A stretch of DNA of 52,862 nt from Bacteroidales bacterium (GTDB lineage: Bacteria > Bacteroidota > Bacteroidia > Bacteroidales > UBA932): assembly GCA_017557535.1 (NCBI GenBank), contig JAFYYM010000030.1:1-52862 (forward strand), read 5' to 3'. The position numbers and the translations under genes are program-made. A model generated the notes under the pieces. That model saw only the letters and a list, made by a program, of their open reading frames with translations, was not told where the DNA came from and ran no database searches. Below, piece after piece: positions 1-52,862 of this stretch. Each line of letters starts with the position of its first letter. Positions within the stretch are counted from its first letter, which is position 1.

Positions 1-210
1 CATAACTAACATGGATTTGGATGTTGAACTGCCTGCCACTATCCCCACGTGACCAGCGTGTAGCGACAGCACCAATCTCGACCCGGTCTCGGCCTGTTTG
101 GCGAGACAAAGATGAGTAAAATGCAACCCTGTAACACTATATATATACTATATATATAGGAATATACGCCCCAGATTCTATATTGTAATTTCCTTATATT
201 CAATAAGATA

Positions 211-245
211 AAGGGCCAACAACTCAAGAGGAGTCATCGGCCCTT
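211..245 (-). terminator. Probable terminator after the 266-955 gene
   Basis: The arms AAGGGCC (211-217) and GGCCCTT (239-245) form a 7-bp stem with a 21-nt loop just past the stop codon. Reading leftwards, the stem runs into a T-rich stretch. The loop is long, so the terminator may be weak. The rest of 1-265 holds no gene I can support; an AT-rich near-palindrome of TATATA units lies around 137-159. Confidence 0.55.
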
Positions 246-265
246 CACAATGGTGTTCAATTGTA

Positions 266-955
266 CTATTTCATTACATAGGATTCAGGAACCTTGTATT
301 CTGGGAAAAGTTCCTTAACTTTCAGCCCTAAATTATCAACATTTCCGCATTCGGCGGCTTTAGTCAGAAGGTCGGGGAAATTCTTGTCTCCCCAGACTTG
401 GATGAATGGCTTCCAACGTTTTCCTTTGAATTTGAGATGCCTCCCTATGGCATCGGCAAACATGGCCATAAGGTATGAAGAATTCTCTCCCTCATAAACC
501 CACTCAAGGGTAGAAGGCGCACAATATCCATGCTCAACCATCATATCCATTGCCTCTTTACCGGGGCCACTCGCAAATTCCTTTGGAATAGCTTCCTCTT
601 TCGGAACAGGAACAGATGGATCAAATGAGCGCCACTTCTCTTGAAGCTTAAGCATGGTCAGATCCGGATCGGATAGCGCCTGTTGCATGAAGTCATCATA
701 CTCAAGCATGCTCATAAGTTCCTGCTTGAAGTGAATCATATCCATTGAATCCTTCTTCATGAAAAGCGAGCACTCATTTTTCATCCATTCTCTGAATGCC
801 AAATAGGACATGCGTCCTTCTTTCACCTCGACATATCCATTCTTCAGTTTGGTGAAAAGCGTGTTCGGGGCAGAAGGATGAACAAAGTCAGAATAATACA
901 GGAATACGAGTGCCCCGACAACTAGCACACCGCCTAAAAATCCAAAGAAACTCAT
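266..955 (-). CDS. Hypothetical membrane-anchored protein (229 aa)
   Basis: I do not recognise this protein. Residues 3-20 are hydrophobic (FFGFLGGVLVVGALVFLYY), followed by a polar domain, so it is probably a single-pass inner-membrane protein with its bulk on one side. The rest is mixed charged and helical, with no catalytic motif I can see. It starts 3 bp downstream of the tyrosine recombinase stop codon, so the two are probably co-transcribed from the promoter at 2451-2481. It is therefore an element A gene rather than chromosomal. Confidence 0.75.
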   Translation of the reverse strand: MSFFGFLGGVLVVGALVFLYYSDFVHPSAPNTLFTKLKNGYVEVKEGRMSYLAFREWMKNECSLFMKKDSMDMIHFKQELMSMLEYDDFMQQALSDPDLTMLKLQEKWRSFDPSVPVPKEEAIPKEFASGPGKEAMDMMVEHGYCAPSTLEWVYEGENSSYLMAMFADAIGRHLKFKGKRWKPFIQVWGDKNFPDLLTKAAECGNVDNLGLKVKELFPEYKVPESYVMK

Positions 956-958
956 AAC

Positions 959-2338
959 TTATTCTATAACATTTAACTGATTATCAACTTTATAGGCTTC
1001 TTGCCCAAAGGCCGTATTCATCAACTTGAAACGGTCAGAAAGTTCCATTTCCGTATATCTGGATACCGCTGTACTTCCCTCTTTGTGCAGTCCGGAAGCA
1101 TACATGTCCACTTGAACCTTACTCATTCTATCCACATGCGTCTTGCGGGCCAACTTGCTACTGGCCAACTTGTATAGGGGCTCGTAATCGTTCTCTTTTG
1201 TTTCTTCATTGTACTGAGCCACCTTCCGATCTATCTTACAGTGCTGAAGTAAGGCCTTGATTCGAGCATTGTATCCAAACTCCCCACTGATATTTTTCAA
1301 TACCGGAAAGACAAACTCTGTACGCTTGATGATATCGAACGCGAAACGGACTATCGGGGTTTGAACCTCTGTATTGCCCTCCTGGGAGTCGGCCGTCTTC
1401 TTTGGAATGTAATGTACATAAGGTATCCCTTCTTCACTGACCGCAACTTTGGACATGCTCATTGCCCGGAAATCGCTTATCCGGCACCCGAAAGCACACT
1501 GAGCCAAAAAAGCGTCTTTTGTATCCTGAAGTGATACCGGGGCTTCAGTTTCAAGGACTTTCATAAACTCCTCCTTTCTAAGGAAGAAGGGATCATCATA
1601 CTTGGTTCGCATGACGGCTTTCTTATTCTCCCTTCCAAGTTTTCTGAATGGAGACTTTCGAATCTCATCCCTATCTTCTAGCGTCGAAAAGAACGTCTGA
1701 AACATCTTCAACTGAGAAGTGACCGTGTTCATGGATAAACGAGCTTCAGGCTTGTTCTGAGGCTTTACTTCCTTGTACAGGTTCGGGTACTTCTCGACAT
1801 ATAGATACTCATCGAAAAGGAACTCGCGGAATTCCAACAAGTGATCGATATCGAACTCCTCAGCGGTGATGCCACTTATTCCCTTAATAATAAGGAAGCG
1901 TTCCAGTTTGTCGGAAACCACAATGATATGTTTGTGTCGATTGGATCCAATGATACCGGCTCGGAGAGAATCATCTGCAGCCTTACGGAAACGAGTAACG
2001 ATATTGGGATTCTCAGCGCGGATTACTTCAATCGGGTTCTTGATAGCGGCTATTTCACGCTCCCATACGGCCGAGGTAAGATCCATCCCCTCATCTAGCA
2101 TCTTGCCATATGCCTGCTTGATAATGGTGTATTCCTTCTTTAATGAATTGGAAAGTTCCCGATTCCAGACCTTGACATTCGGCTTGGTGGTACCATCCGG
2201 CTCAAGTTTCTCCAGGTCTTTCAAACTGCAATAGATATCAGACGTATGACATATCTGTACTCTCCGCCCATCACGAAGCCGGAACCGTACCCTTACCCTT
2301 TCTTTGGGGTGGTCAAAGTGGAATACTATCTTCTCCAT
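959..2338 (-). CDS. Tyrosine recombinase (integrase) of element A
   Basis: This is a site-specific recombinase of the phage-integrase family, expected to cut and rejoin DNA at the attachment site through a covalent tyrosine intermediate. Counting from the chosen start, the catalytic set is Arg286 (CRISDF), His401-x-x-Arg404 (HVDR), His418 and Tyr428 (SRYTE). The N-terminal half is the usual SAM-like core-binding region of Bacteroidetes integrases. I chose the ATG at 2338 (459 aa) because a longer frame to 2497 would run through a very good promoter at 2451-2481. Its attachment site lies about 160 bp upstream. It shares only the catalytic pattern with the integrase at 40584-41942. Confidence 0.88.
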   Translation of the reverse strand: MEKIVFHFDHPKERVRVRFRLRDGRRVQICHTSDIYCSLKDLEKLEPDGTTKPNVKVWNRELSNSLKKEYTIIKQAYGKMLDEGMDLTSAVWEREIAAIKNPIEVIRAENPNIVTRFRKAADDSLRAGIIGSNRHKHIIVVSDKLERFLIIKGISGITAEEFDIDHLLEFREFLFDEYLYVEKYPNLYKEVKPQNKPEARLSMNTVTSQLKMFQTFFSTLEDRDEIRKSPFRKLGRENKKAVMRTKYDDPFFLRKEEFMKVLETEAPVSLQDTKDAFLAQCAFGCRISDFRAMSMSKVAVSEEGIPYVHYIPKKTADSQEGNTEVQTPIVRFAFDIIKRTEFVFPVLKNISGEFGYNARIKALLQHCKIDRKVAQYNEETKENDYEPLYKLASSKLARKTHVDRMSKVQVDMYASGLHKEGSTAVSRYTEMELSDRFKLMNTAFGQEAYKVDNQLNVIE

Positions 2339-2450
2339 TATAACCTCATAAAGCGTGGTACGGAATCGCGTTTTCCGTACCACCAACTTGCAATCTAGTG
2401 AAATCAAGTTGAAATCAAATGAGAACCCGCGACCGTAATCATCTGATATA

Positions 2451-2481
2451 CAAAGGTAATACTTTTTATCCAGATTGCAAA
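2451..2481 (-). promoter_or_regulatory. Bacteroidetes-type promoter for the element A integrase
   Basis: On the minus strand TTTG (2481-2478), 19 bp and TACCTTTG (2458-2451) match the Bacteroidetes sigma consensus TTTG-N19-TAnnTTTG exactly. Transcription would start near 2445, leaving a leader of about 105 nt before the ATG at 2338. This also rules out the longer reading frame as the start. Confidence 0.8.
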
Positions 2482-2500
2482 TGTTTGAAGCGAACAAGTC

Positions 2501-2513
2501 CTGTTGGAGTCAC
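2501..2513 (+). repeat. Attachment-site core, left copy (A/B junction, attL of element B)
   Basis: CTGTTGGAGTCAC occurs here and again, in the same orientation, at 42162-42174. In both places it is followed after exactly 7 bp by CCCCGTTGGAAT and then a hairpin ending TCCAGCGGG. Each copy lies 160-220 bp upstream of a tyrosine recombinase gene. Direct repeats flanking a block with an integrase at one end are what integration leaves. The exact crossover point cannot be read from the sequence. Confidence 0.7.
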
Positions 2514-2518
2514 TTAAC

Positions 2519-2556
2519 ACCCCCGTTGGAATGAGTTCCAGCGGGGGTTGTTTTTT
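2519..2556 (+). terminator. Strong rho-independent terminator beside attL
   Basis: A 13-bp stem (2519-2531 with 2536-2548, one G-T pair) with loop TGAG is followed by TGTTTTTT. It reads rightwards, although no rightward gene precedes it in the window. The same hairpin form sits next to the other att copy, so the terminator probably belongs to the target site. The rest of 2339-2678 is leader and intergenic sequence; the ACTTCCCCC unit occurs twice at 2559-2579. Confidence 0.8.
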
Positions 2557-2678
2557 AAACTTCCCCCGTCACTTCCCCCCTCGGCAGGAACGCTTCCAAA
2601 ATGAACCTTTCAAAGAAAACACAATAAGTCCCGCCTTAATCTGCGCAGACGGGACTACAAATTTACACATTCTTTTTA

Positions 2679-3032
2679 TTATTTCAGCCTTGTCTTACTT
2701 CTAAGACCCCATCTTGAATAAGGATCGTCGAAGTACTGCAAAACCTTTTCTTTATCGGCAATAATAGTTCTGTTTCTTTGGGTATAGGCCCCATCGAGGG
2801 CTCCGTCTCTTTTCAGTCGTTCGACAGTAGACTCGCTTACTCCAAGTAAGTCTGCTATACCCTTAATTCCGTATACATATTCCTTCTTTTTTGGCGGTTT
2901 GGAGTCTGAAACAATCTCTGCCAGGGTCCTCACCATGTCTTTCAGATCCTTGATTTCACCTTCAAGTTTGTCTATCTTGCCGATGAGATCCTTCTCTGTA
3001 TAATTCCTTCTCGGTTGCTTTACAGCGGCCAT
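2679..3032 (-). CDS. DUF3853-type HTH protein, likely excisionase or element regulator
   Basis: The 117-aa protein has a basic N-terminus, a coiled-coil segment (about residues 14-45) and a C-terminal MerR/excisionase-like winged helix-turn-helix (IKGIADLLGVSESTVERLK, about 55-75), ending in a basic tail. DUF3853 proteins of Bacteroidetes mobile elements have this layout. In circularised element B it would lie beside the att site, upstream of the integrase, the usual place for a recombination directionality factor. That role is inferred from position; a plain transcription regulator is the alternative. Confidence 0.75.
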   Translation of the reverse strand: MAAVKQPRRNYTEKDLIGKIDKLEGEIKDLKDMVRTLAEIVSDSKPPKKKEYVYGIKGIADLLGVSESTVERLKRDGALDGAYTQRNRTIIADKEKVLQYFDDPYSRWGLRSKTRLK

Positions 3033-3067
3033 ATCTCGGAATCTCTTGCCAAAAAGAAACTACTTAC

Positions 3068-3111
3068 TGCTATTATCTATCTATCTTATCTTATCCTATT
3101 TCTTCTTATCT
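3068..3111. repeat. TATC-rich tandem low-complexity tract
   Basis: Between the DUF3853 gene and the VirE-N gene, CTATTATC, TATC, TTATC, TTATC and CTATTTC units follow each other at 4-6 bp spacing. It lies about 40 bp upstream of the DUF3853 start and could be a binding site for that protein or simple slippage. It does not show the 11-bp phasing of the arrays at 12129 and 15388. Confidence 0.5.
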
Positions 3112-3242
3112 TCGATTACCTCCATTTCTAACGGGTTCTAAACTAACGGAAATGCTCTCTACTGCTACAACGCTGATACTGGTCAACGGAGCAAAAACAA
3201 AATCACTCAATAATTGATCTTTGGGCATAATGATTTAATGGG

Positions 3243-4163
3243 TTAACGTATATATGCTGAATGTACTGTTCTCTTGATTTCATCAGCCGAGAAGCCGCCG
3301 GCGGGGTCCACATAGTAAGCGACCAGGTAATCGGTAGCAACATCCTCCGGAATCCCCTCAAGCCGGAAGAAGAAAGCCAGGATATAAAGGTTGTTGTTCC
3401 GGACGCCAAGAAAGACGGCATGATAATCCTCGAATAGGCTGTGGGTATCGATGATGGCATCCCGGATAGCATTCTGGTCAGTAAGGGGTGCGGGAAAGAC
3501 GGGATTGTCATAGTCAAGTTCCGTCCGTGACTTAGTCGCAGACGGTACTGTTGATGCGACCTTAGCCGGCGGAGTATAGACGGGGACGGTGGCGAAGTCG
3601 ACATGGAATGGAACTACATCTTTGTTGATCCACAGGTCCCTGTCATAGGAGAAGAAGCACGCCCGGCTCGGATTGGAACAGGACGGATCGAACTTGAGGT
3701 CAAGCCGCTTCTTGAACCCGGTAACGACTCCAAGGTGATGGTATAGGTCGGAGTGCCTCGATGGGTCGGTACTGTCTGTAAGGATGAATACCTTTACACC
3801 GGAACCAGTCGGAGAAGTCATCACGGCCAAGGTGTACGGAATGGTCTTAGCCAGGGCCTTTATATCACGGGGACTAATGACGTCATCCAGGTCAAGGCAG
3901 ACAACGCCAGAATACTGAAGCAGGGCGGCATCGTTTCTTTCGGAGAATGTGCCTGACGGGCAGACCACAGGCAGCAGGACCATTTTCATCTGGTCCTGCT
4001 CCGCTGGGGCTTTAGCCTTACGGATTAACTTGATTCTGTCTTTTAGGTCATCACCAGGATTCCGCATCTCCTCCAAGACTTCCAGGAGCGGACGATGACA
4101 GGGGGTCTTGGTCTCATAGATGGATTCAAATGTCGAGACCAGGATTTGATTTAGATGTGCCAT
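3243..4163 (-). CDS. VirE N-terminal domain (BT4734/BF3469-like) primase-type protein
   Basis: The N-terminal 190 residues match the pattern of the Bacteroidetes BT4734-like VirE-N domain, related to archaeo-eukaryotic primase folds. The core reads VVCLDLDD near residues 88-95, then TSPTGSGVKVFI near 116-127 and FDPSCSNPSRACFFSYD near 158-174. The acidic cluster and the later histidine-containing segment fit a nucleotidyltransferase active site. The C-terminal part (about 220-306) is helical and resembles primase C-terminal domains. Its neighbour is a helicase gene, so the pair probably primes and unwinds element DNA. Activity is inferred from family only. Confidence 0.75.
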   Translation of the reverse strand: MAHLNQILVSTFESIYETKTPCHRPLLEVLEEMRNPGDDLKDRIKLIRKAKAPAEQDQMKMVLLPVVCPSGTFSERNDAALLQYSGVVCLDLDDVISPRDIKALAKTIPYTLAVMTSPTGSGVKVFILTDSTDPSRHSDLYHHLGVVTGFKKRLDLKFDPSCSNPSRACFFSYDRDLWINKDVVPFHVDFATVPVYTPPAKVASTVPSATKSRTELDYDNPVFPAPLTDQNAIRDAIIDTHSLFEDYHAVFLGVRNNNLYILAFFFRLEGIPEDVATDYLVAYYVDPAGGFSADEIKRTVHSAYIR

Positions 4164-4249
4164 AAAAAATCGCGGTTTTCTTGTGCCAATTTTAGTATCA
4201 TATTAAAACTCATATATAGAGAAGGGAAAATTTTTGGCAGTAGTTGGCT

Positions 4250-5938
4250 TTATGCTTTTCCTTCTATAGTCATTCTTAGGTGTAATCCGGAAAGGAACTT
4301 GATGAAGGTCTTATACCGGTCTGATGCCTTTCTTGGTGATATGGGAACCAATCCGTAAAGGATAGACAATGGGATTGTGAAGCTGTAGGCAGTCCCGGAT
4401 TCGATCGCAAATCGGATCCGTGGGTCATAAAGATAAAGCCGGCAGAGATAATAGAGGTACTTTTTCTCCGGCCTTGATCGTTTCCGGGAAGGTTTCAGGA
4501 GGCCGCCGATCCTGTTTGTTTTTGGGGAATTGGCTTTGAAGTATTCCTGTGTCTCCCATGCCAGGTCGTAGTCGATATCGGATGAGAACCATACCTTCAC
4601 CGGTAGTCCCTTGTGCTCCCTTATCCTGGTCCGGCAGATCGTCTGGACCAAGAGCGACATCTTATAGTCCTTGAAATTCATCTTGAAGCCGAACATCTCG
4701 GATATCTGGCCCGTGATCGGTTCCTCGGGTAGTCGCCATTCTCCCAGGAAGATGACGCTTGAACACTCACGATACTCATTGGATCCTCTGTCATGGCCGG
4801 ATCCTCGATATGTGATAAAGATATTCTCCTCCTTTCCGCCGGCATCCAGGAGAACACGTTGCAGTATTTCCGGAAAGCTAATGGTCCCGGTATCCTCCAG
4901 TGTATCCGCGTTGCCCGTATTCTTTGTATCCACATTCAGGGTCTTCCAGCAGATTATCAGTATTTTCTCCCCTTGGCTGAGGTCAACGGCGAGCTTGATG
5001 AACTCCGGGGCCATCCTCTTGAAATCCGCTTCTCCCCAGTGGTCGGTATGCCTTCTCTTCATCCGGAATTCGAAACGGCCGAACTCGATGTCGCTGCCGT
5101 ATCTCATGCCGGATATGGGAACGAGCCTGGGGTCGCTCTTAGGGACTATGATATCTGCCGTTCCATCAAAGAGAATGACGGTCGCATCCTGGGCCAGGTC
5201 CACCACCTTTTTCTGGATGGGGGTGAAGCCGTGGTCCCTGATATGCTCAAGGATAGTCTTTCTCTTGAAGGAATTCAGGCCTCCCTCGCCCTTGAGGATA
5301 TCATTCTTCAATCTCTTCTTTGCCACCTGTACCGCCGCTTCCATCATGTCGACCCTGCTATAGATATGCCGGTAGTACGTCTTTCCGTCAATGAGAACGT
5401 CCTCGATGGCTGGCTTTCCGGAGTGGCTCTTATGTCCGTCGATATAGGTCACGATATCCTGAAGTTCGGCCGGGATTTCGAAGGGGTCCGGGTAGAAGTT
5501 GATGAGCTCGTCGATAAGGACCATATCCCGAGAGCCTCCCCTGTAGGTCATGAACGGCTGAATCGGATCGACCTGAAGCCTGGCCGTCGTGATGATAAGA
5601 ATAGGTTTCCCCGTGAATGCCATCGGATTATCTCGATAGGTGTCCATGACAGAGAAATCCTGGCTATGGAGGACACAGACATCAGTCCAGTCCCGGCCCT
5701 CGTCGACAACGATTCTCCTTCTCATCTGGATAGCATCGGATATGGTGGGGACGACGATCAAGACGCCCCCCGTCGCCTTTGCCGCCAATTTCGCTATGAC
5801 CGTGGATTTCCCGGACCCGCAAGAAGGCGATAGGAAGAATAGGCCCTTCCTGTCGGGAAGGATGGCGGAACAGGTCAAGAACTGCATCTCCACCTGTCCC
5901 GTTGCATCCACCGCAATGTCAATCTTACCGGAGGCCAT
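4250..5938 (-). CDS. Superfamily 2-type helicase/ATPase
   Basis: This large P-loop protein has Walker A SPSCGSGKST close to its N-terminus, motif Ia-like LIVVPT, and a Walker B with a DE pair (MVLIDEL) about 100 residues later. The C-terminal half contains a second RecA-like part (SQGEKILIICW) and a motif VI-like segment (QTICRTRIREH). I chose the ATG at 5938 (562 aa), which overlaps the Sel1 gene stop by 14 bp; an ATG at 5962 is also possible. Together with the VirE-N protein downstream it looks like a replication module. I cannot assign it to a named helicase family. Confidence 0.7.
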   Translation of the reverse strand: MASGKIDIAVDATGQVEMQFLTCSAILPDRKGLFFLSPSCGSGKSTVIAKLAAKATGGVLIVVPTISDAIQMRRRIVVDEGRDWTDVCVLHSQDFSVMDTYRDNPMAFTGKPILIITTARLQVDPIQPFMTYRGGSRDMVLIDELINFYPDPFEIPAELQDIVTYIDGHKSHSGKPAIEDVLIDGKTYYRHIYSRVDMMEAAVQVAKKRLKNDILKGEGGLNSFKRKTILEHIRDHGFTPIQKKVVDLAQDATVILFDGTADIIVPKSDPRLVPISGMRYGSDIEFGRFEFRMKRRHTDHWGEADFKRMAPEFIKLAVDLSQGEKILIICWKTLNVDTKNTGNADTLEDTGTISFPEILQRVLLDAGGKEENIFITYRGSGHDRGSNEYRECSSVIFLGEWRLPEEPITGQISEMFGFKMNFKDYKMSLLVQTICRTRIREHKGLPVKVWFSSDIDYDLAWETQEYFKANSPKTNRIGGLLKPSRKRSRPEKKYLYYLCRLYLYDPRIRFAIESGTAYSFTIPLSILYGLVPISPRKASDRYKTFIKFLSGLHLRMTIEGKA

Positions 5939-6443
5939 ATTGATCAAGGTACTTCTCGGCATCGGGGCACACCTGGGCGGCTTCTTCCAGCCACTTCTTC
6001 GCCAATCTCACATTCTTCTTGCAGCCTTTCCCCAGAGCGCAGTAGCATCCCAGTTTGCATTTGCCACAGGGATAACCATACTTGGCGGATTCCTTGTATG
6101 CCTTGAACGCGTCGGCCTCCTGTCCAACCTCATCCCAGTAATCACCGGTGACCACCCAAGCCTCACCAAGATCTCCAGCATCAGTTAGTAGCGTAGCAGC
6201 GGCTAATGGGTCGTACTTTTGGATGATGGGGGCAAGCTGACGGAGGGCATCCTCATCGCCGCGTTGTACCCTTGGCATTAATTCTTCAACTGCAAGGCCA
6301 TCCTGGATGTCAGTTATCTCCACTTCCTTCTCTCCATCGCTTTCATTGATTACAAACCTGCCAATGACTACTCCTTTACCAAAAGCCTTCCCAGAAACGC
6401 CTGAGGGCTGCATCACGAGGCCAATCTTAGAATTGTTTTTCAT
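5925..6443 (-). CDS. Sel1-like repeat protein
   Basis: The 172-aa protein carries tetratricopeptide-like Sel1 repeats in its second half: GDYWDEVGQEADAFKAYKESAKYG, then CKLGCYCALGKGCKKNVRLAKKWLEEAAQ, with the usual Gly-Ala-aromatic spacing. Such repeats mediate protein contacts. It overlaps the start of the helicase gene, so translation is probably coupled and the protein may act with the helicase. The first 60 residues are beta-rich without recognisable motif. No signal peptide is present, so it should be cytoplasmic. Confidence 0.7.
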   Translation of the reverse strand: MKNNSKIGLVMQPSGVSGKAFGKGVVIGRFVINESDGEKEVEITDIQDGLAVEELMPRVQRGDEDALRQLAPIIQKYDPLAAATLLTDAGDLGEAWVVTGDYWDEVGQEADAFKAYKESAKYGYPCGKCKLGCYCALGKGCKKNVRLAKKWLEEAAQVCPDAEKYLDQYGLR

Positions 6444-6476
6444 AATTTGTTGATTTTTAAAGTTTTTGCATCAATC

Positions 6477-6872
6477 TTACCGGAGTCCATAGCTCACAAT
6501 CTTGTCCCGAAACTCCTGGCGATAGGCGGTCCGGTTGTATTCGTCCACGTACTCATGCCAGTTGTCTTCTCCGTCGCCCAAGGACTCGGCGTCGATATAA
6601 CCACGAAGCGTTTCCTTGGTGTATTCCCAACTGTCCTTCAGCCCGATGCCCGCCTCGGCGAAGTGATGGGCGAAGTACTCTATGTCGGTTTTCGGTTTGC
6701 CATGGCCGTTGTATTTGAAATGTTGGTAGGCAGGGGTCTCATTCTTCCACCAAGACCTGATGGTGTTCTTGACCTTCCTGTCCTCGTCCTCACGGGTAGG
6801 CTGCCTCTCCGTAGAGGCCGCCTGTTCCCGGAGTTTTCTCATGAAGTTTTGAATATATTCTTGTTTGTTCAT
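6477..6872 (-). CDS. Hypothetical protein (131 aa)
   Basis: I do not recognise this small, charged, aromatic-rich protein. The N-terminal 40 residues form a probable amphipathic helix with many Glu, Arg and Gln; the rest has several Tyr and Trp residues (SWWKNETPAYQHF, EDNWHEYVDEYN). There is no membrane segment. It sits 33 bp before the Sel1 gene and 24 bp after the methyltransferase gene in the same transcription unit, so it is probably an element maintenance or accessory protein. Confidence 0.65.
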   Translation of the reverse strand: MNKQEYIQNFMRKLREQAASTERQPTREDEDRKVKNTIRSWWKNETPAYQHFKYNGHGKPKTDIEYFAHHFAEAGIGLKDSWEYTKETLRGYIDAESLGDGEDNWHEYVDEYNRTAYRQEFRDKIVSYGLR

Positions 6873-6896
6873 TTCTATTGTTGTTTTATGGATTTC

Positions 6897-7358
6897 TCAG
6901 AATACAACGATCATTGATGGAAAGGGCGCGGCGTTCTTGGCATCGTTGAAATGTAAGCGACCACGTAGGAACCTGATTTCCTTCGCCTTCCCGTAAATGT
7001 AGTCATGAAACCAGGCCGTATCGGTTCGGGCGGGAAGAAGGGCGACGACGAGGGTACCCGGCTTCTTTACCTCCTCGGAGCATTTCTTTACCCAGCCGGC
7101 AATCGCCCGACCGTAAGGTGGATTGCAAAACACCCTCCTCCCTTTCCAGTCCTGAAGGAGTCCGTTCTCCTTTTTCGTATAGTAATCAGGGCATTTATGG
7201 TTGATATCGTTAGCACATGGATCGAGGTCAAAATGAAACTCAGCATCCAGAGCAGCAAATGTGGCCGTGGGCGTCGCCCATTCATCCGTTCCACTTGAAA
7301 ACATGCCTTTTGTTAACATAGTTCTCTCAAATGCTCCGTTGCCCGCCATCCGGAGCAT
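6897..7358 (-). CDS. Phage-type DNA N6-adenine methyltransferase
   Basis: This is a compact (153 aa) adenine methyltransferase of the phage Dam type. It shows the family opening DEWATPTATFAALDAEFHFDLDPCA, the catalytic CNPPYGR motif and the closing FLRGRLHFND followed by PFPSMIVVF. It transfers a methyl group from S-adenosylmethionine to adenine in DNA, possibly to protect the element from restriction; the target sequence is unknown. A start at 7319 (MLTKGMFSS) would fit the family length better than the ATG at 7358. No nuclease partner is adjacent, so it is probably a solitary enzyme. Confidence 0.85.
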   Translation of the reverse strand: MLRMAGNGAFERTMLTKGMFSSGTDEWATPTATFAALDAEFHFDLDPCANDINHKCPDYYTKKENGLLQDWKGRRVFCNPPYGRAIAGWVKKCSEEVKKPGTLVVALLPARTDTAWFHDYIYGKAKEIRFLRGRLHFNDAKNAAPFPSMIVVF

Positions 7359-7368
7359 GTAATTGTTG

Positions 7369-7716
7369 TTAAGACCAGTCTAAATAGATTATTTCTCCAC
7401 CACGCCAGTTCATATCGCGGTTGTCGTAGAGGTATTCCAGTTCTGAAATGACAAACTCCCTATCATCGGACAAACTATCGTCTTCGAAGCTGAACCGATT
7501 CTTGAACTCGTCATCTGTCATTCCATGAAGCCCATCGATAACTTTCTTGAGGCACTCTGAATCAATCATATATATGCCACAATCTGTTTCTTCCGACCAA
7601 TAAGAAACATAGCCATCACTAGTAAACTCGTCGAGTAGAGCCTCAAGGTCATAGGGACACAATCCTGGCCCATTGGACCATTCCTCTGAGGAAAGGGTTC
7701 TAAAATAGAAATCCAT
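7369..7716 (-). CDS. Hypothetical acidic protein (115 aa)
   Basis: This small protein is strongly acidic, rich in Asp, Glu and Tyr throughout (SFEDDSLSDDREFVISELEYLYDNRD), with few Lys or Arg. I recognise no family. Very acidic small proteins on mobile elements are sometimes DNA mimics that block restriction enzymes, but that is only a thought from composition. It is in a collinear series with the genes on both sides, and a stem-loop precedes its start by 15 nt. Confidence 0.6.
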   Translation of the reverse strand: MDFYFRTLSSEEWSNGPGLCPYDLEALLDEFTSDGYVSYWSEETDCGIYMIDSECLKKVIDGLHGMTDDEFKNRFSFEDDSLSDDREFVISELEYLYDNRDMNWRGGEIIYLDWS

Positions 7717-7731
7717 TATCTATATTTTTAT

Positions 7732-7766
7732 GGGACCGGCCGCCGGGCAGATGCGACCGGTATCCC
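7732..7766. promoter_or_regulatory. Intergenic stem-loop 1 of 4
   Basis: GGGACCGG (7732-7739) pairs with CCGGTATCCC (7757-7766) with a 2-nt bulge. It sits 15 nt upstream of the start at 7716 and 13 nt after the preceding stop. No T-run follows, so it does not look like a terminator. Confidence 0.6.
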
Positions 7767-7779
7767 GAGTCATACATTT

Positions 7780-8247
7780 CTATAGGTGAGACGGAGATGG
7801 TCTTGTACTGTAACTAATCTCGATAGTGTTCGTTGAGGTGTCAAGAACAAGATCATTAATAATCAGTTCATCCAAATAGTGAAATTTGATTCCCCACTTT
7901 CCATTTGTGACATTTCTGTTTATCAGTTTGGGAAGATTCTCCGCTTTAATTGAAGATGTTGCATCTTCCTCAGCATAGATTTCACGGTACTTATTACAAA
8001 TCGCCACAACGACATCTGGCAGGAAAAAGTAGTCCTTGCCATCCGGAATCTTTATCTGAAAGGAACATTCTTTTGATAAAGGAAAACGGATGACGCAATT
8101 TAAAACTGTGATGTTGTTTTCGTCAAGATACTTCTCGGCATCAGGGTCACCGAAGCCGACATATGCGGCTGCAGCAGCTGTTTGAGTATATTTCTCAACG
8201 ATAACGAAATAATTCTTAGGGAATAGATTAAATTCTTTTTTTATCAT
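7780..8247 (-). CDS. Hypothetical protein (155 aa)
   Basis: I do not recognise this soluble protein. It is beta-rich, with alternating hydrophobic residues (YFVIVEKYTQ, TVLNCVIRFPLS, IEISYSTRP), and has no membrane segment or visible catalytic motif. It lies between two hypothetical or radical SAM genes in the same orientation, with a 9-bp perfect stem-loop 19 nt upstream of its start. It is presumably translated from the same polycistronic message. Confidence 0.6.
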   Translation of the reverse strand: MIKKEFNLFPKNYFVIVEKYTQTAAAAAYVGFGDPDAEKYLDENNITVLNCVIRFPLSKECSFQIKIPDGKDYFFLPDVVVAICNKYREIYAEEDATSSIKAENLPKLINRNVTNGKWGIKFHYLDELIINDLVLDTSTNTIEISYSTRPSPSHL

Positions 8248-8266
8248 TTTTCTATTGAGTTAATTA

Positions 8267-8301
8267 GGGACGCGACACCTCTGCCCCGGTAATCGCGTCC
8301 C
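8267..8301. promoter_or_regulatory. Intergenic stem-loop 2 of 4
   Basis: GGGACGCGA (8267-8275) and TCGCGTCCC (8293-8301) form a perfect 9-bp stem with a 17-nt loop. It sits 19 nt before the start at 8247 and 9 nt after the preceding stop. It lacks a T-run in the direction of transcription. Confidence 0.65.
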
Positions 8302-8310
8302 GGGTTTATA

Positions 8311-9126
8311 CTATAAGTCAGGGTTGCTGTAACAGTAAATGCACCTACCATAGCAGCGCTGTGGAGGCCAGCCACCAAGGTTAAGGTCGAAGCAGCAACC
8401 ACAGAGTTCTCGCCCAAGATGTGATTTCTTCTCATGGATGAGCTTCCTGCCAGTCGGGTGCAATTCCTCCAGACGGTCAGCGTCAAGACAATGGCTGGTC
8501 GGCAGTCCAGGGACGGCACAAGCGGCGATTTTCACTCCATACTTGGCAGCTACCGCCTTCATCCGTTCGGCAATCTGGAGTCTTTCGGCTGTATCGGGCG
8601 CGTCTAGCGTCCAGCCTCTCTTACGAAACCTTGCCACCACCTTCTTAAACTGCTCATTTTCAGCGAAACTGGTAGTGAAGTCCTCAATGCCAAGCCGGGT
8701 GCAAGCCGCCATGACGGGTTCGAACATGTCATAATTGCTATGGACAACACCGTCAGCGTCCTTGTAACGAAGCTGCGGATCAATTCTCAACTTAATCCGA
8801 CGGATATCACCGAGGAATTCGGCGACCGAGGGAATGGCTGCTACGGCATCTTCCCAGGCAGGAACCCCAGGTTCGATTTCGGTACCGCCCATGCCCGTGA
8901 TCGTAAGCTGAAGGCAAATCTGAACGCCCTGATCCTGGATGTCCATCAAGAAGGAATGCAACGGTTCACGGAAAAGAGATTTTGGATACTTTGTCCAAAT
9001 CATGAGGGTGTGTGGGTTCCAGCCCCTCGAGACGGCATTATTGTAATAATCAATGAGCACCTCGGGGTACCACATTGCCAGATCGACGAGGCGGCTGGCG
9101 GTTAAAACAATTGGTTCTTTTTTCAT
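8311..9126 (-). CDS. DUF1848 family protein with C-terminal radical-SAM-like cysteine cluster
   Basis: The protein opens like DUF1848 members (VLTASRLVDLAMWYPE). Its last 30 residues hold a CxCC (Cys242, 244, 245) followed by CYGRCIYCY (Cys258, 262, 265), the CxxxCxxC spacing of radical SAM iron-sulfur clusters, unusually placed at the C-terminus, as is typical of DUF1848. A TIM-barrel-like body (WTKYPKSLF, KLRIDPQLRY, KIAACAVPG) lies between. The reaction is unknown for the family. It is directly followed upstream in the operon by a second radical SAM gene, so the two may modify the same substrate. Confidence 0.8.
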   Translation of the reverse strand: MKKEPIVLTASRLVDLAMWYPEVLIDYYNNAVSRGWNPHTLMIWTKYPKSLFREPLHSFLMDIQDQGVQICLQLTITGMGGTEIEPGVPAWEDAVAAIPSVAEFLGDIRRIKLRIDPQLRYKDADGVVHSNYDMFEPVMAACTRLGIEDFTTSFAENEQFKKVVARFRKRGWTLDAPDTAERLQIAERMKAVAAKYGVKIAACAVPGLPTSHCLDADRLEELHPTGRKLIHEKKSHLGRELCGCCFDLNLGGWPPQRCYGRCIYCYSNPDL

Positions 9127-9142
9127 AAATATTGAAATCTAT

Positions 9143-9166
9143 GGAAGCGGGCATGCACCCGCTTCC
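9143..9166. promoter_or_regulatory. Intergenic stem-loop 3 of 4
   Basis: GGAAGCGGG (9143-9151) and CCCGCTTCC (9158-9166) form a perfect 9-bp stem around loop CATGCA. It sits 16 nt before the start at 9126 and 11 nt after the preceding stop. A terminator is unlikely because no T-run follows. Confidence 0.7.
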
Positions 9167-9177
9167 GGGTTAGCGTA

Positions 9178-10116
9178 TTAAGGTCTGAAATTGGCATCGA
9201 CGAAGTTTTCTCCAAAGGAATCGCGTTCACGCCCAATGAGGTCTATGATGCTATCCTTCAGATAGATACATGGCTTCTCAGGGAGTGCGGCAAGGTCACC
9301 GACGAACCTCAAGACCTCCTCCTTGTCGTATTTCCGATGAGATTCCAGACCTACTTTGAACAGGTCGACGACGCCGATACACTCCTTGACGATGGATAAG
9401 CTCGCCTCGATGTCAATGACCGGTTCGATGCTGGTGAAGGTCCTGAAACCCTCGTCATGAAGCCTCCGAAGCGCCACTAAACGCTCCTTATTCGGAGAAG
9501 CCTTCTGTTCAAGGTCATCTCGTCCTGTCAGGGTGAAACCAATGGCCAGATACTCCTTCGTCTCGGGGATGGATAGCAGGTCTTCCCAGATATCCGACTC
9601 CATCCAGCCCGTCATCTTGGTGAGAAAGTGGATGGGGACATGAAGTTTGACAGTCTCGGCGATGACGGCGGCAAATAGATGGAACGTCTCCGGCAGCCCC
9701 GGGTCCGTCGTGAAGGTGAAGAAGAGGCCGTCCCGAAGTATTTCAGGTCGGACCACTCCTCCCGTTCCCCCAAAGAGTTCGTTGAAGAAGATCTCGACAG
9801 CGTCAGCCTCAGATTTGAGTCCCTTCTTCAGTTTAACGATGCTCCCGCCCAGTGTGCCTGATGTCGGGCCTATCTTGAGGTAGCAGTAAATACAGCCGTT
9901 GGGACAGCCGACGTAAAACCCGGCTGCAACCTTGCTATACTCGGCGGCCGCCCCTGCCGGTCGGTAGATGGCAGTAGAACTACAAATGGATTTCAGTCCA
10001 CGCTTCAGCGACTCCCGAAGCTTGTGAAGGGCAACACAAGCCCTTGCCACCTCTTTGAGTGCCAGGTACTTAGCATATTTCCAGGCCGATTTGCCCGTAG
10101 CCGTAACCTTGCTCAT
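9178..10116 (-). CDS. Radical SAM protein, spore photoproduct lyase-like
   Basis: The 312-aa protein carries CPNGCIYCY at residues 71-79, a canonical radical SAM CxxxCxxC motif that binds a 4Fe-4S cluster and cleaves S-adenosylmethionine. Downstream come TFTTDPGLPE, a segment like the spore photoproduct lyase family (SxxTDxxxPxE), HFLTKMTGW and FTSIEPVID, as in SPL-like and DUF5131-like radical SAM enzymes found in phages. Its substrate cannot be told. A DNA-repair or base-modification role is plausible because DGQHR and SNF2 genes lie upstream in the same direction, but that is inference. Confidence 0.8.
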   Translation of the reverse strand: MSKVTATGKSAWKYAKYLALKEVARACVALHKLRESLKRGLKSICSSTAIYRPAGAAAEYSKVAAGFYVGCPNGCIYCYLKIGPTSGTLGGSIVKLKKGLKSEADAVEIFFNELFGGTGGVVRPEILRDGLFFTFTTDPGLPETFHLFAAVIAETVKLHVPIHFLTKMTGWMESDIWEDLLSIPETKEYLAIGFTLTGRDDLEQKASPNKERLVALRRLHDEGFRTFTSIEPVIDIEASLSIVKECIGVVDLFKVGLESHRKYDKEEVLRFVGDLAALPEKPCIYLKDSIIDLIGRERDSFGENFVDANFRP

Positions 10117-10118
10117 AC

Positions 10119-10469
10119 CTATGCCGCCCTATTCGATTTCCATAAATGGCGACCGAGAATCACCGCTCCAGCTAGAAGGCCAGCGCCCAGGCACCATTTC
10201 CAGATATTACCGCCCTTCTTTCCTGCGGTGGACTGACTGGTGGCCGCAGCTGGCTGCTGCTTCGTGGCCGTCTCTACTGCCGCGTCCTCGGGGTGAGCCG
10301 GAGCAACGGGGACTGGTTGCGTCACGACGAATACAACGTTGTCAACCTTCCCTTCCCCACTGACGGAGACAGACAAGTGCTGGGCATTGTCGCTGTCCGG
10401 ATAATAGCCAGTGAGGCTCTTGCAGTACTGATTCCAATAATGTCGATCAGATCTTTTATATCTTTTCAT
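10119..10469 (-). CDS. Hypothetical protein with C-terminal membrane anchor
   Basis: The 116-aa protein has a basic N-terminus (MKRYKRSDRHYW), a Pro/Ala/Gln/Thr-rich linker (about residues 50-85) and one hydrophobic helix near the C-terminus (WCLGAGLLAGAVILG, about 92-106) followed by basic residues. It is therefore probably a tail-anchored inner-membrane protein. I recognise no family. It ends 2 bp before the radical SAM gene, so the two are likely translated together. A stem-loop precedes its start by 15 nt. Confidence 0.65.
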   Translation of the reverse strand: MKRYKRSDRHYWNQYCKSLTGYYPDSDNAQHLSVSVSGEGKVDNVVFVVTQPVPVAPAHPEDAAVETATKQQPAAATSQSTAGKKGGNIWKWCLGAGLLAGAVILGRHLWKSNRAA

Positions 10470-10484
10470 ATTGCGTTAGTTTGT

Positions 10485-10506
10485 GGGCCCGACCGCCGCC
10501 GGGCCC
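10485..10506. promoter_or_regulatory. Intergenic stem-loop 4 of 4
   Basis: GGGCCCG (10485-10491) and CGGGCCC (10500-10506) form a perfect 7-bp G+C stem with an 8-nt loop. It sits 15 nt before the start at 10469 and 13 nt after the preceding stop, the same geometry as the three others. Confidence 0.65.
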
Positions 10507-10519
10507 GGTTAAACCTAAA

Positions 10520-12028
10520 CTACTCGTCCTCCACTTCGTCAACCTTGACCTTGGCGTCCTTTACGACCTTTTCAGCCATTTTGAGCGCCATCTTCTTCTC
10601 CTCTTCGGCCTTCTTCGTCGCTTCCTTCGTGGCCTTCTCCTCCTTCTCCATCCGGCGTTGAGCCAGAAGGATCTCGGGGCGCGCCTGCTTCAATTTGGCA
10701 GACTCGGCGCTGGCACCCAGCTCTTTCTTCTTGGCAGCGATCTTCTCGTCAGCATCTTTCACGACCTTGGCGATGTCCTCCTTGTGCTCCTCGCAGAAGG
10801 AATCGTACTCGTCCTTGAAAAAGGCCTTCAACTGTCCGAGGTTGTTGTCCTTGATGAGGCTGACGATCTTCGCGACCTTCTCGTTGGGGAAGGTTACCAG
10901 CATGGCCACCATGTTGTTCCGGAAGAAAGCGCGATCCGTATCGCTTTTACTCCCATACACCTCGACGATGGCATCAATCATGGGTAACTTCTTAGCCTCG
11001 GGGGTGTCGCTCATGACCCGCACCGCGTAAGCCAGGTCCTTGCCGCGTGCCCTGTCAGCCGGGTTCGACACGATGCCCTCCTTCCCTTCAGACAGAGACT
11101 TCTTCGTATTCCTGTCTGTTTTGAAGGTGAGGTACTTCTCGGCGGTCTTAGCTGTGATTCCAAGGCACTTCACGAGGTCGTCGCGATCATTGTAGAAGTC
11201 CGCTTTGATGATTCCGCGCTCGATGTTACTGTGCTCCAGGTCTCCCTTCGTCCAGTTCTTGTTCACGTAGTTCTGGATCCGGACGGATTTCGACAGGTCC
11301 TTCCCGGTGTACGGCTCGAAGACCAGGTCCACGTCCACCTCGGCGTCGTCAAGGCAGCAGAATACCCGGTGCTGTCCGTCATCCACATACACGCACTTGT
11401 CCAGGATCTCGGCCGGGGTGTCGAGCGTAATCTCCACACCCGTATCGAAGCGGAAGAAGTGCAGCCGATCCTTCTCGTCGACGTTCGCCGCCTGATACTC
11501 CAAGATATCACGTAGACGAATCACCGTGGCCGGGTTCTCGAAGCTTTTGCGCGCGGATTCCTTCGCGGATGCCAGGAGGCGCTTGACCTGGGCGTTGTCA
11601 ATCTGCCGGTTCACATTGCTGTAAACCATCACGACGCCCTCCTTCGCGGCCTCCCGGTACGAGATGCGGATCACCAGGCGCTTCTGGATGGATTTCGGTA
11701 GGAAGCTGACCAAGGTGACAAGTGTTGCAAGATTCTCAACGTTCAGAAGGAAGGCGAGCTTCTCTTCATCGGTGAGTTCAGTAGTACCGTCCTCCGCATG
11801 CGCGGTGGACTCGGTGGTGTCAGCCCCGGCACTCGGGGCCGGATTCTCAGCGTGGGCCTGCTCGTTGACTGGCCCACCGCTCTTCGAGGCAGCATCTCTC
11901 GTCTGCTCCTCGGGCGTGTTCTCGGAAAACATTTCGTTCTCGTTGTGTTGTTTAACATTCCCCGTCTCGGCGTTGGGATCGGGGGTGAGGTTCTTGTTCA
12001 GATCCTCAGGTTTTTTTGTATCAGCCAT
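10520..12028 (-). CDS. DGQHR-domain (ParB/DndB-like) protein with coiled-coil tail
   Basis: From the ATG at 12028 (502 aa) the protein has a low-complexity acidic N-terminus of about 85 residues, then a ParB/sulfiredoxin-like domain with the diagnostic DDGQHR at 216-221, the motif of DndB and related DGQHR proteins, which act on or regulate DNA modification. Residues from about 390 onward are a long charged coiled coil (AEKVVKDAKVKVDEVEDE). I chose 12028 because a longer frame (to 12106) would cover the promoter box at 12079-12086. No dndACDE genes are nearby, so it is not part of a standard phosphorothioation cluster. Expression is probably controlled by the half-site array at 12129-12175. 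Confidence 0.75.
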   Translation of the reverse strand: MADTKKPEDLNKNLTPDPNAETGNVKQHNENEMFSENTPEEQTRDAASKSGGPVNEQAHAENPAPSAGADTTESTAHAEDGTTELTDEEKLAFLLNVENLATLVTLVSFLPKSIQKRLVIRISYREAAKEGVVMVYSNVNRQIDNAQVKRLLASAKESARKSFENPATVIRLRDILEYQAANVDEKDRLHFFRFDTGVEITLDTPAEILDKCVYVDDGQHRVFCCLDDAEVDVDLVFEPYTGKDLSKSVRIQNYVNKNWTKGDLEHSNIERGIIKADFYNDRDDLVKCLGITAKTAEKYLTFKTDRNTKKSLSEGKEGIVSNPADRARGKDLAYAVRVMSDTPEAKKLPMIDAIVEVYGSKSDTDRAFFRNNMVAMLVTFPNEKVAKIVSLIKDNNLGQLKAFFKDEYDSFCEEHKEDIAKVVKDADEKIAAKKKELGASAESAKLKQARPEILLAQRRMEKEEKATKEATKKAEEEKKMALKMAEKVVKDAKVKVDEVEDE

Positions 12029-12078
12029 AGGCTTTACAGCTTTAAGTTTCGAACTGAGACCGTCCCAGTTTCCGGATG

Positions 12079-12086
12079 CAAAAATA
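12079..12086 (-). promoter_or_regulatory. Promoter -7 box of the DGQHR gene
   Basis: TATTTTTG on the minus strand matches TAnnTTTG. A TTG lies 17 bp further upstream (12106-12104). The surrounding GGATGCAAAAATAC (12074-12087) is repeated exactly at the SNF2 gene promoter (15322-15335). Confidence 0.65.
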
Positions 12087-12128
12087 CTAATTAATTTTTG
12101 TTGCAACTAATTGTAAATCAATTGATTA

Positions 12129-12175
12129 CTATCATCTCTCTATCAAGAAACTATCACTTGATAGACTGCTGATAG
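12129..12175. promoter_or_regulatory. Operator-like array of CTATCA/TGATAG half-sites at 11-bp steps
   Basis: CTATCA occurs at 12129, 12140 and 12151, then TGATAG at 12159 and 12170. Each like pair is 11 bp apart, so all sites face the same side of the helix; the central pair forms CTATCA-N2-TGATAG. It lies about 45-90 bp upstream of the DGQHR promoter box. This is the layout of a cooperative operator or a small centromere. The protein that binds is unknown; the XRE regulator and the DGQHR protein are the nearest candidates. Confidence 0.65.
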
Positions 12176-12178
12176 TCA

Positions 12179-12206
12179 TGAAAAAACCGCCCGGTTAGGG
12201 GCGGTT
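12179..12206 (-). terminator. Terminator overlapping the SNF2 gene stop codon
   Basis: AACCGCC and GGCGGTT form a stem followed on the minus strand by six or more T. The SNF2 stop codon (TAA, 12197-12195) lies in the loop, so coding and termination signals overlap. Confidence 0.8.
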
Positions 12207-15200
12207 CTCAATGGTATCGTCAACGTGAATCAGGCTGAGTAATAGTAGCCGTGTTTCGACCTGTACTTCGCCTGGCGTGATCAGCGCCATGCGTTCCTCC
12301 ATCTCGGTCTGGGCATCGCGAATGTTCTCCAGGGTCACGTGGATGGCGCCAAGGAGACATCTACGCTCCTTCAAGGTAAGGAACCAGTTATGCTTAATCA
12401 CATGTTCCCACAAATCAATAGCACGCTGCCTGTTATGGATGATGGCTTCGTAGTATTCTCGCGTTCGGGCCGTACGGCGCTCAGCGGCCGCCTGCGAAGC
12501 ACTGACCAGCTCAAGGCGCCTGGTTTCAGCTTCATTTCCAACATACTCCTCGAGGTCACTCCGCATTTGAGCCAGGACATCCGCGGCGAGGAACCGCTCG
12601 TCGGCTTTGCGGTCCTGGGCCACTCCCTGGGTCCACCTGTAAAAATCTTCTGCCACTTTCTGGTCAGGGATGACCACGCCCACTTGGGCATCGTAAAGAA
12701 CAGGGAATAACTCCGTGCTGGTCTTGGTAACGCCGTGGACATCGCGCTTGGTCACGATTTCATACTGGGCAAGGAAGTAATCACCACGGACCGGGCCATA
12801 CGGGAGAGAAAAGCTGAAGGTCTCCTGCCGCGTCTTGCCGGTGCGCTCGTTGTAGGAAACACAGGCTGCTATGAGGGGATGGAACATATTGACGAAAACT
12901 AAGTCACGGTTGGCGAATGCCACCTCCTGATCGAAAGTCAGGGTAACGGGATACTTCCTTTTGATGTCAGAAATGAAATCGGAGAACATTTTTACATTGT
13001 CGTCACCGGCTGGCTGATTATCGAGGAGAAAGTCCACAAGCGCCGTCGACCGGCCCATCGGCAGGTGAATACGGCAGGTCCCGTCCTCCCTGTCCTCCAA
13101 GATGCTGCCAGGAATAGCGACCGTCAACACATCCTCAAGGTACATTCGAAGTTGCTCACTGCCCAAGGATGAACGGCCTGTCAGAATCTGGTTTATCTTG
13201 TCACAACAATACGAATCATAGGTGAGCGTCTCCTCCAAGTCTTCATTCAACAGGCGGGCACCCTGTTGCCGACTTTCGCAGGCAATGGCAACTTCGCCGA
13301 TTTTGCGAAGGACATCTTCATCGGTCAGCTCCCCTCGGTAATACTGGTCCTCATACTGCTGCAAGGCCGCGAAGCGCAAGGAATAGTAAGAACTAAGTGG
13401 CATATCCAAGATTTCCTCCAATTCACCGATATTCCATTCGAACATCCCAATTCTCTGAAACAAACGAGAATAGATGTGCTCTTGGATGGACCCTCGCATT
13501 ACCATATTATATATATGGACGATCGGCGCCTTCTGGCCGAAACGGTCCAACCTGCCGATTCGCTGTTCCACCACCATCGGATTCCAAGGAAGATCGAAGT
13601 TCACAATGGATGAGCAGAACTCCAGATCCAGGCCTTCGCCAGCGACCTCCGAAGCCAGGAGCACGTGGATATTGGGGTTTTTCCGAAACTGACCGATGAC
13701 CTCGTCCCGATTGTCAACACCTCCATGAACGATGAGACAGTTGTATCCCTGCCTACGGAGACGGATCCGTAGATATTCAAGTGTTTTCCGGAAGATTGCA
13801 AAAACGACCACCTTTCTTTGGCCGCCAGTTTTGACGCGACCTTCAATTAGCTCCACGAGACAGTCGACCTTTGAATCGACACTTGCAACGAAAGCATCGA
13901 CACCTTTCTCAAGATCATCCTCCGTGCTCAAGTAGGCATGGACGCTGCTGGCGAGTTGCCGCCGGATCTGCATCAAGCCCATACGCTGCCCTGGGGACAG
14001 TGCCTCCAATTGTGCCATTAGATTCGCACTAGGAACGAACTTCGTCGGCGAAAGGTTTTCCTTGAGGTATTTCCCAATGACCTCTTTTTCAAGCAGAGTT
14101 TCCTCTGCCGTTGGGATAACCTCGACTATATGGGCCTTGCGCTCCGGCTTTGTCGTGGATGTGTTGACCTCCCTCTTCCGGGTGCGGGTGAAAATGTCGT
14201 TCGTCTGGCTGATGGATTCAAGGCGTTTAAGGATTGTGGCTCTGGTCGCCGGCGTATCGCTGCCGTCAAGAAGCTTAATTATCTCATCATAGAGTGGATT
14301 CCCGGAATAAATCTGAGAGATTGTTTCCGTTTTACTGAGTGAGATGCTCGCCGACTCATCACGATACAAAACCTTGACCTCGTAGCTTTCCAACCATTCT
14401 ATAATTTCGGAAAACGGTGTCTTGTTGTTTACCTTCGTCGCAGCAACAATGAAAGGCCGGGTCTCCATGAGCAGGTTCAAGAAAGCATTGTAGTCCTCAA
14501 ACCGGTCTGGATCGAGGAGGTGAAGAAGGTTATAGTAATCCCCCGTCCCGGTCATCATGGGAGTGGCGGTAAGGAACACAGCCGCATCCGCCCTGCTCAT
14601 GACAATCTCGGCGCCCTTGTAGGTCAGGGTATTGCCGTTCCTCATCCGATGCGCCTCATCGCAGACGACCAGGCTGAAGCGAGTCTTGTGCCCAACCAGG
14701 TAGTCCACGAGATTGACGGGGGCGTCGGTGTCGTACTCATGCTTGCTGTCGTAATCCTTCCGCCTCCGGATGCGCTCATAATTGATGATGGCGCGAACGT
14801 GGCCGTCATTGCGATCAAGGTCGAGGAATAGGTCGGAGATCTTTGCATATATCTTGAACTCCAACGCGAACTTATCTCGCATCTCCTTCTGCCACTTCGG
14901 TTGCAGCGACTTCGGGCTGACAAGGAGGACATTGCCAAGTTCGCCGCGCGCCCTAAGCTCCTGCATAATGTAACCGGCCTCGATGGTTTTCCCAAGGCCC
15001 ACTTCGTCAGCGACAAGCATCCGTCGGTTTGGGGAGTTCAAGAACTTCACCAGGGGTTTGAACTGGTAGGTCTGGAACATAGTCCGCGATGCCGTCAAAG
15101 AGGAAATCGTCGAGTTGTTTGAGCTCACGATCTTGTTGGTGGTGTCCACCCGGGTATAGTCAGCGTAGGTGCCGAATATGCCCTGGGTACAGTCATCGAA

Positions 15201-15266
15201 GGCAAGAGACTTTGTAACCGCCTCGCTTTCCGTAGGTGGGTTGTTCTGATTGTCTGTTTCTTCCAT
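12195..15266 (-). CDS. SNF2/RapA-type DEAH helicase
   Basis: The 1023-aa protein has all main SNF2 motifs: Q-like FQTYQFKPL, Walker A DEVGLGKTIEAGYI (87-100), DEAH (203-206), LTATP, and in the second RecA domain VVFAIFRKTLEYL, ASEVAGEGLDLEF and QRIGRLDRFGQ. It is an ATP-driven DNA translocase of the HepA/RapA group. The C-terminal 350 residues are a family-specific extension. A DrmD-like role was considered, but no drmA or drmB gene is present. Its promoter region is a sister of that of the DGQHR gene next to it, which suggests joint control and a shared pathway. Confidence 0.88.
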   Translation of the reverse strand: MEETDNQNNPPTESEAVTKSLAFDDCTQGIFGTYADYTRVDTTNKIVSSNNSTISSLTASRTMFQTYQFKPLVKFLNSPNRRMLVADEVGLGKTIEAGYIMQELRARGELGNVLLVSPKSLQPKWQKEMRDKFALEFKIYAKISDLFLDLDRNDGHVRAIINYERIRRRKDYDSKHEYDTDAPVNLVDYLVGHKTRFSLVVCDEAHRMRNGNTLTYKGAEIVMSRADAAVFLTATPMMTGTGDYYNLLHLLDPDRFEDYNAFLNLLMETRPFIVAATKVNNKTPFSEIIEWLESYEVKVLYRDESASISLSKTETISQIYSGNPLYDEIIKLLDGSDTPATRATILKRLESISQTNDIFTRTRKREVNTSTTKPERKAHIVEVIPTAEETLLEKEVIGKYLKENLSPTKFVPSANLMAQLEALSPGQRMGLMQIRRQLASSVHAYLSTEDDLEKGVDAFVASVDSKVDCLVELIEGRVKTGGQRKVVVFAIFRKTLEYLRIRLRRQGYNCLIVHGGVDNRDEVIGQFRKNPNIHVLLASEVAGEGLDLEFCSSIVNFDLPWNPMVVEQRIGRLDRFGQKAPIVHIYNMVMRGSIQEHIYSRLFQRIGMFEWNIGELEEILDMPLSSYYSLRFAALQQYEDQYYRGELTDEDVLRKIGEVAIACESRQQGARLLNEDLEETLTYDSYCCDKINQILTGRSSLGSEQLRMYLEDVLTVAIPGSILEDREDGTCRIHLPMGRSTALVDFLLDNQPAGDDNVKMFSDFISDIKRKYPVTLTFDQEVAFANRDLVFVNMFHPLIAACVSYNERTGKTRQETFSFSLPYGPVRGDYFLAQYEIVTKRDVHGVTKTSTELFPVLYDAQVGVVIPDQKVAEDFYRWTQGVAQDRKADERFLAADVLAQMRSDLEEYVGNEAETRRLELVSASQAAAERRTARTREYYEAIIHNRQRAIDLWEHVIKHNWFLTLKERRCLLGAIHVTLENIRDAQTEMEERMALITPGEVQVETRLLLLSLIHVDDTIENRP

Positions 15267-15326
15267 ACGCTTTTATTATATAAGGTATTACTTTTCACTC
15301 GCCGTACTTCGCAGAATCCGGGGATG

Positions 15327-15334
15327 CAAAAATA
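15327..15334 (-). promoter_or_regulatory. Promoter -7 box of the SNF2 gene
   Basis: TATTTTTG on the minus strand lies within GGATGCAAAAATAC, identical to the block before the DGQHR gene. A TAAAT motif follows exactly 26 bp beyond in both regions. No good -33 TTTG is visible. Confidence 0.6.
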
Positions 15335-15387
15335 CAACCTTTCCCCCATATAAACCAGCGTAAATAATTGATTATAAGAACTTTATA

Positions 15388-15434
15388 ATATCAAACAACC
15401 ACCAAAAGACTATCTACTAACTATCATGTGATAG
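15388..15434. promoter_or_regulatory. Second phased half-site array upstream of the SNF2 gene
   Basis: ATATCA (15388), CTATCT (15410) and CTATCA (15421) are spaced 22 and 11 bp, and CTATCA-N2-TGATAG (15421-15434) repeats the central palindrome of the 12129-12175 array. The flanking half-sites are less perfect. The shared arrangement suggests one regulator for both genes. Confidence 0.55.
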
Positions 15435-15450
15435 TTGGGAAATGAATACG

Positions 15451-15474
15451 AAAAACCGCCCTGATTTAGGGCGG
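15451..15474 (-). terminator. Terminator after the 15520-16944 gene
   Basis: ACCGCCCT and AGGGCGGT pair around a short loop, followed on the minus strand by T's. It is nearly the same hairpin as at 12179-12206. Confidence 0.8.
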
Positions 15475-15519
15475 TCAATAAATAGTATAGTAATAAGTGA
15501 TTAATACGTCTTGATTCGT

Positions 15520-16944
15520 TTATTTCCTCTTTGTTTTGGCTTCTGCCTTAGTGCTAGGAAAGAAGGAATACTGGTCATGAAGCTTTTTTAATATTCCCTT
15601 ATCGATTTGTTTTGCTCTTTGGAGGAATTGACTTGGATTAGTAAGACCTTCATCCTCTTTACCTGATTCGAAATAAAATTCCGTCATCCGGGCCGTCATC
15701 CCCAACTTGTCATTATCATCTGAAATCCACTGGACAACGAGGAATAGTGTCCGGCCAAGGTAATTATCTGCTTTCCATCTGATTCTCATAGTTGACCCTT
15801 CAAATGCTTTTCCAGTGACGAATTGAAGTAACGTCTTCATGTCAGTATCGTTATCTATAGAACCATATTCGGCGACCAAATTCATAAAACCTTTAAAATG
15901 CTCATAACCCTCAGGATTTTTGAGATCTTCTTCAACAGCCTTCACATGTTTCGTAATAAACTCAAATCTTGGCGGAATACCCACAGTCGTTCGATTATTA
16001 AAATCATCCCATGACGGCCATTCAAAATGATATTTCCCATCATCCTGCTTCTCATTCTGTATCATCGGCATCCCTTCTTCCGGCACTCCAGGTAAGGGTT
16101 CAAGTATAGAGGGTCCCGTATGAGCCTCTAGATACGTCTTGTAAAGATAGCGGAATACCTTCCCTTCTGGCCTTTTTACAATATTAGCAAACATCTCCAT
16201 TTCTCTGTCAGTAAAATAGTCATCGGGATAACTCTCCAAATCATTTTCGATATGATCTATCAGAATACTATAGATTTTACCAGCGATGTTAATTAAAACC
16301 TGACCTTTGTCACTTTTATCATTACTTAATGGTCTTTTATCGTTTAACTGTTTTGGTGATAGATTCAAGAGTTCCTTCATCTTGATACTATCCATATCAG
16401 ATACTACATCTTCCCAATCAGGCATCAAAGGCGGATCAACTATACCATACTCTTGACAGACATCAGAAATGAATCCCACGTCCCGTGTCTCTCCCATTGT
16501 TGAAATAAAATCCGTAATACTATTCTCTTCCAGAGAGGATTGCAATTTGACCAGGACATTATATGAGAATGAACAACTTCGGAAAATAGTTTCTCGTTTC
16601 TCAGGGCTAATTTGCCGAAGAGTTCCGAAAATTGTTTCAAGCGGCAATAATTTGTAACCAGTTTTCCGGAGAGATATCGTTCCCCAATCTGCCATTCTAT
16701 GAATCTGTACTTTAATCCGTTTCTCAAGGTTGAAGAATGGAAGAATGACACAATTCATGGCTTTCATTGACGAAATCGCGATATCATATTCATATGTAAG
16801 TGGCACATCGCTCTCACTCGCCTTTCTCTTTTCCTCCAATAAATAATTCAAAGGCGTATCCATTGAATGAACCGGCTTCGCCCATTCCTCAAGTGAATCA
16901 TAGTAATCGATAATCTCGTCAATAGTGTTGCCTCTCTCAATCAT
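15520..16944 (-). CDS. Hypothetical protein (474 aa), partner of XRE regulator
   Basis: I do not recognise this mostly helical, soluble protein. It starts 15 bp after the XRE gene and shares its promoter, so the two form an operon. Visible features are only a Lys-rich C-terminal tail (TKAEAKTKRK) and blocks such as EWPSWDDFNNRTTVGIPPRF near residue 310. No nuclease or kinase motif is evident. A regulator-plus-large-protein pair may be a toxin-antitoxin or defence pair, but the sequence itself does not show this. The base composition is visibly more A+T-rich than the SNF2 gene, as if acquired separately. Confidence 0.65.
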   Translation of the reverse strand: MIERGNTIDEIIDYYDSLEEWAKPVHSMDTPLNYLLEEKRKASESDVPLTYEYDIAISSMKAMNCVILPFFNLEKRIKVQIHRMADWGTISLRKTGYKLLPLETIFGTLRQISPEKRETIFRSCSFSYNVLVKLQSSLEENSITDFISTMGETRDVGFISDVCQEYGIVDPPLMPDWEDVVSDMDSIKMKELLNLSPKQLNDKRPLSNDKSDKGQVLINIAGKIYSILIDHIENDLESYPDDYFTDREMEMFANIVKRPEGKVFRYLYKTYLEAHTGPSILEPLPGVPEEGMPMIQNEKQDDGKYHFEWPSWDDFNNRTTVGIPPRFEFITKHVKAVEEDLKNPEGYEHFKGFMNLVAEYGSIDNDTDMKTLLQFVTGKAFEGSTMRIRWKADNYLGRTLFLVVQWISDDNDKLGMTARMTEFYFESGKEDEGLTNPSQFLQRAKQIDKGILKKLHDQYSFFPSTKAEAKTKRK

Positions 16945-16959
16945 AGTTCTATTCTTTGT

Positions 16960-17361
16960 TTATTCAGTTTTCTTACTTTCCAATAATGCCAGCAGACGCT
17001 CATTCTGTTCCCTCCAGTACCTAACCTCTTCCTTCAATCGCTCGTTCTCTTCCGTCAGACGCTTATTGTCGTAGATCAAAAGATGAAGGTCTCCATATGC
17101 TCCCATCACATTCGTATAGGTTGCAGGCGTCAGTTTTTCATCCTCTGACTTAGGTGTGTCCGGGACCAATGTGGACGTATCCCATCCCTGATCATTATCG
17201 AGAAGCAATTCAAGTTTATCCTGAGGAAGCTTTGCACTCCCCCTCTCTACTGCTGAAATGAAGGCTATTGAAGTACCCAAATACTCGGATATATCTCTCT
17301 GAAAGAGGTTATTGGCCTGCCTAAATGCCTTGATGTTCACCTTTGTTCCTAGGCGCTTCAT
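16960..17361 (-). CDS. XRE-family transcriptional regulator with coiled-coil tail
   Basis: The 133-aa protein has an N-terminal lambda-repressor-like helix-turn-helix (about residues 8-55: IKAFRQANNLFQRDISEYLGTSIAFISAVERGSAKLP) and a C-terminal coiled coil (about 95-130: NKRLTEENERLKEEVRYWREQNERL cut short here). The coiled coil fits dimerisation. It is led by a well-formed promoter at 17408-17439. It probably controls its own operon and possibly the CTATCA/TGATAG arrays nearby, though this was not tested. Confidence 0.85.
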   Translation of the reverse strand: MKRLGTKVNIKAFRQANNLFQRDISEYLGTSIAFISAVERGSAKLPQDKLELLLDNDQGWDTSTLVPDTPKSEDEKLTPATYTNVMGAYGDLHLLIYDNKRLTEENERLKEEVRYWREQNERLLALLESKKTE

Positions 17362-17407
17362 ATAGTTTATTTTATAATTGAATGTTCGGCTAAATTCCAG
17401 TTTAATG

Positions 17408-17439
17408 CAAATGTAGCAAAAGCTAGGGAAACAACCAAA
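17408..17439 (-). promoter_or_regulatory. Promoter of the XRE operon
   Basis: TTTG (17439-17436), 20 bp and TACATTTG (17415-17408) on the minus strand match the Bacteroidetes consensus. The leader to the start at 17361 is about 40 nt. Confidence 0.75.
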
Positions 17440-17460
17440 TCCTAGAACTCACATCTCCAG

Positions 17461-17493
17461 AAAAAAACGGCCGACCCTTAGCGAGCCGGCCGT
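17461..17493 (-). terminator. Terminator of the type I RM operon
   Basis: ACGGCCG (17467-17473) and CGGCCGT (17487-17493) form a 7-bp G+C stem, followed on the minus strand by seven T. It closes the long leftward operon that starts at hsdM. Confidence 0.8.
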
Positions 17494-17572
17494 CGGCAGA
17501 CGGGCCTGGGCGCCAACAAACTGACGCTGTATTTCTTTCACAAAGATAATAATTCGCTTAGAGAAGACAAAC

Positions 17573-17779
17573 TCAAATCATCAGCCGTATCCTCCCCTCC
17601 GATTTGCAGAACGTTTCCGGATGCGATAAAACCACCGCCCATATCTGCTTCTCAGAAACCGGCTCCTTGTCCCAGCGTGTATAAAGGCCACGCTCGTTGA
17701 TTTCACGGGCGATTTGGTCAGTCTTCATGCCTTGATTTGAAGAGGCAAGGATGTATACGATGGCTTCTTCAAGTTTCAT
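17573..17779 (-). CDS. HARE-HTH-like small winged-helix protein
   Basis: The 68-aa protein resembles the HARE-HTH domain (HB1/ASXL/restriction endonuclease helix-turn-helix): an opening helix LEEAIVYILASS, MKTDQIAREINERGLY as recognition segment, then SEKQIWAVVLSHPETF and a short beta hairpin with RIRL. Such domains often sit in modification-linked DNA-binding proteins. It begins directly after the stop of the PD-(D/E)XK gene (no gap), so translation is coupled and it may be the DNA-binding subunit of that nuclease. Confidence 0.65.
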   Translation of the reverse strand: MKLEEAIVYILASSNQGMKTDQIAREINERGLYTRWDKEPVSEKQIWAVVLSHPETFCKSEGRIRLMI

Positions 17780-19003
17780 TCAGAGTGTTGGTTGTAGGGT
17801 GAGGGTTCTATAGGTAGCTACTATATCATCTGCCATTACACCCAAAAGATCTTCAACTATCAGATTAAGATCCTTCTTATAATTCACATACCGATAGACA
17901 TAAGCGTCATCGTATTGATTATATGGCCCGGCTTTTTCTTGATCATCGCATTCGTGGGGGGCTTTGTCAAGAATCTTATTCAAAAACCGGCTTGCTCTTT
18001 GGTCATTCATATGCCTCTTCCACATTTTATCAAGCATTTCTCTCGTGTCTTTCCCGGTCTCCTTCTTTCTCGGATTTATACCATGCCGATACTGTTCACC
18101 CTGGATAACGACTTCATAGATATCTCCAGCACCATCCCATATAAGTGCTCCTATTTGTCCAACAGCATTAAAGATATTCACATTTAAATATACACCGGCT
18201 TTGTTTATGTACGCTCCATTCTCATCTTCTTTGCGAATACATTCAGCGGCAAGGATTCTAACAGGAACGTTGTTCTCGTTATTCTCAAGCAGAGTTTTTA
18301 ATCTCAACATAAAACTCGTACAACGGAGCTTGATATATATGTCATGCATGCGTTCTCCCACAAAAGCATTAACATCCTGAAAAAGGAATTCATTGTCAAG
18401 GTCAACAAGAATCGATTCTGCCAACTCATGTAGTTTGCCGATGAATTCACAATAATCAGCTATGTATACTTTATAGTTGAAGCCATCCTTCGTTTCTGGC
18501 CAACTCTGTTTTTCAATTGCAGCCTTGAGTGAATTATAATGAACAATTTCCCATGGCTTTAAAACGGAAGGGCTATCTGGGAAAACCGTAGCCAACGAAA
18601 GAAGTAAGTATCGAGGACTGCTTTTTGTTTCTTCTTTTTTCTTTTTTGTATTAAGTTCGTCAATCGTTGCCCTATACCTAGACAGTTGCCCTTTTTCAGG
18701 AATACTCTTGACCTTATTCTCCAAAATAAGGTCATAGATAATACAATTCTTATATTTATGAAAGATACAAATGTCGAAATGCTCCTTTTCACGGCTTAAA
18801 ACATACTCCTTCGGATCTAATGGCAAAAAGCTATCATCATTTAGCAATTGTCTAATCATCTTAATAAAAGAAGAACGATCCAAACGCCACAATAGTTCCA
18901 GAAAGTTGCTATGGAACAATTCCTTTGAACCTAAAGAGAGTCTGAAGATTGGCATTTTACCAAGGTCCTTCAGAAGAGTTTCAGAATGTGTCAAAGCCGT
19001 CAT
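17780..19003 (-). CDS. PD-(D/E)XK nuclease family protein
   Basis: The N-terminal 130 residues fit the PDDEXK_4 nuclease group: SNFLELLWRL, then EKEHFDICIF with the catalytic Asp near residue 74, and DLILENKVKS (ENK as the D/E-x-K end) near 92-101, followed by QLSRYRATID. The C-terminal part is unassigned. It lies in the same operon as, and downstream of, hsdR, and next to a HARE-HTH protein. It could be a second nuclease of a composite defence locus. Activity rests on motif reading only. Confidence 0.7.
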   Translation of the reverse strand: MTALTHSETLLKDLGKMPIFRLSLGSKELFHSNFLELLWRLDRSSFIKMIRQLLNDDSFLPLDPKEYVLSREKEHFDICIFHKYKNCIIYDLILENKVKSIPEKGQLSRYRATIDELNTKKKKEETKSSPRYLLLSLATVFPDSPSVLKPWEIVHYNSLKAAIEKQSWPETKDGFNYKVYIADYCEFIGKLHELAESILVDLDNEFLFQDVNAFVGERMHDIYIKLRCTSFMLRLKTLLENNENNVPVRILAAECIRKEDENGAYINKAGVYLNVNIFNAVGQIGALIWDGAGDIYEVVIQGEQYRHGINPRKKETGKDTREMLDKMWKRHMNDQRASRFLNKILDKAPHECDDQEKAGPYNQYDDAYVYRYVNYKKDLNLIVEDLLGVMADDIVATYRTLTLQPTL

Positions 19004-19039
19004 TATGTGTTATGCAATTTAAGGAATCCTTCGTTACCA

Positions 19040-19618
19040 TTAAAAGATTGAAAGAATACGTATAACCAATGATTCAATGTGGTCCATCAGCCAACAATCA
19101 AACACTAAAACATCTAAAAGGATAACGCCCCAAAACAAAACAAAAGCAATGAGATAGACCACATATTCATTCTTTTCAGTAATCCTTTTCCAGAATCCTT
19201 TTGAACTCGCTTCTTCGGAAACAGAAGGGATAGATGCCACAGGAGACCTCCGATTTATCCCTTTACGTCCGGGAATGAGATAGGCTTCAAACAACTCCGG
19301 CTCTTTATCAATGACATTCTCTTTAAAGAAAACTGCCATTTGACGTAACACGGCGAGGAGATAGCCCCTTTCAGGGACAGGAATCCACTTTGTATTCTCA
19401 TCATCAAAGGAGACAAATATGCCATAACCTGTAATCTTAGCCCTAAGCCCTTTATTCGCCTTTATCTCCTTTGTATACTCGGCACGTATTGCTCTTTCTC
19501 TTTCATCACCATTTTCAAACATCTCGGTAATCCCCACAAGCGAGGTGTCTGTCAAATCAAGGATTCGATAGACATCTTCCTCGGAGGATAGGATTAGTTT
19601 GAACTGATGATTCTCCAT
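19040..19618 (-). CDS. Hypothetical protein with C-terminal transmembrane helix
   Basis: The 192-aa protein has a soluble alpha/beta N-terminal region of about 145 residues and one strongly hydrophobic stretch near residues 152-175 (VVYLIAFVLFWGVILLDVLVF), then a shorter one at the end. It is probably membrane-anchored. I recognise no family. It follows the type I RM operon in the same direction, with 25 bp to the preceding gene, which suggests linked expression. Confidence 0.6.
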   Translation of the reverse strand: MENHQFKLILSSEEDVYRILDLTDTSLVGITEMFENGDERERAIRAEYTKEIKANKGLRAKITGYGIFVSFDDENTKWIPVPERGYLLAVLRQMAVFFKENVIDKEPELFEAYLIPGRKGINRRSPVASIPSVSEEASSKGFWKRITEKNEYVVYLIAFVLFWGVILLDVLVFDCWLMDHIESLVIRILSIF

Positions 19619-19643
19619 GCGAATGATTCATTCTATTGTGTAC

Positions 19644-19967
19644 CTATCCCTGAAGATACGTTTCCTGATACCATTTCCGGAAACTCGCCCCTCCAATCTC
19701 CACGTACCCACCTCTATAGTACCGATTGAAAAGGAGGGCTTTCAGGGAAACCGGCACTCCATCATCCGTTGAGAAATCAGACATTCCGTAGGCATTGTAC
19801 TCATCGATATCCAGCTGATGATCCTCGCCCTCCATATTGAACTCCACCCACCTCTTCTCATAAAACCAGATACCCTCTCCCGCCGGCAACTGCTTGATAC
19901 TTTCGGGACAGGTCTCCTCGCCGTGATAATAGCGGCAGTACTGAATATACTTCTCGGCGTCGTTCAT
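19644..19967 (-). CDS. Hypothetical small protein in hsd operon (107 aa)
   Basis: I chose the ATG at 19967, 1 bp after the hsdR stop, because the longer frame (start at 20003) would overlap hsdR. The protein is acidic and aromatic (YCRYYHGEETCPESIKQLP, WVEFNMEGEDHQLDIDEY) and has no known motif. Tight spacing suggests translational coupling with HsdR, so it might be a small accessory protein of this system, which the standard type I set lacks. Confidence 0.6.
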   Translation of the reverse strand: MNDAEKYIQYCRYYHGEETCPESIKQLPAGEGIWFYEKRWVEFNMEGEDHQLDIDEYNAYGMSDFSTDDGVPVSLKALLFNRYYRGGYVEIGGASFRKWYQETYLQG

Positions 19968-19968
19968 T

Positions 19969-22900
19969 TTAGCTTGCTTCACTATAGTCCGCCCACTGCT
20001 CACATTGTGCTAAGACGATTTCCATTGCATTCTGGGCTTCCTCCGGCGGATAATGATACTTCTTAAGGAGCCTTTTGACCATCTTTCTCATATCAGCCCT
20101 GGCGGATTCCTTCATCTGCCAGTCGATGGTCCGGTTCTTCCTAAGTTGCTCAGTAAGCTCCCTCGTCAAGTTCACCAGCTCGTCGTTCTCGTAAGCATCA
20201 CGAACAGCCTGTGGCTTGGTGAGGGCATCATAGAAAGCCTTTTCTTCCGTGGTAAGCCCAAGTTCATTTCCTTCCTCTTCGCTTTTCTTGATTTCCTGGG
20301 CTAGCTTTATCAACTCCTGAATAACCTCCTCGTTAGTCAGCATCCCCTTCAGATAACTGGACAGGGCATTGTTGAACATCTCGGAGAACTTCTCGCTCTG
20401 AACAACATTCGTCCGTTTATAGGCGCTGACCTTCTCCTTGATTAGATTTTTCAGTAGCTCGATGGCAACATTCTTCTCTTCCATCTTCTTAAGCTCTTCC
20501 AGGAAGGCTGGATCACTGAGAGAGAATTCTTTGTTGGCATCTGCAAATAGGTTGATGACACCTTCGCTCCGGACGCTCTGTTTAAGCAACTCGGAGATTC
20601 TGGCACTTATCTCCGCCATCTTCGCTTTCCCATTGCCGGTAATCCTCAGTATCATAATCCGGACAGTTTCAAAATAGGAAGCATACCACCTCTCTTCCTC
20701 GGATACTATGCTTCGACAGAGGGAATATGCATTTCTTAACAGCAGGGCCTCTTTCTTGAAACTAGCCAGGACCTCTTCTTTTCCGACCGCAAGCAGGAAA
20801 TTCACACCGCCCTTAATAAGCAGAGCCCTTTCGTGGTCGCCAACATGCTGGAAGCCCTTGTAATCAAACCCATGCATCAGATCATCACATATCTCCAGCT
20901 TTTCCCGGAACTTCACGTAGGCCGTTTTCTTGATGTCCATATCACCGAACTGGCTCCTATCATGGTCGGTATAGTCCCTCATGGCATTCTTCAAAGCCTG
21001 AGCGATACCCACGTAATCAATGACCAAGCCTCCGCTCTTGCCTTTGAACACCCGGTTAACCCGTGCTATGGCCTGCATCAAGTTGTGCCCGTTCATCGGC
21101 TTGAAGACATACATCGTGGCAAGGGAGGGGACATCAAATCCAGTAAGCCACATATCCACGACAATGGCTATCTTCATCGGGTCTGTGTCATCCTTGAACT
21201 TCTTGCCGAGTTCTCGTTTGGTTAATTTATTGCCGATGATACGATACCATTCCTCTGGATCATTGTTCCCCGAGGTCATAACCACCTTCACCTTTTCGGT
21301 CCAGTCGGGACGAAGTTCCAGCATCTTCTTATAGATCTTGATGGCTATAGGTCTGCTATATGCGACAACCATCGCCTTGCCGGTTAGCTCATACTGGCGA
21401 TTCTCCTCGTAGTGTTTGATAATATCACGAACGAGGGAATCTATTGTGGAGTCGGCACCCAGGAGGGCATCGATATGGGCAAACTTATGCTTGCTTCTGC
21501 TAATCTGCTCTTCGGTCGCACCTTCGGCTGCCAGGAGGTCATACTGCTCGTCAATCTGTTTCAGAATCTCAGGGTCAAGATTCAGATTCACGACACGGCT
21601 CTCATAGTAGACGGGAACGGTGGCCTTGTCCAAGACAGACTGGGTCATGTCGTAGATGTTGATATAATCTCCGAAGACCTCTCGGGTGTTCCTGTCCCTT
21701 TGCTCGATAGGGGTGCCGGTAAAGCCGATGAAACTGGCATGAGGCAGCGACTTTCGGATGATGCCGGCGGTTCCCAACTTGACCTCGCCGGTTTCAGGAT
21801 CTACCCTCTCATCAAGGCCATACTGACCACGGTGAGCCTCATCACACATCACGATTATATTGCTCCGTTCAGAAAGCGGCTCATCACTTTCCTCAAACTT
21901 TTGCATTGTCGTGAAGATGATGCCATTCGCTTCCCGACCAATCAGGAGTTCTTTCAGATTCTCTCTACTGGAAGCCTGAACGGGTTTCTGTCGGAGGAAG
22001 TGCTCACACCTGGAGAACTGACCATAAAGCTGATCATCAAGGTCATTTCGATCGGTGATTACTACGATGGTAGGTTGCTTGATGCTTCGCTGAAGGAGGT
22101 GGGCATAGAAAACCATGGACAGAGATTTCCCACTTCCCGTCGTATGCCAGAATACACCAATCCTTCCGTCCTCTTGGACTGCTTTTTCTGTTCTTTCGAT
22201 TGCTGCCGAGACGGCGAAATACTGATGATAGCCAGCCAGGATCTTTCCTGTCCGGTCTTCACCCTTATCGAAGCAGATGAAGTTATGAATCAGATTCAGC
22301 AGCCTCTCTTTCTTGAACATCCCCTCAAAGAAAGTATCGTAATCAACCACCTCAACGGCCTCATACTTTCCATCAACGGATTTCCACTGAAGGAATCTGT
22401 CCTCATTGCTAGTAATCGTCCCCGCCTTACTCTCCGACATGTCGCTCATCACACAGAATGCATTGTAGACGAACAAGGATTCAATCTCATGCATGTAGTT
22501 TCTAAGTTGGCGATAGGCGGCAGATGCATCCGTTTCTTCCCTTGACGGAGACTTCAGTTCCATCACCACCAGAGGGAGGCCGTTAATGAAGACAATCAGG
22601 TCAGCCCTCTTTTCGCTCTTTTCGATGAAGGTCCACTGATTGATGATTTGGAACGTATTCCTATGGGGATTGTCATAGTCGACAAGATAGACGATATCAT
22701 GTTTTTCCTCTCCATCGTAATAGGAAACCTCGACACCATTTTGGAGATAATCCATGAACACCTCATTCTTCTGGACAAGTGAGCCAGTATCGATATTCTT
22801 CAGCTTGGTGATGGCTTCCTCAACGGCCTGGTGGGGTTTGCCAAAGTTAATGGCCGAGACACTATCCCTAAGCTGAGCCTCATAGAAAGGAACATAGTAA

Positions 22901-23004
22901 TCCCTCTCTACATCCGGTCCATAGAGATATTCATAGCCGAGTTTGTCCCTGAATAAGTCAATCAGAGCTTTCTCGTAGCTGCTTTCATTATAAAGAGCGA
23001 TCAT
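19969..23004 (-). CDS. hsdR: Type I restriction endonuclease subunit R
   Basis: The 1011-aa motor and nuclease subunit cleaves unmodified DNA far from the recognition site after ATP-driven translocation. The N-terminal PD-(D/E)XK nuclease has Asp135 and the ELK pair Glu149/Lys151 (LIVFINGLPLVVMELKSP). The SF2 motor shows HTTGSGKS (Walker A near 287-294), DEAH (388-391), GFTGTP and QAIARVNRVFKGK (motif VI). The C-terminal helical region contacts the methylase complex. The start at 23004 lies 4 bp after the hsdS stop; an earlier ATG would overlap hsdS. Confidence 0.95.
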   Translation of the reverse strand: MIALYNESSYEKALIDLFRDKLGYEYLYGPDVERDYYVPFYEAQLRDSVSAINFGKPHQAVEEAITKLKNIDTGSLVQKNEVFMDYLQNGVEVSYYDGEEKHDIVYLVDYDNPHRNTFQIINQWTFIEKSEKRADLIVFINGLPLVVMELKSPSREETDASAAYRQLRNYMHEIESLFVYNAFCVMSDMSESKAGTITSNEDRFLQWKSVDGKYEAVEVVDYDTFFEGMFKKERLLNLIHNFICFDKGEDRTGKILAGYHQYFAVSAAIERTEKAVQEDGRIGVFWHTTGSGKSLSMVFYAHLLQRSIKQPTIVVITDRNDLDDQLYGQFSRCEHFLRQKPVQASSRENLKELLIGREANGIIFTTMQKFEESDEPLSERSNIIVMCDEAHRGQYGLDERVDPETGEVKLGTAGIIRKSLPHASFIGFTGTPIEQRDRNTREVFGDYINIYDMTQSVLDKATVPVYYESRVVNLNLDPEILKQIDEQYDLLAAEGATEEQISRSKHKFAHIDALLGADSTIDSLVRDIIKHYEENRQYELTGKAMVVAYSRPIAIKIYKKMLELRPDWTEKVKVVMTSGNNDPEEWYRIIGNKLTKRELGKKFKDDTDPMKIAIVVDMWLTGFDVPSLATMYVFKPMNGHNLMQAIARVNRVFKGKSGGLVIDYVGIAQALKNAMRDYTDHDRSQFGDMDIKKTAYVKFREKLEICDDLMHGFDYKGFQHVGDHERALLIKGGVNFLLAVGKEEVLASFKKEALLLRNAYSLCRSIVSEEERWYASYFETVRIMILRITGNGKAKMAEISARISELLKQSVRSEGVINLFADANKEFSLSDPAFLEELKKMEEKNVAIELLKNLIKEKVSAYKRTNVVQSEKFSEMFNNALSSYLKGMLTNEEVIQELIKLAQEIKKSEEEGNELGLTTEEKAFYDALTKPQAVRDAYENDELVNLTRELTEQLRKNRTIDWQMKESARADMRKMVKRLLKKYHYPPEEAQNAMEIVLAQCEQWADYSEAS

Positions 23005-23008
23005 AATA

Positions 23009-24229
23009 CTAGACGGATATCTCACCAGACATAAGTTTTGGAAGGAGGGAATCCCGCAGAATAGAAAGATATTTTGACTCTGCCTCTAGGCTTTCTTGCA
23101 TTTGGAAAAAGGGCTTTTCTAATTCTTCAAATGACTGCAGAATCTCAACTGGAGGAATAATCGTGTGTAACGACTTCATTAGGGCCCCGGAAGCTTCTTT
23201 GAAAGTCGATCCTGTTGCTTTAGCAATAATAGTTTTAGTATTCAATTTTAAGAAGAAATACAAAAAAGCTGTTCCTGCCATTTGGGGAACTGCGGATTTA
23301 AAGCCCTGGTTGGTACAGACGTTATTCTTTGCTATAGATATATAGCCTATTGGTGCTCGTGAGCTAAACAAGATAGATCCTCTCGGGATTAACTTAGCCC
23401 CACTATTCTTGTAACCTAATTCGGTGATATCATTCTCTCCTCTAGCTGTAAACTTGGCATTAGTATTCGATAAATCTTTTGGTGTTAACCATGCTATTCC
23501 CTCTTTGCAATAATAATCAATACAACTTTTTGAGGGTGTCCCACCTCCAACTATTTCACAAATCTCATCTAGAGATCCAACTCTCCATTTACAAGGAATC
23601 CTTCCAAGTTCGGAATCCATAAAGTCTCCATCCTGAAACTGCTCAAAGTTAACGAACCAACGTTTAAATATCGCCTGAGCTTGTTCTTCCAAATTCCTAA
23701 TAATACGATTGTTAAGCTCAATCTTATCGTCCAAAGATTTGAGGATGGATACTATCTTTTTTTGGACATCTAGTCGTGGAATACGAATGTTTATTGATTT
23801 TAGTATTCTCCCAGAAAGGCTACCACGAGTACTAGTCCCGTCGGAAAGTAGACGGAACTCTTCATATCGACCATCCAAATTATAGTATAAAAAAAGAGGA
23901 TCTAGCAACGCTGGATTAGCTTCTAAGGCGATGACTGATTGGTTAATATATGTGTCGACCTTCAAATAACTAACTTGTCCCCTTGTACGTCCTTGTCCCG
24001 CAGTGGCGACTACGGTTGAATCTTTTTTGGCTAGACGAGTAGAACTATTCTCGACAGCTATAGGAGTTATTCTCTTCTTGGTATCGTAAATAAACCTTTG
24101 AGATGTTTCGCCAGAGGATAACCAAAGAAGTTCACCTCCCCAATATTCGGGATTCATAGAAGAGGGCGTTCCTCCACTAAAGATATCGTTGCAAACGTCG
24201 CCTAGACTATATGTTTTCCAGTCCTCCAT
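23009..24229 (-). CDS. hsdS: Type I restriction-modification specificity subunit S
   Basis: The 406-aa protein has the two half-structures expected: TRD1 (about 1-150) with conserved opening WKTYSLGDVCNDIFSGGTPS and helical spacer (about 155-195, KKIVSILKSLDDKIELNNRI), then TRD2 (about 210-360, WRVGSLDEICEIVGGGTPS) and a final helix with LLPKLMSGEISV. Each TRD reads half of a bipartite site; the site cannot be predicted here. The TRD1 region is more A+T-rich than hsdM or hsdR, as is common after domain exchange. No second hsdS copy or inverted repeat for shuffling was seen. Confidence 0.93.
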   Translation of the reverse strand: MEDWKTYSLGDVCNDIFSGGTPSSMNPEYWGGELLWLSSGETSQRFIYDTKKRITPIAVENSSTRLAKKDSTVVATAGQGRTRGQVSYLKVDTYINQSVIALEANPALLDPLFLYYNLDGRYEEFRLLSDGTSTRGSLSGRILKSINIRIPRLDVQKKIVSILKSLDDKIELNNRIIRNLEEQAQAIFKRWFVNFEQFQDGDFMDSELGRIPCKWRVGSLDEICEIVGGGTPSKSCIDYYCKEGIAWLTPKDLSNTNAKFTARGENDITELGYKNSGAKLIPRGSILFSSRAPIGYISIAKNNVCTNQGFKSAVPQMAGTAFLYFFLKLNTKTIIAKATGSTFKEASGALMKSLHTIIPPVEILQSFEELEKPFFQMQESLEAESKYLSILRDSLLPKLMSGEISV

Positions 24230-24245
24230 AAACGCCCCAATAAAA

Positions 24246-25754
24246 CTAAAAGTCTAATCCAATGCTTCTCAATTGTATCTTTATCTCTTCTTCTATTCGA
24301 TGACCTTCATCAAAAAGGTCTTTAAGTTCCATGGTAAGGCGATCCATCTTTTCTTCAAAGAGTTCTTCATCTTCTTGCTGGTCAGCTAATCCAACATATC
24401 GACCTGGCGTTAAGATATAGCCTTGATTCATAACATCATCAAGGGTCTTTACTGCACAAAACCCTTTTTCATCTTCAAGGGTACCTATCCGAAAAGCGGC
24501 GAATGATTTAGCAATCTTTTGAATATCTCTTTCTGTTAATTCGCGAAGGCTCCGAGACACTAATTCGCCCATTTTCCGAGCATCAACAAAAAGAATCTTC
24601 CCTTTTTGTGCTTTATCTCTGGAAAGGAACCATAAAGAAACGGGAATTCCCGTTGTATAGAAAAGCTTTTCCGGTAATGCGACAATCCCTTCTACCAGGT
24701 CTGCTTTGATGATATTCTCGCGTATCGTTCCTTCTCCACCAGTATTCGAACTGAGAGAACCATTGGCCAGAACCATTCCTATCTTTCCGACCGGCGAGAG
24801 GTGATAAATCATGTGTTGGAGCCAAGCAAAGTTAGCATTTCCTTCTGGTGGAATACCAAACTTCCAGCGGACATCATCTTGAAGCTTTCCGGCACCCCAG
24901 TCGCTGAGGTTGAAGGGCGGATTTGCCATAACAAAGTCGGCCTTCAGAGTCGGGTGTTGATCATCGAAGAAAGTATCTGCATTATACTTGCCCAAGTTCG
25001 CCTCCAGTCCCCGAATAGCCAGATTCATCCTTGCCATCTTCCAGGTCGTAGGGTTGCTGTCCTGACCATAAATGGAGATGTTTTTCAGATTTCCCTGATG
25101 TTCGTTGATGAACTTGGCAGATTGGACAAACATTCCACCAGAACCACAAGCAGGGTCATAAACTCTTCCCTTGTACGGCTCGATGACCTCCACAATCGTT
25201 CTAACAATACAAGCAGGAGTATAGAATTCCCCAGCGTTCTTTCCCTCTTTTTCGGCGAACTTCCTCAAGCAATACTCATACGTCCTGCCTAGAAGATCCT
25301 TACTATCATCGTCAGAACTGAGCTTGATACTATTGGTGAAGAGATCCACGACATCGCCGAGCCGTCTTTTGTCAAGTTCGGGTCTGGCGAAATTCTTAGG
25401 GAGGATGTTCTTGAGTTGGGGATTCTCCTGTTCAATCAACCTCATGGCATCATCAATAGCCTTTCCGATTTCGGGGGTATGGGCGGCTTCTGCAACTTTA
25501 GCCCATCTTGCTTCGGCAGGAACAAAGAAAATATTACAGGAGGTATACTCATCCTTATCTTCCTCAAATCCTTCGCCTTCCTGTACAAGTTCAGCATACT
25601 TTTCATCAAATCGGTCGGAAATATACTTCAGGAAAATAAGCCCGAGTACGACATTCTTGTATTCGGATGCATCAATATTGCCTCTGAGAAGATCTGCCGC
25701 TTTCCAGATTTTATCCTCAAAGCCCAACTCTGTGGTACTATTGGTCTTTGCCAT
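24246..25754 (-). CDS. hsdM: Type I restriction-modification methyltransferase subunit M
   Basis: The 502-aa N6-adenine methyltransferase subunit has an N-terminal helical domain (KIWKAADLLRGNIDASEYK), motif I DPACGSGGMF (200-209) for S-adenosylmethionine, and catalytic motif IV NPPF (278-281). It forms M2S with HsdS to protect host DNA, and M2SR2 with HsdR to restrict. It is the first gene of the operon, 16 bp before hsdS. A TATATTTG -7 box lies at 25789-25782. Confidence 0.95.
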   Translation of the reverse strand: MAKTNSTTELGFEDKIWKAADLLRGNIDASEYKNVVLGLIFLKYISDRFDEKYAELVQEGEGFEEDKDEYTSCNIFFVPAEARWAKVAEAAHTPEIGKAIDDAMRLIEQENPQLKNILPKNFARPELDKRRLGDVVDLFTNSIKLSSDDDSKDLLGRTYEYCLRKFAEKEGKNAGEFYTPACIVRTIVEVIEPYKGRVYDPACGSGGMFVQSAKFINEHQGNLKNISIYGQDSNPTTWKMARMNLAIRGLEANLGKYNADTFFDDQHPTLKADFVMANPPFNLSDWGAGKLQDDVRWKFGIPPEGNANFAWLQHMIYHLSPVGKIGMVLANGSLSSNTGGEGTIRENIIKADLVEGIVALPEKLFYTTGIPVSLWFLSRDKAQKGKILFVDARKMGELVSRSLRELTERDIQKIAKSFAAFRIGTLEDEKGFCAVKTLDDVMNQGYILTPGRYVGLADQQEDEELFEEKMDRLTMELKDLFDEGHRIEEEIKIQLRSIGLDF

Positions 25755-25781
25755 GCTGTTATGTGATTTCTTGCTATCTTA

Positions 25782-25789
25782 CAAATATA
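25782..25789 (-). promoter_or_regulatory. Promoter -7 box of hsdM
   Basis: TATATTTG on the minus strand lies 28 bp before the hsdM start. No TTTG is seen at the usual 19-20 bp distance upstream, so the promoter may be weak or need an activator. Confidence 0.6.
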
Positions 25790-25858
25790 GCAAAAAAGGT
25801 CTTGATATGGAGGAGGAGCGAAAGAAAAAGGACCATTACAGTCCTTTCTCCCAAAGAT

Positions 25859-26461
25859 TTAATCCTCGATAACCTTGAATTCCTCGAACATATAGCTTAC
25901 GGGGTCTGGGTGTTCGTTCTGGTAATCGTCCAATGCTTCCCGAATCCCTTCCATTGTGGGCTTTACTTTCCTTCCTTCGACACAGTGGAATGAGACGAAT
26001 TGAGCTGCCGACCGTAGGGTTCCAAAGTATACCCACAGATAGCAATTCTCCCTGGATTCATCGCTGAAGTCCAGGATATAGCGTTCTTGGAAGTATTTTC
26101 TCTCCTTGTCGTTGGTTTCGAAAACACACATCCCAGGCTCCTCCGACTGATAGAAGAATTGAAGGTCGGGAAACTTGGATTGTAGGAATTCCCGTGTTTC
26201 CATTGGTTCTCCCCATGCCGATTCAACATTGAGGATGAGCAGATTCCGGATTCTTCGATAACCAAGTATCTGTCCACGGCAGTAGATTTCTTCACAGGAA
26301 CCACCGAGATAGGATACGATGCAACCGAGCCAAAGCTTTCCAAATCCATTAGGGACAAGAGGCTCGGGCAGGGAGTTCAAGTGGTCCAGCATGGCGACAA
26401 AGGCTTTTCTGGACTTCAGGGGGCCGACTATTTTGTAAGTCGTATCACACCAGTTCGGCAT
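25859..26461 (-). CDS. Ferredoxin-like fold protein of the YubB/Api92 (DUF1281) type
   Basis: The N-terminus MPNWCDTTYKIVGP is the signature of the phage and plasmid YubB/Api92-like group, in which an MPNW motif opens a ferredoxin-like domain. WGCI and repeated aromatic residues (FFYQSEE, CYLWVYFGT) fit the family. The function is unknown. It is 3 bp after the SSB gene and in its operon, as usual for phage and plasmid members. Length (200 aa) is normal. Confidence 0.7.
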   Translation of the reverse strand: MPNWCDTTYKIVGPLKSRKAFVAMLDHLNSLPEPLVPNGFGKLWLGCIVSYLGGSCEEIYCRGQILGYRRIRNLLILNVESAWGEPMETREFLQSKFPDLQFFYQSEEPGMCVFETNDKERKYFQERYILDFSDESRENCYLWVYFGTLRSAAQFVSFHCVEGRKVKPTMEGIREALDDYQNEHPDPVSYMFEEFKVIED

Positions 26462-26464
26462 ATC

Positions 26465-26791
26465 CTAGTCCTCCTCGATTTTTACGCTGAAGACGATGAC
26501 CTCCCAGGTGGATCTTTCGACTCCGTTGTTATCTGTATAGCGGTTTGCTCTGATACGGCCGATGACATGAGCGAGTTTTCCTTTCTGGATCTTCTCGAGG
26601 TCCTTGATTCGCTCAGACTCCCAGGCCGTACAGTTGAACCATGTGATTTCAACGATTGGGCTGCCGTCTCTTCCGGTATATGCCAGTTCAGTGGCAACGG
26701 AGAAGCGGGCCATCTTTGTTCCTTGGATGTCTTTGAGGGCGACGCTTCCCACGTAGCCCTTGATTTCAATCTTGTTCAGAAATGTGTTCAT
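26465..26791 (-). CDS. ssb: Single-stranded DNA-binding protein
   Basis: The 108-aa OB-fold protein opens like SSBs (MNTFLNKIEIKGYVGS), followed by FSVATELAY, the ITWFNCTAWE strand with its Trp residues, and GKLAHVIGRIRANRYTDNNG. It lacks the acidic C-terminal tail DDDIPF of chromosomal SSB, ending instead in KIEED, so it may not recruit host replication proteins in the usual way. It overlaps the recombinase gene upstream by 26 bp. It probably serves element replication or recombination. Confidence 0.88.
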   Translation of the reverse strand: MNTFLNKIEIKGYVGSVALKDIQGTKMARFSVATELAYTGRDGSPIVEITWFNCTAWESERIKDLEKIQKGKLAHVIGRIRANRYTDNNGVERSTWEVIVFSVKIEED

Positions 26792-27464
26792 GGTGGGTTT
26801 GATTAAGGTTATATCTTTTGATCAAGACGCTGACTGCCCATGGTGTGAACTTATGCCCCCGGGAGGTAAGAAATCCTTCCGAGTTTAAGGTCTCTGCCAT
26901 CTGTGTCAGCGTGAGGTTTTGTTTTACCAGGACCCTCAACATAGCAACAGCTCGTTTATTATTCGGGTTTTCACGGGCTCTCTTCATGTTGGTTTCCCTG
27001 GAATTTGAGATTGCCTTATCCAGATTGGCGGTAAGGTTCTCAGGTTTACCCAAAGCCACCCCTCTGGCTTTCTTTGCTTCGAGGGATTGCTTGGTACGGG
27101 TGGAAATCAATTGAGCCTCGTATTCGGCTATACTGGCGATAATATGTAGGACCAGTTTGTTCGCCGTCGGGAAGTCGCAAAACTTGATTTCCACGTCTGA
27201 CTCTAGGAGTTTGCTGGTAAAGGCAACGTTCCTGGAGAGTCGGTCTAGCTTGGCAACGATTAGTGTAGAATTCGTTTTCCTACACAGAGCCAAAGCTTCG
27301 GTAAGTTTAGGGCGGTCATTGTGTCGGCCGCTCTCTGTTTCCACAAATTCGGCAATCGGTTTTTCGTCCTTAAGGAAGTTATGGATAATCTCCCTCTGGG
27401 CTTCGATTCCTAGTCCGGAGACAGCTTGCTTTTTTGTGGATTGACGTAAATAGGCAACGTACAT
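26766..27464 (-). CDS. Serine recombinase (resolvase/invertase family)
   Basis: The 232-aa protein has a typical resolvase catalytic domain: YLRQST with the nucleophile Ser9 (MYVAYLRQS), LIVAKLDRLSRN with the conserved Arg pair, and ASIAEYEAQLISTRTKQ leading into the long E helix. A C-terminal helix-turn-helix region (LVKQNLTLTQMAETLNSEGF, TPWAVSVLIKRYN) binds DNA. It may resolve dimers, invert a segment or act in the element's own transposition. It overlaps the ssb gene, which suggests co-expression. No recombination sites were identified. Confidence 0.87.
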   Translation of the reverse strand: MYVAYLRQSTKKQAVSGLGIEAQREIIHNFLKDEKPIAEFVETESGRHNDRPKLTEALALCRKTNSTLIVAKLDRLSRNVAFTSKLLESDVEIKFCDFPTANKLVLHIIASIAEYEAQLISTRTKQSLEAKKARGVALGKPENLTANLDKAISNSRETNMKRARENPNNKRAVAMLRVLVKQNLTLTQMAETLNSEGFLTSRGHKFTPWAVSVLIKRYNLNQTHHEHISEQD

Positions 27465-27511
27465 TTATTTCTAATAAATTGAACGAACGTTTAGTATTCG
27501 AGAAGGGAGCG

Positions 27512-27625
27512 TCATTTCCGCTGACGCCCCCAATTCTTCATCTTTTCAATGGCTTTTTTAATGGCCATGTACAGATGATACCCGGGCATAGGAGCCGGGT
27601 CGATCAGGATACAGTTGTTTATCAT
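27512..27625 (-). CDS. Tiny hypothetical protein (37 aa)
   Basis: An ATG at 27625 opens a 37-codon frame (MINNCILIDPAPMPGYHLY, then KKAIEKMKNWGRQRK). It has a GGAGG sequence about 5 bases upstream, and its ATG overlaps the stop of the gene before it (ATGA), as do other genes here. It has no recognisable motif, but the coupling supports a real gene. Confidence 0.55.
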   Translation of the reverse strand: MINNCILIDPAPMPGYHLYMAIKKAIEKMKNWGRQRK

Positions 27626-27747
27626 AAATCCTCCTTTTTATCAGAGTTGATTTTCTCTTGCACTTTCACTTCCAGCCATTTCAGGAAAAGCAGAATTACA
27701 AGCCAGATTGGAGGGTATGGATCGTAAAACGTTTTGTTGTTTTTCAT
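27622..27747 (-). CDS. Tiny membrane protein (41 aa)
   Basis: A 41-codon frame runs from the ATG at 27747 to the TGA at 27622. Its ATG overlaps the stop codon of the preceding gene, and its TGA overlaps the ATG of the next, both as ATGA. Residues about 13-26 (PIWLVILLFLKWLE) make one hydrophobic helix, so it may insert in the membrane. No family is recognised. Confidence 0.55.
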   Translation of the reverse strand: MKNNKTFYDPYPPIWLVILLFLKWLEVKVQEKINSDKKEDL

Positions 27748-28040
27748 AAGGCAGGGATGAAAATGGTGTAAAGAGGATAATCACAAAAGCCCGACCTCTC
27801 AGAATAGCCCAGAGGCAATCCAAAACCATGATCTTGAATCCACTTTTCGATGGTCGGATGGTTGTTGGTATCCAGGAATGCCATTGTTGCAGACTGGAGG
27901 GGGCTGTTGAGGTTGGTGGTAATGACTTCCCGCTCACCGTCCTTATAGGTGAGGATGATGGCAAGGCAGCCGTTGTTCCTGTAGGTATCGGTCGAGATGG
28001 TTACGACCTTTCCCTTGTAAGTTAGTTTCTTCTTGTTCAT
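27744..28040 (-). CDS. Hypothetical small protein (98 aa)
   Basis: The protein is beta-rich (KLTYKGKVVTISTDTY, GCLAIILTYKDGEREVITTNL) and soluble, with no motif I know. Its start overlaps the preceding stop by 4 bp and its end overlaps the following start by 4 bp, placing it in a chain of translationally coupled small genes between the DUF3871 gene and the recombinase. Confidence 0.65.
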   Translation of the reverse strand: MNKKKLTYKGKVVTISTDTYRNNGCLAIILTYKDGEREVITTNLNSPLQSATMAFLDTNNHPTIEKWIQDHGFGLPLGYSERSGFCDYPLYTIFIPAL

Positions 28041-28294
28041 AAGGCGTCGATTATTGTGGTTATTTCATCGATAGTGAAGAGCTCTAGGTCATCGGCTTCT
28101 TCTCCGTAGGCGTCCGAGTATATCACCAAGGGCCGTCCACCATAGAGGCAGACGGTTGTGATATGATTGGCGTCAGGGAGAAGAATGTCGACTTTGACTG
28201 AATGCTCTTTCCTTCGTTCCAGTTCAGCCTGGACTTCCCTGATGAGGATATTCCGGCAGTTCTGGATGGCGTTGTAGATAATGTTGTTCTTCAT
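28037..28294 (-). CDS. Hypothetical small protein (85 aa)
   Basis: An 85-aa protein with an N-terminal helix (NCRNILIREVQAELERRKE) and a beta-rich rest (VDILLPDANHITTVCLYG). It has no recognisable domain. It overlaps the next gene by 4 bp, as is the rule in this block, and it begins 6 bp after the preceding stop. Confidence 0.65.
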   Translation of the reverse strand: MKNNIIYNAIQNCRNILIREVQAELERRKEHSVKVDILLPDANHITTVCLYGGRPLVIYSDAYGEEADDLELFTIDEITTIIDAL

Positions 28295-28300
28295 GGTGGA

Positions 28301-28582
28301 TCAGATAAAGGGTAAATAGGCTTCATCTAGGATTCCGGACTCCACGATAGCCTTTGCGGTATCATGGGAGGCCTGGTTTCTTGGATCTGTCATGAAATCG
28401 TCCTTGGCCATTTCAATGATGACGGCAATCAAGGTACGAAAGAGTTCTTGTTGCAGGGTCCGGTGATAGAATCTAATGCTTTTGGCAAAGACCTCCGGCT
28501 TCCAGCTCATGGTGTTGAGGGCGTCTTCCAGGGCTCTTGCTGCCTGGAATTCCCTCGACTGATGCAGTTCTTGTTCTGTCAT
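28301..28582 (-). CDS. Hypothetical helical protein (93 aa)
   Basis: The sequence is almost entirely helical (ELHQSREFQAARALEDALNT, FRTLIAVIIEMAKDDFM) without membrane segment or motif I recognise. It heads the coupled group of five small genes. A hairpin resembling a terminator lies in the 28605-28660 gap upstream, so this block may be partly separated from the DUF3871 gene. Confidence 0.65.
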   Translation of the reverse strand: MTEQELHQSREFQAARALEDALNTMSWKPEVFAKSIRFYHRTLQQELFRTLIAVIIEMAKDDFMTDPRNQASHDTAKAIVESGILDEAYLPFI

Positions 28583-28612
28583 AATGATTGATGTTAAGAA
28601 TGTTATTCAAAA

Positions 28613-28657
28613 AGAGAAGAGGACCGCTCACGTTGTGTTGTGAACGATCCTCTCCGG
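28613..28657 (-). terminator. Probable terminator after the DUF3871 gene
   Basis: GAGGACCGCTCAC and GTGAACGATCCTC pair imperfectly around an 8-nt loop, followed on the minus strand by TTCTCTTTTT. Confidence 0.6.
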
Positions 28658-28681
28658 TCAGTTCGGTAAGGGTATTTCACC

Positions 28682-29704
28682 TTACTGCAGGAACCAGCTA
28701 TAGCCCTCTGTGTCATTCCCCTGAAGGGCTCGCTGGATTCCCAAAAGGAAGTCAGTACAATTCTGGTTGCGGTCAAGCCATTTATCAATTTGGGCTTGCT
28801 TGATGGCCTCATTAAAGAGTTGCAGCATCGAAAAGGTTGTGATGCTGCCTTCTCCCTCCTTCAGTCCGAAGTTGGGATTGCTGACAAATCCTCTGACGGC
28901 GGCGTTGACCGCCTGGTCGCCGATATCAATCATCGGCAGGGTCTTCCGCACCTCGGTCGGCAGGGCCTGGTAAAGGCGGAGCCGGCCGATAATGTAGCAG
29001 AACAGGCTCTCGGATATCCTCGTATTGTGGAGGTTCTCGATGAGCTGAAGGGTGTCTTCCTTCTCAGGGTCGAAGCGACGGAAAAGCTGGTAAGCTTTCT
29101 GATATACGTCTGCCTCGGTGAGAACTTCGACGGTGCCTGAGTTCCCGTTGCAGGTCAGGCAAAGATTACTGCAAACACGGACCTGCCACCCAACAAAGAT
29201 CTTCATCTTTTCGGGTGACTTTCGTGAATACAACTTGTCCTCGTTATACGCCCGACACATTCCTATGGTCAGTTCCACAGGCTGTCCGGCAACGATTCGA
29301 GTGAGGGACTTTACATGGGCGACGAAGGCCAGTCTCTGATAGAAAATGGTCTTCTCTTCGTCCAGGAGGTCCTTGGTCGGTTTGTGAAGGGCAGAGGCGA
29401 CACGGCCGTTGATGGCGTGACTTACCCGACACTCAGGAAGGGTTAATTCCCCAAATACATCTTCGGCGGCTTTGTATACGCTCGCAATCGCCGCCTGATG
29501 CGAGATCGTGAGCGAATTGTCCGCGAACGTGGGGACTAAACACCTGGTGGCCAGCTCCTCGATGGATATGGCCTGGGTGTTGGACTCAATGAAGTTGGGA
29601 TGCTCACCGGAGATTTCTTCTTCCGGTTCAGCGGTCCCCTCGAACTCGAAGTTCAGCAGTTCTTCCTCCGGAGAGGCGACTACTAGTGCTTGCTCGTTGT
29701 TCAT
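28682..29704 (-). CDS. DUF3871 family protein
   Basis: The 340-aa protein fits DUF3871, a family of Bacteroidetes mobile elements: an acidic N-terminus, VKSLTRIVAGQPVELTIGMCRAYN in the middle, FVGWQVRVCSNLCLTCNGNSG with paired Cys residues, and FSMLQLFNEAIKQ towards the end. The two Cys-x-x-Cys-like pairs hint at a metal site, but this is my reading. The function is unknown; members resemble phage DUF932 proteins. It precedes the small-gene block and shares strand with it. Confidence 0.75.
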   Translation of the reverse strand: MNNEQALVVASPEEELLNFEFEGTAEPEEEISGEHPNFIESNTQAISIEELATRCLVPTFADNSLTISHQAAIASVYKAAEDVFGELTLPECRVSHAINGRVASALHKPTKDLLDEEKTIFYQRLAFVAHVKSLTRIVAGQPVELTIGMCRAYNEDKLYSRKSPEKMKIFVGWQVRVCSNLCLTCNGNSGTVEVLTEADVYQKAYQLFRRFDPEKEDTLQLIENLHNTRISESLFCYIIGRLRLYQALPTEVRKTLPMIDIGDQAVNAAVRGFVSNPNFGLKEGEGSITTFSMLQLFNEAIKQAQIDKWLDRNQNCTDFLLGIQRALQGNDTEGYSWFLQ

Positions 29705-29852
29705 TGCGTTCTTTGTGTTTGTTGGTAAATGCTGATTTGAGTTTCGCCGATTTCTTTTTCAGGATCCACCGAAGCTCACGGACTCCTTTGAAGAGTGTGA
29801 GGGTGGTATCCAGGACGACGATGATAAGAGATTCCGTCCGGTAGTAACCCAT
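29628..29852 (-). CDS. Possible small protein overlapping the DUF3871 start
   Basis: A 74-codon frame begins at 29852 with MGYYRTESLIIVVLDTTLTLF, a hydrophobic helix, followed by a basic coiled stretch. Its last 77 bp overlap the DUF3871 start in another frame. It lies in the same direction, just after the 55-aa gene. Long overlap makes it uncertain; it could be chance. Confidence 0.4.
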   Translation of the reverse strand: MGYYRTESLIIVVLDTTLTLFKGVRELRWILKKKSAKLKSAFTNKHKERNEQRASTSSRLSGGRTAELRVRGDR

Positions 29853-29862
29853 AGTTTATCCA

Positions 29863-30030
29863 TTAATGGGCACCGGCGGGGGTGAGGTTGGAGGTCCTTC
29901 TCTGGCGACGAGTCTGGACCTTTTCTTTGGTGTACTCGTAGATGTCCTTTCCGAGGTCCACGAGCATGAGGATGGAGATAGCGGGGCCGAAGCCCTTCTC
30001 CATGGTTTCGAAAACTTTGCTTGCTTTCAT
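29863..30030 (-). CDS. Small hypothetical protein (55 aa)
   Basis: The frame from the ATG at 30030 reads MKASKVFETMEKGFGPAIS then a hydrophobic helix (ISILMLVDLG) and a basic tail (KEKVQTRRQRR). It is probably a small membrane-associated protein. It is the first gene of the leftward run, next to the 600-bp non-coding region. No family is recognised. Confidence 0.55.
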   Translation of the reverse strand: MKASKVFETMEKGFGPAISILMLVDLGKDIYEYTKEKVQTRRQRRTSNLTPAGAH

Positions 30031-30092
30031 GATGTTGTTGTGTTAAGGTGTTGATTATTATATAAATAAGGCTTTGAGGTCATCAAAAGAAA

Positions 30093-30118
30093 GCCCTGAA
30101 TCCTCTCAGAAACAGGGC
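30093..30118 (-). terminator. Possible terminator, minus strand
   Basis: GCCCTG (30093-30098) and CAGGGC (30113-30118) form a stem followed on the minus strand by TTTCTTTTG. No gene ends here, so it may close a small leftward transcript from the non-coding region, or be chance. Confidence 0.4.
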
Positions 30119-30279
30119 ATAAAGAGCGGAAATCCCCACCCGACATAAGACTAATGCCGGTGAAAGCAAGAGAAACCAGGGGATAGCGGTTAGATTGGCT
30201 CTTCTACAAGGGTAAGGGTTTGAATGTTTGGTGTATCCTATTGTCTATCCTTGTCTTTTCCGATTAATGCCTTAATTCA

Positions 30280-30597
30280 GAAGAAACATCATCTCTCCAG
30301 AGAGCATTATTTCAGATAATTGCTATATTTGCAAATGTCAGAGGGAGAAATCCTCTGATAAAGGTGCATTAGCATTTTTGGCCTTGACCCAATAATACCC
30401 GCCAAGTATTTATAATCAAGAGGCCGAGAAGTGATGCTCTCTTTTTCCATTTGTCTATGTCGGACAGCGCTTCCTGCTGTTCCTCATAACAAACGGGCGA
30501 AGAGATGATGTTTCTTCCTGGGTTTTCTTGATGGGCCTCTTGGCGGGGGCTCTGGGTCAGGAACCAAAGGGTTACTGAATCTCCTCGCCTTTTTTGT
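30280..30597 (+). ncRNA. Candidate structured non-coding RNA or DNA element
   Basis: The 30031-30644 gap holds no gene but much structure. A 17-bp perfect inverted repeat, GAAGAAACATCATCTCT (30280-30296) and its complement (30501-30517), encloses local hairpins: 30338-30344/30352-30358 (7 bp), 30380-30387/30416-30425 (8 bp with bulge) and 30464-30468/30476-30480. Nested long-range pairings 30385-30391/30553-30559 and 30417-30425/30534-30542 compete with some of these. A TATATTTG box (30324-30331) precedes it, and T6 at 30589-30595 follows a hairpin, as a terminator would. It could also be a replication or transfer origin. Confidence 0.5.
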
Positions 30598-30644
30598 TTG
30601 TGGCCGTCTTTGGGAGGTGGACGGGGATTATAACACTAAATACT

Positions 30645-30866
30645 ATGCCTCGATTTAGAATCACGACCAAGTCTCGGACCCAACTCAACGGCATTCGCAT
30701 CGAACCCGGGATGTCTGTCGAGGTCATCACCAGAGATTATTCAAATCCTCTTCTCATCAATGGAGGCCAGCCCGTTGTGGATGCTTTCATGAGGATTTAT
30801 GGCATTGATATCCGTCGGGCAGGTGTTTGCAGCCCGGTGTATCTTGATGTTAAACAAATAGGATAA
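30645..30866 (+). CDS. DUF6140-like small protein (73 aa)
   Basis: The start at 30645 gives MPRFRITTKSRTQLNGIRIE, then GMSVEVIT, NPLLINGGQPVVDAFMRIYGIDI and YLDVKQI at the end, resembling the small DUF6140-type proteins of Bacteroidetes. The longer frame from 30594 is less likely because it overlaps the presumed terminator T-run. It lies 15 bp before the GTPase gene and may form an operon with it. Function is unknown, and the family name is from memory of the pattern. Confidence 0.65.
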   Translation: MPRFRITTKSRTQLNGIRIEPGMSVEVITRDYSNPLLINGGQPVVDAFMRIYGIDIRRAGVCSPVYLDVKQIG

Positions 30867-30881
30867 TAAGCACTTAATGAA

Positions 30882-31586
30882 ATGAGTAAGTTTTCCGACA
30901 CGATAAAGTATTTCTATTATCATATTCTCCCACACACATACCCTTTTGGATCCCTCTTGTATATCATTATTGGTTTATTGTTTCCGTCCAAGGCGAAAAG
31001 TATCGCTATCATCGGTACTAAATGGGCGGGAAAGACAACACTCTGGAAAGGCCTTGGCGGTATAAAAGAGTATAAGCCTAATACGCAAGTTGAACCTATT
31101 CAGTCCTTTACGATAACCCGTGCTAATGGGACGACTGTCGTAATATCTCACACTTATGATATTGGAGGTGAGGATGATTACGTTTGTGAATATGAAAAGT
31201 TGATAAAAGAAGATACGTTCATATACTACCTTGTGGATGCCAACAGAATTACGTTACATGATTATTTGGTAAGAGTTAGATCAGACTTAGTGAAGATTGA
31301 TAAAATCGTGAAAAGTAAAAAGATTCCGGAAGACAAACTAGGTTTTAAGTTCATTATTACGCACTATTATGACTATACTAAGAGTAATCCATTTAATAGT
31401 GAGTATGAGCTTTATCGTCAATTCCTAAATGGACTGAAAGGTAGCGAGGGAAGAGGGGTTATCGGAAAGAGGCTGACGGTGGACAATTATAGTAAGATTA
31501 TGATGGTTGCGGAGTTGGACCCACAAAAAGCGGCATATCTCAAAAAAAACTATATAGATATTATCAAAAATGAAATTGGCGCTTAA
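30882..31586 (+). CDS. Membrane-associated small GTPase-like protein
   Basis: The 234-aa protein has an N-terminal hydrophobic segment (about residues 22-35) and then a P-loop GTPase core: IIGTKWAGKTTLW (Walker A/G1, 43-55), DIGG (93-96, G3 of the Arf/Ras-like type) and ITHYYDYTK (159-167) at the place of the G4 motif, where the usual NKxD is replaced by THYYD. It probably switches on GTP binding at the membrane. The next gene, 2 bp on, encodes a membrane protein, its probable partner. Strong A+T content suggests recent acquisition. Confidence 0.75.
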   Translation: MSKFSDTIKYFYYHILPHTYPFGSLLYIIIGLLFPSKAKSIAIIGTKWAGKTTLWKGLGGIKEYKPNTQVEPIQSFTITRANGTTVVISHTYDIGGEDDYVCEYEKLIKEDTFIYYLVDANRITLHDYLVRVRSDLVKIDKIVKSKKIPEDKLGFKFIITHYYDYTKSNPFNSEYELYRQFLNGLKGSEGRGVIGKRLTVDNYSKIMMVAELDPQKAAYLKKNYIDIIKNEIGA

Positions 31587-31588
31587 TT

Positions 31589-32077
31589 ATGAATAACCCG
31601 AGTATTCTTCATGTTCTTTCCGCAAAGCCGGGAGGCACATCCGCTTTATTTGTTAATGGCGTTGAAAGCGAAACTCAGAGGGAGGAGATACAAAAGATTG
31701 TAGACCTATCATTCCAGGCAGGAAAGCATCGAAGTCCATGGTGTGGATTTTTAAACGGACACTTTTTCTTAAAGGGGTGTTTTGAGGACAAAGACGAGAA
31801 CGGAAATGAAATGTCATTCACTTACTGTTCAAGAGTAACCCGTTTCATGGAAGGGAAGAGTATGCTACTTCATGACCTTGAGAGTATAGGTTATAAGTTA
31901 AACGCTGAAACAAGAACCTGTCTCGATAACCAGTCGCGTTATAATCAATTACGGAAGATTGGTTTTGCTGTTTTCGTGATTGCATTTATTGTCGCATTAA
32001 TAGCAATAATCTGCATTAATAGCAAGAATTCACCTATGGCTGAGAATAATCAAGCGAGACCCACTTTAATCCGTTGA
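31589..32077 (+). CDS. Membrane protein paired with the GTPase
   Basis: The 162-aa protein has a soluble N-terminal domain with several Cys and aromatic residues (HRSPWCGFLNGHFFLKGCFED) and one transmembrane helix at about 124-143 (GFAVFVIAFIVALIAIICI). I recognise no family. Spacing of 2 bp to the GTPase gene says they are made together. It could be the membrane effector or receptor of a GTPase-controlled system; that is inference from context. Confidence 0.65.
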   Translation: MNNPSILHVLSAKPGGTSALFVNGVESETQREEIQKIVDLSFQAGKHRSPWCGFLNGHFFLKGCFEDKDENGNEMSFTYCSRVTRFMEGKSMLLHDLESIGYKLNAETRTCLDNQSRYNQLRKIGFAVFVIAFIVALIAIICINSKNSPMAENNQARPTLIR

Positions 32078-32103
32078 CAAGTAGTACTTTATCTCCATAT
32101 AAT
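32074..32103 (+). promoter_or_regulatory. Exact sigma70-consensus-like promoter
   Basis: TTGACA (32074-32079), 18 bp and TATAAT (32098-32103) match the enterobacterial sigma70 consensus perfectly, unlike the native TAnnTTTG promoters elsewhere. It lies about 90 bp before the 32193 start. Its first bases overlap the stop codon of the preceding gene, so the match could be chance. Confidence 0.45.
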
Positions 32104-32192
32104 TGTATTATCAATCAGATTTCTCAATGCAAGAGTATAGAAATAGGTTGAAATTAATAATGAATAAGCCAGATATTATTAACCAGACATAG

Positions 32193-32939
32193 ATGAATAA
32201 CATGGAACACTACCCACAACTGATTATTATCCCTGATGAGGATTATGAATATGGTATAAACCACGGTGCTTACCCTGAATTCCAAGAAGAACTAAGTACC
32301 GGAGATGTCATTGTTTTATCTAGAGATAAAGCGACAACAGAGTACGGAATAGCTACACCCAAAGATAATAAGGTCTATGTAAGAAATGTTTTTAATGGTG
32401 CTTACATTGATATCTCCGCAGAGAATACAGAAAAGAGTTTCATTGAAGCAAAGGCCGTTGCTTTAAGAGAGGTCTTAGTAATGCTCGGGGCTTTTTCGGC
32501 AGAGTTAGAGCATACGATTGAACATAAACAGGATAAAGATTTAAAGATTGGAGCGAAAGGGAAAAAAGGACCGAATAAAGGATCTCTTTCACTTCACCAA
32601 AATAAGCACAAAGAAGTGAACCTTGAAGCTATTATAAGATTAAAGCCCTTCAACCGTTCTTCAAAGAGCGCAGGTGATATACGCCAATATGCTTTTACAC
32701 ATGGTTTAGGGGGAGAAAGCACAATTTTGGCCTGGATAGATCGACTTGAACGAGATGGTAAACTGGAAGGTTCAGAGGAAATCGAAGTATCCTTCTTAGA
32801 GGAATTATCAATCGCTCGTGATGCGGCGTTAAACCTTAAACTTGTTCAGTGTGAGGTCGGTTTTAATATTGAAAGCCTCTGCAGGGAGACACATCATTTT
32901 GTTGAGAAAATATCCATCGATTTTGGTGACCACAGTTAA
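32193..32939 (+). CDS. Hypothetical protein (248 aa)
   Basis: I do not recognise this soluble, A+T-rich protein. Its N-terminal region is acidic and beta-rich (QLIIIPDEDYEYG, TGDVIVLSRDKATTEYG). The middle (DLKIGAKGKKGPNKGSL) is basic and flexible. Residues about 160-205 (SAGDIRQYAFTHGLGGESTI, ILAWIDRLERDGKLEGS) look like a winged helix. It stands between the GTPase pair and the 135-aa gene in the same direction and may be under its own promoter. Confidence 0.6.
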   Translation: MNNMEHYPQLIIIPDEDYEYGINHGAYPEFQEELSTGDVIVLSRDKATTEYGIATPKDNKVYVRNVFNGAYIDISAENTEKSFIEAKAVALREVLVMLGAFSAELEHTIEHKQDKDLKIGAKGKKGPNKGSLSLHQNKHKEVNLEAIIRLKPFNRSSKSAGDIRQYAFTHGLGGESTILAWIDRLERDGKLEGSEEIEVSFLEELSIARDAALNLKLVQCEVGFNIESLCRETHHFVEKISIDFGDHS

Positions 32940-32976
32940 GTTCTTGACTAAACTGTTTAAGTGCGAATGGACTTGA

Positions 32977-33384
32977 ATGCTAGTTCAATATTCGGACAAA
33001 GTATGGGCACATTCGGAAGATTCATATTATAGAGTGTCAAAAGAATCCCTTCACTTTCTTCAACCAGCCCGCCGTGTTTATACAGCGGTCAAACATGTTA
33101 TCCAGAACACCCCAGGGATGAAACGGGTGAGATGCGATGACGACCGGTTCATTGTGTCCGCTTCTCATGGCTGGTCTTTGATTCCGCTTGGTGAGAATAT
33201 CAGGATTAGAGTCGTAGCAGATGGGACACAGGAATCCGATGTCCATATAGAATCGAAAGGCAAGATCCTGGTTAATCCGCTTGTCATTCCACAGAACAAA
33301 GCCAATATCCAAGAACTGTCCGACTACATCAAAAACCGGGTGGGGATGTTGTGTTCGGACGAAGAATTACATCTAAACCATTGA
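32977..33384 (+). CDS. Hypothetical protein (135 aa)
   Basis: The sequence has an alternating beta-alpha pattern: RRVYTAVKHVIQNTPGMKRVR, then DRFIVSASHGW, NIRIRVVADGTQESDVHIES and a final helix ELSDYIKNRV. This resembles SRPBCC or DUF1499-like folds, but only by shape. There is no membrane segment. It ends 6 bp before the Ntn-hydrolase-like gene, so the two are probably co-translated and may work together. Confidence 0.6.
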   Translation: MLVQYSDKVWAHSEDSYYRVSKESLHFLQPARRVYTAVKHVIQNTPGMKRVRCDDDRFIVSASHGWSLIPLGENIRIRVVADGTQESDVHIESKGKILVNPLVIPQNKANIQELSDYIKNRVGMLCSDEELHLNH

Positions 33385-33390
33385 CCAAGT

Positions 33391-34677
33391 ATGACAGCTA
33401 TCGTAGGAATTCTCAACAAACGTGCTGCCGTAATGGCAGCTGATAGCGCCGTAACTGTGAATTCGGACAGCGGAACCAAGATTTACAATACGGCCACCAA
33501 GATTTTCCGGCTCTCAAAGAAGCATCCGGTAGGCGTGATGATTTTTGATTCGGCAGGGTTCATGGGAACGCCGTGGGACGTCATCTTCAAACTATACCGT
33601 GACCGGAAGGGAGATCAGGGGTTCAATACGCTGGAAGAGTATGCCCGCAACTTTCTCCATTTCCTGGAGGCCGAAGACTATTTCAGCAGTCCGAGGAGCC
33701 AGGAAAAGTACCTGACAAAAGAGGTTTCGGCATACTATCATAAAGTCAAGGACTATGTCATCGAGAAGTTTGAAGAGCAGTTGGACGAGAACGATTTGAC
33801 AGAAGAAGAGCAGGACAAACTGGTCAGGAAACTCATTGTCGGGCGGATCGGAGCCATTACGGAAGGGGCCAAAGATCATGGTGTGAGCCCTGAGTTTGAA
33901 GATTATACGTTGGCTCATCTTCGGTCTTTCGGTAAGGATTGCCTGGATTCCCTGGCCGAGGTTTGTGAGGAAGCCGGCTTCCCTGTCGACTTCCGGGATA
34001 CCTGGGAGGAGGGTTTCTTTGAGTATATTCGGTCGCAACTGTATTTCTCAGGGACAGGGATTGTGTTCGCCGGCTATGGCAGTAAGGATATCTATCCGTC
34101 CATCCTGACTGTCTATATCTCTGGGGCTTTCGACCGGCGGATGCGGTATTATTTCTCGTACGATGATGATTCGGACAAGATTGACAATGACAACTCTGCC
34201 ACCATCATTCCGTTTGCCCAGGTGGACGTGATGCTCACGTTGATGAAAGGGATCCATCCGGGACTACGCCGCTACGTGGAAAGCAAGCATGCGGATTCCC
34301 TCACAAAAGCCAAGGAAAAGATGCTGGAGGCAATGAAGGAAGCCGGTTGTACGAAAAAGGCCATGAAGAAGGTGGAGGAGACGGACCTTTCCGACATCCA
34401 AAACAATTATGAAGAGTCGATGGATCAGTTCATTCAGGACGAATTCATCGACGGAATCGTGGATGCCGTCAACTCCTTCAACATAGAAGATATGGTCAAT
34501 ATGGCCGAAAGCCTCGTCTCCGTCACCAATCTCCAGCGTCACATCAGTTCCTCCGAGGAGTCCGTCGGCGGTCCCATTGACGTAGCCGTCATTACCCGTT
34601 CCGAAGGTTTCATGTGGGTGAAGCACAAGCATTGGATGCCTCGTCTCCAAGATGACCAATCGCTTCTACTGGAATAA
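33391..34677 (+). CDS. Proteasome-beta-like Ntn hydrolase (428 aa)
   Basis: After removal of Met1 the protein begins with Thr, followed by the beta-strand pattern of proteasome and HslV subunits: TAIVGILNKRAAVMAADSAVT. Asp at position 17 after Thr1 and a Lys near 33-36 (TATKIF) match the catalytic Thr1-Asp17-Lys33 set. Then come VGVMIFDSAGFMGTPWDVIFKLY (strand and first helix) and later GIVFAGYGSKDIYPSILTVYISG, like the proteasome LxxGYD-LY block. An inserted helical region of about 110 residues and a C-terminal helical tail are extra. It is probably a peptidase or amidohydrolase; the substrate is unknown. Confidence 0.65.
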   Translation: MTAIVGILNKRAAVMAADSAVTVNSDSGTKIYNTATKIFRLSKKHPVGVMIFDSAGFMGTPWDVIFKLYRDRKGDQGFNTLEEYARNFLHFLEAEDYFSSPRSQEKYLTKEVSAYYHKVKDYVIEKFEEQLDENDLTEEEQDKLVRKLIVGRIGAITEGAKDHGVSPEFEDYTLAHLRSFGKDCLDSLAEVCEEAGFPVDFRDTWEEGFFEYIRSQLYFSGTGIVFAGYGSKDIYPSILTVYISGAFDRRMRYYFSYDDDSDKIDNDNSATIIPFAQVDVMLTLMKGIHPGLRRYVESKHADSLTKAKEKMLEAMKEAGCTKKAMKKVEETDLSDIQNNYEESMDQFIQDEFIDGIVDAVNSFNIEDMVNMAESLVSVTNLQRHISSSEESVGGPIDVAVITRSEGFMWVKHKHWMPRLQDDQSLLLE

Positions 34678-34688
34678 TGTGAGTGTTT

Positions 34689-34868
34689 ATGGGTAATTTT
34701 GATACATCCATACGTTTTGCAGAGGAGCAGATAGAACGCCTCAAGCAGCAAATCAGTATGTACAAGAAGTTCAGGAATCCTGGCTGGGAGGGTGCTGTTG
34801 ATTCGCTGACCAAACAAATTAACAACAAGAAGGCCTCCATCGCTGACATGAAAAAGCGAAACAGATAG
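34689..34868 (+). CDS. Small coiled-coil protein (59 aa)
   Basis: The protein is nearly all charged helix (FAEEQIERLKQQISMYKK, DSLTKQINNKKASIADMKK), a likely coiled coil. I chose the ATG at 34689; a GTG at 34683 is possible. It starts 11 bp after the Ntn-hydrolase-like gene and is probably part of that transcript, perhaps as its partner or inhibitor. Confidence 0.55.
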   Translation: MGNFDTSIRFAEEQIERLKQQISMYKKFRNPGWEGAVDSLTKQINNKKASIADMKKRNR

Positions 34869-34921
34869 AAATGTATTTCGAACGATATCCTGTTTGGCCA
34901 TAGTTTGGCACATCCGCCTTT

Positions 34922-34929
34922 TAGCTTTG
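34922..34929 (+). promoter_or_regulatory. Promoter -7 box before the ABC-type ATPase gene
   Basis: TAGCTTTG lies 20 bp before the ATPase start. TTTG sequences occur 14 and 25 bp upstream, neither at the usual distance, so the promoter is only partly canonical. Confidence 0.5.
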
Positions 34930-34948
34930 CAATCTGGACGAAAACTCA

Positions 34949-35686
34949 GTGAATATGTACATTGATTACATCAGATTGGCGTGGGAGAAGGTGGAACCAG
35001 ATTCCTACTTACACGGGATTCGGTCTATCCGGAACCTTGAACAGTTTCGGTTTCATTCTCCCGTCACTTTCTTTGTCGGAGAAAATGGTAGCGGGAAATC
35101 CACCTTATTGGAAGCCATTGCAGTGGCTTATGGATTCAACCCGGAAGGCGGCTCTCTCAATTACAATTTCTCCACATTCGACGATCACTCAGGGCTTTAC
35201 AAAGCCATGACAATCGGGAAAGGTGTAGCGGGGCGACGGCATGGATTCTTTCTCCGGGCCGAGAGTTTCTACAATGTCGCCTCAAAGACGCTGGAATATG
35301 AACGGTTGGGGTGTTCCGGGCCCATGTTCGGCGATGAAACCCTTCATGCCCAATCCCATGGGGAGAGTTTCATGAGTGTAATCACGACGATGGGCAAGGG
35401 ACTATTCCTCATGGATGAACCGGAAGCAGCTCTCTCTCCCAACCGGCAACTGTCGCTGTTTTCCAAAATTATGCAGATGTCCCAGGAGGGCTCTCAATAT
35501 ATCGTTGTCACACATTCGCCCATTTTGCTGGCGATACCCGGGGCCGAGATTTATGCTTTTGATGAAACAGGCGTCAATCATCAGGAGTATGAGGAGACCG
35601 ACAGCTATAGAGTATACGAGTTGTTTATCAATCATCGGGAGAGCATGATCCGGCAATTGTCACCCGGAAACGAAGACGAAACCTGA
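34949..35686 (+). CDS. ABC/SMC-type AAA ATPase (single domain, 245 aa)
   Basis: This is a compact ABC-family ATPase: Walker A FFVGENGSGKST (41-52), a signature-like segment AQSHGESFM (134-142), Walker B GLFLMDEPEAALSP (151-164) and the switch His in VVTHSP (186-191). It lacks the TOPRIM nuclease of OLD proteins and the coiled coils of SMC. Such single-domain AAA_21 ATPases often work with an effector encoded next door. The PLD-like gene follows 21 bp later, though it seems to have its own promoter box. Confidence 0.82.
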   Translation: MNMYIDYIRLAWEKVEPDSYLHGIRSIRNLEQFRFHSPVTFFVGENGSGKSTLLEAIAVAYGFNPEGGSLNYNFSTFDDHSGLYKAMTIGKGVAGRRHGFFLRAESFYNVASKTLEYERLGCSGPMFGDETLHAQSHGESFMSVITTMGKGLFLMDEPEAALSPNRQLSLFSKIMQMSQEGSQYIVVTHSPILLAIPGAEIYAFDETGVNHQEYEETDSYRVYELFINHRESMIRQLSPGNEDET

Positions 35687-35694
35687 AAAAGCCC

Positions 35695-35702
35695 TATCTT
35701 TG
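35695..35702 (+). promoter_or_regulatory. Promoter -7 box before the PLD-like gene
   Basis: TATCTTTG lies only 5 bp before the ATG at 35708, so a transcript from it would have almost no leader. No -33 TTTG is at the right distance. Confidence 0.4.
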
Positions 35703-35707
35703 TCCCC

Positions 35708-36214
35708 ATGACACAGTACATCTCAGATGACGCCCATTTCAAGGAGGTGATTGCCCGGGTCCCTAAGGTGAAACGTTCGCTTTGGATAGGAACAGCGGAT
35801 ATCAAGGACCTCTATGTTGAAGACCGCCCTTTCCTGGGAATCCTGGCCGACCTGATCAAAAAGGGGAAGGAAGTTCGTCTCATTCACGCCAAGGAACCCG
35901 GTCCGAACTTTAGAGAGGATTTCGACCATTATCCTGTCCTCTTTACCGGCCTTGAGCGTGCCCTTTGTCCCCGTGTCCACTTCAAGATCATCGTCTTTGA
36001 TTGCCAGACTGCCTATATCGGTTCTGCCAATCTGACGGGGGCAGGGATTGGTATGAAGAGTTCTCGGATCCGAAACTTTGAGGCAGGAATCCTGACCGAT
36101 GAACCAGCCCTTGTTGAAGCCGCAATTAACCAATTTGACTCTGTCTGGGCGGGATTCAAGTGCAAGGACTGCGGACGGAAAAAGTTCTGTGGAGATCCAA
36201 TCCTGTCTCGATAA
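35708..36214 (+). CDS. Phospholipase D-like protein with one HKD motif
   Basis: The 168-aa protein carries one HKD motif: His91-x-Lys93-x4-Asp98 (VHFKIIVFD) followed by GSANLTGAG (105-113), where two such motifs, here by dimerisation, form the active site for phosphodiester cleavage. The C-terminus has Cys152, Cys155 and Cys161 (CKDCGRKKFC), a possible zinc site. It is a likely nuclease. It follows the ATPase gene closely. Confidence 0.82.
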   Translation: MTQYISDDAHFKEVIARVPKVKRSLWIGTADIKDLYVEDRPFLGILADLIKKGKEVRLIHAKEPGPNFREDFDHYPVLFTGLERALCPRVHFKIIVFDCQTAYIGSANLTGAGIGMKSSRIRNFEAGILTDEPALVEAAINQFDSVWAGFKCKDCGRKKFCGDPILSR

Positions 36215-36305
36215 TATCAACATCTTATCGAGCATGAAATTATTTCATTGGGCGTGGTTGAGCAGAATTTGACGGGAGTGTCTTTCCTTTGTCATAACTA
36301 TTGGT

Positions 36306-36313
36306 TATATTTG
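36306..36313 (+). promoter_or_regulatory. Promoter -7 box before the EEP-domain gene
   Basis: TATATTTG matches the consensus and lies 46 bp before the ATG at 36360. A TTTG is present only 14 bp upstream, closer than usual. Confidence 0.6.
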
Positions 36314-36359
36314 TTCAAGCAAATCCATCGAGCATCAACACCAACATTCCCAATAAGTT

Positions 36360-37586
36360 ATGGCAAGCTACAAAAAAATCCAGGACATCACGGATCTTGA
36401 CACGAGGCTACGAGTTGTCGACAGACTGCTGAAGTTAAGGGCTCAACTGGCAGACGAAATCCCGGAAAAGACCGCTACCGAGACCCTGCTCATTGCTACA
36501 TGGAATATCCGCGAGTTTGGAGACAACAGACTTGAGGAGAGCCTGTATTACATAGCGGAGATTATCGACCACTTTGACATCGTGGTCATCCAGGAAATCA
36601 ACTCGAAGAAACTTGACGGTTTCAAGTCCGTGATGAAGATTCTTGGGGACAACTGGTCATATATCATTTCCGACGGAGTCAAGGGTACCGACGGAGGGAG
36701 TGAGGCCATGGCGTTCGTTTACAACAAGAACAAGGTGCAGTTCACCCATTTGGCGGGAGAGATAGTCCTTCAGAATTCTAAGAAACTTGCTGGATCCATC
36801 GTTGAAGGAAAAGTGCTGGTGGACGGTGTATTGGTTGATGGAAAGGTGCAGTCGAAGGTTCAGTTCGCAAGGACACCGTTCATGGTATCGTTAATGGCCA
36901 ATTGGTTTTCATTCAACATCTGCACCGTCCATATCTATTATGGCAGCGAAAAGAATGAACGGGGAATCGTGGAGAGACGCAAGAAAGAAATTGAGACGAT
37001 ATCATCCGTACTGCTGGAAAGGCAGAAAGAAGAGGACGTCTCCTACATCCTCCTTGGCGACTTCAATATCCCTGATACGAACGGAGAGTATTTCAATGCC
37101 CTCTCCAAGAAAAGGGGATTCTTTGTTCCGGAAGAGATCAAGAAACACCCTACGGACTTGGGACAGGTAAGCCATTACGACCAGATTGCATTCAAGTTGA
37201 AACTCGAAGACGAGATGGTCCTGTACAAAGACAAACAGCAGAGAGCGGGCGCCTTTAACTTCACGAAGTCGGTCTTCAGAGACAGTGACGATGTGTCGGA
37301 TTATGATATCTACATCAATCATTATCTGGATTCTTACCTTGGCGAACTTGCAGAGACTAATGCAAAGCTGAAGGCAAAGGGCAAAGCAGAGAATGAGGAC
37401 ACCGAAGAAGGCAGACGGGCTTTCTTCAGGGGATGGCGCACATACCAGATGTCAGACCATCTCCCTCTGTGGGTCGAATTGAAAATCGACTTCAGCGACC
37501 AATTCCTGAAGAACAGGGGGGAAGAGGCAGAAGAACTGAAGAAGAAAGCCGCTGAAGAGAATCCTGGTGTTTCCGACGCAGAATGA
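36360..37586 (+). CDS. Endonuclease/exonuclease/phosphatase (EEP) family protein
   Basis: The 408-aa protein has the EEP/DNase I-like signature residues: LIATWNIREFG (Asn49), VVIQEI (Glu79), HIYYG (His191), LLGDFNIPD (Asp234, Asn236), SHYDQIAF (Asp274) and SDHLPL (Asp366-His367). The fold uses a divalent metal to hydrolyse phosphodiester bonds, in nucleic acid or lipid. It has a helical N-terminus and a charged helical C-terminal tail. No signal peptide is present, so it should act inside the cell. It is followed by two small membrane proteins. Confidence 0.85.
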   Translation: MASYKKIQDITDLDTRLRVVDRLLKLRAQLADEIPEKTATETLLIATWNIREFGDNRLEESLYYIAEIIDHFDIVVIQEINSKKLDGFKSVMKILGDNWSYIISDGVKGTDGGSEAMAFVYNKNKVQFTHLAGEIVLQNSKKLAGSIVEGKVLVDGVLVDGKVQSKVQFARTPFMVSLMANWFSFNICTVHIYYGSEKNERGIVERRKKEIETISSVLLERQKEEDVSYILLGDFNIPDTNGEYFNALSKKRGFFVPEEIKKHPTDLGQVSHYDQIAFKLKLEDEMVLYKDKQQRAGAFNFTKSVFRDSDDVSDYDIYINHYLDSYLGELAETNAKLKAKGKAENEDTEEGRRAFFRGWRTYQMSDHLPLWVELKIDFSDQFLKNRGEEAEELKKKAAEENPGVSDAE

Positions 37587-37611
37587 CACCGTCTGATAAG
37601 ATTCAGGTACG

Positions 37612-37824
37612 ATGAAACTTGACAGCGAACAAAAACGGATACTCAGGGCCATTTCGGGTTCCAGCCTGGGCTTCATCATCGGTTATCCTCTCATCATGTG
37701 GATTGGCGGCAAGTTGGACTCATGGAAAGATGCGTTAGCCTGGTTGGGAGTGGGTCTTGTGGTCGCCGTTGTTATGGGTATCTTCTATGTCCTGGGTTCG
37801 AAGATTTCTAAGAAAGATGATTGA
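37612..37824 (+). CDS. Small two-helix membrane protein (70 aa)
   Basis: Two hydrophobic stretches (SSLGFIIGYPLIMWIGG and LAWLGVGLVVAVVMGIFYVLG) are joined by a short polar loop, with a charged N-terminus and a Lys-rich end. It is probably an inner-membrane hairpin protein. It starts 25 bp after the EEP gene and 3 bp before the next. Function unknown; small membrane proteins beside nuclease genes are sometimes effectors or immunity proteins. Confidence 0.65.
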   Translation: MKLDSEQKRILRAISGSSLGFIIGYPLIMWIGGKLDSWKDALAWLGVGLVVAVVMGIFYVLGSKISKKDD

Positions 37825-37827
37825 ACG

Positions 37828-38157
37828 ATGGAACAGAAAGGACTTACAAAGAAACAGTTTTGGATTCAGCTGACCCCCGTAATCTTTTATACGCCACTAG
37901 CGGTCATTTGGATGATTGAGGGTATCCGGATGCATAGGGTCTTGATCCTGATTGCCAGCATCGCATATTTTGTTCTGATAATCTGGATGGTCGTGTCGCT
38001 CATCATCAGGCGGAAACGCTACCCGATAGAGGATGAGGAATCAGACAGGCAGGCTGTCGGGGCGTTCAAGGACGGAGCAATGGGCATGGGAATCGTGATG
38101 GCCATCATCACGGTCGGATTCCTTCTGGCTTTTGGTCTTGCCACCCTGTTGAAATAA
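37828..38157 (+). CDS. Small membrane protein (109 aa)
   Basis: Three hydrophobic helices are visible: LTPVIFYTPLAVIWMIEG, VLILIASIAYFVLIIWMVVSL and GIVMAIITVGFLLAFGLATLL. An acidic loop (IEDEESDRQA) lies between the second and third. Family unknown. It ends just before a strong terminator and probably forms an operon with the 70-aa gene. Confidence 0.65.
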   Translation: MEQKGLTKKQFWIQLTPVIFYTPLAVIWMIEGIRMHRVLILIASIAYFVLIIWMVVSLIIRRKRYPIEDEESDRQAVGAFKDGAMGMGIVMAIITVGFLLAFGLATLLK

Positions 38158-38160
38158 AAA

Positions 38161-38208
38161 AGAACCGCTACCCTGTTCCTTCCATGGTGGGGCTTAGCGG
38201 TTCTTTTG
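38161..38208 (+). terminator. Terminator after the rightward cargo block
   Basis: AGAACCGCTA (38161-38170) and TAGCGGTTCT (38195-38204) form a perfect 10-bp stem followed by TTTT. It closes the rightward genes. Confidence 0.85.
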
Positions 38209-38243
38209 CTCATCTCGGCACGTCTTTTTTTTGCATCAGAAAA

Positions 38244-38270
38244 AGCAGCCGGTCTATCTTCCCAGCTGCT
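38244..38270 (-). terminator. Terminator after the 38278-38841 gene
   Basis: AGCAGC (38244-38249) and GCTGCT (38265-38270) form a stem followed on the minus strand by TTTTT. It faces the terminator at 38161-38208, separating two convergent operons. Confidence 0.75.
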
Positions 38271-38277
38271 ATGGTTT

Positions 38278-38841
38278 TCAGTCCATCTCGGTCCTTAAAC
38301 TCTCTTCGATATCCTCCTTAATGCGTTTCATCGTATCAAGTTCGTCCTGGATTCGGGATAGAGCGTCTTCAAGATAGTCTTTTGCCTGATCTTTCCGGCC
38401 GAGAGCAAGACAGACACAAGCATAGAGATGTTCTCCGTAGGCGTATTCAACCGATTCGTGAAAATGATTATCACAGATTTCCATCACCCAATTAGCATAT
38501 TTTAGGGCATCATCCGGCCGCTTGATGCAGATAAGGATTTCTGTTATTGTTTCAAGAACGGCAAGATATCTCGTAAGGAACTCATGGGAATTGCTAATCT
38601 CATGAATCGAGGCAATTTCTTTTTCCATGAACTCCGCCGCATCCTTCTCTTTCCCCGTCCTAAACATATATTCGGCCTTAGCGTACATCCAGTCAAGCTT
38701 ATTTAGTATTCCTGGACTCTTTCGGTATGCTTCTGTTGCCCCGGAAAGGTCTTGTTTCAGTTTTTCAATTGATACCGGCTGATGCAGAAAGAGTATCTGA
38801 TTGCCGTTACCATAGTCGATTAGTGTTTCATTGCTTTTCAT
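38278..38841 (-). CDS. Hypothetical TPR-like helical protein
   Basis: The 187-aa protein shows repeated helix pairs with TPR-like spacing (AKAEYMFRTGKEKDAAEFM, DDALKYANWVMEICDN, ALGRKDQAKDYLEDAL), so it is probably a protein-binding scaffold. It is soluble, with an acidic C-terminus. Its ATG overlaps the stop of the gene upstream (ATGA). No catalytic motif is seen. Confidence 0.6.
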   Translation of the reverse strand: MKSNETLIDYGNGNQILFLHQPVSIEKLKQDLSGATEAYRKSPGILNKLDWMYAKAEYMFRTGKEKDAAEFMEKEIASIHEISNSHEFLTRYLAVLETITEILICIKRPDDALKYANWVMEICDNHFHESVEYAYGEHLYACVCLALGRKDQAKDYLEDALSRIQDELDTMKRIKEDIEESLRTEMD

Positions 38842-39497
38842 AGTATTTCAAGTGTTATGTCATAGGCCTTTTTCAGGTACGATTTCAGGCCCATGTACGA
38901 TTTGGTTTTTATCTGGGGCCGTTCACATATCTGGCCCAGGTCTTTCAGTCGATACCTTAGTGTTTCCCCTCGATGATTTTCAAGGGGACCGTCCAGTTCG
39001 GATTCCAGGTCGAGGACGTCATCATCATACCGACCTTTTGCCCGAGGATACTTCACTTTCACGATGATTTTGTCCGTAGAGATATCCACCTGCATCCGGC
39101 TTATTATCTCACCAAGAAGGGTTTCATTCATCTGTTTAAGGAGACTGGTGAAGGAGGATATCGGAACAAACCAGCACTTTCCCCAGGGTATGAGCGGACC
39201 GATTATGGGTTGAGTTCCGGACACAGGATTGAACTCGAAATTGTCTTCAGGCAGTCCGGACAGAATGGATGCGTCAATATAACTGATGCAACTGTTCACG
39301 ACGTTGCAGTATTCGTAGGGTAGATTCCGGATGAAGACGATTTCAATGGTTCGTTCGTCCTTTTCCGTATAAGAATCCGCCTTTACCAGTTGATTCGGAT
39401 AAAAGCGGTCGAGAGAGGCCTGAATTGTGGCGAGAATATCTGTGGTGGGAAGGCTAAGATCAACCTCCACTCCCGTTATGTGTAGTTTATGTTTCAT
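38838..39497 (-). CDS. Hypothetical protein (219 aa)
   Basis: I do not recognise it. The start at 39497 is chosen because it overlaps the GIY-YIG stop as ATGA. The protein is mixed alpha/beta (HKLHITGVEVDLSLP, RTIEIVFIRNLPYEY, KIIVKVKYPRAKG) and has no membrane segment. It lies between the GIY-YIG and TPR-like genes, coupled to both, which suggests that the three act together. Confidence 0.6.
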   Translation of the reverse strand: MKHKLHITGVEVDLSLPTTDILATIQASLDRFYPNQLVKADSYTEKDERTIEIVFIRNLPYEYCNVVNSCISYIDASILSGLPEDNFEFNPVSGTQPIIGPLIPWGKCWFVPISSFTSLLKQMNETLLGEIISRMQVDISTDKIIVKVKYPRAKGRYDDDVLDLESELDGPLENHRGETLRYRLKDLGQICERPQIKTKSYMGLKSYLKKAYDITLEIL

Positions 39498-40069
39498 GGC
39501 CGGGTCGATATAGAGGTTGTCCACGAAGGAGCCACGACATTGAAAACATAGCCATTGGCCTTCTTCTTATGGGTCTTGCTGGTATAGGCGTAGTAGTAGA
39601 CAATCCCGGGAGACATACAAAGAGCCGCTGCCGCATCTTCACAAGAATTATACACTACAGTTCCGACTCCTGGAATTGAAACCGACACATGACCCTTGGA
39701 CCCTCTTCCTGGACCGCCGAGGTTTGAGTTATATCCGTTCCGATAAGAGTCGTATTTGAGAATTAACGCCGTCTCAACATCATCCATCGTCGCAATCACA
39801 TCATTTATATCGGCGACAAGGACAATCGTTTCTTCATATTTCCAGACATCCTCGCCGACACCATATTTCTTCCGGGCATCATTTATCTTCTTTCCGGCGT
39901 ACCTGTTATTCAGACCTTTCCAGACTGACTTCCTGTTCTCCGGATGTGAAGTGACGCCGCAATAGTACAGCATTGTGATTAAGTTCTTGAGTGTGTAGGC
40001 GGTGATTTCATAAAGGCCGTCTGCATTTTTCTTCAGTTTCTTCAGATTAATTCTTCCTCGTTTACTCAT
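39494..40069 (-). CDS. GIY-YIG-type nuclease with NUMOD-like tail
   Basis: From the ATG at 40069 (191 aa) the first half reads like a GIY-YIG domain: MLYYCGVTSHPENR corresponds to the GIY/YIG strands, though the exact Gly-Ile-Tyr letters differ. Conserved Arg and Glu positions and the closing GYNSNLGGPG support it. The second half (VYNSCEDAAAALCMSPGIV, YYYAYTSK) resembles NUMOD DNA-binding motifs of homing endonucleases. It may cut DNA to spread the element or act in defence. Catalytic motif degeneracy leaves activity open. Confidence 0.65.
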   Translation of the reverse strand: MSKRGRINLKKLKKNADGLYEITAYTLKNLITMLYYCGVTSHPENRKSVWKGLNNRYAGKKINDARKKYGVGEDVWKYEETIVLVADINDVIATMDDVETALILKYDSYRNGYNSNLGGPGRGSKGHVSVSIPGVGTVVYNSCEDAAAALCMSPGIVYYYAYTSKTHKKKANGYVFNVVAPSWTTSISTRP

Positions 40070-40397
40070 GGTTTTTAGGTTTAACACTTGGTGCCACTCT
40101 AAGCTGGACACCTAACGCTTCCAATCTCTTCTTCAGACCATTGTAGGCATCTGATTTCCTTCTGGACCGTGGAAGGATTCGAAGGAGGTCGGAAAGGGGG
40201 ACCTCGATAATCTTTCCTTCGGTCAGTTCTCCATACTCCCTGGCTAAGACTTCCATCTCTGGATCATCGTAGCCAGAGGGTGATGGTGCTGATTGTTTAC
40301 TTGCTTCGCCAGACAATACAGCAATACTCTGGCGGTTCGACTCGGTACTGTTATTCCCTGAGCCGAACAACTTTTCTATTAGATTCTGAAACATCAT
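40062..40397 (-). CDS. Hypothetical small protein (111 aa)
   Basis: The 111-aa protein has a Ser/Gln-rich N-terminal 45 residues and a compact domain at the end (LTEGKIIEVPLSDLLRILP, RRKSDAYNGLKKRLEALGV) that might bind DNA. Its stop overlaps the GIY-YIG start by 8 bp, so both are translated from one message. No family is recognised. Confidence 0.6.
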   Translation of the reverse strand: MMFQNLIEKLFGSGNNSTESNRQSIAVLSGEASKQSAPSPSGYDDPEMEVLAREYGELTEGKIIEVPLSDLLRILPRSRRKSDAYNGLKKRLEALGVQLRVAPSVKPKNHE

Positions 40398-40524
40398 ACA
40401 AAGGACAGGTATGGTGAAAAGGTCTCATATCTGTCTTCATATATAAGGCATTACAGAAAAAATCGGCTAAAAAGTGGGGGCTTTTTGCCTGTTTTGGAGA
40501 GGTTTCACTAAAACTGGCCAATAG

Positions 40525-40560
40525 ACAAAAAAACCATCCCCCGGAGAAGGGAGATGGTTC
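40525..40560 (-). terminator. Terminator after the element B integrase
   Basis: AACCATC and GATGGTT pair, extended by CCC/GGG with a bulge, and the minus strand continues into seven T. It lies 24 bp past the integrase stop. Confidence 0.75.
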
Positions 40561-40583
40561 TTATGTGGACAACAGTTAGTATC

Positions 40584-41942
40584 TTACTTCTTCAACAGTT
40601 TCAGTACTTTTTTCAAAACATCATCACTTGCTGAGTCAAGAAGATTGATGATCTCTCGTTTGACCGCTGAGGTTTCCCAAAGGCCCATTTCCTTTGCAAC
40701 AGCCTCGTCAGCAACCTCAATATAGGGTCTCATATTCTCATACTTAGCATGGCCAGTACACTTCATTACCGCTGTCGGAGTGATTCCGAGCTGTAAGGAA
40801 CAACATACAAAAGTCCGTCTTCCATCATGGCAACTAAGCGTTTCCCACAATTTACTAACCTTCTCATGTCGTTCCTTATCAACAAAATATGTTTCTACGA
40901 CCACTCGGTTTAGGCCTGCCAACTTTGCTGCTTCCTTAATATACCCATTGAGGACAGTATTCCCAGGAGCCGGGAACAACCTCTCCCCTCTTGTATCCTT
41001 ATACTTATCGATAATCTCCTGAGCATAGGACAGAATGGGTATCTGAAGCATGTCTCGTGTTTTGACGGTGTATATTTGTATATACTCCGGCGTGATGTCC
41101 GCTTTTTTCAAAGTGGACATGTCTGAGTATCGAAGGCTGGTGAATGCCATGAAACAAAACATATCACGAGCCCTGATGACTTGGGGTTTCGTTCCTTCCG
41201 GAAATTCAAACTTGTGGAAAGCGAGCAACTCCTCATACTTCAAGTAGGTTATCCGCTTCTCAGGTACAGATACCCTGTGCTTGAAATTGAGAGCTTCATC
41301 CTGGACAGTATATCCATTTGCCCGTGCCCACCTCAAAAGAGTCTTCAGGCTGCTAAACCACTTTACAATGGTTTGATTATGTCTGCCCTGCTTGAAACAA
41401 TACTCTCGAAGCTTCAGCAACGCTCCCTTATCAATCTGGTCAATTCTGATTCCAGGATTTGCCTTGAGCAGATAGGAGACCGCTTGTGAATACTTGAATT
41501 GGCTGTGGTCTTTCCATGAAGCCTCAAGTTTCTGAGATTCAATGAATTTCTTACAGATTGTATCCATCTTCTCCAATGTCAAAGACTTCTTTGCGACAGC
41601 TGCCGGAGCATTCTCTTCCTCAAAGATTCTGTTCATAGCCGTGCGAAATGCGCCGCTATCTGGCACTTCGTCTGCCATTGCAAAATCGTTGAAGACATCT
41701 TCAACATAGCCTAGGACTACCCCAATTCTCTTGTTGATTGCCCCGGCACTACATACATTTTCGCGCACAACGTGCTTCGTATTGTTTACTGCGCGTTGTG
41801 TCGTGAAATCCCATTTTTCGGGATCAGCATAAACTCCGGTCGGAAGTTCGACCTCATTCTTCTTGTGATCCCAACGAACCCGCACGGCGACGGATCCTGA
41901 CTCCTGAGGAAAAACCCTCGTGGTGTAATTAATCTTTATCAT
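40584..41942 (-). CDS. Tyrosine recombinase (integrase) of element B
   Basis: The 452-aa integrase shows Arg271 (FTSLRYSD), a Lys near 294, His372-x-x-Arg375 (SCHDGRR), His398 (GHAKYENM) and Tyr407 (RPYIEV). The N-terminal arm-binding region (YTTRVFPQESGSVAVRVRW) and core-binding region (FIESQKLEASWKDHSQF) are of the Bacteroidetes CTnDOT/Tn4555-like type. It lies 220 bp from the attR copy and is expected to integrate and excise element B. A palindrome at 41965-41980 lies just upstream and may be its regulatory or accessory site. Confidence 0.9.
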   Translation of the reverse strand: MIKINYTTRVFPQESGSVAVRVRWDHKKNEVELPTGVYADPEKWDFTTQRAVNNTKHVVRENVCSAGAINKRIGVVLGYVEDVFNDFAMADEVPDSGAFRTAMNRIFEEENAPAAVAKKSLTLEKMDTICKKFIESQKLEASWKDHSQFKYSQAVSYLLKANPGIRIDQIDKGALLKLREYCFKQGRHNQTIVKWFSSLKTLLRWARANGYTVQDEALNFKHRVSVPEKRITYLKYEELLAFHKFEFPEGTKPQVIRARDMFCFMAFTSLRYSDMSTLKKADITPEYIQIYTVKTRDMLQIPILSYAQEIIDKYKDTRGERLFPAPGNTVLNGYIKEAAKLAGLNRVVVETYFVDKERHEKVSKLWETLSCHDGRRTFVCCSLQLGITPTAVMKCTGHAKYENMRPYIEVADEAVAKEMGLWETSAVKREIINLLDSASDDVLKKVLKLLKK

Positions 41943-41964
41943 ACATCTTCAATTTTGTGTTGCC

Positions 41965-41980
41965 CACACATGTGCGTGTG
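41965..41980. promoter_or_regulatory. Inverted repeat upstream of integrase
   Basis: CACACATGTGCGTGTG lies about 25 bp before the integrase start and is a near-palindrome (CACAC and GTGTG arms). It could be an operator. The rest of 41943-42161 holds only a GAGGGG/CCCCTC hairpin (42004-42020) and no promoter of the TAnnTTTG type. Confidence 0.4.
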
Positions 41981-42161
41981 CCACAAAAAGCACCCCAAAA
42001 AATGAGGGGGGAAGCCCCTCCCCCGACCTTCAAAGGTTCATTGAAGTGTATGCTAGGAAATTGACGAGAGAAAGTTTTCTAAAATAGTTAACTGCCTGAT
42101 ATCTTCAGTTTTATGGTCTCCTACACCGTCATTCAGGCGTCAGTTTTTCTGTCAGCCCTCG

Positions 42162-42174
42162 CTGTTGGAGTCAC
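42162..42174 (+). repeat. Attachment-site core, right copy (attR of element B)
   Basis: The second CTGTTGGAGTCAC, followed after 7 bp by CCCCGTTGGAAT as at 2501. It marks the right end of element B. To its right begins the G+C-richer chromosome. ACTTAACCAC occurs twice at 42220-42240, in the position where ACTTCCCCC occurs twice beside the left copy. Confidence 0.7.
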
Positions 42175-42180
42175 GATAAA

Positions 42181-42218
42181 ACCCCGTTGGAATAGCCTCC
42201 AGCGGGATTTTTCTTTTT
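42181..42218. terminator. Terminator hairpin beside attR
   Basis: CCCCGTTGGA and TCCAGCGGG form a stem with T-runs on both sides (rightwards ATTTTTCTTTTTT, leftwards TTTT), so it can end transcripts in both directions, including that of the truncated ATPase gene. Confidence 0.75.
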
Positions 42219-42255
42219 TACTTAACCACAACTTAACCACCGGTTTTGGAGGAGG

Positions 42256-43195
42256 TCATAAATAATACGCCAGATATGCCGGAAGATAACTGACGGCCCC
42301 TTCCTTGGCATAGTCTTTCGTATAAACAAGATACCGCTCGTTCGTTATCCTGGATGAGTACTTTTCGCAGAACTTGTCCATGGAGATATGCGTCTTGTAG
42401 GTGGATGACTTGACCTCGACAGGAGTTATCTTCGTCCCGTGCGATAGCAGGAAATCAATTTCATAATTGTGTTTTCCGCTTTCCGTCGGCCAGGTATGAT
42501 AGAAAAGCTTGTTGCCAGAGGCAGTCAGCATCTGGGCTACGATGTTCTCATACAGGTATCCCAAGTTGGCCGGCAACTTGTCGCTCAGGAGCCTTTCATA
42601 AATCACATTTTCCGTGAATGCCTTGTCTCGGAAAGCAAGGGTGACGAAAAGACCGGTATCACCCGTGAACATCTTATATTGACAAAGGTCTTCATTGGCC
42701 ACAAGGCCGACATTCGGATCATCACAATGATGAGAGATATTGACGGTCATGGACTTCTCCATTTCCGAAATCAGTTCAACAAGATCCTCCGCACTTGCAC
42801 CGGCGATGACGCTGGAAACCTGATATCTGGAAGCATTGCTGTTCAATTGCGCCGGAATGGCGGCAAATATCCTGGCGGCCTTTCCCGAAGGATCGATTTT
42901 GCCGAAATCCTCATCGTACAGGTCAAGAATCAGTCGCTTGGCCCGGTCAACTGCCTCAAAGTTATTGGTCTTGAGGTAGGTGTCCACTGCCTGCGGCATT
43001 CCGCCAACCAGCATATACAGACGGAAATCCCGCATCATCTTCCGATGTGCCTCGTTCAGTGGTTGGGGATGCTCCCAGACTGTACGGAGCAGAGGAACGG
43101 TAGCGGTATCACCCAGAGCCCAACGGAACTCTTCATAATCCATCGGGTACATGTTGATGCGCTCCTCCTCACTAGGAATGACTTGAACTGAAGCG
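42256..43195 (-). pseudogene. 5'-truncated AAA_14/DUF4143 ATPase gene
   Basis: The protein corresponds to the C-terminal two thirds of an AAA_14/DUF4143 ATPase: it begins in the middle of the family's typical segment INMYPMDYEEFRWAL and ends with a DUF4143 domain (VEVKSSTYK, a PD-(D/E)XK-like strand). The N-terminal P-loop ATPase module, with Walker A and B, is missing. In its place the frame runs into the 3' end of the GH127 gene, whose stop is at 43206, so the break lies near 43190-43206. It is probably a non-functional fragment left by a deletion. Confidence 0.75.
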
Positions 43196-43205
43196 CCGGC
43201 GTCCC

Positions 43206-45224
43206 CTACCAGGCCTCTTCGCGCAATGCGCGGTCCCAAGGGATGATGCGTGTCGGGAAGGCGGCGATGCGGAGCGTCGTGCAGCCGTAAGGGATCAGTT
43301 CGATCCGGCAGGCGTCCCCCGTATCATCCCCGTCCTCCGTCCAATAGGGGATCTCGCCCACGGAGCCGTTCTGGGCCTTCCACTGCGGCAGTTCGCGCGC
43401 GGGGACGGTCAGATGGACGGGTGCGTTCTCCAGGTTCCAAGGATAGCCTTCCACGGGACGGGAGACCACTTCACAGGAATCAGCCCGAAAACTGTCCCGC
43501 ATCAGGCAATAGTTCCAGGGGCTGTCCGAGGTTACTTCCCAGGCGCCGGCTCCATAATACCGGTCCTTGCCTGCAAAAGGGGTCCATTTCCAATGCTCCT
43601 CCATCTTCAGCGCATACACCAGGGGACCGCGGAGGATACTCCAGGCCTGATCCCAACCCTCCTCGATGCGGATGTCCATCGGTATCCGCAAACGGAGTAT
43701 GTCCCCTTTCTTCCATACCCGGTTCAGGCCGATGATTCCGTCGATCACAGAAGCCTGCAAAGGCTGGCCGTTCAGTTCCAGCGATGCATCCGCGCACCAG
43801 GAAGGAACACGGACATACAGGGGGAAAGAGGCCTTCCGGACACCCTTGTCCGGAAAATCGACGGTGAACGTCACGGTACCTTCGAAAGGATAGTCCGTGG
43901 TTTCCCGGACGGTTACAGCGACATCACCCGCCACTTTGGCCGTGACTGTCGATGGGGCATAGACCAAAGCCGCCAGCCCTCCGTCGGCCGATGCATACCA
44001 GAGATTCTGCACGAACTTGGGCCAACCCTGGTGCATGTTGCACAGGCAGCAGGGATACCCGTTCAGGGTGCCGAAAAGATTGTCCGTATCATCATGGGGC
44101 GTGGAGAACGGCCGCCACTCCTTCGTGCAGGCGACCTGGTTGGTCTGCTGGTAGTACTGACGGGCGGAATAATCGTCCTTGACCTGCGTCGGGAGAGCGT
44201 TGTAGGCGATGCGCTCCAGCCAGTCCGCCCAGCGGACGTCGCCAGTGAGGCAAAGCATCGTCTCCAGGGAAAACATCATCTCCACGGCCGTGCACAGTTC
44301 GCTGCCGCGGGAAGGGGAACCGAAATGGAGCATCTCGTCCCCCGCCCAAAGTCCGTTGGGAATGCCTACGGTATGGCCGATGGTCTCCGCGGCCATCGCA
44401 GGCGCTTCCCGGTCGGATTCCGCGTGGGAATACCGCCACCAGACGAGGGGCGCCTTGAATCCCTGCGCCAGGTTGACGCAATGTACGCTCCCCTGCCGGG
44501 TAAAGATCTCCCCGGTGCGGAACAGGGACGTCCAGTCCTTGGTCTGCGCATGGATCCGTTCGCCCAATTCGAGCAGCCACGACTCCCCGGTCCGGTCATA
44601 GAGCCAGAAGACGACATCCAGGTTGTCCGCGCCGCGCCACCGGCCCCAGTCCGTCCAGTGGTCCAGGGGCGTCTCCGCCAGATGGGCTGCCTGATACCGG
44701 AAGAAGGCCGTCAGGAAGGTCAATGCCCGGGGATCCCCCGTCGCCTCGTAATACTGGCGGATGACCTTCAGGACCACCATCTTGGGCCACCAGTCGTGCG
44801 TCTGTCCCCTTTGCAGGCCATAGACATAGGGATGGTCCGTGGACGGTCCCATATAGCCGTCCGGCTGTTGGGACGCCAGGATGGCCTCCACCCACACTTG
44901 CGCCTTGTCGATCAGGGCCTGATCCTGCAGGAGATACGCCAGCGGCAGGAGGCCGTCCAGCCAGTAGGGACCCCGCTCCCACGCATCCCCATCGCCGCCC
45001 AGCCAGGCATTGTCCGGTCCCACGACCTCGGGATAGACTTCGTCCAGGGTTCCTGTAAGTCCCGCCGCCTGCAGGCGGAGCTGTTCCTGCAGCCAGCCGT
45101 CCGCCCGGACGGCGCCGATGGGAAGGGACGCGAACCGGGAGGGTTCCAGCGGAGCCCGGTGAAGCACCTGGGCCTGCGCCAGGATTCCACTCATAAGAAG
45201 GAAGGCCGACAAGAATCGTTTCAT
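43206..45224 (-). CDS. GH127-type beta-L-arabinofuranosidase
   Basis: The 672-aa protein has an N-terminal signal peptide (MKRFLSAFLLMSGILAQAQ), so it acts in the periplasm or on the surface. The (alpha/alpha)6 barrel is of the DUF1680/GH127 or GH146 group. The zinc-cysteine catalytic centre appears as Glu309-x-Cys311 (GSELC) and Cys392-Cys393 (YPCC), matching the Glu-Cys and Cys-Cys pairs of characterised GH127 enzymes. It likely releases L-arabinofuranose from plant polymers. Its ATG overlaps the stop of the mutarotase-like gene (ATGA), so it ends a three-gene operon. Confidence 0.85.
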   Translation of the reverse strand: MKRFLSAFLLMSGILAQAQVLHRAPLEPSRFASLPIGAVRADGWLQEQLRLQAAGLTGTLDEVYPEVVGPDNAWLGGDGDAWERGPYWLDGLLPLAYLLQDQALIDKAQVWVEAILASQQPDGYMGPSTDHPYVYGLQRGQTHDWWPKMVVLKVIRQYYEATGDPRALTFLTAFFRYQAAHLAETPLDHWTDWGRWRGADNLDVVFWLYDRTGESWLLELGERIHAQTKDWTSLFRTGEIFTRQGSVHCVNLAQGFKAPLVWWRYSHAESDREAPAMAAETIGHTVGIPNGLWAGDEMLHFGSPSRGSELCTAVEMMFSLETMLCLTGDVRWADWLERIAYNALPTQVKDDYSARQYYQQTNQVACTKEWRPFSTPHDDTDNLFGTLNGYPCCLCNMHQGWPKFVQNLWYASADGGLAALVYAPSTVTAKVAGDVAVTVRETTDYPFEGTVTFTVDFPDKGVRKASFPLYVRVPSWCADASLELNGQPLQASVIDGIIGLNRVWKKGDILRLRIPMDIRIEEGWDQAWSILRGPLVYALKMEEHWKWTPFAGKDRYYGAGAWEVTSDSPWNYCLMRDSFRADSCEVVSRPVEGYPWNLENAPVHLTVPARELPQWKAQNGSVGEIPYWTEDGDDTGDACRIELIPYGCTTLRIAAFPTRIIPWDRALREEAW

Positions 45225-46045
45225 GGTTCCGAACAATTGAATTGATAGCGGAGGGTCCAGCGGAGGGTTTCTCCGGGAGCGGCCTGGAGCCGGTTGTAGG
45301 GCTCCACGCACGCGATCCGGTGATTGGCCCAGAGGACCGTATGGGTCACGGGAGCATCTCCCCGGATGTGAACGGACAGCGGTCCTTCGCGAAGGGTGAT
45401 CTCATACGGCATCCCCGTTTTCCCCGCCTCGTGGATATCGCCGCAATAGACCGACTCCCCCTCCCGGAGTGTCCTGGAAAAGCGAACGCCTCCCTCCGTG
45501 AAAGCGACGGAGTCGTAGGCCGCCCGCCAGGCTCCCTCCGGCCGGAACGGGAAATCGATCCGCCGGGAAGGTCCCGTTTCCAGCTTTCCCAGCGTGAAGA
45601 AATTGTGGTTGTACACCGTTCCGTCCCAGGGGACCAGCACTTGCAACGCATGGCTGATTTCAAAGGAATGATCCGAGAGATTCCGGATCTCCTTTGTGTA
45701 GGAATAATAGCCGTCCAGCGTATGCCGGAAGAAATGGGAGGTCCCCCGTTCCTCGACTTCCCACCGCCCGGGATCGATGACCGGATAGAGTTTGAAACGG
45801 TCATAAGGATCCGCGTCGGGCGCCAGGAGGCCGACGCCCGGCTTCAGCCAATACGGGCCGGCCTGCAGGAGTGAAAACTCCTCCGCCGGTCCGAGAACGG
45901 CATCGTGCCGCGTGGGAGCATACTGCTCAAACCACGGCGCGCAGAGTTCCACACCCCTGAAAACCAGCGACTTGAAGACCCCGCTTCTATCAAAACGGGT
46001 GCCTTCGTAATAGCCGTCCAGGGGATGATGGAGTTCCAAAAGCAT
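45221..46045 (-). CDS. Aldose epimerase/mutarotase-like protein
   Basis: The 274-aa protein has the beta-rich pattern of the galactose mutarotase superfamily (LELHHPLDGYYEG, SHFFRHTLDGYYSYTKEIRNLSDHSFEI shortened here, HALQVLVPWDGTVYNHNFFTLG). It has no signal peptide and probably converts anomers of a sugar inside the cell. The start at 46045 lies 2 bp after the transporter stop. The usual catalytic His and Glu were not placed with certainty, so a non-catalytic relative is possible. Confidence 0.7.
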   Translation of the reverse strand: MLLELHHPLDGYYEGTRFDRSGVFKSLVFRGVELCAPWFEQYAPTRHDAVLGPAEEFSLLQAGPYWLKPGVGLLAPDADPYDRFKLYPVIDPGRWEVEERGTSHFFRHTLDGYYSYTKEIRNLSDHSFEISHALQVLVPWDGTVYNHNFFTLGKLETGPSRRIDFPFRPEGAWRAAYDSVAFTEGGVRFSRTLREGESVYCGDIHEAGKTGMPYEITLREGPLSVHIRGDAPVTHTVLWANHRIACVEPYNRLQAAPGETLRWTLRYQFNCSEP

Positions 46046-46047
46046 GG

Positions 46048-47373
46048 TTACTTCTTCCAATAAGCCTCGATTTCTTCCAGCGACTTTCCGGTCGTATCCG
46101 GCACGCATTTATACATGATCAGCAGGTACGGGACGCACATGAAGGCGAAAAGGAAGAACGTGCCGGCTGGCGTTAGGTTTTCCAACATCCAAGGCGTGAG
46201 CTGCCCGATCAGGTAAGTGCCGATCCAGAGCGCGAACCCGGCGATGGACATCGCCAGCCCCCGCACCCGGTTCGGATACATCTCGCTCAGCAGGACGAAG
46301 ACGACCGCGCTGATGGAGATGGCCGTGCAGAAGACATACAGCAGGAAGAACGTGAGCATGAACCCGGTCGGAAGGTTCGTCACCGGCAGGAAATAAAGGC
46401 CGATCATCACGAGGCAGAAAATCATGCCGCCCACGCCCCACCAGACCAGCTGCTTGCGGCCCACCTTGTCGATGATGGCCAGGGCGATCACCGTCGTGAG
46501 CATATTCACGACACCGACGAGGACCGTCGAGAAGAGCGGATCCTCAAAACCGGCATCGGCAAAGATCTTGGGTCCATAATACAAGACGGCATTCACGCCC
46601 ATGAACTGGCCGAGGATGGCGATGGCGCTGCCGATGAGCACCGCCTTCAGGATGCCCGGTTCCCGCAGGGCCTTCCATTCCTCGCGTTTATCCTGCCGCT
46701 CTCCGCGGACCGCCAGCCAGCGGGGGCTTTCAGGGATGAAGAAGATGAGGACCAGGAACAGGAGATCGGGAATCGCCTCACAGCCCAGCATGCCCCGCCA
46801 GTATTCCTGGTTGAACATGGCCTTGCCCAGTTCCGGGTCCGTCGCATCCAGGGCCGCGCCCTTCAGGATCAGGAAATTCATCAGATAGGCCAGCAGGAAA
46901 CCGATCGTGATAAACAGCTGGTACAGGCTGACCATCGTCCCCCGCACCTGCGCGGGAGAGACTTCCGAGATATAGATGGGCGAAACGATGGAGACGATGC
47001 CGATGCCGAATCCGCCGATCATGCGGAAGACGACCAGCTGCGCGAAATCGGCGCACACGGCGCATCCGATGGCCGATATGGAAAACAGGAGGGCCGAGAT
47101 GAGCATCGTCTTCTTCCGGCCCAGGAAATCCGACAGCATTCCCGCCACCAGGACGCCGAGGATGGAGCCGATCAGGGCGCAGCCCACATACCAGCCTTCC
47201 CCGCCGGTGGAAAGGCCGAACTGCGCTTTCACCACTTCCGTGGTTCCGGAGATGACGGCGGTGTCGTATCCGAACAGGATTCCGCCGATGGCGGCGACCA
47301 CCGCGAGGAAAAGGATCCGCGCGCTCACCTTTTCCCCGGGCAGGCTATCTCTTCCAAAATCTTGTTTCGTCAT
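46048..47373 (-). CDS. Sugar porter family MFS transporter (XylE-like)
   Basis: The 441-aa protein has 12 predicted helices and the marks of the sugar porter family: GGILFGYDTAVISGT in helix 1, DFLGRKK in loop 2-3, PIYISEVSPAQVRG, PESPRWL after helix 6, QFMGVNAVLYYGP in helix 7 and DKVGRK in the second half. Such proteins are proton/sugar symporters for xylose, arabinose and similar sugars in the inner membrane. It is first in the leftward operon and shares a promoter region with the divergent DUF4434 gene. Confidence 0.9.
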   Translation of the reverse strand: MTKQDFGRDSLPGEKVSARILFLAVVAAIGGILFGYDTAVISGTTEVVKAQFGLSTGGEGWYVGCALIGSILGVLVAGMLSDFLGRKKTMLISALLFSISAIGCAVCADFAQLVVFRMIGGFGIGIVSIVSPIYISEVSPAQVRGTMVSLYQLFITIGFLLAYLMNFLILKGAALDATDPELGKAMFNQEYWRGMLGCEAIPDLLFLVLIFFIPESPRWLAVRGERQDKREEWKALREPGILKAVLIGSAIAILGQFMGVNAVLYYGPKIFADAGFEDPLFSTVLVGVVNMLTTVIALAIIDKVGRKQLVWWGVGGMIFCLVMIGLYFLPVTNLPTGFMLTFFLLYVFCTAISISAVVFVLLSEMYPNRVRGLAMSIAGFALWIGTYLIGQLTPWMLENLTPAGTFFLFAFMCVPYLLIMYKCVPDTTGKSLEEIEAYWKK

Positions 47374-47382
47374 GGGCTTTCC

Positions 47383-47413
47383 TTTGATAATCCAGACAAA
47401 AATAATACTTTTG
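47383..47413 (+). promoter_or_regulatory. Rightward promoter of the sugar locus, overlapping the leftward one
   Basis: TTTG (47383-47386), 19 bp and TACTTTTG (47406-47413) match the Bacteroidetes consensus exactly. On the other strand TATTTTTG (47404-47397) forms a -7 box for the transporter operon. The two boxes are 1 bp apart, so polymerase cannot occupy both at once and the two directions should compete. Confidence 0.8.
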
Positions 47414-47427
47414 CGTGAAAAAAGAAA

Positions 47428-47442
47428 CACAGTACACCACAG
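47428..47442 (+). promoter_or_regulatory. Operator-like 15-mer, copy 1
   Basis: CACAGTACACCACAG recurs exactly at 48562-48576. It consists of CACAG-N5-CACAG (10-bp step), the layout of sites for regulators that bind direct repeats. It lies downstream of the -7 boxes, so a bound protein would block transcription. Confidence 0.6.
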
Positions 47443-47444
47443 TC

Positions 47445-48509
47445 ATGGAAAACCGAAGGTCCTTCCTCAAGAAAACCGCCCTGGCAGCCGCGGCCGCTGC
47501 CGTTTCCCCCGTCCTGGACAGCTGCCGGCAGGAACCCGGCCTTTCCGGGGAGCGGCTCATCGTCCCCAGGGGGAACGCCCTCCCCATCACGGGAACCTTC
47601 CTGGACGAGATCTCGCACGACATCCCGCATCAGAACTGGGGCGAGAAGGAGTGGGACCGGGATTTCCGGTACATGAAGGCCATCGGCATCGACACGGTCA
47701 TCGACATCCGCTGCGGGTACCGGAAGTTCATCACCTACCCCTCCCCTTACCTGCTCAGGAAGGGCTGCAACATGCCCTCGGTGGACCTGATCGACCTGTT
47801 CTGCCGCCTGGCGCAGAAGTACGGGATGAAGTTCATGCTGGGCCTGTACGATTCCGGAAAGTATTGGGATACCGGCGATATGGGCTATGAGGTGGAATCC
47901 AACAAGTACGTCATCGACGAGGTCTGGGAGCGGTACGGCCGCAAGTATGAGAGTTTCGGCGGCTGGTACATCTCCGGCGAGATTTCCCGGGCGACCAAGG
48001 GCGCCATCGAGAGTTTCCGGCAGATGGGCCGTCAATGCAAGGAGGTATCCGGAGGCCTTCCCACCTTCATTTCCCCCTGGATCGACGGGAAAAAGGCCGT
48101 GGAAGCGGCCGGAAGCGCCCTCAGCAAGGAGAATGCCGTTTCGGTCGAGGAGCACGAAAGGGAGTGGAACGAGATCTTCGACGGGATCCACGAGTATGTC
48201 GATGCCTGCGCCTTCCAGGACGGGCACATCGACTATGACGAACTGGACGCATTCTTCAGCGTGAACAAGAAGCTGGCGGACCGCTACGGCATGCAGTGCT
48301 GGACCAATGCGGAGACGTTCGACCGCGACATGCCCATCAAGTTCTTCCCCATCAAGTTCGACAAGCTCCGCCTGAAACTGGAAGCCGCCCGGCGCTGCGG
48401 CTACGACAAGGCCATCACCTTCGAGTTCAGCCATTTCATGAGCCCGCAGAGCGCCTATCTCCAGGCAGGGCATCTGTACGATCGCTACAAGGAATACTTC
48501 GACCTGTAA
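47445..48509 (+). CDS. DUF4434 family glycoside-hydrolase-like lipoprotein
   Basis: From the ATG at 47445 (354 aa) the protein opens with a Tat-like twin-arginine signal (NRRSFLKK), a hydrophobic stretch of Ala and a possible lipobox LDSC, so it is probably exported and lipid-anchored. The mature part is a TIM-barrel of the DUF4434 type (PITGTFLDEISHDIPHQNWG, GWYISGEIS, KAITFEFSHFMSP). Such proteins lie in polysaccharide-use loci; no specific substrate is known. Glu residues in GEIS and FEFS could be catalytic. It is transcribed from the promoter at 47383-47413. Confidence 0.8.
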   Translation: MENRRSFLKKTALAAAAAAVSPVLDSCRQEPGLSGERLIVPRGNALPITGTFLDEISHDIPHQNWGEKEWDRDFRYMKAIGIDTVIDIRCGYRKFITYPSPYLLRKGCNMPSVDLIDLFCRLAQKYGMKFMLGLYDSGKYWDTGDMGYEVESNKYVIDEVWERYGRKYESFGGWYISGEISRATKGAIESFRQMGRQCKEVSGGLPTFISPWIDGKKAVEAAGSALSKENAVSVEEHEREWNEIFDGIHEYVDACAFQDGHIDYDELDAFFSVNKKLADRYGMQCWTNAETFDRDMPIKFFPIKFDKLRLKLEAARRCGYDKAITFEFSHFMSPQSAYLQAGHLYDRYKEYFDL

Positions 48510-48550
48510 AAATCTTTTGGATTCTTTGTGGGATTGTAAGGATTTTTCCT

Positions 48551-48576
48551 TACATTTGTACCACAGTACACCACAG
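48551..48576 (+). promoter_or_regulatory. Promoter box and operator copy 2 before the second MFS gene
   Basis: TACATTTG (48551-48558) is a good -7 box; the TTTG upstream is 22 bp away, slightly too far. CACAGTACACCACAG follows at 48562-48576, at the expected start of transcription. The shared 15-mer links this gene to the divergent promoter region at 47.4 kb. Confidence 0.65.
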
Positions 48577-48596
48577 ATAACAGACAGGCCGATTCT

Positions 48597-49835
48597 ATGA
48601 AAACCAATCCGAAATGGTACAAATGGGAGGTCCTCGCCCTGCTTTGGGTCGCCTACCTCCTGAACCAGGGAGACCGCCAGGTCTTCAACTCCGTCCTGCC
48701 GCTGATCCGGGACAGTCTCGGCCTGACGGACTCCTCCGTGAGCCTGATCGCCGTGTTCTTCAACCTGTTCTATGCGGCCATGGTCCCGCTGGGAGGGTGG
48801 TTCGGCGACCGCTTCAGCCGGAAATGGGTCTGCACCCTCAGCATTCTTTTCTGGAGCGTCGCCACGATGCTCACCGGCCTGGCCAACGGGGTTTTCCTGC
48901 TCATCCTCACCCGCTCGGTGGCGACCGGCGGCGGAGAAGCGTTTTTCGGGCCGGCCAATTATTCCCTGCTGGGCCAGTATCACACGGACACCCGCGCCCG
49001 GGCCATGTCCATCCACCAGACCTCTTATTATGTAGGCGTCATCCTGGCCGGCTGGCTGGCCGGCTATATCGGCGACCATCTGGGCTGGAAGTACGCTTTC
49101 TACCTCTTCGGCGGCGCCGGGGTCCTCTGGGCCGCCGTGATGGCGCTCCGGCTCAAGGACCTGCCGCGCACGGAGGCGCCCAAGACGGAGAAGCCGTCCA
49201 TCTGGTCCGGCTTCAAGACCGTTTTCACGACCCCGACCGCGCTGATGGTCACCCTCGGATTCTGCGGATTCATCTTCGTCATCACGGGCTATATGACCTG
49301 GGTTCCCACGTTCCTGCAGGAGAACTTCGGCCAGAGCGGCGCGCAGGCGGGGCTCCATTCCATGTTATGGACCTATGCCGCCGCCTTTGCCGGCGTCCTG
49401 CTGGCCGGCACGCTGTCGGACAAGTGGGCCGCGAAGGATCCCAAGAAGCGGATGCTGATCCAGGGCGCCGGCCTGATCCTGGGGGCGGCTTTCCTCCCGT
49501 TCATGGGCACGGCCAAGAGCCTCTGGCTGCTCTACCTCTGCTTCGCCGGCTGGGGCTTCTTCCGCGCTTTCTTCGATGCGAACATCTATGCCGCCCTGTA
49601 CGACGTGACCCCGGCGCATCTGCACGCCAGCTGCTCCAGCGCCATGATCATGACCGGCTTCGCCGTGGGCGCCACGGCCCCTTACGTGCTGGCCCTCATC
49701 AAGGAGTCCACCGGCAGCCTCAACGCGACCTTCCCCATCCTGGGCGCCATCTGGCTGGTCTGCGGCCTGGCCTGCCTCTGGGTGAGTTACAGACATTACA
49801 ACCACGATCATTCCAAGCTGTATGAAAACGACTGA
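48597..49835 (+). CDS. MFS transporter (anion:cation symporter-like)
   Basis: The 412-aa protein has 12 hydrophobic helices and loop 2-3 GDRFSRK. LNQGDRQVFNSVLPLI in helix 1 and GLHSMLWTYAAAFAGV in the second half fit the ACS group, which takes up sugar acids and related anions in the inner membrane. It overlaps the isomerase gene by 14 bp, so the two are translated together, suggesting that the transported sugar is the isomerase substrate. Confidence 0.85.
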   Translation: MKTNPKWYKWEVLALLWVAYLLNQGDRQVFNSVLPLIRDSLGLTDSSVSLIAVFFNLFYAAMVPLGGWFGDRFSRKWVCTLSILFWSVATMLTGLANGVFLLILTRSVATGGGEAFFGPANYSLLGQYHTDTRARAMSIHQTSYYVGVILAGWLAGYIGDHLGWKYAFYLFGGAGVLWAAVMALRLKDLPRTEAPKTEKPSIWSGFKTVFTTPTALMVTLGFCGFIFVITGYMTWVPTFLQENFGQSGAQAGLHSMLWTYAAAFAGVLLAGTLSDKWAAKDPKKRMLIQGAGLILGAAFLPFMGTAKSLWLLYLCFAGWGFFRAFFDANIYAALYDVTPAHLHASCSSAMIMTGFAVGATAPYVLALIKESTGSLNATFPILGAIWLVCGLACLWVSYRHYNHDHSKLYEND

Positions 49836-51285
49836 TAAACAACGCAAACCCAAGGCGGGACTGCTCCTGGTCGCGTCCCCCCGGTTCAAGAACCTGTACG
49901 GTCCCCGGCGGGGCACCTACGGAGAACGCAAGGACAAAGCCGTGCAGGAGATCAAGGCGACCCTGGATTTCCTGGACATCGTGGACCCCGGCATCGTGTA
50001 TGAACGGGAAGACGCCGAAAAGGCCCTGCACCTGTTCTTCGCGGAGCAGGTCGACTTCGTCTATGCCGAATTCCTCTCCTGGAGCGAGGACTTCGCCTGG
50101 ATCCGCTTCCTCAGGGACTGCCCGGAAATGCCCATCCTCTTCTGCAATGTCGCCAAGCCCAGGATGTCCTTCGAGACCACGCTGGACGAGGACGACTTCG
50201 TGGATTACCTCTGCGCCGGCACGCTGGTCGGCTCGCTGGAGGGCTCCGGAAGCCTCAGGCGCATTCCCAGAAGGAATGTCCGGACCGTCCTGGGCACGCG
50301 GGAGGAAATCACGGAGAAAGTCCGCATCTATGCCGATGCCGCCCGCGTCCGGGCCATCCTCCGCCGCTCCAACGTGGGCCTGATGGCCAACATGAACGAG
50401 GCGATGTGGAGCACCTACATCGACAATTACGACCTTTTCACCAAGATCGGCCCGGAGATCCATTACCTCCCCTACAGCGATTATGGGACGGAAATCGGGA
50501 ACCTGGCGGACGAAGAGGTCAATGCCTATGCCGATGAACTCACGTCCCGGTACAAGATGATGCCGGACGTGGAGTACGACAAGTTCATCGGCTGCGTGAA
50601 AGCCACCCTGGCCCTCCGGAAACTGGCGGAGAAGAACGACATCGACTGCTATGTGTACAACGACATCGACCAGGCGACGTTCCGGACCGCCGGCTGCCGC
50701 GCGGGCTTCTATCCGCAGTGGTTCAATGAGAACGTGAGCGTGCTGGTGCCGGAGGCCGACATCGGCGCGGGCCTCGCCACATACATCCTCAAGCTCCTGA
50801 GCGGCAAGCATGTCAATTTCATCGAACCGTTCCACATCGAGGACGACTTCGGCACGTTCGCCGGCGGCCACGCCGGGCCCAACGACCACAACGATCCGGC
50901 CTGGCAGGACAACGTGGTCATCGCCCGCGACGTCCGCTTCGCCAAGACCTCCTGGAAGTACGCCGGCGCCCCCTTCGCCTGGTACCGCATCAGCCCGGGA
51001 ATGAAGACCGTGGCCGGTCTCTACGAGCAGAACGGCCGCTACAAGCTGGTCACGTTCCTGGCGGAAAGCCTGAGCGAGAAGGATACGCCGCAAAGCGGCA
51101 AGAAGCATCTCCTGGCTACCTACAGCCATACCATCTTCAGGCCCGAAGTGCCCGTGAAGCAGCTCTTCGAGCAGGTGCTGAAGGTGGGCGTCACCCAGCA
51201 TTATGCGATCGTCGACGGCGACTACCGGCCGCAGCTGGAGGCGCTGGCGGAGATGATGGGATTCGAGTTTTACAGTATTCGATAG
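49822..51285 (+). CDS. Sugar isomerase of the L-fucose/L-arabinose isomerase family
   Basis: The 487-aa protein matches the L-fucose/L-arabinose isomerase fold: an N-terminal Rossmann-like part (KAGLLLVASPRFKNLYGPR, DFVYAEFLSWSEDF), a central part with VGLMANMNEAMWSTYIDN, and a C-terminal domain with metal-binding Glu and His positions (NFIEPFHIEDDFGTFAGGHAG). It converts an aldose to a ketose in the cytoplasm. With a GH127 enzyme in the locus, L-arabinose is a reasonable guess, but the substrate cannot be fixed from sequence alone. Confidence 0.75.
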   Translation: MKTTDKQRKPKAGLLLVASPRFKNLYGPRRGTYGERKDKAVQEIKATLDFLDIVDPGIVYEREDAEKALHLFFAEQVDFVYAEFLSWSEDFAWIRFLRDCPEMPILFCNVAKPRMSFETTLDEDDFVDYLCAGTLVGSLEGSGSLRRIPRRNVRTVLGTREEITEKVRIYADAARVRAILRRSNVGLMANMNEAMWSTYIDNYDLFTKIGPEIHYLPYSDYGTEIGNLADEEVNAYADELTSRYKMMPDVEYDKFIGCVKATLALRKLAEKNDIDCYVYNDIDQATFRTAGCRAGFYPQWFNENVSVLVPEADIGAGLATYILKLLSGKHVNFIEPFHIEDDFGTFAGGHAGPNDHNDPAWQDNVVIARDVRFAKTSWKYAGAPFAWYRISPGMKTVAGLYEQNGRYKLVTFLAESLSEKDTPQSGKKHLLATYSHTIFRPEVPVKQLFEQVLKVGVTQHYAIVDGDYRPQLEALAEMMGFEFYSIR

Positions 51286-51289
51286 ATTT

Positions 51290-51338
51290 CTCGACTTCGC
51301 TCGAAATGACAAGGAACAACTCGAAATGACAAGGAACA
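51290..51338 (-). repeat. Dispersed intergenic repeat (FERSREI-type) with tandem copy
   Basis: CTCGAAATGACAAGGAACA occurs twice, 20 bp apart (51300-51318 and 51320-51338), and the first is preceded by TCTCGACTTCG, giving a TCGA-N6-TCGA hairpin. The reverse strand reads GTCATTTCGAGCGAAGTCGA, a repeat known from intergenic regions of many Bacteroidetes. It separates the isomerase gene from the next gene, which starts at 51343. Confidence 0.75.
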
Positions 51339-51342
51339 GACT

Positions 51343-52862
51343 ATGAGTTTCATGTACAATCCGTTTCCCTTCGATGACATGACGCCGGTCAACCGGCCGG
51401 CCATCGGGGAGGAAACCGCAAGGAAACTGGTCAGGGGAAGCGTCAAAGTGGCGGCTTTCCTGGCCGCAAAGGCCCGGGAAGGCAGTGTCTTTGGCATCGA
51501 CGGCTATGTGGGCGCGGACTTCGCCCGGACGGTGAACCTGCTGGAACAGCAGCTGCACGTCAAGGGCTTCCAGACCCGTAAGATCGACTTCCGGAGCTGC
51601 CTCAAGAGCCGGGAGCAGCTGTGGGAGCTGGTGGACCGGCACCTGAGCTGGGACCGGAGCGAAGACCCGACCCTCCTGTTCGGTAGGGTATATAAAGACG
51701 GTTATGAAGGGCTCCTCGACGAGAAGAAAACCGACGCCCTCCGGCAAGAAATGGCCGAACCCCGCCAGGAGGTCCTCCTCGTCTACGGTCAGGGCTGCCT
51801 GATTCCCGCGCTGCGGGATTTGTACGACCAGAAGGTCTATCTGGACGTCACGCCCAAGGAAAGCATCCTTCGCATCCGCCGTGGACAGTATGTCAACCTG
51901 GGAATGGACGCGCCCCTGACCACGCCGCTGATCATCCGCCGCTGCTACTACTGCGACTTCGAGGTCGCCGTCCGCCTGAGAAGGGAACTGCTGGCGGCGC
52001 CCGGAAATGTCGATTTCTATGTCGAGAACGACCATCCCGACGACATGAAGCTGCTGCCGTTCGACGCGTTCTCGGAGATCACCGCCTCCCTGGCGACCTA
52101 TCCGTTCCGCTGCAAGCCCGTCTATCTGGAGGGCGTCTGGGGCGGCACCTACATGAAGAAACTGAGGAAGCTTCCGCAGGAAATGCGCAATGCGGCCTGG
52201 GTTTTCGACCTCATCCCCATGGAGGTCAGCGTCCTCGTGGAAGTAGCCGGGACCGTCCTGGAACTCCCCTTCTCCACCTTCTTCATGAAGGAGGGGGACC
52301 GGGTGCTGGGACCCGCCGTCGTGGAGAAATTCGGCGGCTACTTCCCCATCCGCTTCAACTGGGACGACAGCTACCATTCCACCGGCAACATGAGCATCCA
52401 GTGCCACAGCGGCAGCGCCTTCAACAAGGAGCGTTTCCACGAGTTCGGCCGGCAGGACGAGAGCTATTACGTGGTCATCACCGGTCATGAGGCGAAAACC
52501 TTCATCGGCTTCCGCGACGACGCGGACATCCCGCAGTTCTTCCGGGACATCGAAGCGGCCGACACGGAGCACAAGCCCGTGGATTACCTCAAATACGTGA
52601 GCTACGAAGAGTCCCGGCCGGGCCTGCAGGTGATGCTGCCCGCCGGGACCATCCATTCCAGCGGCCGCAACCAGGTCATCCTGGAGATCGGCTCCCTGAC
52701 CATCGGCTCCTACACCTATAAGATGTACGACTACCTGCGCCTGGACTTTGACGGGAAGCAGCGGCCCATCCATACCAAACTGGGCGAGCTGAACGTGAAC
52801 CAGGAGCGCCGGACCTCCGTCATCCACGACCCGGCCAGCAAGGACTACATCGTGCAGAAACC
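51343..52862 (+). CDS. Phosphomannose isomerase-like cupin protein with degenerate kinase domain (partial)
   Basis: The reading frame opens at 51343 (MSFMYNPFPFDDM) and is still open at the window end, giving 506 codons. Residues about 45-200 resemble a uridine-kinase-like P-loop domain (FGIDGYVGADFARTVNLL), but the Walker A GKS/T is missing, so it cannot bind ATP in the normal way. From about 265 on the sequence is like class I mannose-6-phosphate isomerase (KPVYLEGVWGGTYMKK, then cupin strands SIQCHSGSAFNKE, YYVVITGHEAKTFIGF). It probably isomerises a phosphosugar. It follows the sugar isomerase gene in the same direction. Confidence 0.75.
   Translation, partial: MSFMYNPFPFDDMTPVNRPAIGEETARKLVRGSVKVAAFLAAKAREGSVFGIDGYVGADFARTVNLLEQQLHVKGFQTRKIDFRSCLKSREQLWELVDRHLSWDRSEDPTLLFGRVYKDGYEGLLDEKKTDALRQEMAEPRQEVLLVYGQGCLIPALRDLYDQKVYLDVTPKESILRIRRGQYVNLGMDAPLTTPLIIRRCYYCDFEVAVRLRRELLAAPGNVDFYVENDHPDDMKLLPFDAFSEITASLATYPFRCKPVYLEGVWGGTYMKKLRKLPQEMRNAAWVFDLIPMEVSVLVEVAGTVLELPFSTFFMKEGDRVLGPAVVEKFGGYFPIRFNWDDSYHSTGNMSIQCHSGSAFNKERFHEFGRQDESYYVVITGHEAKTFIGFRDDADIPQFFRDIEAADTEHKPVDYLKYVSYEESRPGLQVMLPAGTIHSSGRNQVILEIGSLTIGSYTYKMYDYLRLDFDGKQRPIHTKLGELNVNQERRTSVIHDPASKDYIVQK

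Follow-up and report, generated by a model that had tools for sequence, protein, structure and literature searches.

The proteasome-like hydrolases analysed here are in most loci followed by a small open reading frame at the 3' end of their gene, and a single Bacteroidales clade, in which the small partner is missing, is found mostly downstream of a DUF6140 gene. The hydrolase of the DNA under study, a stretch of 52,862 nucleotides from a Bacteroidales bacterium (the window; Table 1), belongs to this clade. We propose, at roughly even chances, that the enzyme is a PMI-4-like Ntn amidohydrolase which is controlled by the partner and acts without an unfoldase, and that in the clade of the window both the partner and the C-terminal tail of the enzyme were lost and the enzyme became cargo of DUF6140 cassettes. 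PMI-4 (Proteasome homolog with Multiple Insertions 4) was named in 2021 in a paper describing 22 new proteasome homologs (Fuchs, Alva and Lupas; PMC8665760); the parts of that paper covered here offer neither a function nor a functional clue, and a linked small gene provides a concrete experimental handle on it. A literature search found no paper giving PMI-4 a function, and the partner ORF, the partnerless clade and the association with DUF6140 appear to be new with respect to the literature searched.

Table 1. Features of the hydrolase locus in the window, with strand and basis of assignment
Feature	Position	Strand	Basis
DUF6140 (PF19637), first gene of cassette	30645..30866	+	E 1.8e-31
Small GTPase-like protein	30882..31586	+	weak Arf match, below cut-off
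162-aa protein, one apparent membrane helix	31589..32077	+	reading of sequence
248-aa protein	32193..32939	+	no family match
135-aa protein of unknown function	32977..33384	+	weak match to phrog_19323
Proteasome-like Ntn hydrolase, PMI-4-like, 428 aa	33391..34677	+	ORF, conservation, core profile, model, fold search
Codon of Thr2, predicted N-terminal nucleophile after Met removal	33394..33396	+	conservation; aligns with Thr1 of proteasome beta from Thermoplasma
Codon of Asp18 (Asp17 from Thr)	33442..33444	+	110/110
Lys37 codon, corresponding to Lys33 of the proteasome	33499..33501	+	111/111; pairs with the lysine of KLF/KIY in archaeal beta
First helical insert (approximately residues 101-214), following H1/H2	33691..34032	+	model secondary structure
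Second helical insert (approximately residues 290-362), between H3 and H4 equivalents	34258..34476	+	model secondary structure
C-terminal tail, degraded relative to RKHYFxxxLNxxFF	34618..34674	+	family consensus comparison
61-aa coiled-coil ORF	34683..34868	+	outside all homologous clusters of small partners
ABC/SMC-type ATPase (AAA_21/AAA_15)	34949..35686	+	family matches; not an unfoldase
PLD-like protein, nearest DrmC	35708..36214	+	relative adjoins hydrolase also in L013
Endonuclease/exonuclease/phosphatase-family protein	36360..37586	+	family match
Two small proteins of 70 and 109 aa, apparently membrane proteins	37612..38157	+	reading of sequence
Tyrosine recombinase	40584..41942	-	family match

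Fold and catalytic residues

The hydrolase ORF starts at an ATG and runs in a single frame. With 428 residues it is, as the sequence-only reading had remarked, nearly twice as long as a proteasome subunit (about 200 aa for 20S beta and HslV). Used as a single sequence, the protein matched no Pfam or NCBIfam family above the family's cut-off and 0 PADLOC families, and its matches among PDB sequences were noise. Pfam family PF00227 gave no match for the window protein and was weakly matched by 11 of 97 family rows (best 1.6e-4).

An AlphaFold2 model based on 97 alignment rows (pLDDT 93.4, pTM 0.90) shows a proteasome-like order of secondary structure elements to which two helical inserts are added. 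Its N-terminal part holds strands 4-9, 13-18, 21-25, 28-32, 38-40 and 47-52 and helices 62-73 and 81-95; the middle consists of insert helices 101-214, strands 222-228, 237-247, 250-255 and 270-276 and helix 278-286; the C-terminal part comprises the insert 290-362, helix 365-386 and strands 396-402 and 406-411. The strands are thus in the order that had been read from the sequence, but the single extra helical insert of that reading has to be replaced by two. Foldseek found 251 PDB matches with E<=10, 4 of them at E<=0.001 (best E 3e-4, probability 1.00). The 50 matches listed of these 251 are 20S or 26S proteasome chains or Anbu chains, with target-normalised TM scores of 0.38-0.59 and rmsd values of 10.5-20.2 over alignments with long gaps caused by the inserts.

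When a core profile from which the inserts had been removed was compared with the PDB, Thermoplasma proteasome beta ranked first with a whole-sequence E of 1.8e-4, the two matched stretches taken alone having E 3.5 and 0.53. The alignment places Thr on Thr1, KLF on KLF and VGGPIDVAVISKGDG on SGGMIDVAVITRKDG. Comparison by hhalign gave E 6.6e-4 and a probability of 27% for archaeal beta, and 2-4% for the alpha, HslV and Anbu-like sets; the same N-terminus was aligned in all four, each alignment being weak alone and the four mutually consistent. The columns of proteasome Asp166 and Ser169 are not kept as such in the family alignment. A relationship to cullin-3, indicated by matches of the full-length profile, was rejected: the matches map to residues 84-161 and are gone with the core profile, and they are therefore attributed to the helical inserts. 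Model, fold search and core profile agree on the proteasome-beta-like Ntn fold of the earlier reading, all 50 listed matches of the structure comparison pointing to it. Assignment of the window protein to the Thr-type Ntn fold of the proteasome superfamily is supported by these predictions.

Relatives detected by tblastn in 10 plasmid and 13 phage records (26-36% identity) are all annotated as hypothetical or carry no annotation. An alignment-based scan found 463 relatives in genome contigs of bacteria and archaea, of which 80 were kept; viral contigs contained a further 173, of which 80 were likewise kept. A scan of viral contigs with the single protein found none. The kept relatives, ten annotated records, the window and its duplicate L001 constitute a family set of 172 sequences, where position 2 is Thr in 165 and Ser in 4, and the N-terminus is missing in 3. 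In a non-redundant set of 111 rows less than 70% identical, window included, the residue after the start is Thr in 105/108 and Ser in 3/108, Ser being the sole substitute for the Thr nucleophile. Sequences L024, L026, L035 and L167 have Ser as the N-terminal nucleophile, its codon directly following the ATG. Other invariant positions in the non-redundant rows are Asp18 (110/110), Ser19 (110/110), Lys37 (111/111) and Asn9 (109/109). Judged from this alignment, the conservation of Thr, Asp and Lys is far beyond chance. Counted from Thr as residue 1, the conserved residues are Asp17 and the Lys of KIF at 36, and the sequence-only reading was right to point to a Thr directly after Met1, an Asp at 17 and a Lys near 33-36; no homologue of the set with its N-terminus has a residue other than Thr or Ser after the Met.

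Met-Thr is a good substrate for methionine aminopeptidase. Presumably the cell's own aminopeptidase takes off the initiator Met, which would expose Thr1 and give a mature enzyme without a propeptide. Control would therefore have to come from elsewhere, most naturally from the small partner. We infer that the enzyme cuts, or transfers, an amide bond in a limited set of proteins and does so without an ATP-driven unfoldase. The assembly is probably not a double ring of the proteasome type, because the helical inserts occupy the H1/H2 and H3/H4 positions. Since the inserts could obstruct rings, a small assembly working on selected substrates is suggested. The covered parts of the 2021 paper state that such inserts might obstruct proteasome-type rings, with the caveat that they could face outwards (PMC8665760).

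An ordinary degradative protease of the HslV/20S type, paired with a housekeeping unfoldase, would share the fold and the triad, and PF00227 proteins occur in 14 of 20 chosen hydrolase-bearing genomes. We nevertheless regard this as quite improbable. The enzyme has two long helical inserts, a search of the window's own genome for PF00227 found nothing at E 0.01, and no AAA+ unfoldase was recognised among ten neighbouring proteins scanned. None of the recurring neighbour families listed looks like an unfoldase either; the commonest is an HTH repressor in 6/111 loci, the others reaching at most 4. The absence of an ATPase gate, which had earlier been called unusual, is not odd for this family, because the 2021 paper reports, in the parts covered, no co-occurring AAA+ interactors for the new homologs (PMC8665760).

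A small gene at the 3' end and the C-terminal tail

Of the 106 non-redundant loci whose sequence extends 200 nt or more downstream, 93 have an ORF of 40-95 aa with its start at -45 to +40 nt relative to the hydrolase stop, compared with 152/611 control genes (the remaining ORFs of 250 aa or longer in these loci); 4 of the 93, those of the window, L015, L019 and L045, were judged to be non-partners. Of the small proteins 69 fall in one single-linkage cluster (E below 0.01), a unity that single linkage on short helical proteins may overstate, and 80 loci have a member of some cluster. Small ORFs that do not align with the main cluster may be different proteins. A CDS is annotated at the partner position in 4 of 10 fetched phage and plasmid records, and two E. 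coli prophage members have ORFs of 49 aa (at +23) and 34 aa (at +17) that are similar to those of L118 and L154.

Among the 70 highest of 248 partner pairs (hydrolase identity 60-98.5%) pN is well below pS in most, as in L149/L155 (0.12 v 0.71) and L108/L144 (0.12 v 0.65), with pS often saturated. The window/L012 pair compares non-homologous ORFs, and the three L025 pairs have too few changes to be informative. In the pairs compared the partner is usually the faster-evolving of the two. For the 37 FFP-type partners the distances track those of the enzymes (rho 0.51, 0/2000 permutations), and all 37 aligned have an [FYL]P pair, plus a C-terminal helix.

The hydrolases themselves end in a tail with the family consensus RKHYFxxxLNxxFF. 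With the tail scored by regular expression and the partner by HMMs, the tail is intact in 64 sequences with a confirmed partner and 30 without, and degraded in 1 with and 11 without, the sole degraded-with-partner case, L020, being only slightly deviant. Without correction for kinship the association has a Fisher p of 9.7e-5. A tree-based test, in which L020 was treated as tail-intact and the small ORFs of the window, L015, L019 and L045 as non-partners, found 3 independent pairs on well-supported branches, too few for significance once kinship is allowed for. On average the partner changed in the same way as the tail in 2.5 (any small ORF) or 2.1 (HMM) of these, and never in the opposite way.

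In the proposed mechanism the activity of most family members would be controlled by the partner of 40-95 aa encoded at the 3' end, which may dock on the conserved tail. In a wider version, which we advance only tentatively and hold to be somewhat doubtful, the single-chain enzyme and its partner form a widespread mobile two-gene module of bacteria, archaea and phages, in which the tail-docked partner restrains or aims the enzyme as part of a new protease-based conflict or toxin-antitoxin-like system, and the DUF6140 cassettes of Bacteroidales captured its partner-free form. If such a mobile protease switch exists, catalysis of the proteasome type would have a place in phage-host conflict that is separate from ATP-driven degradation.

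The partner could also be a substrate or tag, cleaved at the FFP motif in a connectase-like manner so that the partner or its peptide is transferred to another protein. The conserved [FYL]P pair and the faster evolution of the partner would suit such a role. However, the FFP motif is missing from some partner types, and the partners have no common C-terminal residue, unlike Pup, which has one. The clade of the window, moreover, is without the partner and yet keeps its active site. We consider this possibility unlikely, even though one proteasome homolog, connectase, works as a protein ligase according to the parts of the 2021 paper covered here (PMC8665760).

The partnerless clade, its cassettes and its mobile setting

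The window and L012-L019, nine rows classed as partnerless, form one clade with support 100/99 in a tree of 31 chosen rows. The tree of 111 rows places the partnerless members inside a 22-row Bacteroidota clade (SH-aLRT 99), in which each of the other 14 rows has a small protein belonging to the main partner cluster. Tails in the partnerless clade are degraded (e.g. KHKHWMP). Partner and tail would thus have been lost once on the tree. It could be argued that after this loss the protein is a non-catalytic scaffold that serves only as a binding module in its cassette, which would agree with the degraded tail, the absent partner and the variable neighbours. This is improbable, since Asp18, Ser19 and Lys37 are unchanged in 8/8 scored members and Thr2 in 7/7 with an N-terminus. 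With catalytic residues kept and the partner gone, the clade is a natural experiment in which catalysis can be studied apart from partner binding.

The sequence-only reading had seen two neighbours as coupled to the hydrolase. The 135-aa gene indeed lies 6 bp upstream, its ORF ending at 33384; the 11 bp given for the 61-aa gene holds for an internal ATG at 34689, the distance being 5 bp from the GTG at 34683. Neither is conserved as a partner in the genome-context survey of homologues. A profile of the 135-aa gene finds it only in the window, L015 and L018 (and in L001, L173 and L175, duplicates of the same DNA); the 61-aa gene belongs to no partner cluster and has a relative in L018 that does not adjoin the hydrolase there. 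Both were rejected as partners of the family. A divergent family of 130-155 aa recurs 5' of the hydrolase in this clade (L012 8206-8670, L015 8662-9054, L017 599-1006, L019 1364-1765); a scan of a single member, that of L012, found no Pfam family.

A DUF6140 gene is located upstream of the hydrolase in 7/9 clade loci (window, L012, L013, L014, L015, L017 and L018). It is absent at L016, where 107 nt precede the ORF, and at L019, where about 3.2 kb do. Two hydrolase loci outside the tree, L177 and L181, also have it; the other loci among L002-L171, with upstream lengths that vary, have none. DUF6140 occurs in 15/344 genomes of the order, the window's included. The cassette of the window consists of DUF6140, the GTPase-like protein, the 162-, 248- and 135-aa proteins, the hydrolase, the 61-aa protein and the ABC/SMC-type ATPase, followed by the PLD-like protein, the endonuclease/exonuclease/phosphatase-family protein and two small proteins. 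Elsewhere in the clade neighbours include EcsC (L013), a weak TerB match (L017) and vWA (L019). We propose that the intact, partner-free enzyme was recruited as cargo of such cassettes on mobile elements.

The DUF6140 gene, of 70-75 aa, heads Bacteroidales cassettes in L012-L018, L183-L190 and L246-L257, and the cargo varies by locus between GTPase-like, EcsC, GmrSD_N and PLD-like proteins and the hydrolase. A GmrSD_N protein is present in L188 and, by eye, a PLD-like protein in L190; none of the further DUF6140 loci listed has the hydrolase. L018 has three DUF6140 matches on one contig. A literature search found no paper that names DUF6140.

Carriage by a mobile element, also proposed from the sequence, agrees with the tyrosine recombinase, the type I restriction-modification genes of the window (HsdR 19969-23025, HsdS 23009-24229, HsdM 24246-25754), the patchy presence of the hydrolase in 8/299 genomes of the family and 8/393 of the order (the window's own counted in both), and the relatives in phages, a satellite and plasmids. 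The window that holds the type I genes also encodes an SNF2 helicase closest to DrmD/DpdE (12195-15266), below NCBIfam cut-offs. In E. coli one DNA query gave partial matches only, in 22/5426 genomes; two loci fetched encode full-length members.

A different function for the pair can be considered in this setting, namely that of a lysogenic-conversion or anti-phage module. The pair would protect the lysogen, infection would disturb the partner, and the freed enzyme would cut a phage or host protein. The presence of hydrolase relatives in 13 phage and 10 plasmid records and in 173 stretches of viral contigs fits this idea. The positions in prophages point the same way. The rexAB genes are located after a cI-type repressor gene, and a rexAB-like position is taken by the hydrolase of one E. 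coli prophage: it comes after a same-strand HTH gene resembling cI, with 42 bp between this gene and the annotated start, or about 140 bp if the MTA start is used. In another the hydrolase lies between Q and methylase/lysis genes, on the opposite strand, and in the satellite Javan103 it is directly 3' of an HTH-regulator gene. The window copy is near the type I genes and the DrmD-like helicase. However, the neighbourhoods at chromosomal loci show no clear PADLOC excess: 110 of 199 near and 110 of 181 far candidates were sampled, giving 73 PADLOC families for the near and 45 for the far neighbours, with single proteins for nearly all of the 25 families listed for each. Many of the 25 near-neighbour Pfam families listed are housekeeping, repressor adjacency concerns a minority (HTH_3 in 3/38 upstream neighbours scanned), and the hydrolase itself matches no PADLOC model. 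We regard this module as tenable but of clearly less than even probability; phage conflict as a role is perhaps a reasonable guess.

In two rhizobial plasmid loci (L010, L011) genes for multiubiquitin and a ThiF-family E1 lie within a few kb of the hydrolase. A link to such genes as a rule of the family is not supported: among the neighbour clusters of at least 3 loci listed, none resembles either protein. Repeated transfer between archaea and bacteria was also considered, as a quick tree interleaves them, but it is not supported because a single clade of the nine archaeal rows is not rejected (p-AU 0.545).

Comparison with known systems

The reading preferred here, a partner-controlled amidohydrolase with a derived partner-free clade, can be set against several known enzymes. 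20S beta and HslV share the fold, the N-terminal Thr and equivalents of Asp17 and Lys33, beta also having the GG-x-x-DVAVI strand. They differ in being about 200 aa long, whereas the window enzyme has 428 aa with two helical inserts, no propeptide and no recognised AAA+ partner. Anbu has the Ntn fold as well (5nyg and 5nyj are among the listed matches), and sequences taken as Anbu also start with MT, but it forms a separate sequence group; Anbu is not known to have helical inserts comparable to those of the window hydrolase. In phages the same family is represented by phrog_5990, which covers the window hydrolase (E 4.6e-95) and is annotated only as of unknown function. Connectase is also of the proteasome family; as described in the parts of the 2021 paper covered, it is without the first helix pair and has its insert at S3/S4 (PMC8665760), whereas the inserts here are at other sites.

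The closest correspondence is with PMI-4. It is described, in the same parts of the paper, as having long inserts after H1/H2 and between H3/H4, with 501 sequences at 90% identity from bacteria, euryarchaea and phages, a representative HDY66466.1 and the KEGG set OC.661505-661513 (PMC8665760). The family studied here is like it in the proteasome-like core, Thr1/Asp17/Lys33, the insert sites (helices 101-214 and 290-362) and the spread over bacteria, Euryarchaeota and phages. On these described features, as distinct from the HDY66466.1 sequence itself, the family fits PMI-4, and the enzyme class is therefore not new. What differs is the genomic picture: the covered parts of the 2021 paper report no genomic context that would point to a specific function (PMC8665760), whereas here a small partner ORF is found at the 3' end of the gene, together with a clade that has dispensed with it.
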